A stretch of 36,010 nucleotides of DNA, from positions 1 through 36,010 of the IMG/VR virus record IMGVR_UViG_3300027801_000071; one strand, 5' to 3'. This DNA comes from a virus. Shown piece by piece: positions 1-36,010 of this stretch; within the stretch, counting starts at the first letter, position 1; each line of letters opens with the position of its first letter. A model generated the notes under the pieces. The model did not search any database. It had not been told where the DNA came from and worked only from the letters and a program-made list of their open reading frames with translations. A program made the translations under genes and the position numbers.

Positions 1-3000
1 AGGAACAATTATCTATATTTGAGGCAGAACTTAAATCGGAATTGGCGATAGATTCTAAATCTTATAATATAACACCTGAAGGTGAAATAGTTGAGAATGA
101 GGACGGTTCAACTTTAATAGCCTTTGGTAATGTAATTAAAGATACTAATTTTTATACTGGTAGTTTCTTAGCTAAATTAGCTAAAATAGAGAATACCTTT
201 AAAGAAAAGAGAGAGACTATAGAGAAACAATTATCAGAAGCCTTAGCTAAGAAGATAATATCATCCGATATTGGGTTAGGGTTTAATCCCACTATTAATA
301 ATGTTTTAGCGGTAATCTGTGCGAATGCAGAGGCCTTTTATCGGTTAATGGATGACACACATACTGCGGCTTGGGACGTTAGGGATAATACTTCGAGATT
401 AGCGGCTATTATACCACCAGAAAAGACATTCGGGGTTGACGGTAAAAATATGTTAGACCAAGTATCGGTTGAAGGACTATCGGATACTTTAAAAAATACT
501 AAGATAGTTTATCCTTGGCCCCAATATTTTGAAGAGGAAGTTGATGAAAAGGGAGATTCTAAATATACCATAAAGTATCCTGGTCAACCACAAATCCTTG
601 AATCAATTAGAGGTTGGGATTACTCCATATGGCCTGAAATACAATTTGTTGAGGAATATTTAACTGCCTCATTAGAAAGAGACAAACCTAAAATTAATAT
701 TAATTACGGAAATGAAAAACAGGTTTCTAAGTATTTGGGAGTGAATTCTGTTGAGTTCCCATTCGATAACTTACCGTATGTTAATGAAGAATATGTATCG
801 TTTTTTTATGAGATATTTGAAAGGACCTATTTAAGTGCTAATTACAGTAAAGTAATTAGAAATAATAATTTTAGAAAAACATTATATAATGTATTAGCGG
901 ATTTTGAGTCTGTAAATATTAAGGAAGGTCTAAGCAGTAGTCCTGGATTGACGAAAATATTAAAAGAGTTTAAATTTAATGCTGCGACATTTAATACGTA
1001 CCTTAAATCTATTTCAAATAATGGAGAAGGTAGTTACTACTCAAGGGAAGTTAGGGATATTTTTACTCAGAACTATATAAAGGGTTATATTGATATCGAC
1101 TTTGGAATTTATAGTCTTGAAAGTATGTCTACTAGCTCCACAGAAATTCAATCGTCTGTCGATTCGGTAGCTCAATTAGAAGAGTATATTGTAGATACTT
1201 CATCAAATGATATGACACTAATGGATGTGTTCCCATTTAATAATTTAGGTTGGTTAAATAAAAACATGTCAAATGGTGAGTCAATCGGTAGTATAGAAAA
1301 CGCAAATAGTACGACAAATATTATGAATTTTAATGTTTTGAAAAAAACAATTGCAACATTTAATGATGATACAGGAAAAAATGTTAGATATTTAAATAGA
1401 CCTATTACATATTTTGATTATGAAAAAAATCTATTTAGTGCTCCAAATCAGAATACAAGTAATAATAGTAATAGCACACAATATAATACTAATGACCAAG
1501 TAAAAGATTATTTTAATAATCGTGAGAATAAAGATTTCTATCTTACAGAAAGTAAGTTAGATTACGGTACGGATTATAACGGAGCAACTAATAATTTAGT
1601 GTCATCACAAACAACGTCTTTATTAAATACACCATATTTTATAAACGCATTAACAAATGGTGTGGACAATGAAACGTTTAGTGTTGAAAACCCATACGTT
1701 GGTTTAGGGTATATATATCTAAATTCATTACCTCTACCTACCCTAAGTGAAAAATATTTAACACGTACTGAAAACTACGGTGATACTAGTGAAGAGCTTC
1801 TCTCGAATCTATCATTAGGTACTTCATCGGGTAGTAACGACAAATGGGGTGATTACCTTTTTGCGGGTCTAGGAAAATTTGCAGCTATACATAAGACACC
1901 TTATCTTTGGTTATTAAAGTATGGTTCGATATGGCATAGATATAAGGAAGATATTAAAGGAAATGGTGATATATTAACAGGTATATGGGGGGACTTTAAT
2001 TATGTCAATGCATATGACCCAATTAATGATGATATTAATAAAGTTTATTCTGTACAAAATTATACAGGAGGTACAGTTAATTATGTACCACAAAAAATAA
2101 ATACTGTCGGAACTCAAGAAGAGTTTAAACTGATGAATGGATTTTATCCTAAAGTGATTAATGATACATATAAATTTTTCACAGGTAAATCAGTTTTCAT
2201 TAATTATGATAATACTGAACTAAATGAAATGTTTAGTAACGGTAATTTTAAAATGGGTAAATCTCAAAAAAATATACTAAATAAAGGATACGACCCGGAT
2301 AATACGGATAGAACCATGTTCTATGAGAGTTGGTTTCAATACTTTGATATTGATGGAAATACTAGTTTTGATGAGGAGTCTAATAAAAAATTATTAGTAA
2401 TACCTTCTGCAGGATATTTAAAATTTGTGCAATCACAAAGAGAATGTCTAAATAATCAGGGGAAGTTATCTCAAAATATTGACATTAATAATGTGGCAAT
2501 TCAAAATGGTAATGTTCGCCCATTGTGGGGGTCATCTAATTTTGGGTATTTTAATAACCAATGGGTAAAAAAACCTAAGACAAATGAATATATTAAAGTT
2601 ATTGATACGAATACCGATAAACAAAATGCGTTTAATTTAATTAATAATAGTAGTGATAAGGATTATAAATCTATTGAAGAGATATTCGCGATTTTCTCAA
2701 AAGAAATGTTAGATGAGTTTGAAAGACATTTTTTAAATTTCTGTAAAAAAGAAAAAGACTACACACAGATAGTTTTTAACCCGTCTAAGGTTAATGATAA
2801 TGAATATTTAGGTACTTTTAATGTTGATTACGATTACAATATAGAGAGAGTGATGAAGACTTTATTGTTTGTTGATAAGCCAGAATTAACTAGTGACCCA
2901 ATAAATGACGTTAAAAAAATCTCAGAAAAACAAATCGAAAGGTTTGTTAGATTAAATACGGAACAGTTAGGTCAACGAGACATAATACTCAAGATAGGTA

Positions 3001-5177
3001 ACCCTGGTAGGTTTAATAGAAGAGTATTTGATTCGTTTTCGACTAACGAAACCATTAAACCTACTGACCCAATAAACTTTGATTTATATGTTGATAATTC
3101 AGTCCCCACCTCAACTAATGGGGTATTATTGTCGAGTAGTAAAGCAACATATCCGGAGGTATGGGAGGCATTATATTTGTATGTAGGCGAGTATGTTGAA
3201 TCAGGAATGACGTACTCTGATAGTGGTTCATACGTTACAGATTTCTTTCCAACAATGGATATTAGATTTACAAAAGAAAATGTAAGGGATTTATCGCAAA
3301 TTATAAAAGTTTTTGCAACACAAAAATTTAATAATAACGATTTAAATAGGGCACTCTTCCAACAGACTTTTGAACGTTTCTTATCGGAACAAGTTACATT
3401 TCAAAATAACATGTTAAATCAAATTTTTACGACATTAAATAAAACATTACCATCTGTTAAACAAAGTACTACTCAAGTAAGAATTTCAAAACTTGATGGA
3501 AATGTTAATAAGAATGAGTTATGGTCAACCTTTAAGACTTTTAATGATAGATGGATAGCTGGACAAGATGTTAAAAATAAAACAATGTTTGAACAATTCT
3601 TATTTTTAGATAAAGCCAATAGACCAATCGGAGATGACGTTGTCATTGGTATTGAAGACTTACGATATTTTCTAAAGAATGCTAATTCAACTCAAAGTGT
3701 ATTATCGCTTATGGGACATATATTAGAAAAGAATAATTTTATATTTATGCCTGTTCCATCATATTCTAATTTTTATGGTAGGAATGAAAGAGTTAAGGAG
3801 GGTATGCCTAATCCGGCTTTTAGTGATATCGCGAATAATACTTTTGGAACATTTTTAGAGGTAGATACTCACGGTTCAGAACCTAAATTTTTAGCTATAT
3901 ATGTCGGTAAGGTTTCTGAGACTATAAATACTTCTATTGAAAACGATAATTACTTATTTGGTGATGATTCTTTTGATATTACTCAACCCTCACTATCGGC
4001 AGTAAGAGCTTCTGAGGACGGTGTTACTAATTTTTCTAATCGAAATAAAGTGGTTGCTTTCAATGTAGACTTTGGTACACGAAACCAAAATATGTTTAAG
4101 TCTATAAATATTGATATGGCTCAAAGAAAAAATATCGCACCTACATTTCAAGTAAATCGTGATTTGGGTCAAATGGCTGACGGACAAAAAGTTGCTCAAC
4201 AGACCGCAAATTTATATAACTTCTATAAAAATGCTAGTTATAATTGTAGTGTTGTTTCTATGGGTAATGTTATGATACAACCTACGATGTATTTTAATTT
4301 AAGATATGTTCCGATGTTTTATGGACCATATTTAATTACTAGTGTAACTCACGACATAACGACTAGAGATTTTACCACGACATTTGAAGGGGTTAGGACG
4401 ACTAAATACTCATTACAAATGCCTGATGGATTAATCTCGAGTGTTAACAGAGATATTGTACAAAATTATTTATCAGAAATAAGGAGAATACCAGAACTTG
4501 ATGGTTCAACAGGAGATACAGTTAATCGCTCAAATGCGATTAAAAATAGTTCTGCAACTACAAATAGTAAGAGACAGGGTCAAGAAAATAAATGTATTGC
4601 AGTTCAGAAATTAGATAAGCCATATGTGGCAATGAGTACAACTACATTAAATCAAACTAATTTTAAAAATGGTATTCAACAACTTAGTTTATCTGAGAAT
4701 GTTAAAAAATATATCTTTGGTGTTGGATATGTTGAAACGGGAGTTGGTAAGAATGTGGTAGGTCTTAACTACAACTATTTTAACCTTAAAAATATGTCCC
4801 AAAATGAAAGGTGGACCATAGACTTTACAAACCAAACCTGTGTTAAAGATGGTAATTTTTTAATACCGTACTTATCATTTGAGGACTCAGGAAAATCAAT
4901 TATATTTATGTCAAAAGTATGTTCAGAATATGAACAAATAATAAACGCCTTCTTAGAGAATACTACTATTAATGGTGACTTAGCTAAGAGTTTTACTTAT
5001 ATATGGTACTATACTTTAAGATTTACAACAAGAGATAGGGAATTAGGTGCTGGTAGTAATATAGATGACTCAATAATCGCTTCTGTTAATTTAGATTTAG
5101 AGAAGGATTCAATATCTAAAAAACTATTTAACAAGTCTTATGAGGTCTTCAAACGGAGTATTAATTCATGGGGATAA
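1..5177 (+). CDS. Giant baseplate-hub-like tail protein, 5' truncated, possible C-terminal lysozyme-like domain
   Basis: The frame is open from the first complete codon at base 3, so the gene starts upstream; the TTG at 42 is not a believable start. More than 1,720 residues are visible, rich in Asn, Ser and Thr. Residue numbers below count from that TTG. The first ~1,150 residues match nothing I know. Roughly residues 1180-1480 resemble the gpD/gp27 class of tail hub proteins: a stretch around 'MFYGPYLITSVTHDITTRDF' followed by 'TTFEGVRTT' looks like the closing strands of hub barrels. Near the C-terminus, 'YVETGVGKNVVGLNYNYFNL' (E1565) recalls the Glu-Thr-Gly and Asn-x-Phe-Gly-Ile-Lys motifs of glucosaminidase or transglycosylase domains, but with Phe-Asn-Leu-Lys in place of Phe-Gly-Ile-Lys. 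A tail hub carrying a cell-wall lytic domain would parallel T4 gp27 plus gp5. The hub role is a fair inference; the lytic activity is tentative. Confidence 0.6.
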   Translation, partial: EQLSIFEAELKSELAIDSKSYNITPEGEIVENEDGSTLIAFGNVIKDTNFYTGSFLAKLAKIENTFKEKRETIEKQLSEALAKKIISSDIGLGFNPTINNVLAVICANAEAFYRLMDDTHTAAWDVRDNTSRLAAIIPPEKTFGVDGKNMLDQVSVEGLSDTLKNTKIVYPWPQYFEEEVDEKGDSKYTIKYPGQPQILESIRGWDYSIWPEIQFVEEYLTASLERDKPKININYGNEKQVSKYLGVNSVEFPFDNLPYVNEEYVSFFYEIFERTYLSANYSKVIRNNNFRKTLYNVLADFESVNIKEGLSSSPGLTKILKEFKFNAATFNTYLKSISNNGEGSYYSREVRDIFTQNYIKGYIDIDFGIYSLESMSTSSTEIQSSVDSVAQLEEYIVDTSSNDMTLMDVFPFNNLGWLNKNMSNGESIGSIENANSTTNIMNFNVLKKTIATFNDDTGKNVRYLNRPITYFDYEKNLFSAPNQNTSNNSNSTQYNTNDQVKDYFNNRENKDFYLTESKLDYGTDYNGATNNLVSSQTTSLLNTPYFINALTNGVDNETFSVENPYVGLGYIYLNSLPLPTLSEKYLTRTENYGDTSEELLSNLSLGTSSGSNDKWGDYLFAGLGKFAAIHKTPYLWLLKYGSIWHRYKEDIKGNGDILTGIWGDFNYVNAYDPINDDINKVYSVQNYTGGTVNYVPQKINTVGTQEEFKLMNGFYPKVINDTYKFFTGKSVFINYDNTELNEMFSNGNFKMGKSQKNILNKGYDPDNTDRTMFYESWFQYFDIDGNTSFDEESNKKLLVIPSAGYLKFVQSQRECLNNQGKLSQNIDINNVAIQNGNVRPLWGSSNFGYFNNQWVKKPKTNEYIKVIDTNTDKQNAFNLINNSSDKDYKSIEEIFAIFSKEMLDEFERHFLNFCKKEKDYTQIVFNPSKVNDNEYLGTFNVDYDYNIERVMKTLLFVDKPELTSDPINDVKKISEKQIERFVRLNTEQLGQRDIILKIGNPGRFNRRVFDSFSTNETIKPTDPINFDLYVDNSVPTSTNGVLLSSSKATYPEVWEALYLYVGEYVESGMTYSDSGSYVTDFFPTMDIRFTKENVRDLSQIIKVFATQKFNNNDLNRALFQQTFERFLSEQVTFQNNMLNQIFTTLNKTLPSVKQSTTQVRISKLDGNVNKNELWSTFKTFNDRWIAGQDVKNKTMFEQFLFLDKANRPIGDDVVIGIEDLRYFLKNANSTQSVLSLMGHILEKNNFIFMPVPSYSNFYGRNERVKEGMPNPAFSDIANNTFGTFLEVDTHGSEPKFLAIYVGKVSETINTSIENDNYLFGDDSFDITQPSLSAVRASEDGVTNFSNRNKVVAFNVDFGTRNQNMFKSINIDMAQRKNIAPTFQVNRDLGQMADGQKVAQQTANLYNFYKNASYNCSVVSMGNVMIQPTMYFNLRYVPMFYGPYLITSVTHDITTRDFTTTFEGVRTTKYSLQMPDGLISSVNRDIVQNYLSEIRRIPELDGSTGDTVNRSNAIKNSSATTNSKRQGQENKCIAVQKLDKPYVAMSTTTLNQTNFKNGIQQLSLSENVKKYIFGVGYVETGVGKNVVGLNYNYFNLKNMSQNERWTIDFTNQTCVKDGNFLIPYLSFEDSGKSIIFMSKVCSEYEQIINAFLENTTINGDLAKSFTYIWYYTLRFTTRDRELGAGSNIDDSIIASVNLDLEKDSISKKLFNKSYEVFKRSINSWG

Positions 5178-5229
5178 AAACAATTAATGGTTTAGATATT
5201 AATTAATTTAAGCAAAAGGGTAATTAACG

Positions 5230-5238
5230 TATATTTAT
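5230..5238 (+). promoter_or_regulatory. Candidate promoter element TATATTTAT upstream of the 74-aa gene
   Basis: TATATTTAT lies 13 bases before the ATG at 5252, in a 74-base AT-rich gap. The same 9-mer occurs before the genes at 9721 and 14241. It matches the Bacteroidota -7 box TAnnTTTG except for the last G. The base composition is AT-rich, so chance occurrence is possible. Confidence 0.3.
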
Positions 5239-5251
5239 TAATAAAAACAAT

Positions 5252-5476
5252 ATGAACATTAAAACATTATTAGACCAGTATTTGTCGAAAGACACTAGAC
5301 TTACTGAGAAAGATGCCGGTGACGGATACAAAGAAGTTTGTGATTTGGATACAGGTGATTGTTATACTGTGAGAATGAGAGACGGACTTATAGAACGAGT
5401 TGATAATTCTATGAAATTAAATAGAACATTAAAGGTAGAGACTCCTCAAGGTGTTAAAACACTTTTAAACGGTTAA
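5252..5476 (+). CDS. Small protein of unknown function (74 aa)
   Basis: I do not recognise this protein. It is a short soluble polypeptide with no signal peptide or membrane segment. Its middle has the Cys-containing stretch 'KEVCDLDTGDCYTVRMRDG', which reads like a small beta-hairpin domain. The ATG at 5252 follows an A-rich leader and a candidate promoter motif. The gene is 13 bases upstream of the next one, suggesting co-transcription. It lies between a tail-hub gene and the gp32-like gene, so it could be a virion or a regulatory protein. It looks real because of its good start context, tight packing and same strand as all neighbours. Confidence 0.65.
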   Translation: MNIKTLLDQYLSKDTRLTEKDAGDGYKEVCDLDTGDCYTVRMRDGLIERVDNSMKLNRTLKVETPQGVKTLLNG

Positions 5477-5489
5477 AAAAAATAACAAA

Positions 5490-6107
5490 ATGTCAGTAGA
5501 TAAGAAAATATTAGAGGAAATAAAAAAGTATAATACGATTAATAAGTATATTTCCGAACAAGAGACCCCATTAGATAGTGGTGAAGAACTCGAATTAGGG
5601 GGTGAAGAATTTGGTGACGAAGGTGTCGTAGACGATATAAACCAAACAGTTGATGTGGAATTAGACCCTGATGTTGAAGTTGTAGGTGAACCTGGTAGTA
5701 CACCTGACGTATTAGAAGGTGGTACTGAAGAGTTAGATATAACTGACTTAGTTACGGCTCAAAACGATATGTCGGCTAAACAAGAGGAGTATATGGATAG
5801 TATGATAGATAGGTTAAATGACCTAACCACTAAATTAGGTGATATGGATACGATTATTAGTAAAATTAATAATTTAGAAAATAAGGTTGATAAGTACCGT
5901 CAAAAAACACCCGAAGAAAAACTACAACTAAGGAGTTTAGATAGTTATCCATATAATCAAAAGTTAAGTGATTTTTTCATGGACAAAGAGGAGGATATGG
6001 AAAAATCAGGAAAAAATGAGTATGTTCTCACATCTGATGAAGTTGAAAATTTTACTGATAGAGACGTTAAGACATCATTTGACGCTCCTTTTGAGGATGA
6101 AGACTAA
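5490..6107 (+). CDS. Acidic coiled-coil protein of unknown function (205 aa)
   Basis: The N-terminal ~35 residues are charged and helical (Lys-Lys-Tyr-Asn-Thr-Ile-Asn-Lys-Tyr-Ile-x-Glu-Gln). Then comes a very acidic low-complexity stretch of about 60 residues dominated by Glu, Asp and Gly. Residues ~90-145 form a probable coiled coil with regular Met/Leu/Ile spacing, and the C-terminal tail is again acidic, ending Phe-Glu-Asp-Glu-Asp. There is no catalytic motif. Acidic coiled-coil proteins serve as scaffold or core components in tailed phages, but nothing here identifies it as one. It is the last gene before a strong terminator (6145-6173), so it probably ends the transcript that includes the 74-aa gene. 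Confidence 0.75.
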   Translation: MSVDKKILEEIKKYNTINKYISEQETPLDSGEELELGGEEFGDEGVVDDINQTVDVELDPDVEVVGEPGSTPDVLEGGTEELDITDLVTAQNDMSAKQEEYMDSMIDRLNDLTTKLGDMDTIISKINNLENKVDKYRQKTPEEKLQLRSLDSYPYNQKLSDFFMDKEEDMEKSGKNEYVLTSDEVENFTDRDVKTSFDAPFEDED

Positions 6108-6144
6108 TTAGTGATTTAGAATAGTATTAAAATATATAATAATT

Positions 6145-6173
6145 AAGAGACCACTAAATATGGTCTCTTTTTT
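6145..6173 (+). terminator. Intrinsic terminator upstream of the gp32-like gene
   Basis: A perfect 9-bp stem (AAGAGACCA at 6145-6153 and TGGTCTCTT at 6161-6169) encloses a 7-base loop. A run of six T starts within the 3' arm at 6168. It separates the 5252-6107 genes from the replication block. Confidence 0.88.
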
Positions 6174-6175
6174 AT

Positions 6176-6203
6176 TTGACTTAATGAGTTTCTTTGTTAT
6201 ATT
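6176..6203 (+). promoter_or_regulatory. Candidate sigma70-like promoter for the gp32-like gene
   Basis: TTGACT (6176-6181) is followed after 16 bases by TATATT (6198-6203), directly downstream of the terminator and 58 bases before the ATG at 6262. The position suits an independent promoter for an abundantly needed ssDNA-binding protein. A Bacteroidota-style reading is also possible, since ATTTG ends at 6210, but it fits less well. Confidence 0.45.
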
Positions 6204-6261
6204 TTATTTGAGTAAACAGATAATAATTTAAAAAAACGAGTAAAACAAAAAACAAAGAACT

Positions 6262-7125
6262 ATGGCAAAAAATGCATTAGACGCGGTTCTTTCTCAATAT
6301 GAGAAAAACACCGCAAACACAAACACAGGAAGTCAGTCTATGTCACAAGAAGATAGACTAAAACGTTACTTTACAACGTATTTACCTAAGGGTACTAAAT
6401 CAGGACAAAAAATTGTTCGAATCCTACCAACACCAGACGGTTCATCACCATTCAAAGAAGTATGGTATCATGAAATTCAGATTGATGGTAAATGGACAAA
6501 ACTTTATGACCCGGGTAAAAATGATGGAGAACGTTCACCACTTACTGAGGTTTACGAAGAGTTAATGTTAGCTGGTAAAGATTCGGATAAAGAATTAGCA
6601 AGACAATATCGTCCACGTAAATTTTATATCGTGAAATTAATTGATAGAGACAATGAAGACCATGGACCAAAATTTTGGAGATTTAAGGATAACTACAAAC
6701 AAGAAGGTATCTTAGATAAAATTATTCCAATTTGGAAGGCTAAGGGTGATGTAACGGATGCTAGTGAAGGACGTGATTTAATTATCGAACTATCAAAAGC
6801 AAAAACACCTAAAGGTATTGAGTATACTGTTGTACAAACAGTTATGTATGATGACCCAGGTACTATTCACGAAGATGCGTCACAAATGAAAGAGTGGATG
6901 GAGAATGATTTAACATGGAATGATGTTTACGCACAAAAACCTATTGAGTATTTAGACGCTATTGCAAGAGGTGAAACTCCAGTATGGAACTCAGACTTGA
7001 AGAAGTTTGTTTATGGGGACGATTCTTCACAGACAACTTTAGGGGGGTCAAAAGATTCAGGTAAGTCAGAAGATTTGACTGATGGGCAATCAGAACAGAA
7101 AGAGGACACTAACCTACCGTTCTAA
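6262..7125 (+). CDS. 32: gp32-like single-stranded DNA-binding protein
   Basis: This 287-aa protein resembles T4 gp32 (301 aa), which coats ssDNA at the replication fork and recruits partners. Visible matches are 'KIVRILPTPDGSSPF' followed by Trp-Tyr-His and 'DGKWTKLY' (compare gp32 'VIRFLPSKNDEQAPF', 'NGKWY'), and 'FYIVKLIDRDNEDHGPKFWR' (compare gp32 ILVVKDPAAPENEGKVF). The protein has no cysteine at all, so the zinc ribbon of T4 gp32 is absent. The C-terminal ~35 residues are acidic and Ser/Gly-rich and end Glu-Asp-Thr-Asn-Leu-Pro-Phe. That resembles the protein-interaction tip of bacterial SSB (Asp-Asp-Ile-Pro-Phe) rather than T4's tail. A promoter-like site and terminator lie upstream, a hairpin lies downstream, and uvsX follows. 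Confidence 0.88.
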   Translation: MAKNALDAVLSQYEKNTANTNTGSQSMSQEDRLKRYFTTYLPKGTKSGQKIVRILPTPDGSSPFKEVWYHEIQIDGKWTKLYDPGKNDGERSPLTEVYEELMLAGKDSDKELARQYRPRKFYIVKLIDRDNEDHGPKFWRFKDNYKQEGILDKIIPIWKAKGDVTDASEGRDLIIELSKAKTPKGIEYTVVQTVMYDDPGTIHEDASQMKEWMENDLTWNDVYAQKPIEYLDAIARGETPVWNSDLKKFVYGDDSSQTTLGGSKDSGKSEDLTDGQSEQKEDTNLPF

Positions 7126-7147
7126 AGAAAAACTAATTAATTAATTG

Positions 7148-7175
7148 ATGGTAACGACATTCGTGTCGTTACCAT
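7148..7175 (+). terminator. Strong 12-bp hairpin with TTCG loop between the gp32 and uvsX genes
   Basis: ATGGTAACGACA (7148-7159) and TGTCGTTACCAT (7164-7175) are perfect inverted repeats around a TTCG tetraloop. The sequence after the stem is ATT-rich but lacks a clean T run. It may be a leaky terminator, an mRNA 3'-end stabiliser or a processing site. Its presence also argues against translation starting inside it. Confidence 0.75.
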
Positions 7176-7192
7176 TATTATTCTTAAAAAAT

Positions 7193-8194
7193 ATGGCAAT
7201 AAAGAAAAAAGATTTTAGCAGTATTAAAAAGAAGTTTTCAACTTCAGCAAAATACAAGACTCAAAGATTCCTTGATTTAGGAGGGGATTTTTTAGATGCC
7301 GTTGGTGTTCCAGGACCAGCAATTGGTCATTTAAATATGTTTTTGGGACATTCAGATACGGGTAAGACAACGGCATTAGTTAAAGCTGCTGCCGACGCAC
7401 AGAAAAGGGGTATTTTACCTGTTTTCATAATTACAGAACAAAAGTGGTCTTTTGAGCATGCTCAATTAATGGGATTCGACTGTGAAGAAGTGGTCGATGA
7501 AGAAACGGGTGAGTTAGAATGGGATGGATTTTTCATTTTTAATAATACTTTTAATTATATTGAACAAATTACTGATTACATTAATGAGTTATTGGATGCG
7601 CAATTAAAAGGTGAGTTAGATTATGATTTATTATTTTTATGGGATTCTGTTGGTTCAGTACCTTGTAAAATGACCTTTGATGGTAAGGGTGGTAAACAAC
7701 ATAACGCAGGTACCTTAGCCGATAAGATAGGTATGGGTATCAACCAAAGAATATCTGGCTCACGTAAGGTAGATTCTAAATATGAAAATACTTTAGTTGT
7801 TGTTAATCAACCGTGGGTTGAGTTACCTGATAATTCATTTGGACAACCAAAAATTAAGGCTAAAGGTGGTGAGTCAATTTGGTTAAACTCCTCTTTAGTG
7901 TTTTTATTTGGTAACCAAAAAAATGCTGGAACAACTAAAATTGCTGCGGTCAAAGATAAAAGAAAAGTTAGATTTGCTTCCAGAACTAAAATATCGGTAA
8001 TGAAAAATCATATTAATGGTTTAGGTTATGAAGATGGAAAAATTATTATAACTCCTCACGGATTCTTAGCGGGCAAAGACCCCGCGGAAGAGAAAAAATC
8101 CATTGAGAAATATAAGGGAGAACAATCCGAATATTGGAAAAATGTCATTGGAACTGACGGTGAATTCAAATTGGTAGAGGAAAAAAAAGTATAA
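7193..8194 (+). CDS. uvsX: UvsX/RecA-like recombinase
   Basis: This is a strand-exchange ATPase for recombination-dependent replication and repair. I start it at the ATG at 7193 (333 aa), not the in-frame ATG at 7145, because 7145 is followed directly by a hairpin and would add a hydrophobic leader unlike the family. Residues from 7193: Walker A 'GHSDTGKTT' at 52-60; 'TEQKWSFEHAQLMG' at 81-94, in the region of the catalytic Glu of the RecA fold; Walker B 'LLFLWDS' at 146-152; and 'VVVNQPW' at 202-208, matching the RecA Asn-Gln motif that senses ATP and leads into loop L2. T4 UvsX has 391 residues, so this version is shorter at the C-terminus. It sits between gp32 and RNase H, its functional partners. 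Confidence 0.92.
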   Translation: MAIKKKDFSSIKKKFSTSAKYKTQRFLDLGGDFLDAVGVPGPAIGHLNMFLGHSDTGKTTALVKAAADAQKRGILPVFIITEQKWSFEHAQLMGFDCEEVVDEETGELEWDGFFIFNNTFNYIEQITDYINELLDAQLKGELDYDLLFLWDSVGSVPCKMTFDGKGGKQHNAGTLADKIGMGINQRISGSRKVDSKYENTLVVVNQPWVELPDNSFGQPKIKAKGGESIWLNSSLVFLFGNQKNAGTTKIAAVKDKRKVRFASRTKISVMKNHINGLGYEDGKIIITPHGFLAGKDPAEEKKSIEKYKGEQSEYWKNVIGTDGEFKLVEEKKV

Positions 8195-8212
8195 CCATTT
8201 AACGCCTTAAGT

Positions 8213-9223
8213 GTGATTAAAACATTATTAGTAGACGGAAATAATTTATTTAAAATAGGTTTTCATGGAGTAAAAGATTTTTACCATGAAGGAAAACATA
8301 TTGGAGGTATTTATCACTTCATCAATACAATAAAAAGATTTATTAACGAGTACAATTACGACAAGGTAATTGTATTTTGGGATGGTGAGGATAATTCGGC
8401 ACAACGAAGGGTTATTTCGCCAGACTATAAAGCTAATCGTACTCAGATATTAAACGAAGCTAAGAAAGAATCGTTTGAATGGCAAGTACAACGGATTAAG
8501 GAGTATCTTGAAGAGGTATTTATACGTCAGGTATCTGTAAAAAATACAGAGAGTGATGATTTAATTGCCTATTACTGTCAAATCTCTGAGGACGAATATA
8601 AAACTATATTTTCATCAGATAAGGACCTTACACAACTTATATCCGATAAGGTGGAAGTATACCAACCCCACACAAAGAAAACTCTTAAGGACGGGGATAT
8701 GGTACGTTTAAAGGATATATCTATTCCTCATCAGAACATAGTTACCTTTAAAATTATATCAGGTGATAAATCTGATAATATTGATGGTATTAGATATATG
8801 GGTGAAAAGACTTTTGTTAAACTATTTCCTGAGATAGTTGACAGTATAGTGACGATTGACGATATTATATTACATGCAGAGGAATTACATAAAGATGATA
8901 AGAATAATCGAGCATTACAAAATTTACTTTCAGGTAAAACTAAAAAAGGAATTTTTGGTGAAGAAGTTTTTATTATCAATAAAAAACTCGTAGATTTATC
9001 GGAACCATTATTAACTGATGAATCGAAAGAGACGATAAAAGAATATTATACAGAGAACCTCGACCCTGATGGTAGAGGTTATAAGAATTTAATGAGAATG
9101 ATGATGAGTGATGGGATTTTTAAATATTTACCTAAACATGATAATGCATGGGTAGAGTTTTTAACCCCATTTATGAAACTGACTAGAAAAGAAAAAAGAA
9201 GATTTAAAACTAAAAAACGTTAA
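8213..9223 (+). CDS. rnh: RNase H / 5'-3' exonuclease (FEN/PIN family)
   Basis: This 336-aa protein belongs to the 5'-nuclease family with T4 RNase H (305 aa), which removes lagging-strand RNA primers. Metal-binding acids appear in the expected order: D8 in 'LLVDGNNLF', D57 in 'FWDGEDNSAQRR', E113/D115/D116 in 'TESDDLIAYY', D136/D138 in 'SSDKDLTQL', and D185/D188 in 'SGDKSDNIDGI', which begins the helix-3-turn-helix DNA-binding region. The C-terminal end is very basic. The start is a GTG at 8213, chosen because the first catalytic motif begins five residues later and no ATG is available upstream of it. The gene lies 18 bases after uvsX and two bases before the next gene, so the three are probably co-transcribed. 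Confidence 0.92.
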   Translation: MIKTLLVDGNNLFKIGFHGVKDFYHEGKHIGGIYHFINTIKRFINEYNYDKVIVFWDGEDNSAQRRVISPDYKANRTQILNEAKKESFEWQVQRIKEYLEEVFIRQVSVKNTESDDLIAYYCQISEDEYKTIFSSDKDLTQLISDKVEVYQPHTKKTLKDGDMVRLKDISIPHQNIVTFKIISGDKSDNIDGIRYMGEKTFVKLFPEIVDSIVTIDDIILHAEELHKDDKNNRALQNLLSGKTKKGIFGEEVFIINKKLVDLSEPLLTDESKETIKEYYTENLDPDGRGYKNLMRMMMSDGIFKYLPKHDNAWVEFLTPFMKLTRKEKRRFKTKKR

Positions 9224-9225
9224 TT

Positions 9226-9678
9226 ATGAAAGAAAAAGTAGAAGCAACCAAATTGGAGTTCTTAATGACTCTTAATGATAATTTTGTTGTACAGAGGTAC
9301 TTCAATGTTAAATATTATAATCCTAAATCAAGGGGAAGTATGGAATTGTATGAACTAATTAAAGATGTTGCGGAAAGTATTCAGCAAGATTTAAAGGAGA
9401 AGGCCTCTATATATATGGTCGAATATGCGGACCAGATTTTGATGAATCCTGACATCTTAAACACATCAAAGACTGATGATGATGAATATTTTAACTTATA
9501 TATTAAGATAGGTAATGAGACAATTTGTCATAGAGCATGGGATGCTAAAATATACCCTCCGAAGACAAGATATACTGTGGATGTACGCCCACACCTAAAA
9601 AAGTTACTTAGAGACTTAACTGATATATTTTCAAGCGAAGATTTAATTTATGAATACCTAAACTATAAGCTAGTTTAA
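9226..9678 (+). CDS. Protein of unknown function in the replication block (150 aa)
   Basis: I do not recognise the family with confidence. The protein is soluble and charged, with an N-terminal helical part containing 'NFVVQRYFNVKYYNP', a middle helix, and a C-terminal ~70 residues with 'DEYFNLYIKIGNETICHRAW' and a final helix ending 'YEYLNYKLV'. Its ATG is two bases after the rnh stop, so translation is probably coupled. In T4 the genes next to rnh are dsbA, 33 (late-transcription co-activator) and 59 (helicase loader). Position alone makes a helicase-loading or late-transcription role possible, but no motif confirms it. Confidence 0.8.
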   Translation: MKEKVEATKLEFLMTLNDNFVVQRYFNVKYYNPKSRGSMELYELIKDVAESIQQDLKEKASIYMVEYADQILMNPDILNTSKTDDDEYFNLYIKIGNETICHRAWDAKIYPPKTRYTVDVRPHLKKLLRDLTDIFSSEDLIYEYLNYKLV

Positions 9679-9679
9679 C

Positions 9680-9688
9680 TATATTTAT
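9680..9688 (+). promoter_or_regulatory. Candidate promoter element TATATTTAT upstream of the helicase gene
   Basis: An exact copy of the 9-mer also present at 5230 and 14227. It lies immediately after the stop of the 150-aa gene and 32 bases before the helicase ATG. This would allow the helicase to be transcribed independently. Confidence 0.3.
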
Positions 9689-9720
9689 TTCTACAATAGA
9701 AGATTAAAAACAGAAACAAT

Positions 9721-11097
9721 ATGACAAAAGAGAAGAATTTTGGTTACCTCGGAAATACCTTTCAATTACAATTACTTAATAATATTATTATCTATAAAGA
9801 TTTCGCAAGTTCTATTGTAGATGTTATTGAGGCAAAGTACTTTGACAATCAATATTTTAAGTTAATAATGCAGATGACTAAGGAGTATTATCATAAATAT
9901 GAACACACACCTTCGTTTTCTACTCTTGAACAAATAACTAAATCTGAGGTATCATCACCTATGGCTCAAAAAATGGTCTTAGATATGATAAATCAAGTAA
10001 AAGAGACTCCTGAAGATGGATATATGTACGTTCAAGAAAAATCATTAAAGTTTTGTAAACAACAAGAATTACAAAAAGTAATGGGTAAAGCTCAAAAAAT
10101 TATCGATAAAGGTGATTTTGAATCGTATGACCATCTTGAAGAAATGGTTAGAGGAGCATTACAAGTGGGTGAAGTAGACACAGGAACTGCGGACGTTTTC
10201 TTTAACTTAGATGAGGTTTTAGATGATGATTTCAGACATCCAATTCCAATGGGTATTTCAGGTATAGATAACCTACTAAAAGGTGGTTTAGCTAAGGGTG
10301 AGATTGGAGTTATTTTAGCTCCGACAGGTGTTGGTAAAACCACGGTATTAAGTAAAATTTGTAATAACGCATTTAATTTGGGATATAATGTTTTACAGGT
10401 ATTTTTTGAAGATAATCCTAAAATTATACAGAGAAAGCATTTCACTATGTGGACAAAAATTGCTCCTGATGATTTAGCGACTAATAAATCCGATGTTTTA
10501 GAAAAAATTCGACAGATTAAGGAAAATGCGCCTAACAGATTAGTATTAAAGAAATTACCTTCAGATACTTTAACTATGAGTCAGATAAAGAACCAAGTTC
10601 GTAAAATGATTGCTGAGGGAAATAAAATTGACATGATTTGTATTGATTATATTGATTGTATTGTACCCGATAAGAATTTAGGTGATGAATGGAAGAGTGA
10701 AGGTTCTGTAATGAGAGGTTTTGAATCTATGTGTCATGAATTAGATATCGCAGGTTGGACGGCAACACAAGGAAACCGGTCATCTATATCTTCGGATGTC
10801 GTAACAACTGACCAAATGGGTGGTTCAATTAAAAAAGCACAAGTAGGTCACGTAATTATAACAATTGCTAAGTCTCTCCAACAGAAAGAAATGAATTTAG
10901 CTACTATCGCAATCACTAAATCAAGAATTGGTAAGGATGGAATTGTATTTGAAAACTGTAAGTTTGATAATGAAATGATAGAAATAGATACCGATTCAAG
11001 TGTCACATTCTTAGGTATGGAAGAACAGAAAGAAGAGAAAAATAAAGTAAGAATTAAAGAATTACTTCAAAAGAGAAAGCAAAGGGAAGACCTTTAA
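9721..11097 (+). CDS. 41: gp41-like replicative DNA helicase (DnaB family)
   Basis: At 458 aa it is close to T4 gp41 (475 aa), the hexameric 5'-3' helicase of the phage fork. Residues 1-155 form an alpha-helical N-terminal domain. The RecA-like motor begins with 'GISGIDNLLKGGLAKGEIGV' (178-197). Walker A is 'APTGVGKTT' (200-208), the catalytic-Glu region is 'VLQVFFEDNP' (E230), Walker B is 'MICIDYIDC' (305-313), and 'TATQGNRSS' (347-355) holds the Gln sensor. The basic segment around 'ITKSRIGKDG' (398-407) fits the late arginine-finger/DNA-loop region of DnaB helicases. The last ~25 residues are highly charged. No primase gene was seen in this window. Confidence 0.93.
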   Translation: MTKEKNFGYLGNTFQLQLLNNIIIYKDFASSIVDVIEAKYFDNQYFKLIMQMTKEYYHKYEHTPSFSTLEQITKSEVSSPMAQKMVLDMINQVKETPEDGYMYVQEKSLKFCKQQELQKVMGKAQKIIDKGDFESYDHLEEMVRGALQVGEVDTGTADVFFNLDEVLDDDFRHPIPMGISGIDNLLKGGLAKGEIGVILAPTGVGKTTVLSKICNNAFNLGYNVLQVFFEDNPKIIQRKHFTMWTKIAPDDLATNKSDVLEKIRQIKENAPNRLVLKKLPSDTLTMSQIKNQVRKMIAEGNKIDMICIDYIDCIVPDKNLGDEWKSEGSVMRGFESMCHELDIAGWTATQGNRSSISSDVVTTDQMGGSIKKAQVGHVIITIAKSLQQKEMNLATIAITKSRIGKDGIVFENCKFDNEMIEIDTDSSVTFLGMEEQKEEKNKVRIKELLQKRKQREDL

Positions 11098-11117
11098 TTT
11101 AAAAATTAAAAAATGAT

Positions 11118-12416
11118 ATGAGTGATATGAGTAATATGAATGATATAATTAATATCGTAAGTAAGGACCTACGGTATGTCATAAAAAGAAGTGGTGATAA
11201 AGTAGTCTTTAAATCGGAAAAGATTGAAACGGCCATTATAATGGCGATGAAAAGTATTGATATGGTTGATATTAATATGGCGGAAAAAATTGCTAGATTA
11301 ACCACAAAAAGTCTTTTTAGAGGTAATAAAGAAAATGTTCCTAATGTCGATGAAATTCATGATATGGTGGAAAATAAATTAATGGATAATGGGTTAAATG
11401 TTGTCGCGAAAGAATATATTCTTTATCGAGCAAAAAATCGACCTAATATTTTTACAAAAAGAATTAATCTTAAACCTTATGAGTATCCTAATTTAAATGA
11501 TTATGTTGACGCTATTAGGCATTCGTACTGGGTACATACAGAGTTTAACTATACATCAGATATTCAAGACTTCAAAGTACATTTAAGTGAAAAAGAGAAG
11601 TCGGCAGTTCAGAGAGCAATGTTAGCTATTTCACAAGTTGAAGTTGCCGTTAAATCCTTTTGGGGTGACATAGATAAGAGAATGCCAAAACCTGAAATTG
11701 GGAATGTTGGTGCGACTTTCGCGGAATCAGAAGTTAGACATGCAGACGCTTATTCACATCTACTTCAATTATTAGGGTTAAATGGTGAATTTGAAAAGTT
11801 ATTAGAGGTACCACAAATTAGACGAAGAATTAGGTATTTAGATAAGGCGATTTTAACTTCTAAATCTGTGGACAATAAAGAATATTTTGAGTCTATAGTG
11901 TTATTTACGATGTTTGTTGAGAATGTTTCATTATTTTCCCAATTCTTAGTTATTATGTCATTTAACAAACATAGAAATAATTTAAAGGGTATTAGTAATG
12001 TGGTGGAAGCGACATCAAAAGAAGAGAACATACATGCAGAATTTGGTTTTGATTTAGTTAAGCTAATAAAAGAAGAAAATCCTGAGTGGTGGACACCTCA
12101 ATTAGTTGAAGATTTAATTATCGCAACTAAAGAAGCTTATGAATCGGAAAAAGAACTGGTTGATTGGATTTTTGAAAAGGGTGATTTAGACTTCTTAACT
12201 AAAAGTCAAACGATGGAGTTCATTAAGAATCGTTTTAATCAGTCATTAATCTCTATTGGTGTTGAAGAAATTTTTGAGGTTAATGAACCATTATTAGAGA
12301 CTACGGAATGGTTTGATGATGAAATACTAACAACCAAACATACCGACTTCTTTCATAAAAGAAGTATAAACTATAGTAAAAAGCAGAAGTCCGTTACATC
12401 TAACGACTTATTTTAA
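11118..12416 (+). CDS. nrdB: Class I ribonucleotide reductase small subunit with N-terminal ATP-cone
   Basis: This is the radical-generating subunit of aerobic ribonucleotide reductase. Residues ~18-110 form an ATP-cone ('YVIKRSGDKVVFKSEKIETA' at 20-39), an allosteric nucleotide-sensing domain usually found on the large subunit. The ferritin-like core follows, with metal ligands E175 (where E. coli NrdB has Asp84), E205 and H208 in 'SEVRHADAY', the radical Tyr at Y212, E268 in 'FVENVSLF', and E303/H306 in 'EENIHAEF'. The C-terminus has 'HTDFFHKRSINYS', then a flexible tail ending Asn-Asp-Leu-Phe that would dock on NrdA. Several in-frame Met codons crowd the start (Met-Ser-Asp-Met-Ser-Asn-Met); I take the first. 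The 432-aa length equals a normal NrdB plus one ATP-cone. nrdA follows 18 bases later. Confidence 0.94.
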   Translation: MSDMSNMNDIINIVSKDLRYVIKRSGDKVVFKSEKIETAIIMAMKSIDMVDINMAEKIARLTTKSLFRGNKENVPNVDEIHDMVENKLMDNGLNVVAKEYILYRAKNRPNIFTKRINLKPYEYPNLNDYVDAIRHSYWVHTEFNYTSDIQDFKVHLSEKEKSAVQRAMLAISQVEVAVKSFWGDIDKRMPKPEIGNVGATFAESEVRHADAYSHLLQLLGLNGEFEKLLEVPQIRRRIRYLDKAILTSKSVDNKEYFESIVLFTMFVENVSLFSQFLVIMSFNKHRNNLKGISNVVEATSKEENIHAEFGFDLVKLIKEENPEWWTPQLVEDLIIATKEAYESEKELVDWIFEKGDLDFLTKSQTMEFIKNRFNQSLISIGVEEIFEVNEPLLETTEWFDDEILTTKHTDFFHKRSINYSKKQKSVTSNDLF

Positions 12417-12434
12417 AAATATATAAAAACTAAT

Positions 12435-14141
12435 ATGAAAAATAGACAACCTTTTGATTGGATTAATGAAGAATCTATAACGTTTCTTCGCCGAGGGTAT
12501 TTAAGTGAAGGTGAACTACCTTTAGAAAGAATAAGAACAATCGCGGAACATGCAGAGAAACTTTTAGGTATTGAAGGTTTTGCCGATAAATTTTATGGGT
12601 ATATGGGTAAAGGATGGTATTCTTTATCATCGCCAGTATGGGCAAATTTTGGTAAAGTTAGAGGATTACCGGTTAGTTGTTTTGGGTCACACATAAGTGA
12701 CAATATTGAATCAATACTGTACACACAAGCAGAGGTCGGTGAGATGAGTAAAATGGGTGGTGGAACCTCAGGATATTTCGGTAATATTAGAGGACGAGGA
12801 GCTGGTATTACAGACAATGGACATGCTCCTGGAGCGGTACACTTTATGAATCTATTCCAGAGTGTTGTTGACAATATATCTCAAGGAGCAACTCGTAGAG
12901 GTAGGTTTTCACCTTATTTACCTGTTGAACATCCAGACATTATGGAATTTCTTGAAATTGGTACTGAAGGATTCCCTATTCAAGACTTAACACATGCGGT
13001 TACTGTAACTGATAAGTTTATGGAAGAAATGATTGCGGGTGACGATGACAAAAGAAAAATATGGGCTAAAGTTATTCAAAGACGAGGTGAAATGGGTTAT
13101 CCGTATGTTATGTTTACTGATACTATGAATAATAATTCACCTAATGTTTACCAAGATAAAGGTGCTAAGATTTATAATTCAAACCTATGTTCTGAAATTG
13201 CATTACATAATTCAGATGACGAATCATTTGTATGTGTATTATCTTCTATGAATGTTCTACATTATGACGAGTGGAAAGATACGGATGCGGTTCAAACAAT
13301 GGTTTATTTCTTAGATGCGATTGTTACCGAATACTGTAGTAAATTAGAGGAACTAAGGAATAACGGTACGAGAGAAGGTAAATTAGCTTTCTTATATATG
13401 GAAAAGGCTTATAACTTTGCTAAAAGACAAAGAGCCTTAGGTTTAGGAGTATTAGGGTGGCATTCATTATTACAATCTAAGAATTTACCGTTCGATACTA
13501 AAGAAAGTGCTAAATTAAATGTTGAGGTTTTTAAATGTATTAAAGAAAAATCATATCAAGCATCGGAGGAACTTGCCGTGTTATTCGGAGAACCTGAATA
13601 TCTAAAAGGTTATGGTCGAAGAAATGTTACATTAAATGCCATAGCACCAACAACTTCATCAGCATTTATTTTAGGTCAAGTATCTCAATCTATTGAACCA
13701 ATATGGTCAAACTATTATGTTAAAGATGTTGCGAAATCAAAGGTTACTATTAAAAATCCCGTTCTTAAACAATTATTAGTTGAATTAGGTAAAGACACTA
13801 AAGCGGTGTGGAATACCATTAAGAAGCATGATGGTTCAGTACAACACTTAGACTTTTTAAGTGATATACAAAGAGATGTTTTTAGAACATTTGCTGAGAT
13901 TAACCAGTCGTCAATTATTAACCAAGCTGCGGTAAGACAAGATTATATTGACCAATCACAATCACTGAATTTGATGGTATCTCCTGGAATGCCGACTAAA
14001 GATGTAAATAAGTTACATATCGATGCATGGAAATTAGGGGTTAAAACCCTTTATTACCAACACTCTATGAATTCGGCACAAGCGTTTGCTAGAAAAAAAC
14101 TTAACTTAAATGACCTACAATGTGTCGCGTGTGAGGGTTAA
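12435..14141 (+). CDS. nrdA: Class I ribonucleotide reductase large subunit, lacking an ATP-cone
   Basis: The catalytic subunit reduces ribonucleotides to dNTP precursors. At 568 aa it is much shorter than E. coli NrdA (761 aa) because it begins directly at the catalytic domain, without the N-terminal ATP-cone. Active-site residues visible are C82 in 'GLPVSCFG' and C267 in 'FVCVLSSMN' (the redox pair), N250/C252/E254 in 'NSNLCSEIA' (radical Cys and its partners), 'APTTSSAFILGQVSQSIEP' in the barrel, the paired Tyr of 'KTLYYQHSMNSA' that passes the radical, and the C-terminal shuttle pair C563/C566 in 'LQCVACEG'. It is downstream of nrdB, reversing the T4 order, and a strong terminator follows. 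Confidence 0.95.
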   Translation: MKNRQPFDWINEESITFLRRGYLSEGELPLERIRTIAEHAEKLLGIEGFADKFYGYMGKGWYSLSSPVWANFGKVRGLPVSCFGSHISDNIESILYTQAEVGEMSKMGGGTSGYFGNIRGRGAGITDNGHAPGAVHFMNLFQSVVDNISQGATRRGRFSPYLPVEHPDIMEFLEIGTEGFPIQDLTHAVTVTDKFMEEMIAGDDDKRKIWAKVIQRRGEMGYPYVMFTDTMNNNSPNVYQDKGAKIYNSNLCSEIALHNSDDESFVCVLSSMNVLHYDEWKDTDAVQTMVYFLDAIVTEYCSKLEELRNNGTREGKLAFLYMEKAYNFAKRQRALGLGVLGWHSLLQSKNLPFDTKESAKLNVEVFKCIKEKSYQASEELAVLFGEPEYLKGYGRRNVTLNAIAPTTSSAFILGQVSQSIEPIWSNYYVKDVAKSKVTIKNPVLKQLLVELGKDTKAVWNTIKKHDGSVQHLDFLSDIQRDVFRTFAEINQSSIINQAAVRQDYIDQSQSLNLMVSPGMPTKDVNKLHIDAWKLGVKTLYYQHSMNSAQAFARKKLNLNDLQCVACEG

Positions 14142-14168
14142 ACAATAAAAAATTGATTAAAACATAAG

Positions 14169-14195
14169 AAAAGGTCAGATACGTCTGACCTTTTT
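14169..14195 (+). terminator. Intrinsic terminator after nrdA
   Basis: An 11-bp stem (AAAAGGTCAGA at 14169-14179 pairing with TCTGACCTTTT at 14184-14194) has a TACG loop and ends in five T. It separates the nrd genes from the late structural operon. Confidence 0.9.
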
Positions 14196-14200
14196 CATTT

Positions 14201-14235
14201 TATATTTAGATAAAATAATCTGTGTTTATATTTAT
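14201..14235 (+). promoter_or_regulatory. Candidate late promoter region of the structural operon
   Basis: TATATTTAG (14201-14209) and TATATTTAT (14227-14235) flank an AT-rich spacer between the nrdA terminator and the gp25 ATG at 14241. The second copy ends only five bases before the ATG, so a promoter there would give an almost leaderless message; the first copy leaves a more normal leader. This is the only sizeable gap before roughly 20 kb of packed late genes. Confidence 0.4.
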
Positions 14236-14240
14236 GTGAT

Positions 14241-14702
14241 ATGGCAGATAGTAAAACATACGGAGTATTTTTTCCTTTTAGGGATAGTTTACGAGGAAAC
14301 TACTTAAGATTAACTCAATCTCCTGATGAAGAGATAAGGACGGACTTGTTACATTTAATATTAACAAGAAAAGGTAGTAGGTATTTTTTACCTGATTTTG
14401 GGACTCGTATATATGAATTTATATTCGAACCGATGGATGGACCTACCTTCGATGCTATTAAGGCAGATGTTAGACAAGCCGTGGATAAGTTTATTCCTAA
14501 TCTACAAATCAATGATATCACGATAAAACCGTATCTTGAATCCGAACCATTACCTGGTGAAATAAATTATGATGAATTAGAAGGTGAAATCTATAGAGTT
14601 GCAGGACAAGGTACAGAAGAGTACACTGCAAAGTTAAGAATTGACTATTCTATCGCTAATGGTACGTTTTCATCTAAAGATTTTGTTATCATTAATATTT
14701 AA
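14241..14702 (+). CDS. 25: Baseplate wedge protein gp25 (GpW/gp25 family)
   Basis: gp25 is the small wedge component linking the baseplate to the tail sheath start in contractile tails. The diagnostic segment 'LTRKGSRYFLPDFGTRIYEF' followed by Ile-Phe-Glu-Pro-Met aligns with T4 gp25 'TTRKGSRPFDPEFG' and its following Leu-Phe-Glu-Asn-Met. The C-terminal half, with 'AVDKFIPNLQINDITIKP', matches the final sheet of the family. The length is 153 aa against 132 in T4; the extra residues are mostly a loop around residues 105-125. The Glu-Pro-Arg of T4 and T6SS TssE is replaced by Ile-Pro-Asn. Only six bases separate it from the gp6 gene. Confidence 0.95.
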   Translation: MADSKTYGVFFPFRDSLRGNYLRLTQSPDEEIRTDLLHLILTRKGSRYFLPDFGTRIYEFIFEPMDGPTFDAIKADVRQAVDKFIPNLQINDITIKPYLESEPLPGEINYDELEGEIYRVAGQGTEEYTAKLRIDYSIANGTFSSKDFVIINI

Positions 14703-14708
14703 TAGTAT

Positions 14709-16547
14709 ATGGCTAATCGTAAAATATCCTACACAGACAGAGATTTTCAGTCCTTAAGACAGGAACTGGTAAATTATACTCAGCAGTATTACCCTGATTT
14801 AATTGGTAATTTTAATGACGCATCGATTTATTCGGTGTTTATGGACTTAAATGCCGCTATAGGTGATAACTTACATTATCACATGGACCGTAGTATTCAA
14901 GAGACTGTATTACAATATGCACAACAAAAGTCGTCAATATATAATATAGCGAGAACATATGGATTAAAGATACCGGGAAACCGACCATCAATCGCTTTAG
15001 TTGACGTATCGATTACCGTTCCTGCCTTGGGTGACCAAGAAGATGAGAGATATTTAGGAACTATGAGAGCCGGCTCACAATTTATTGGTGCGGGTCAGGT
15101 TTTTGAAAATTCTAACGATATTGAATTTAGTTCACAGTATAATAGTGAGGGATATCCTAATCGTACTAAGATACCAAATTTTGATTCGAATAATAGACTT
15201 GTTAATTATACTATGACCAAACGAGAGGTGGTCGTTAATGGGTTAACTAAGACATTTAAGAAGGTTATTAATAATAATGATGTTAAACCTTTCTTCGAAT
15301 TTTTCTTACCTGAAAAAAATGTTATAAGTATAACTTCAATAATACAAAAAGATGGTGTCAGCTATCAATCACCTCCAACATACGATGAATTTATTAATTC
15401 AAAAAGTAAGTGGTATGAAGTAGACGCACTAGCGGAGTCTAAAATATTTGTTGAAGACCCGACAAAACCTGCGGACCAACCAGGGATTAAAGTAGGTAAA
15501 TATATTGAAACAGAAAATAGATTTGTTTCGGAATATACTCCTGAAGGTTATTGTAAGGTTAATTTTGGTGGTGGTACTACGACACCCGAAGAACAACTAC
15601 AAGAATTTACAAAAACAGGTATTCCTTTAAGAATACAGGATTATCAAAATAATATAGGGTTAGGTTTAACCGTAAAGGCGAACACAACCTTATTTGTACA
15701 ATATAGAATAGGTGGTGGTAAATCTTCGAATGTTGGAGTTGATGTTATAACCCAATTTGGTACTACATACTTTGATGTTAATGGGCCATCGAATATTATT
15801 AATCAAAATGTTATTGAAAGTTTAAGGTCTACTAATATTACTGCCGCGATTGGTGGTGGTGATTTACCTACAACTGAAGAAGTTAGAAATATGGTATCTT
15901 TTAATTTTTCATCACAAAAAAGAGCGGTCACCGTTAGTGATTATAACTCTTTAGTTAGAACAATGCCGAGTAGATACGGGGCACCTGCTAAGGCATCGAT
16001 TACTGAAGAAGATAATAAGATTAAAATTGAAATTCTATCATACGATACTCAGGGTAAATTAACCGAATCCGTTTCAAATACATTAAAACAAAATATCGCA
16101 AATTATTTATCACATTATAGAATGATTAATGATTATATTTCAATAACTACTGCAAATGTTGTGGATTTAGAATTTGAACTTTCAGTGGTTATGGACTCCA
16201 CACAAAATCAGGGTCAGATAATTACTAATATTATAAATTCAATCGATAGTTATTTTTCCCCACAAAAACAACAATTAGGTTCTAATGTTAATGTGTCTGA
16301 TGTTAGAAGAATAGTTCAAGATATTCCTGGTGTGATATCCTTAGCTGACTTAAAAGTCTTCAATAAAGTTGGAGGAAGATACTCAAATTCTCAAACTTCT
16401 CAAAGATATTCAAATACAGATACTAAGCAAATTCAGTTAATTGACGATACTATTTTTGCTCAACCAAACCAAGTGTATCAAATCAGATTCCCTGATAATG
16501 ACATTAAGGTAAGAGCTAAGTCGCTTAAAAATGTCGACTTCTCTTAA
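14709..16547 (+). CDS. 6: Baseplate wedge protein gp6 (baseplate J family)
   Basis: This 612-aa protein matches the gp6/gpJ wedge protein (660 aa in T4), which dimerises to build the inner baseplate ring. The N-terminus 'KISYTDRDFQSLRQELVNYT' and 'FNDASIYSVFMDLNAAIGDN' are typical of the family's first helical domain. The C-terminal ~130 residues have the alpha/beta pattern of the ring-forming domain, including 'QQLGSNVNVSDVRRIVQDIP' and Gly-Val-Ile-Ser, as in gpJ ('lG..v..s.i...i..i.GV'). Gene order gp25-gp6 is the same as in many contractile phages and T6SS clusters. It ends with a 71-base gap before the next gene. Confidence 0.92.
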   Translation: MANRKISYTDRDFQSLRQELVNYTQQYYPDLIGNFNDASIYSVFMDLNAAIGDNLHYHMDRSIQETVLQYAQQKSSIYNIARTYGLKIPGNRPSIALVDVSITVPALGDQEDERYLGTMRAGSQFIGAGQVFENSNDIEFSSQYNSEGYPNRTKIPNFDSNNRLVNYTMTKREVVVNGLTKTFKKVINNNDVKPFFEFFLPEKNVISITSIIQKDGVSYQSPPTYDEFINSKSKWYEVDALAESKIFVEDPTKPADQPGIKVGKYIETENRFVSEYTPEGYCKVNFGGGTTTPEEQLQEFTKTGIPLRIQDYQNNIGLGLTVKANTTLFVQYRIGGGKSSNVGVDVITQFGTTYFDVNGPSNIINQNVIESLRSTNITAAIGGGDLPTTEEVRNMVSFNFSSQKRAVTVSDYNSLVRTMPSRYGAPAKASITEEDNKIKIEILSYDTQGKLTESVSNTLKQNIANYLSHYRMINDYISITTANVVDLEFELSVVMDSTQNQGQIITNIINSIDSYFSPQKQQLGSNVNVSDVRRIVQDIPGVISLADLKVFNKVGGRYSNSQTSQRYSNTDTKQIQLIDDTIFAQPNQVYQIRFPDNDIKVRAKSLKNVDFS

Positions 16548-16587
16548 TTCTATCCATATACTTTTAATAAAATCAAATTAAAATTAG

Positions 16588-16605
16588 GATAAATAACTAT
16601 TTATC
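16588..16605 (+). promoter_or_regulatory. Palindromic GATAAAT-AACT-ATTTATC element before the 1663-aa gene
   Basis: A perfect 7-base inverted repeat around AACT lies 13 bases before the ATG at 16619. Read forwards it contains ATAAATAACTATTT, similar to the T4 late promoter TATAAATACTATT; it could also be a small leader hairpin. Location before a large structural gene favours a regulatory role. Confidence 0.35.
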
Positions 16606-16618
16606 TTAAAAACTCATT

Positions 16619-19600
16619 ATGCCAAAATCAATCAGAATTAGAACGGAGCCTGGTGTCGATAGAGATATCAACATTAATATTGACCAGGATTTCGATTTCT
16701 TGGAGATATTATCCTTAAAGTTAAGACAAGAGGACCTATATACTCAATTCTGTGCCGACTACGGAGTAGTTGTTGGTAGAGTAATATCTAACGGTGGATT
16801 AGGTATCCCAAACGCACATATTTCTATATTCATACCTATAGACGAGGTAGATGAAAATAATCCGATTATTTCTACATTATATCCTTATAAAAGTCCTACA
16901 ACTAAAAATGAGGATGGGTATCGATATAATTTACTACCTTATACTAATGAATATTACGGACATACTGCAACAGGTACATTTCCAACAGTTAATGATGTTT
17001 TAACTCGTAAAGAAGTTTTACAGGTTTATGAAAAATACTACAAATACTCGGTAAGGACAAACGATTCAGGAGATTTTATGATTGTGGGAGTTCCTTTAGG
17101 TAGTCAAAAATTAGTAATGGACTTAGATTTATCTAATATGGGGGAGTTTTCATTAAGACCTTCAGATTTAGTAAGAATGGGTTTAGGGGTTGCGTCTCAA
17201 TTTAACGGTCAATTATTTAAGTCTTCAGAAAACTTAAATTCATTACCACAAATAATCACGGAGGTTAAGGATATTGATGTTTCTTCTTTTTGGGGGCAAG
17301 ACGAGTCTTGTGATGTAGGAATAACAAGAGCGGATTTTGATTTAAGGGACCAAGGAATTGATATAACTCCACATACTTCATTTATGGGTTCAATATTTTC
17401 GTCAAATGAAACTGACTATATTAAGGCTTCATGTCGACCTAAGAAAGATACGGGTAACTTATGTGATACTATTTCAGGTCCTGGACAAATTTTAGCTATT
17501 AGACATACCATTAAAGAAGATGTTAATGGCGACCCTGTCCTTGAGGAGTATAAAATGGAAGAAGGTGGTAATGTTATTGATAGTGATGGTGTATGGTTAG
17601 TCGATTTACCAATGAATTTAGAGTACATTACGACTAATGAGTTTGGTGAGAGAGTAACCTCATTTGACCCAACAATCGGTGTAGCTACAAAGGCAAAATA
17701 TCGATTTAAAGTTAAATGGCAAAATGAAGCGGGACTTCAAGCTCCGATAATGAGAGCGAATTATTTAATCCCTAATATTAAAGAACATTGGGTAGGTACA
17801 AGTCCTTCTGATGAAGGTCAGTTAGGTGATTTAGATTTTAATAAATCTTATGCCTTTTCATTAGATTGGGATGACTATTACGATAAAGATGCCGCGATAA
17901 AGTGTGAAGATACATTTTATTTATTTGGTTATAATAAGGTATATACCACTGCGGCCCATATTGATAGATTCAAATTTGGAATGAATAGGGCTTCTCATTA
18001 CGGTATAAAGGAAATACTTGATAAGTCTTGTATGAGTGAAACGAACAGATTTCCGATGAATGATGGTCAGAGAAACTTTGATTTTATATTTTTCCTATTT
18101 AATATCGTAATTGATATTGTCAGTCCGATGATAATTTCAATTATACCACTTATGCATGTGTTAGCTTTTATATATCCATTATTAAGGGTAATAGTTAATC
18201 TTCTTATTTGGCTTACTAATGTTATAATATTCAGGTTATGTCAAATTCTAGCGTTTATCAGTAATAAACTTAAGAAAAGTGAATGTCAAAAATCGACAAT
18301 GGACCCGTTACCAGATAATAATCCTTTTATGAATCTAACATTACCTATGATGACATATCCGGATTGTGAGGCTTGCTCATGTACCAGTAGTCCATTACCT
18401 CCCGATGACAGTGTAACCATTCAAGAAGCTCAAGATGATATAGATACTCTTATTGCTAATGAAATCGTTTTAGCCGATTTTACTAATATAAGTTCGTATG
18501 TGGATGCTGACTGTGATACTCCTTCCGACTGCGATGAATGTTACGAACCGTATATTGGTAATGTATTTTCAGGATATGAACTAAATGACCTACTTCCATC
18601 TCCCTCTTCGACTACTCCACCATCTAACTGGATAAAGAGTCCATTCTCAGCAAATATTCCAGATACACTACGTAGTACTTATACGGTCACATTACCTCAA
18701 TCATTAAATTTAATGAATCAGAGGTCAAGGTATTTCGATTCAGATATGCCTAATCGTATGCGAACTCAGATACTGAATAGTAATGCTGACTTTGGTGAAT
18801 CTACGAATCCATCTCCTGGAACAAACCAATTCGAGGATATGCCCATGATAACAGTTATGGATTCTTCATATATATTAGAGCCAGGACAACTAGTGTCATT
18901 TGTCGACTCTAATTTAATTAACGACCCAAACTTAAATAATGATACATTACCCGTTAACGATTACGGATATAACTCAATAACCGGTGATGTGGAGAGGAAC
19001 AATACCGAGTTTATAAACAAATCTATTACATATATAGATGGTGACGGGAATCAACAAACGACTACTTTACAATTAGAAAATACTACTATTGATAATCAAT
19101 CATATAGTTTTAAATCAGGTATAGAATATTTTCAAGTTATAGGAAGTATGACCGTAGCCGAAATGAGAACACAGTTTAGTTTTGTTGACGGTACTTCTCA
19201 ACAAAATGAGTCTATTCTATGGAATTACTTTATTAATAAAACGTGTCAGTGGTATTGTGGTACTGCGACAAATAATACTAAACCAATAGGGAACCCCTTA
19301 GACTCCTATGATAATGAGGGTGACGATTTAATTGTTTATTTTTTCACTAGAGGAGTTGACCCATATTCACCTAAACAAAAAATTACATACGATTTATCAC
19401 GTTTATTTGGGGTCCCATATGGGGACTCATTATTTAAGTTTGAAAATAATGATTCAGGTGGATATTATTTAAATCGACCGATACAAGGTTTAGGAGGAGT
19501 TTCATTATTGAATTTAGATTTTCCTAATGGAACTGAGGATACACCGGCATCTCACTTTTTAATTGATTCAAATACCTCATCTTTTGATGATACCACTAAT

Positions 19601-21610
19601 GAGTTAAATAATGCACTATATGGTGAGTCGTTTTTATTTACTCCAAATGTCGATACTTTTGTACCATTTGAGAGTAGTGGTATGGCGTATTATGCATCAA
19701 TAGACTATCGTTGGGGTAATGACTTAAGTAATTTTGGTAGTCCTGATGGGGTTACTGTCGATACTCTCGGACCGCCTTTCGCTAGTACTTTACCTAAGAC
19801 AATGTCGATAAGTACGGATAATGGTTTGGATGAAGGTCAAGGAAGAATAGACGGGGCTTCATATCAATGGACTAATAAAGAACCTGATGTATTACTAGAT
19901 ACTACAATAGATATGGTTTATACTATTGCTCCATCATATTGGTTTGGTAGTTCCACTCCACCTATGGTTAATATGTCTGATTCCAGTAAATTAATTGTTA
20001 GGTCAGATAGATTACCAACATCTTCAAATAGAGAACAAGGTTCAGGTACAACACAAAACTATCAAGATTTTCCTTTACATCTTAATAGTCGATTTTCATT
20101 ATTTAAAATTAGTGATTTAGGTGAATCTATTTTAATACCGTCAGCTCCTCCCGTAGGTTCTACTGATAATTCAGGTAATCAACAGGATATGACAGGAGAC
20201 ACTAGCACCTCTATTTTCAGTGATGGAGTTTTAGAGAGTTTTAGTTGTCAAGGGTTAAAGGTACTTGACTGTTATAGTGGTTCCTGCACTGATTTTGGAG
20301 TTTCAACTCCTTGTGAAAATGATGATAGAACAATAGGTGGTTGTTATGTGTTTGTTTCTAAACCATTTATTTTATCTATATTTCAGGATGTGAAATATTT
20401 CTTCGAGTGGAGGACTAGATTTAGGTTTATGTTTGGGGCTTGTAAGGGTGTTGTTGGACATATGTTTCAAAATAATTGGATAAACGGGACACTATATATG
20501 CCATCATTCCAAAAAAAGTCATTCTTTGATGGAGAGAATCAACTAAAAAGATATAAATATTGTGGAGACCCTAATCAATCTAACGCTGGATTATTCTTTG
20601 GAGATAGAGAACATAGGGGTCCGATGTATTTTAATACTGACTCTAACTCTTTTTATTACAGGTCGACACCATTTTATAATGGGGAATTTATACCACAAAT
20701 AACTGGAAGTGGTATTCCACATATCGGAAGTAACGATGGTCAATTATGGCAACCTACCACAATTATGGACCTAGGACCTAAAACCGATTTTTTAAAAGAG
20801 ATACTTTTAACACCTGAATTTCAAGGATATATTATAGATAAGGTAACAAGTACCTCTTATCAAGATACTTCAGGACTATTAAACTTATTTATAATATCCC
20901 GATTAGTTGATGCTAGTTTCCTTGAAAACATTTTAGGAAATAGTGATGCTTCGATTCAATCATTATTTTCCCGACAAGAAGATGGATTAACAGGTTTGCT
21001 TGATTCCGCTACTGGATTCTTTGATTCCCGTGTTGATGGTGATTACGCTCAAATGATATCGATTAATACTGAATTTGGAGTATTACCATATCTATCAGGA
21101 AATTATGCGGATAGTGTTACTGTTTGTGATGGTATGTTTGGTGTTTGGTTTACTGGAGAGACTGAAAACAGAAGAATACTTGGTCCTGGAGAATTAACCT
21201 TCTCTGAAACACCATTAATCACTAGTCAATTTAATTATCCTGGAACTCAAGAAATACCATACTATACATGGGAAACACAAAATGGTGGACCTACACCATT
21301 ATTTGGTACCCAACAAAATAAATGGATAACCGACACATGTGGAAGTGATTTATATCAGGACTCAAACTTTAATGGGGCTAATGAGTATCCTAAATCTGAT
21401 GTTCTAGATAAAAGTACAGGATATCTTTATAATGCGAATTCTAGTGGTGTTGAAATAACCAACCAAGCAGGTTCAACACCGACTCCAGGTAGGTATAGAG
21501 TTGGTTCACCGTTCCAATTCTATTTTGGATTGGGTAGAGGTAAAAGTGCTATAAACAGGTTTATAACCAAAGAAATATTTCTTCGAGAGATTTTTAACGA
21601 TACCTTCTAA
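16619..21610 (+). CDS. Giant tail/baseplate-associated protein with hydrophobic helices (1663 aa)
   Basis: I do not recognise the whole protein. Residues ~45-175 look like a carboxypeptidase-regulatory/transthyretin-like beta-sandwich: 'GVVVGRVISNGGLGIPNAHI' near the start and 'TNDSGDFMIVGVPLGSQKLV' at its end. Residues ~487-548 (bases 18077-18262) are strongly hydrophobic, e.g. 'IDIVSPMIISIIPLMHVLAF', long enough for two or three membrane helices, followed by basic 'NKLKKSECQK' and a Cys cluster ('PDCEACSC', 'DADCDTPSDCDEC'). The remaining ~1,000 residues are Ser/Thr/Asn-rich with a Cys- and Trp-containing region near 1200-1350. The position after gp6 is where T4 has gp7, but no gp7 features are seen here. 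Its stop overlaps the next start (TAATG). Tail placement is inferred from context. Confidence 0.7.
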   Translation: MPKSIRIRTEPGVDRDININIDQDFDFLEILSLKLRQEDLYTQFCADYGVVVGRVISNGGLGIPNAHISIFIPIDEVDENNPIISTLYPYKSPTTKNEDGYRYNLLPYTNEYYGHTATGTFPTVNDVLTRKEVLQVYEKYYKYSVRTNDSGDFMIVGVPLGSQKLVMDLDLSNMGEFSLRPSDLVRMGLGVASQFNGQLFKSSENLNSLPQIITEVKDIDVSSFWGQDESCDVGITRADFDLRDQGIDITPHTSFMGSIFSSNETDYIKASCRPKKDTGNLCDTISGPGQILAIRHTIKEDVNGDPVLEEYKMEEGGNVIDSDGVWLVDLPMNLEYITTNEFGERVTSFDPTIGVATKAKYRFKVKWQNEAGLQAPIMRANYLIPNIKEHWVGTSPSDEGQLGDLDFNKSYAFSLDWDDYYDKDAAIKCEDTFYLFGYNKVYTTAAHIDRFKFGMNRASHYGIKEILDKSCMSETNRFPMNDGQRNFDFIFFLFNIVIDIVSPMIISIIPLMHVLAFIYPLLRVIVNLLIWLTNVIIFRLCQILAFISNKLKKSECQKSTMDPLPDNNPFMNLTLPMMTYPDCEACSCTSSPLPPDDSVTIQEAQDDIDTLIANEIVLADFTNISSYVDADCDTPSDCDECYEPYIGNVFSGYELNDLLPSPSSTTPPSNWIKSPFSANIPDTLRSTYTVTLPQSLNLMNQRSRYFDSDMPNRMRTQILNSNADFGESTNPSPGTNQFEDMPMITVMDSSYILEPGQLVSFVDSNLINDPNLNNDTLPVNDYGYNSITGDVERNNTEFINKSITYIDGDGNQQTTTLQLENTTIDNQSYSFKSGIEYFQVIGSMTVAEMRTQFSFVDGTSQQNESILWNYFINKTCQWYCGTATNNTKPIGNPLDSYDNEGDDLIVYFFTRGVDPYSPKQKITYDLSRLFGVPYGDSLFKFENNDSGGYYLNRPIQGLGGVSLLNLDFPNGTEDTPASHFLIDSNTSSFDDTTNELNNALYGESFLFTPNVDTFVPFESSGMAYYASIDYRWGNDLSNFGSPDGVTVDTLGPPFASTLPKTMSISTDNGLDEGQGRIDGASYQWTNKEPDVLLDTTIDMVYTIAPSYWFGSSTPPMVNMSDSSKLIVRSDRLPTSSNREQGSGTTQNYQDFPLHLNSRFSLFKISDLGESILIPSAPPVGSTDNSGNQQDMTGDTSTSIFSDGVLESFSCQGLKVLDCYSGSCTDFGVSTPCENDDRTIGGCYVFVSKPFILSIFQDVKYFFEWRTRFRFMFGACKGVVGHMFQNNWINGTLYMPSFQKKSFFDGENQLKRYKYCGDPNQSNAGLFFGDREHRGPMYFNTDSNSFYYRSTPFYNGEFIPQITGSGIPHIGSNDGQLWQPTTIMDLGPKTDFLKEILLTPEFQGYIIDKVTSTSYQDTSGLLNLFIISRLVDASFLENILGNSDASIQSLFSRQEDGLTGLLDSATGFFDSRVDGDYAQMISINTEFGVLPYLSGNYADSVTVCDGMFGVWFTGETENRRILGPGELTFSETPLITSQFNYPGTQEIPYYTWETQNGGPTPLFGTQQNKWITDTCGSDLYQDSNFNGANEYPKSDVLDKSTGYLYNANSSGVEITNQAGSTPTPGRYRVGSPFQFYFGLGRGKSAINRFITKEIFLREIFNDTF

Positions 21611-23358
21611 TGAGTAATCAAAAAAATAATGAGACTATTAGAATAGTTAGGGGTTCTAACCGATTCGCAGGAGCGGCGGATACTGATTTATTTATACAGT
21701 TACCTATTGAGAGTACTAAAAAAGAAAAGATTGAAGGGGACAGGACGGTTCTATTAAATCTTGAAGAAAGATTTGACCATGAACGACAAATTTCTACGAA
21801 ATTCAGAATAGCTGGAAAAATAGTTAATTTATTTGATAACAGTGTTTCGGGTAGGTGTTCAAATTATGCCCCTTTTGAGAATGAACTATATCTCATAAAC
21901 CCACTTCAAACGATAATAAATGCTGGAGGAGTTACCACAAATGCCGTTTGGACAGGATATCCACCTTACGATGAGTTTAATTTTTTTAGGACTACAGGAG
22001 TTCCGAATCATATTGTCTATGAGAGTAGAAGTGCTTCGACATATAATTGGTCAACGTATCTAACTTACCCTCATAGTAATGATTACGACCAAATGATGGT
22101 ATATACTGAGGAGGACGGAACTAATAGTGTTGGATTTAAGGTTTCTGATGGAATACCTTATAGTGTAACGAATAGAGTAGTGAATGGTAAAAAAATGATT
22201 AGTTTTTATTGTGGATTTAAACACAATATAAATCAAGGTGACTCTATCTACTTACAAACTCCAATTAATGGTAAGAATATCTTAGAAGTGTATAGCGTTG
22301 GTAATCAAGCTTACGGTAATGATGATACGATTTTGAATGTATATAATTATGGTTTAACTGGTGCGACTATTGGTAATGGAGCTATGGGTACATTAAAAAG
22401 AGTTATTGACCCGAATAATACGGGAGAAACAACATCTGAATATTATGTGAGGAAACATAAAACATTAACTAATGTCGAAAATGTTGATTTACATAGATTA
22501 GCCTTTGAAAGAAATAACTTCCCTACGAAAAAAAAATTAGAGTATTCGGCATTAACTCCGAATCAGGTAACAAAGATATCAGTTAAAGATGGTAGAGGGT
22601 CTTTTGGGTTCTCATTTGATAAGGATATTGATGTTATAGGTTTAATGGATAATTTAAATCGACCAATCACTGAACTATTTGTTACTATAATCAATAAGGG
22701 ATATATCGGGTATTTTAATAGTCCGTCAGTACAAGTATCGAATAAAGGATTAGAAGTGGGTTGGGACTTTAATTTTAGGAAAAGTGCCGTAGACACTTGG
22801 TGGAATAAATCGAATTTAAATAATAAAGATAATATTACTTTAGGTTTTTATGATAAAATAGGAGATAACGGACTTAATATTCGATTTTGGTATAATAAGG
22901 ATTTACCATTAGGGACTGAACTTAAAGGTGATATTTGTGAGTGGAATAAGTTTGACCAAAAAGAAACTATTTTATCTAAAATGTCTCATAAATATAGTTT
23001 CAATCCTTCAGTGATAAATACTAGTGGTGATGTTAATTTACCTGATGGATATACATATAATCCACATACATCTATTAAGTTAAGAGTGTATTCGGATTAT
23101 ATTGAAACGGGGGATAGAGACTCGGTAAGTGAGGTGCCTGGATACTCTTTCTTTTCAAATTTTGAAGGACAATGGAGATGGAGAGATATCTATTCATATG
23201 GGTATATTGATACTGACGGTAATGGTGTTAATCATCCATTTCTAAATGGAGAACATTATCCATTTAGTAACCTACTATTTTTACAGACACCTCTTATGAA
23301 AAATAATAACGTCTTTAATGACATAATCTATCAACCAATAATCGATAATTGTGAATAA
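21610..23358 (+). CDS. Putative virion structural protein of unknown family (582 aa)
   Basis: I cannot place this protein. It is soluble, rich in Asn, Tyr and Gly, and looks mainly beta-structured. The N-terminal ~75 residues are charged ('RIVRGSNRFAGAADTDLFIQ', then a Lys/Glu-rich stretch). A middle region has alternating Gly/Asn strands, and a segment around residues 340-480 contains 'KKLEYSALTPNQVTKISVKD' and several Trp residues, as in a carbohydrate-binding-like sandwich. Its ATG shares a base with the preceding stop (TAATG) and it overlaps the next gene by 8 bases, so it belongs to a translationally coupled set. Location between gp6 and the gp7-like gene makes a baseplate-periphery role likely. 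Confidence 0.75.
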   Translation: MSNQKNNETIRIVRGSNRFAGAADTDLFIQLPIESTKKEKIEGDRTVLLNLEERFDHERQISTKFRIAGKIVNLFDNSVSGRCSNYAPFENELYLINPLQTIINAGGVTTNAVWTGYPPYDEFNFFRTTGVPNHIVYESRSASTYNWSTYLTYPHSNDYDQMMVYTEEDGTNSVGFKVSDGIPYSVTNRVVNGKKMISFYCGFKHNINQGDSIYLQTPINGKNILEVYSVGNQAYGNDDTILNVYNYGLTGATIGNGAMGTLKRVIDPNNTGETTSEYYVRKHKTLTNVENVDLHRLAFERNNFPTKKKLEYSALTPNQVTKISVKDGRGSFGFSFDKDIDVIGLMDNLNRPITELFVTIINKGYIGYFNSPSVQVSNKGLEVGWDFNFRKSAVDTWWNKSNLNNKDNITLGFYDKIGDNGLNIRFWYNKDLPLGTELKGDICEWNKFDQKETILSKMSHKYSFNPSVINTSGDVNLPDGYTYNPHTSIKLRVYSDYIETGDRDSVSEVPGYSFFSNFEGQWRWRDIYSYGYIDTDGNGVNHPFLNGEHYPFSNLLFLQTPLMKNNNVFNDIIYQPIIDNCE

Positions 23359-24211
23359 ATTTAGATTTACTGTTAATAATAAGGACACGCAGATTAACCT
23401 ACCACTTGAAATTAATTTTGATAATGTTGGTAGGGAAGATTTAATACAACAATATGAAGAGGATGTTTTAACAGAAATTATTAATCCTATTGAAGATTTT
23501 GAAACGACAAGGTACTCTCATAAGTCATGGGTCAATATAACTGGAGATACTAAGTATAGTACTACCTACGACTTTTCATTCTTTAATCGAACTATGAATA
23601 TTCTTAGCACGAATCCATCAGATATTACTCGATGGGTTTCAAGTTATGCGTATGTTGACCCAATAGTTTACGATAATTATAGCGGTATAACTTTTACAGA
23701 TAAAGAGTTATATTTTTACGCTAATTCATATAGAAGAAGTTTCTTTAAATTAGATTTTTATGACACTACCGAAGTTGAAAACCAAAAAGCTTATTTTACG
23801 ATTATTATCCCAACACAACAGGGTAGAAAGGTCCCGATACAAATCGGTACTCCTAATGTGCCACAGATAGTAGATATAAGAACTCCGGTGTTTGATTTAG
23901 ATTATGTTGGCGATAAGGAAGGGTATTTTATATATTGGTTAAAGAGTCGTGAGTATATTAAGTTAAATACCTTTTATATGTCTGCAAAGTTTTTTAACGC
24001 TAAAACGGGTCAATTTGTTAAAATGATGAATAGGCCTCAATCGGGACTTTCAGAAAAATTTAAATTTAATAAATCAGAGTACTTTTACTATAAAGTTAAC
24101 CTAGATGTTGATAGTTATGAATATGAAGTCTTCCAAGAATATGGGTTAGGCAGTAGAGTTGGTACATTATCTGATAGTATAAAATGGTATGAATACGTTA
24201 ATCCACAATAA
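23351..24211 (+). CDS. Putative virion structural protein of unknown family (286 aa)
   Basis: The start is a GTG that overlaps the end of the previous gene by 8 bases; no ATG fits better, and the N-terminus 'MNKFRFTVNNKDTQINLPLE' follows directly. The protein is rich in Tyr, Phe and Asp and appears beta-rich, with no membrane segment or signal peptide. I recognise no family motif. The tight overlaps on both sides (8 bases upstream, TAATG downstream) indicate production in fixed proportion with its neighbours. A baseplate or fibre-attachment component is the likeliest role, from context only. Confidence 0.72.
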   Translation: MNKFRFTVNNKDTQINLPLEINFDNVGREDLIQQYEEDVLTEIINPIEDFETTRYSHKSWVNITGDTKYSTTYDFSFFNRTMNILSTNPSDITRWVSSYAYVDPIVYDNYSGITFTDKELYFYANSYRRSFFKLDFYDTTEVENQKAYFTIIIPTQQGRKVPIQIGTPNVPQIVDIRTPVFDLDYVGDKEGYFIYWLKSREYIKLNTFYMSAKFFNAKTGQFVKMMNRPQSGLSEKFKFNKSEYFYYKVNLDVDSYEYEVFQEYGLGSRVGTLSDSIKWYEYVNPQ

Positions 24212-25293
24212 TGGAAGAAAAATATTATATAAAAATATCTCCTGAATCGATTAAAGGAGATGTAATTACTGAATATTTTAGTGGTAATACTTTTGGTGTT
24301 TATACTGGAATGACTCAAATATTGAGTGGTGGGACAGATGGTAGTAGTTTACTTACAGGATTAACTATCCCATTAGTTTTTAGGCAAACATATGAAAATT
24401 ATGGGTTTTATACCCCATTTGATGGGTTTATGTTACAACAAGAAGTTGTCACTAATTTTGTCACGTCAGGAGACCCAAGTAATCAGAATATTATTAGGTT
24501 ATTTAATACCTCTGACCAATATAAGGGGTTTTTAACTTTAGCCGATTATAGTGTTAATTGGGGTGATGGTAATATAGAACCATTAACATCTAATTCGCCA
24601 CAATACATATCACATACTTATCCAAATTTAACCACAGACTATACTATAACTCTAACTCAAAATAATCCATGGGGTCAGACAAAAATTGAGAAAAGAGTCT
24701 ACGTACCAACTACAGGAGTAACTATCAATAATCCTTCAGGTAATATAACTTTTACCCCACAGGGAGGTAGTTGGTCAGGAATACCTATAGATTATAATTA
24801 TATATTTACCGGAGATAGTTCTAATACTGTACAGTCACAGACCTCCAATAATTTTACGACTGTACCTTTTATTTTAAGTGGATATTGTTCATCTCGATTA
24901 TCTGAACTTAAATTATATGGAACTACACAATACGATGTTACTACGACAGTAATAAAAGGAGGTGTACCGTTTGGTATTGTTAATGAAATAACAAGTGGGT
25001 ATACGTCTTATACTATTAATAATGTTAACTACTATGATTATCCTGATGGAACGACATTATGTATAACTAATTCTTCAGGATTAACTAGTAATGACCTAGT
25101 GGAATTAGCAATTACTAAACAAGAAGTATTAATTAATGTAGTTGACTCGCCGGAAATACAATCTGAAATATTTATTGAAAGAGGTAAGTTATCTGGATTT
25201 GAATCATTACAGAGACTTGGGGAGATAGATAACTTAGGTGATATGGAATCATACGGTTATGGTTACTATAAAATAAACAAAAATAATGAATAA
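24211..25293 (+). CDS. Putative tail protein with a PKD-like domain (360 aa)
   Basis: Residues ~105-170 look like a PKD beta-sandwich: 'YSVNWGDGNIEP' supplies the Trp-Gly-Asp-Gly core, then 'ISHTYPNLTTDYTITLTQNN' supplies the His-Thr-Tyr and following strand. PKD domains are common in extracellular proteins, especially of Bacteroidota, and occur in some phage tail proteins. A second Gly/Ser/Thr-rich beta region follows (~170-300). The C-terminal ~60 residues contain 'RGKLSGFESLQRLGEIDNLG' and a Tyr/Gly-rich end. The start shares a base with the previous stop (TAATG). A surface-exposed tail or fibre-linking role is plausible; no T4 equivalent is evident. Confidence 0.75.
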   Translation: MEEKYYIKISPESIKGDVITEYFSGNTFGVYTGMTQILSGGTDGSSLLTGLTIPLVFRQTYENYGFYTPFDGFMLQQEVVTNFVTSGDPSNQNIIRLFNTSDQYKGFLTLADYSVNWGDGNIEPLTSNSPQYISHTYPNLTTDYTITLTQNNPWGQTKIEKRVYVPTTGVTINNPSGNITFTPQGGSWSGIPIDYNYIFTGDSSNTVQSQTSNNFTTVPFILSGYCSSRLSELKLYGTTQYDVTTTVIKGGVPFGIVNEITSGYTSYTINNVNYYDYPDGTTLCITNSSGLTSNDLVELAITKQEVLINVVDSPEIQSEIFIERGKLSGFESLQRLGEIDNLGDMESYGYGYYKINKNNE

Positions 25294-25298
25294 ATAAA

Positions 25299-26207
25299 AT
25301 GGCATTAGGAACATACGGAACAGTGAGACCCGCAGATATGTCTCCCGAAGATGTGGAGATTATCTTAAATTATACTCCTTCAAGAGACGTTACAACGAAC
25401 TTTGTATTAACAAAATTGAACGCCGCAGATGTGTTAACACCATATTTTCATAGTTCAACCACAGGAGGAAACTCCGATGTGGAAATATTAGGTGGATTAT
25501 ACAATTTAAAACTACCTGCGGAGGAGTTTAATAAAATTGGAATATATACCCTATATATAAGACCTGTAGAAATAAGGACGACAATAACTGATTGTGGGGT
25601 ACTTTCATCGCTACCTAACGTTAAGGGTATTATTGTAGATTTAAATGGTGTTCCTGAACAATATAGAAATAGATTTATTAATCAGGGTCTTGTTGGTTAT
25701 CGTATTGAATATTTAAATAGTGATGGTACTAAAATACCTAATTTTTATAGAGTAGTTACATCTTCTTTCTATTGTGAACCTGTAGTTACAAATTTAACTA
25801 ATAGTTCACAAAAATCAATTAGATATCGATATGTTGAGAGTGGTAGTGATTTAATTTTTTGTACGGTTTCACCTTCGAGTGCTCCGTCTAATAAAGCAAA
25901 CGCCACACCATTTATTGGTCAACCAAATCAGAAAATTGTAATGACTAATACTTTTTTTAACCCTATTAGTGTCGATGTTGAATTAGCGGAACATGATATA
26001 GACACATTGGCAATTGCACTTTACGGTAATCAAACGAAAAGTATGGAAGATGGTATCTATACCTTATATGATAGTAGTCTTAATATTTATAAGCAATACA
26101 ACTTATACGAAATCCGTGATGAATTTAATAATTTACTTTATGAGGTTCGTCAAGATAGAGACGATAATATTGATTTCAGTAAAAATTTCAATAACATAAT
26201 TAACTAA
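25299..26207 (+). CDS. Putative tail/baseplate protein of unknown family (302 aa)
   Basis: The start 'MALGTYGTVRPADMSPEDVE' follows an A-rich leader five bases after the previous stop. The protein has a mixed N-terminal part, a central beta-rich part ('GIYTLYIRPVEIRTTITDCG'), and a C-terminal ~80 residues with 'KSMEDGIYTLYDSSLNIYKQ' followed by a charged segment. I know no family with these motifs. It lies two bases upstream of the 987-aa gp7-like gene, which it may assist in the wedge. Position resembles that of T4 gp8, but no gp8 sequence features are visible. Confidence 0.75.
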   Translation: MALGTYGTVRPADMSPEDVEIILNYTPSRDVTTNFVLTKLNAADVLTPYFHSSTTGGNSDVEILGGLYNLKLPAEEFNKIGIYTLYIRPVEIRTTITDCGVLSSLPNVKGIIVDLNGVPEQYRNRFINQGLVGYRIEYLNSDGTKIPNFYRVVTSSFYCEPVVTNLTNSSQKSIRYRYVESGSDLIFCTVSPSSAPSNKANATPFIGQPNQKIVMTNTFFNPISVDVELAEHDIDTLAIALYGNQTKSMEDGIYTLYDSSLNIYKQYNLYEIRDEFNNLLYEVRQDRDDNIDFSKNFNNIIN

Positions 26208-26209
26208 TA

Positions 26210-29173
26210 ATGGCTAGCAATAAAAAATACTTTTATCCTGCATCGCCACCAAGTGCTGATGAATCATTCTCACCTAACTTAGTTGGGCTTCAAGTAGTAG
26301 ATGGTGGGGGATTAACTCAAGGTAACTTTGAGTTTAGTACAAATATTGTTGAAAAAGTTAATAGAACATTTGATACGGGAGTATTCTCAAGTCCAATCTC
26401 TTTATCTGATATTGATGTAACCAGTATTGAAGAGTCTAAGGCTATAGCGATTAAAAATTACGGGGTATATCCTAATTACGATATTAGTCAGGTAACTAAT
26501 TACGCTCTTTATGGTTCATTACAAAAAAGATTATCTGCGTCAATTACAAAGATAATTAATTTTTTCCCCGCATCAATAGAGGTAAATAAAGTCTTAATAA
26601 AAGATTATTCATCGGCTAATACTGCCAGTAATATAACTTTTAATGTTACTGAACAAATAACGACATTTACAATGGACGTTACTAGATTTATTAATCCTTT
26701 TGAAATTGACTATTCGGTCAATGCTCCACGTAATTTAATTTTAAGACCATACCCAACTAGCCCTTTAAGGGATTTGACTACGACATATAACAAATATGCG
26801 TTATACGTTAATAATATGGAAATTGAATATCCATTAGTTAATTTCACCCCAACTACAAGTCTTTCAGCTGGAACTATAACGGTAAGTGTCCAAGGTAATC
26901 CGTTTAGTGGGGTTAGTAGTACTACTAATACATTAATTCTAAGACCAAGTTCGTTTAATACTGCATTTGCATTTAAAGAACCTTTCGATGAAGTAGAGGA
27001 TTTTTTACTGAACCGTTTTAGTAGTCCAGCATATACTGCGTCATTCGATTTAGTTGAGGAAAATGACAGGGGTCAATTTATTAAATCTAAGAAAAAGGTT
27101 ACTTGGCCTAAAAATGGTGTGTGGAACTTAGATATCATTACTGAAAATTTTGATAGATATCTAAAAGAAGTTAGTCAAATAGCGGAGGTATTGGATAGAT
27201 ATAAGACCGATTTAATTGTTAGGTTCTTAACTACTGGAGCATTTAAAGACTTTGATACTGGAGATAATAAAGTTGAAAAGGTATTACAGATTTATGGTAG
27301 AAGTTTTGATGAGTCTAAGAAATTTATAGATGCATTATCATTCATGAATTCTGTCCACTACACCCCACAGAATGATATACCGTCCGCATTATTACAGAAT
27401 TTAGCTCAGACGTTAGGATGGGACACTAATATTTCTCCTATAACTAATGAGAATTTTCTAACCTCAATTTTTGGGTCCGAAGATAAATCAATATTCTCCG
27501 GATTTCAAAATAACCTAACGCCTAATGAGTTAAATTATCAATATTATCGAAATTTAATTTTAAATTCATCTTACCTATTTAAGTCTAAAGGTACTCGACA
27601 TTCAATTGAGGCAATACTAAGAATGGTTGGAGCACCTAAAGATTTAATTGAGTTTAATGAGACTGTTTATATTGCTGATGGACCAATTAATGTTGATAGG
27701 TTCGAAGGAGAATTTTTAAAAATATCCGGAGGTACTAAAGTGGATAATGTACCCGCGTTAGACCCTTCAGTAATTTACAATATTCAAGGAACTACATACA
27801 CTGGATTTACCACCTCAACTTATGTGTCATTAACCAATGCCGTTAGAGGGGATTATCCTATGGATGTAAACGGGTATCCAAAACGTCCGATAACTAATAA
27901 TGAATTCTTTTTTGAAAAGGGTTCCGGTTGGTATATACAAACACCTGACCACAGAGCGATTGAAAAATTAGATATTTCTAACTCTACATTTACGGGCTCT
28001 AATCCTGATGTCCAAACTACTTTAGAGACTTTTACTTACGGTCAAAAATATTTTGACAGATTCAGAGACTTTCCTTATATGAATTTAGGTTTTGGTTTGA
28101 CAAAGACTATTGATAATAATAAATCATGGGATGATACAGAAACGGGACTAAGAAGAAACCGAGATGGGGCATATAACGCATATTATAAGGTGTTTGATGA
28201 AAAGTTAGTCTTAAATGCTAAAAATATTGAATTATATCTTAATATGGCTCAAGGTATTACATACGATATTTGGAGAATGTCTCGAAGATATGACTATCCT
28301 TTTCCTTCGAGTGGTTTGACATCGCCTTATCCATCTCCGAATGGTAAAGATTGGACAATTATAAATCCATTACCTAAGGAAAGGACTTTCTTTGAATTCG
28401 CCCAGACTTTTTATACTACATTAATTAATGTTAGGAATCGTCAGACGATAAGTGATGGGGCCGCGAATAGTTACCCTACACTACAATCGATATATTGGAA
28501 ATATCTACAATCTGCATCAGCAGTAAATATACCATCTAATCAGTATACCTACCAAAAAATGATTGATTTCACTTTAGGTATTGGAGATTATTGGACACAA
28601 TTAGTTGAGCAAATGATACCTGCATCGACAATATGGATGGGTGGTCAAAAGATGGTTAATAATGTACTACAAAGACAAAAACACGTTTGGAGAAGACAAA
28701 GAGGATGTGACATCATTCTTGTTCCTTGTGTTCCATGTATGTATCACGGTGAATTATTTTTAAATGACTGTATTGACCAAACATTGACTTGTGATGTAGA
28801 TATTACTAATACAGAAATGCCAGGAATATTAAATAATAGTATTAATCAATGTGTTGTAAAATCAGGTTATACTATTACTGACTGTGTGCAGACATCACTA
28901 TTAAGTGAGTGGTATATTGATGTTAGGTTAGATTCGACAATATTAGTACAAGAATTATTTTATACGGGGTACGGTTCATCGGATGTTCCAACAACTATTC
29001 AGTGGATAACTGCATTGAATGATAAGTTGTCGTATTTATATCAAAGTGGATTGAATTATACTATAAGTAATGATAATATTTTAACAGTCAGTAATACTGA
29101 TTGTTATGATAATTTCACAAATAAAACTTTAACGGTTAATGTTGGGGTAAATATACAAATTAATTGTAATTAA
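26210..29173 (+). CDS. Large tail protein with gpI/gp7-like region, candidate wedge protein
   Basis: At 987 aa this is close to T4 gp7 (1032 aa). Residues ~395-480 contain 'LLQNLAQTLGWD' and then 'YYRNLILNSSYLFKSKGTRH' with Ser-Ile-Glu-Ala-Ile-Leu-Arg. That resembles the P2 gpI tail family, where a helical segment with a Lys-Gly-Thr turn precedes a helix pairing with the wedge core; gpI is the counterpart of T4 gp7. A later part has 'EQMIPASTIWMGGQKMVNNV' and a basic 'KHVWRRQRGCD'. The last ~100 residues, with a Phe-Tyr-Thr-Gly motif at 917, form a domain also found in the next gene's product. Its stop overlaps the adhesin start (TAATG). The wedge role is an inference from motif and position. 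Confidence 0.72.
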   Translation: MASNKKYFYPASPPSADESFSPNLVGLQVVDGGGLTQGNFEFSTNIVEKVNRTFDTGVFSSPISLSDIDVTSIEESKAIAIKNYGVYPNYDISQVTNYALYGSLQKRLSASITKIINFFPASIEVNKVLIKDYSSANTASNITFNVTEQITTFTMDVTRFINPFEIDYSVNAPRNLILRPYPTSPLRDLTTTYNKYALYVNNMEIEYPLVNFTPTTSLSAGTITVSVQGNPFSGVSSTTNTLILRPSSFNTAFAFKEPFDEVEDFLLNRFSSPAYTASFDLVEENDRGQFIKSKKKVTWPKNGVWNLDIITENFDRYLKEVSQIAEVLDRYKTDLIVRFLTTGAFKDFDTGDNKVEKVLQIYGRSFDESKKFIDALSFMNSVHYTPQNDIPSALLQNLAQTLGWDTNISPITNENFLTSIFGSEDKSIFSGFQNNLTPNELNYQYYRNLILNSSYLFKSKGTRHSIEAILRMVGAPKDLIEFNETVYIADGPINVDRFEGEFLKISGGTKVDNVPALDPSVIYNIQGTTYTGFTTSTYVSLTNAVRGDYPMDVNGYPKRPITNNEFFFEKGSGWYIQTPDHRAIEKLDISNSTFTGSNPDVQTTLETFTYGQKYFDRFRDFPYMNLGFGLTKTIDNNKSWDDTETGLRRNRDGAYNAYYKVFDEKLVLNAKNIELYLNMAQGITYDIWRMSRRYDYPFPSSGLTSPYPSPNGKDWTIINPLPKERTFFEFAQTFYTTLINVRNRQTISDGAANSYPTLQSIYWKYLQSASAVNIPSNQYTYQKMIDFTLGIGDYWTQLVEQMIPASTIWMGGQKMVNNVLQRQKHVWRRQRGCDIILVPCVPCMYHGELFLNDCIDQTLTCDVDITNTEMPGILNNSINQCVVKSGYTITDCVQTSLLSEWYIDVRLDSTILVQELFYTGYGSSDVPTTIQWITALNDKLSYLYQSGLNYTISNDNILTVSNTDCYDNFTNKTLTVNVGVNIQINCN

Positions 29174-32100
29174 TGGCTATTAAATATTTTCAATTAGAGC
29201 AATCATCAAGTATCTCATCGCCGATAACTGGAGATACCGTAGTTTTAAAATGGGACGATACGATTATTCCTGCAGGAAATACTCAATCTTCTACCTTAAG
29301 TCTTTTAAGTTCGTATCCTAATTCCACATGGAACTTTAGGTCACGTATATGGACCCTTACTGATTTAGGTTCTACTACGCAATCATTTGATACTGAAATG
29401 TTATCTAATGAGCCGTGGAGTTTTGATACTACAGGTCGAACAGTATATGTCGGATTTAGTTTTGGTATTGATGTAACCATTTTCGCTCAAAACTATATTC
29501 AAATTAAAGGGGTTACACCATTTAATTCGCCAAGATATTCTACAAATTTTTACAGTGCATCTACATTCAATGATACTTCAAAGGTCATTGGTTCAGATAC
29601 TAATAGGTATGATTTTGTTTCTTTGGTTAGTCAAGATGATTATACACATATTACTAACTCAGGTGTTACTCAGTACAATTTCGCAATCGCAACATCGATT
29701 ACCTCATCTATAGTCGGAGGTGTTAATACTTTAATCCCTTATTCTGCAACTACGGCTAGAACTTATTTTAATGGTTTATATGATGGTTGGGTATCGGCAT
29801 CTGATGATTGTGACGGTAATCCATTTACGTCAGTAAACGATGTGATATATAGTGGTGATATGGTCGATAGAACGAAGTCGTATTCATCAATTTATGGAGG
29901 ACCTTGTTTAAGATTAAATAATGTACAAACACCATATAGTGGTAACACTTCATTAGGTGATTTATCTTCATTATCTAATATTATTGATACAATATATTCT
30001 GACTGTTCGACATGTGAAAGTACTAATCCTTATTTTAATACATATACATTTAGCGCTAAGACTACCTGTGAAGGTGTCGATGCTATTGGACAGGGTATTA
30101 TAGTTAGCGCCAATACCATTAATTGGGGTAGTCCTGATGGGTCTGGTGATATTGGAGCGTATTATATACAAGCCAATGGATTATGTTTTGGAGGAGGAGT
30201 AGGTGATATGGTTCAAATTAATAATACTTCCCCTACTTACGTAATTACTAATGTATATAGTGGTTGTTCTGATTGTGTTAACGTGCAGAATCCATTAGAT
30301 ACTTATTATTATTTTTCAGCCTGTACTGGAGGTGATGTTTATAGGTTTAATCGATTCGACTACGAGCAAGATTTTAATGTACCAACAATTGGGCAGGTTT
30401 ACTTAATAGAGAATGTTACAGGAATGGATGATGGATGTTACACTCTTATTACTTCTAATGTAACATTTATCGATATAGTTAATTACCCTCAAAATAGTAC
30501 TTCAACCTTTATTGGTTACGGTTGTAGTGATGTATTATGTTCCCCTAGTAGAAGTACCGTACTTGCGGATAAATTAAATAGTTGTAATATTAATAGCCAA
30601 AGTCAAAAAGTGTTTGTCTTTTATGATGGAACTTCTTTAACTGAAACGAGTGTTTCAGTGGCGTCTGAATCTATTCGTTCATGGTACAATACTAAAGTAA
30701 TTAATGGTGATTTATTAGCTAATAATTTATATGAGGGAATTATTGGAGACAATAGTAATAATGGTGAGAATTGGTTATGGTGGTCAGTTTACCCATATTT
30801 AGGTTCACTTACTGGAGGTACGGTCGATGGTGGTACAACAAATATCACAGAATTTAATAGTGCTGTAAATAATTCGATATATGACAGTCAATGGTGTAAA
30901 TCATCAAATCTAACGTTATGTGTACCTAATAGTATTGAGTTTAATGACGAAAATCAGGCGAATGCAACGTATAGAAGGATTAATCGAGGTTATACATTAA
31001 ATGGTAGTTATGGGACAAATGATACAAGAAGTCAAGGGGTACCTTTTAACCATAATGATTTAGATTTTTCATCAACATCTGGACCGGGTACTTTTTCAGG
31101 TGAGGAAACAAACTATATTGTAATTACTATAATTAATGAATCAGATGGGGAGGTTGGGTTATATCATGGTGCAGCTAACGCTACTACGTCACTTTATACT
31201 CTTCCTTTTGAATTATATGGTACTCAATGGACTAATTCCGCAATATTAGAATATACTGATAGATTTCAATATGACTATGAGTCTTATATAGGTGTTTGGG
31301 ATGAGATACGACAAAGTGGTGGTACAATAAATGGATTAGTCTACCCTGTTGCCAATAAAAGTTATGGGGGTACGGCTAATTTTATACAACACTCGGTGGC
31401 AAGTATTGAAGGTGAGACTATTTCTTCCTCTAATTTTTTAACTAAATATGGGGATAATATAACAATAGTTGGTCCACAACTTTTAAATTTAAGTGCACTT
31501 ACCATAACTAATGTATACTCAGGACTTACAGGTACCACCGCTTATCAATCTTTACCTAGTACATATCAAAACGGTTCTGGTCTTAAACATTTTGGATTTT
31601 TTGTTGACCCAACCGTTAATGATTATACTGAAGCGGTGGTTACTACATCATTAAATAACTTCTTATTTAATATAAACATACCATTAAATGTGCTTTATGT
31701 TACACCAGGAAGTCGACAAGTTAACGAGGTTTATAATCTAAGTGGAGACTGTTATACCGTTGACCAAGTAAGTATTGCAACATCAGAGACCGTTATAACT
31801 CCAACCAATCAGATGGGTCCGTATGTTGACTGTACTATTTGTGAGAGTACGGGATGTTTTTCAGGAATCACCAATGGAGCTTATAGGTATATTGATTGCT
31901 GTGGTATATTTCAAGAGGGTGTAGAATCATATACGCCTGTATGTGTGGATATTTCTGAACTGTATTCAGGAATAACTATTAGTGGTAATCAATGTGTTCC
32001 AATTTGTGATGAAGGGCCACTTGCATATACTTTTAATGTTACAGGTACTTGTGTTACGGGTGTTGGAATTATAGAAATAAATCCATTATATGGTACTTCA

Positions 32101-34797
32101 CCATATACCATTGTTAATACATCGGCAAGTACCTCACCTCTACTAGTTACTCAAACGGGTTACAGTCCATTTATATGGAATGGTGTTTCTGAAGGTAGTT
32201 ATGTTTTTAGTTTAAGTGATAGTTCAGGTGGTATTAATCAATCCATAATAATCAACGTTAATGTTGAAGGATGTTTTACTGCTGAAATAACAAGTTTTTC
32301 AGGTACAACATGTGGTGATTTAACATCAGGACAACTTACGGTAACAAGCAATTCTATTTCGTCACCATATCAGTTTGATTTATATAATACTGTGGCCGGT
32401 TTAATTACAGGTAATAATAGTTCATTATCAACTTATCAGTTTACTTCATTAGTTCCTGGTACGTATTGGGTAGTGGTTACCGATTTTGGTGGTTCAACCG
32501 CACAGACAAATAATGTGGTTGTTGTTCCAAGTACGCCAGTCACATACCTTATAGATACTTTTCCTGATTCTCCATGTGGTTCAGGATTTGGAAGTGCTAC
32601 AGTAATTAATATCACTGGTGGTACACCACCATATACATATTTATGGTCTGATGGTCAAACAAACAGTACCGCAACAGGACTAACTCAAGGTAATTGGAGT
32701 GTTACTGCTACCGATAGTAATGATTGTAGTACCCTTAATCCTTTCATTATTGGTTTAGCTAATCCATTAGGGGTAGTTAGTAATATACCGACACCCGCAG
32801 ATTGTTTTACATGTAATGGTAACATGAGTGTTACAATTTCCGGAGGTACTTCACCGTATACATATCAAGGTAGTAACGGTCAAGTTTTAAGTTCAAATAA
32901 TTTAACTTATATATTAACCGGATTATGTTCAGGTGAGCATTCGATGATAGTGACAGATGCTGGTGGTTGTAGTCTAACTACATATGGTACGGTTATTTCT
33001 ACCGCTGGATTTACAGTTGTAAGTGTTAATACTATAAATTCGAGTTGTAATAATAATGGGTCTATCTCATTAGATATTACTGCATTACAAGGAATGGTTA
33101 CTTATAGTATTACTGATAGTGGTGGTTCATCACAATCGGTAACGAATAGCTCACAATCACACACTTTTAGTAACTTAGTATCGGATACATATACCGTTAG
33201 TATTCAAAGTGGTGGTAACTGTGAATATACCGTTCAAAAAGTTATAAATAATGTTGAGAAGTTTACTGTAAGTACTACGGTTTATAGTGGTACTTGTGGT
33301 GAAAATAACGGATATGTTGTGGCAACGGTTAATATAGGTTCACAAGTTCTAGCCTACCCATTTGATTATGTTTTAACAGATGTTAATAATGGTCAAGTTG
33401 TATATCAACAAACTGATTTAGCCCAAAATACTATTACGGTTAATAATTTATCTCCAGGATATTATCAACTTGACGTTAATGATAATGGAAACTGTATGGT
33501 TACTACTTCATTTTCGGTTATTCAGTCAAGTGGGGTTAATTTTGGATTAACTAAGACTGAATGTGTTTCAGGAAATAATGGAACCGCAACGATTAACATA
33601 TTTGATGGTATTGCTCCTTTTGTTATTACTTGGTCAAGTAATGTGCCTTCAGGTCAGTCAGGTCTTACCGTTTTAGGATTATCTGGAGGTACATATACTG
33701 CAACAGTTACTGATGCTAATTCATGTACACAATATAGTAATATTACATTAAATTGTACTAATCAAACGGTGTCTTGTTATGAGTTGACTAAGATTTGTGA
33801 AAACGATTTTATAACCACAGTTGGGGATGTTAGAGATTTTGGTTCAATGGTAAATGAGGCCTATCTCGATTTAATAGTTGGACATATGAACTGTACTTTA
33901 AATAGTGCGGTTTTTTATACGATTATTGACTTATCGGGAGGTACTATCCCAACTTATCATATTGACCAATCATTTTATACTGGAACTACTTTATCTGATT
34001 ACCCTTCAGCACAAGATTGGTTAAATTCAGTTAATCAGATATTATTAACGATACCGGAAATTAACGATTTTACTTTAGATATTGATAATAATCAAATTAT
34101 CCTTACTTCTGATTGTGATAAGTTACGAGATGTTTATTTTAGGTTAAGTACTAGAATAGATTTAGATATCTGTTGTATTGATATTCCAACTCCAACCCCA
34201 ACTCCAACACCTGAACCAACACCAACACCTGAACCAACACCAACACTAACACCAACACCAACACCAACAAGAGAGCCTTTAGCCACTTGTATTGAATCTC
34301 TGACATTTGTTGTTGAATATAATCGAAATGGATTAAACGGAGCTCCTTGCTATGATGGTCATTCATGTAGTAGAGCGGTGTTTGATATCTTAGCAAATAA
34401 TGTGTCGTTTGGTCAGGTTAACTTAAATAATAATGGAGGACTATATGACGGTCTAATTAATGGTGGAAGTTATCCACCTAACTACCCTAGTTATCCTGGA
34501 GCTACCGCACAGGACAGGTATTATACCTTAACAATAACATCACAACAAGCTCAGGATATTGCCAACAACTCTCCTGATGGGTTTATTGACTTTTCGTTTG
34601 ATTGTGCATGTATATGGTCAGGTGGTAGTCAAAATTGTGTCGGTAATCCTATAGGTACTCCTTCTTGTCATACTGATATTACTTGGGTTAGATTAATAAA
34701 GGATATGGGGTTAGCCACTGAAGAAGTAATGTATAATGATTGCCCTAATGGTAACTTTATTGAGGATTTCGACCCTTGTGGTACGACACCGGCATAA
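29173..34797 (+). CDS. Giant tail adhesin with SprB-type repeats and Pro-Thr linker (1874 aa)
   Basis: Probable host-recognition protein. Residues 1-~470 are beta-rich with Cys-pair motifs (CSTC at 278, CSDC at 365). At ~477-840 'KVFVFYDGTSLTETS' and 'NYIVITIINESDG' suggest a divergent von Willebrand A-like fold. A third Cys pair (CTIC at 887) precedes about seven tandem modules at ~960-1535; the clearest have 'GGTPPYTYLWSDGQTNSTAT' and 'GGTSPYTYQGSNGQ', ending Val-Thr-Ala-Thr-Asp-x-Asn-Asp-Cys. These are SprB repeats, named after the flavobacterial gliding adhesin. Residues ~1570-1672 repeat the C-terminal domain of the preceding protein. A Pro-Thr/Pro-Glu linker (~1672-1700) leads to a Cys-rich C-terminal domain. 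No signal peptide is present, as expected for a virion protein. It is translationally coupled to the 987-aa gene. Confidence 0.82.
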   Translation: MAIKYFQLEQSSSISSPITGDTVVLKWDDTIIPAGNTQSSTLSLLSSYPNSTWNFRSRIWTLTDLGSTTQSFDTEMLSNEPWSFDTTGRTVYVGFSFGIDVTIFAQNYIQIKGVTPFNSPRYSTNFYSASTFNDTSKVIGSDTNRYDFVSLVSQDDYTHITNSGVTQYNFAIATSITSSIVGGVNTLIPYSATTARTYFNGLYDGWVSASDDCDGNPFTSVNDVIYSGDMVDRTKSYSSIYGGPCLRLNNVQTPYSGNTSLGDLSSLSNIIDTIYSDCSTCESTNPYFNTYTFSAKTTCEGVDAIGQGIIVSANTINWGSPDGSGDIGAYYIQANGLCFGGGVGDMVQINNTSPTYVITNVYSGCSDCVNVQNPLDTYYYFSACTGGDVYRFNRFDYEQDFNVPTIGQVYLIENVTGMDDGCYTLITSNVTFIDIVNYPQNSTSTFIGYGCSDVLCSPSRSTVLADKLNSCNINSQSQKVFVFYDGTSLTETSVSVASESIRSWYNTKVINGDLLANNLYEGIIGDNSNNGENWLWWSVYPYLGSLTGGTVDGGTTNITEFNSAVNNSIYDSQWCKSSNLTLCVPNSIEFNDENQANATYRRINRGYTLNGSYGTNDTRSQGVPFNHNDLDFSSTSGPGTFSGEETNYIVITIINESDGEVGLYHGAANATTSLYTLPFELYGTQWTNSAILEYTDRFQYDYESYIGVWDEIRQSGGTINGLVYPVANKSYGGTANFIQHSVASIEGETISSSNFLTKYGDNITIVGPQLLNLSALTITNVYSGLTGTTAYQSLPSTYQNGSGLKHFGFFVDPTVNDYTEAVVTTSLNNFLFNINIPLNVLYVTPGSRQVNEVYNLSGDCYTVDQVSIATSETVITPTNQMGPYVDCTICESTGCFSGITNGAYRYIDCCGIFQEGVESYTPVCVDISELYSGITISGNQCVPICDEGPLAYTFNVTGTCVTGVGIIEINPLYGTSPYTIVNTSASTSPLLVTQTGYSPFIWNGVSEGSYVFSLSDSSGGINQSIIINVNVEGCFTAEITSFSGTTCGDLTSGQLTVTSNSISSPYQFDLYNTVAGLITGNNSSLSTYQFTSLVPGTYWVVVTDFGGSTAQTNNVVVVPSTPVTYLIDTFPDSPCGSGFGSATVINITGGTPPYTYLWSDGQTNSTATGLTQGNWSVTATDSNDCSTLNPFIIGLANPLGVVSNIPTPADCFTCNGNMSVTISGGTSPYTYQGSNGQVLSSNNLTYILTGLCSGEHSMIVTDAGGCSLTTYGTVISTAGFTVVSVNTINSSCNNNGSISLDITALQGMVTYSITDSGGSSQSVTNSSQSHTFSNLVSDTYTVSIQSGGNCEYTVQKVINNVEKFTVSTTVYSGTCGENNGYVVATVNIGSQVLAYPFDYVLTDVNNGQVVYQQTDLAQNTITVNNLSPGYYQLDVNDNGNCMVTTSFSVIQSSGVNFGLTKTECVSGNNGTATINIFDGIAPFVITWSSNVPSGQSGLTVLGLSGGTYTATVTDANSCTQYSNITLNCTNQTVSCYELTKICENDFITTVGDVRDFGSMVNEAYLDLIVGHMNCTLNSAVFYTIIDLSGGTIPTYHIDQSFYTGTTLSDYPSAQDWLNSVNQILLTIPEINDFTLDIDNNQIILTSDCDKLRDVYFRLSTRIDLDICCIDIPTPTPTPTPEPTPTPEPTPTLTPTPTPTREPLATCIESLTFVVEYNRNGLNGAPCYDGHSCSRAVFDILANNVSFGQVNLNNNGGLYDGLINGGSYPPNYPSYPGATAQDRYYTLTITSQQAQDIANNSPDGFIDFSFDCACIWSGGSQNCVGNPIGTPSCHTDITWVRLIKDMGLATEEVMYNDCPNGNFIEDFDPCGTTPA
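32050..33775 (+). repeat. Tandem array of about seven SprB-like modules (protein level)
   Basis: Modules of roughly 70-90 residues recur with the pattern Ser-Pro-Tyr (or similar), a beta hairpin, 'G.Y.V.V.D..GC'. They begin near bases 32090, 32345, 32610, 32840, 33060, 33340 and 33600. DNA identity between copies is low, so this is an old, diverged duplication, not a recent expansion. Confidence 0.75.
34186..34270 (+). repeat. Pro-Thr tandem repeat (CCAACA hexamer type)
   Basis: About 85 bases of CCAACN-type hexamers encode alternating Pro-Thr with two Pro-Glu-Pro units. The segment ACACCTGAACCAACACC occurs twice in tandem. It forms a stiff linker between the shared domain and the C-terminal domain of the adhesin, and its length could change by strand slippage. 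Confidence 0.9.
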
Positions 34798-34871
34798 CGG
34801 ATAAAAAAAAGTAATCAGAAGAATGTATTTTTACTATCGGGTAGTATTTATATAATAAACGAATTAACTAT

Positions 34872-35114
34872 ATGTCGCAAGTAATAATAAGATTAACTTT
34901 AAGTTCTAATGCCATAGGTCCCTTTGATATATACACAGGGTCAACATCTACTACTGCATTAATGACTGGACAAACAAGAGACCAAATAATTGCGGGGGTA
35001 GTTTTAACCTTACCTAGTAGCCCTACTGGTATCCAATATACTATACTTGTAGTTAGTCTACAAAGTGATTGTAATGATGAAACAGTTTCTAAAACAGTAG
35101 TTGTTTATGACTAA
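34872..35114 (+). CDS. Small protein of unknown function after the adhesin (80 aa)
   Basis: The product looks like a single small beta-sandwich: 'QVIIRLTLSSNAIGPFDIYT' at the N-terminus, a Gly-Thr-Ser-rich middle, and 'QYTILVVSLQSDCNDETVSK' near the end, finishing Val-Val-Val-Tyr-Asp. There is one Cys and no membrane segment. A 74-base gap with the AT-rich stretch AGTATTTATATAAT precedes it, so it may have its own promoter. It lies between two fibre-type genes and may be a fibre accessory or capping protein, on context only. I know no matching family. Confidence 0.65.
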   Translation: MSQVIIRLTLSSNAIGPFDIYTGSTSTTALMTGQTRDQIIAGVVLTLPSSPTGIQYTILVVSLQSDCNDETVSKTVVVYD

Positions 35115-35162
35115 TGAATATGTTGAGGTTAAACCTATATATAAAAAAATATAAAGAATTAA

Positions 35163-36010
35163 ATGAGCTTCATATATCAAAATCCATTAAGTACCGAATT
35201 AATCCCAAGTACTTTATCTCTAGTCAGAGATGACCCTAAGGGAGTAACTTTTAGTAGTAGTTTAATTGGTGGATATACTGAGGTATGGAGTTTAAATGAC
35301 CTTAAATATACAATTTATGGTAATGGTGATATTGAAGATGCTCGAAATATTATACCAATTCGATATTATGAACGATATCTTCCGACTATTCAATCTAATC
35401 AAGTAACGGTAAATAATGATTTAATTTCTTCAGGTAGAAGAAGATTAGGTCAATTAGTATATGTTCAGGAAACAGATACTGTCTATCAATATACTATACC
35501 TAATTATGAAACACTTTGGAGTAATGCGCATGCGTCAGGAGCATTATTATCTGCAGACACATCCACGAGTATTATTGGAGGAACGAGTGGTAGTCCAAAT
35601 GCCGCAGGTGTTGCGTTAATCGATGCGTGGTTAGATTCGTCAATTGAAGGTATAAGTGGTGTGACACGTAATAATGCCAGATGGAGAATATTTTATGGTT
35701 CTGATATTACAGTTACAGGAGGTACTTACACTAATGGTACTGCCTCATTCACTAATACTACGGGAGGTACATTTAATGTTACAGGATTTAGTACCACTGA
35801 AGATACATATGTTACCGGAGTAACATATAGTCAATTAACTAAAACACTAAGTATAGGTCTTAGTGATGGGGTTGATATTACTACCACTGGTTTTTCGCCA
35901 ACAATTACAGGTGGTTCATTTAATGATGTATCCATCACCTTAAATAATAATGATGGTACAACAACCTCTATTACTGGGAATACTACTAACATTTATAATA
36001 GTGACGGGGT
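35163..36010 (+). CDS. Fibre-like tail protein, 5' part only (runs off the window)
   Basis: An ATG at 35163 opens a frame of 282 codons without a stop to the window end. The N-terminal ~60 residues ('MSFIYQNPLSTELIPSTLSL', then Arg-Asp-Asp-Pro) look like an attachment domain. Then comes 'GRRRLGQLVYVQETDTVYQY', a motif that resembles the start of structural domains in other phage fibre proteins. From about residue 180 the sequence is a Thr/Gly/Asn-rich series of short strands such as 'TGGTYTNGTASFTNTTGGTF', suggesting a beta-solenoid or triple-beta fibre shaft. Leader is A/T-rich with TATATATAAAA at about 35147. It probably encodes a long fibre subunit; the receptor-binding end lies outside this window. 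Confidence 0.78.
   Translation, partial: MSFIYQNPLSTELIPSTLSLVRDDPKGVTFSSSLIGGYTEVWSLNDLKYTIYGNGDIEDARNIIPIRYYERYLPTIQSNQVTVNNDLISSGRRRLGQLVYVQETDTVYQYTIPNYETLWSNAHASGALLSADTSTSIIGGTSGSPNAAGVALIDAWLDSSIEGISGVTRNNARWRIFYGSDITVTGGTYTNGTASFTNTTGGTFNVTGFSTTEDTYVTGVTYSQLTKTLSIGLSDGVDITTTGFSPTITGGSFNDVSITLNNNDGTTTSITGNTTNIYNSDG

Follow-up and report, generated by a model that had tools for sequence, protein, structure and literature searches.

Tandem arrays of the BACON domain, an Ig-like domain associated with Bacteroidetes, are found in a tail-located protein of crAss-like phages, for which a role in host binding has been suggested (PMC6949934). The array of the prototype BACON lineage is stable and consists of eight domains that are distinct from the bacterial ones (PMC6949934). 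On the bacterial side, the grappling hook protein GhpA of Aureispira is T9SS-secreted and heptameric (PMC11205867). The open-licence literature that we searched contained no description of SprB repeats in phages, of the lineage presented below, of a fixed set of seven modules or of their genomic context; two papers in it mention SprB repeats, and neither deals with phage proteins.

We analysed a virus record from IMG/VR, 36,010 bases long (the window), in which a phage tail protein built from SprB-type adhesin repeats had been predicted from the sequence, and found that this protein carries a fixed array of seven such modules.

Architecture of the array protein

The ORF encodes 1874 amino acids, as the original prediction had stated, and its start codon shares one base with the end of the 987-aa gene that precedes it. 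The top Pfam family of the whole protein was the SprB repeat PF13573, which matched four stretches with an E-value of 1.8e-14. The protein and its parts are as follows.

29173..34797, + strand: SprB-array protein, 1874 aa; PF13573 53.5 bits; syntenic orthologue in 80/80 viral loci found through the array
29173..32013, + strand: N-terminal extension (aa 1-947), in close relatives only according to alignment and BLAST; members of ~710 aa lack it
32014..32271, + strand: module M1 (aa 948-1033); own clade, support 0.985; no match to PF13573 alone
32272..32535, + strand: module M2 (aa 1034-1121), from the family alignment; own clade, support 0.991
32536..32766, + strand: module M3, canonical SprB repeat (aa 1122-1198); PF13573 34.1 bits alone; invariant Cys1135/Cys1185
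32767..33009, + strand: module M4, near-canonical SprB repeat (aa 1199-1279); invariant Cys1211/Cys1266; clade support 0.961
33010..33261, + strand: module M5 (aa 1280-1363); PF13573 21.2 bits; invariant Cys1292/Cys1350
33262..33537, + strand: module M6 (aa 1364-1455), from the module HMM; Cys1375/Cys1441 in 98-100%; no match to PF13573 alone
33538..33762, + strand: module M7 (aa 1456-1530); PF13573 23.1 bits; 15/16 in one clade, support 0.98
33763..34188, + strand: C-terminal alpha/beta domain (aa 1531-1672), shared by all full-length family members
34189..34797, + strand: P/T-rich linker and last domain, in close relatives only; 53-57% identity in L005-L012

The HMM built from the phage modules detected exactly seven modules in this ORF. 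The predicted "about seven tandem modules", two of them near-canonical (M3 and M4), was therefore accurate, and the predicted span of 32050-33775 was close to the boundaries given by the family alignment (32014-33762). A structure prediction had been proposed as a check, and the AlphaFold model, made with 44 aligned sequences, showed seven beta-sandwich domains followed by an alpha/beta C-terminal domain with a mean pLDDT of 81.8. The pTM of the array was low (0.34), as is expected for a flexible chain.

An hhalign comparison (probability 96.9, E 1.8e-10) showed homology between the C-terminal domain and the C-terminal end of the neighbouring 987-aa protein, which suggests a common docking or assembly domain. 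Most family members were 705-1100 aa long, and many of 705-770 aa consisted of the seven modules and the C-terminal domain, with a start at or near module 1. The 947-aa N-terminus and the region after the C-terminal domain are accessory. A piece of about 400 aa of the N-terminal extension (aa ~455-880) was present in the window, L005, L010, L012 and L017, and was swapped for a P/T-rich linker in L006, L007 and L009. The same region (about 30535-31812) contains KVFVFYDGTSL, which may recall a VWA motif.

Distribution in metagenomes

The search of IMG/VR with the array found at least 177 contigs, from which 80 viral loci were fetched. The array ORF followed a homologue of the 987-aa gene in 80/80 of these loci, and a gene for a 302-aa protein, of 68-94% identity in these loci, preceded the 987-aa gene wherever the contig reached that far. 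Since these loci had been chosen by the array itself, the draw was repeated with the 302-aa gene alone. This second search found at least 575 contigs; 80 were fetched, 50 of which had enough downstream sequence, and four of the 50 were left out because the next ORF ran off the contig. A seven-module ORF was present downstream in 46/46 of the testable contigs, usually directly after. It was found directly in 43, while L149 had a weak first module and the array of L133 and L134 was located one gene further.

By these two draws, the seven-module array is a core gene of a large, abundant and uncultured phage lineage. No array gene was found in 50,697 phage records, and phage isolate records contained no homologue of the array gene, the 302-aa gene or the 987-aa gene of the window; the 987-aa family gave one weak stretch (12%) in Microcystis phage Mel-JY01.

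Genomic neighbourhood and host

Genes of the window that lie upstream of the array on the same strand include the following.

14241..14702, + strand: gp25-like baseplate wedge protein; PF04965 44.8 bits; phrog_261 E 2.8e-17
14709..16547, + strand: gp6-like baseplate wedge protein; phrog_219 E 2.8e-21
25299..26207, + strand: 302-aa protein, at 68-95% identity the best-conserved marker in the lineage
26210..29173, + strand: 987-aa neighbour, conserved in the lineage immediately before the array gene; 45-82% identity, 80 viral loci

Upstream on this strand were genes for SSB, a UvsX-like recombinase, an exonuclease, DnaB helicase and both ribonucleotide reductase subunits, then the gp25 and gp6 genes. 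These were followed by closely packed large genes, the last three being the 302-aa, 987-aa and array genes. The nearest annotated isolate by the gp6-like wedge protein was Flavobacterium phage immuto (26.7% over 99%), which has a like order of gp25, gp6 and large proteins, then genes with tail fibre and tail spike annotations, and which gave no SprB match. Judged by gene order, the array gene sits in a baseplate/fibre gene cluster. Its designation as a tail protein in the original prediction is upheld only by synteny with the gp25 and gp6-like genes upstream on the same strand, while no PHROG tail family matched the ORF. The 987-aa protein received no family assignment from PHROG, Pfam or the PDB; its predicted fold, with a mean pLDDT of 54.5, was of too low quality for an assignment and had no Foldseek match at E <= 0.001.

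Three other ORFs of the window were noted. The ORF at 34872-35114 (80 aa) corresponds to the N-terminal domain only of a gene that reaches ~900 aa in L007 and L012, where the full-length counterparts consist mostly of P/T repeats. The large subunit of ribonucleotide reductase (12435-14141) was nearest to those of Firmicutes phages, with 64% to Sporosarcina phage Lietuvens, an affinity that contrasts with those of the tail and terminase genes. The 1711-aa ORF at the start of the window (42-5177) had no Pfam or PHROG match.

The host is probably a member of the Bacteroidota. Shine-Dalgarno-like motifs preceded 1% of 389 starts (2% in shuffled sequences), and the same absence was seen in phage immuto. 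Bacteroidota-type promoters were somewhat more frequent than expected in two larger contigs, with 3/50 and 3/32 intergenic regions versus 0.4 expected; in the tail region itself there was no excess of this motif. Both features fit a Bacteroidota host and are not proof of it. The nearest isolate terminases, each at about 26%, belonged to phage immuto and to Microcystis phage Mel-JY01, and by terminase and baseplate together the nearest isolates were a phage recorded on Microcystis and Flavobacterium phages. The 302-aa protein was not found in 395 genomes of Bacteroidota, the phylum of bacterial locus L090, in a search made without a positive control.

Microcystis phage Mel-JY01 (PP395634.1) itself has a Bacteroidota-type promoter in 3/8 or 4/11 intergenic regions, depending on the ORF cut-off, for an expectation of about 0.1; the numbers are small. 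It also has an annotated "major paralogous domain" protein, and the record of Microcystis as its host may be worth re-examining.

Proposed role of the array

We consider it fairly probable that the ORF encodes a structural protein associated with the tail or baseplate, in a T4-like contractile-tailed lineage with a Bacteroidota host, and that its rod of seven SprB modules, together with the C-terminal domain, scaffolds or mediates adsorption. The seven Ig-like modules would form a rod that projects from the baseplate or makes up a fibre segment, and the C-terminal domain would anchor this rod at the tail. An Ig-like domain is ~4 nm long, and the rod would therefore hold the adhesive parts at a fixed distance of about 25-30 nm. 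In this way it would mediate or scaffold adsorption to the Bacteroidota host. The specificity would most likely reside in the accessory domains, which are joined by P/T-rich linkers and differ from one close relative to the next; in the window these would be mainly the first 947 aa. We infer the presence of the array protein in the virion, the orientation and oligomeric state of the rod and its contact with a receptor.

A tail-anchored rod is favoured because the C-terminal domain is shared with the neighbouring protein and because the array is more variable than its neighbours. Comparison of distant members showed identities of 31-39% for the array versus 68-80% for the 302-aa protein and 45-58% for the 987-aa protein.

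The same rod could also be a whisker, a strut or a fibre spacer, with a structural or sensing role and no contact with the receptor, adsorption being left to other proteins. The invariant number and order of the modules are as expected of a spacer, the specificity could be held by the variable accessory domains or by neighbouring genes, and similar single Ig-like modules are present in neck whiskers and in proteins that decorate the capsid, for which reason a role other than adsorption may be envisaged. However, the array diverged faster than its neighbours across the lineage, as exposed surfaces do, and the corresponding gene cluster of phage immuto encodes tail fibres and spikes. We therefore regard a rod without receptor contact as rather unlikely, and prefer one that takes part in adsorption.

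Assignment of the modules to the SprB family

Each module was tested singly against PF13573, as had been proposed with the original prediction. M3 scored 34.1 bits, above the gathering cut-off of this curated Pfam family (28 bits), while M4, M7 and M5 were weaker (27.4, 23.1 and 21.2 bits, respectively) and M1, M2 and M6 gave no match. The score of M4 rose to 28.3 bits when it was tested with its neighbours. The match is not due to chance, since 14 unrelated control genomes gave no PF13573 match and 44/44 aligned family members matched at E <= 0.001 (best E 2.6e-27).

These modules could nevertheless be ordinary phage Ig-like domains, the SprB label being an Ig cross-match that implies no special link with Bacteroidota adhesins. 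Because PF13573 spans 37 residues and the Wac protein of RB16, whose modules are I-set/Ig_3 and which served as our control for cross-matching, collects 42 bits on it, the profile can indeed cross-match other Ig domains. In the PDB, the array family profile also matched a protein of neck whiskers at E 1.6e-5 and the decoration protein 5lxk at E 4e-4, and VIA-align of the array ranked mixed FN3/Ig proteins of many kinds, near-tied and with GhpA not listed, a result that is uninformative on the family. On the other hand, the window protein and its relatives matched SprB best and not I-set/Ig_3, and the I-set, Ig_3 and Ig_2 profiles gave no match to the window protein at E <= 1. The phage-module HMM scored 45-60 bits on most bacterial SprB modules, with lower scores for some modules of divergent bacterial proteins, versus 20-31 bits on the Wac modules. 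The cysteine pair was present in 96% of 74 bacterial SprB modules and, by phage module, in 100% of M3 to M5, 94% of M6, 75% of M2, 44% of M7 and 0% of M1, whereas it was absent from the I-set modules of Wac. The first solved structures in the Foldseek search with the predicted array were three pieces of GhpA (E 7e-18 to 2e-15). With Wac as the control, the Pfam matches, the module HMM and the cysteine pair all disfavour generic I-set domains, and we hold an ordinary Ig origin of the SprB signal to be improbable. The array modules are members of the SprB repeat family, as had been predicted, with the cysteine pair kept in M3 to M6. The outcome named beforehand as refuting the prediction, an absence of SprB matches or matches to generic Ig-like folds alone, was not observed.

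Another phage protein contains two modules of the SprB type and is encoded at 5154-6803 of L102 and by similar ORFs in many loci of the family. Its cysteine pair is missing in L102 and L103, and in L102, L103 and L149 it adjoins a conserved protein of ~750 aa that starts with MGYIIKDTAALVNSKLTDAGRKRISEG or similar.

Relation to secreted host adhesins

The rod might contact the gliding adhesins or the track of the host module to module, adsorption then using the moving machinery, or the repeats might have passed from a phage tail to a bacterial adhesin; we take either to be very unlikely. The predicted alternative, mimicry of the adhesin in order to bind the same surface glycans, found no backing, as none of the tests made points to glycan binding by SprB repeats or by the array.

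The array might also be a host-type cargo adhesin that the infected cell exports by its T9SS to alter its own surface. Phage records do carry such genes: the SprB adhesin of the 642-kb LR756502 combines a T9SS type B sorting domain with a start that resembles a signal peptide. TIGR04131, the T9SS sorting domain found in the bacterial protein of L090 and in the LR756502 adhesin, was however absent from the window, L043 and L020 proteins; a sub-threshold match to Por_Secre_tail in the window protein fell within module 6. The starts, read by eye, were MAIKYFQLEQ... for the window protein and module 1 for the minimal members, so that a signal peptide would have no space in the latter. The array is moreover a core gene within a tail cluster. 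On the missing sorting domain and the synteny we reject a secreted cargo adhesin as highly unlikely.

The LR756502.1 adhesin (4705-9729 of L013) is a host-type ORF of 1675 aa with 14 SprB modules in this phage record, and it adjoins topoisomerase- and FMN-synthase-like ORFs.

Order and age of the modules

The comparison of module phylogeny with host adhesins that the original prediction had proposed was made on 200 modules and 76 columns, with 16 phage modules per position and 74 bacterial SprB modules. M1, M2 and M4 formed pure clades (support 0.96-0.99), the M7 clade contained 15/16, the M3 clade all 16 plus one other module, and the M5 and M6 clades 12/16 each. The bacterial modules lay mostly apart, 61/74 of them forming a separate clade with the modules of the LR756502 adhesin (support 0.92). 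As each position forms its own clade or nearly so, the seven modules most likely existed, in their fixed order, before the lineage diversified.

A recent loan of the array from the present host is rejected on this tree as extremely improbable, for even though M3 is about as near to bacterial SprB modules (mean identity 33.7%) as these are to each other (34.9%), the module positions form their own clades or nearly so, most bacterial modules stand apart, and the best bacterial loci are just 26-34% identical to the array. The prediction that the phage had borrowed a host adhesin scaffold thus fails for a recent acquisition and stands as a possible ancient event, in either direction of transfer. 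Given a lineage-wide core gene of seven modules with position-specific clades, any host origin would be ancient; a tree of 76 columns resolves neither the deep branches nor the direction of transfer.

Comparison with known systems

The UniProt entry A0A6J5LD72, "SprB repeat [uncultured Caudovirales phage]", has 714 aa, the length of a minimal member, and was 29% identical to the array over its full length (E 4.4e-53). By this match it very probably belongs to the same family, for which it provides a database annotation only. The neck whiskers of RB16 Wac (PDB 9occ) and the decoration protein 5lxk have a PYTYxW ... GxYxVTVTDS motif similar to that of the array. They differ from it by their one to three modules, the lack of the cysteine pair and their location at other virion sites, and Wac is of the I-set/Ig_3 type.

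GhpA of Aureispira (PDB 9flp, 9flw, 9fly) is likewise a chain of Ig-like domains and a Bacteroidota surface protein, but its identity to the array is 16-17% and it takes part in bacterial predation. SprB and the related T9SS adhesins of gliding Bacteroidota have repeats of the same family, PF13573, including the cysteine pair. A signal peptide, a C-terminal T9SS sorting domain and many repeats in variable number characterise these adhesins, whereas the phage array always has seven modules and no sorting domain.

The closest precedent is the BACON array, which is also a tandem array of an Ig-like domain associated with Bacteroidetes (PMC6949934). The BACON domain is however PF13004 and not SprB, and its phages are gut crAss-like phages, while the present lineage is aquatic and has T4-like baseplate genes. 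Unlike the BACON array, the seven SprB modules are followed by a conserved C-terminal domain common to a neighbouring protein. A core component of the tail region has been identified and linked to a bacterial adhesin family, in a lineage that comprises hundreds of metagenomic contigs but no isolate. The conserved gene pair provides a marker for finding an isolate, and the ~710-aa members are tractable for structural and binding work. Together with the BACON array of crAssphage, the SprB array is a second case of a fixed tandem array built from an Ig-like domain family typical of Bacteroidota surface proteins in a probable Bacteroidota phage.
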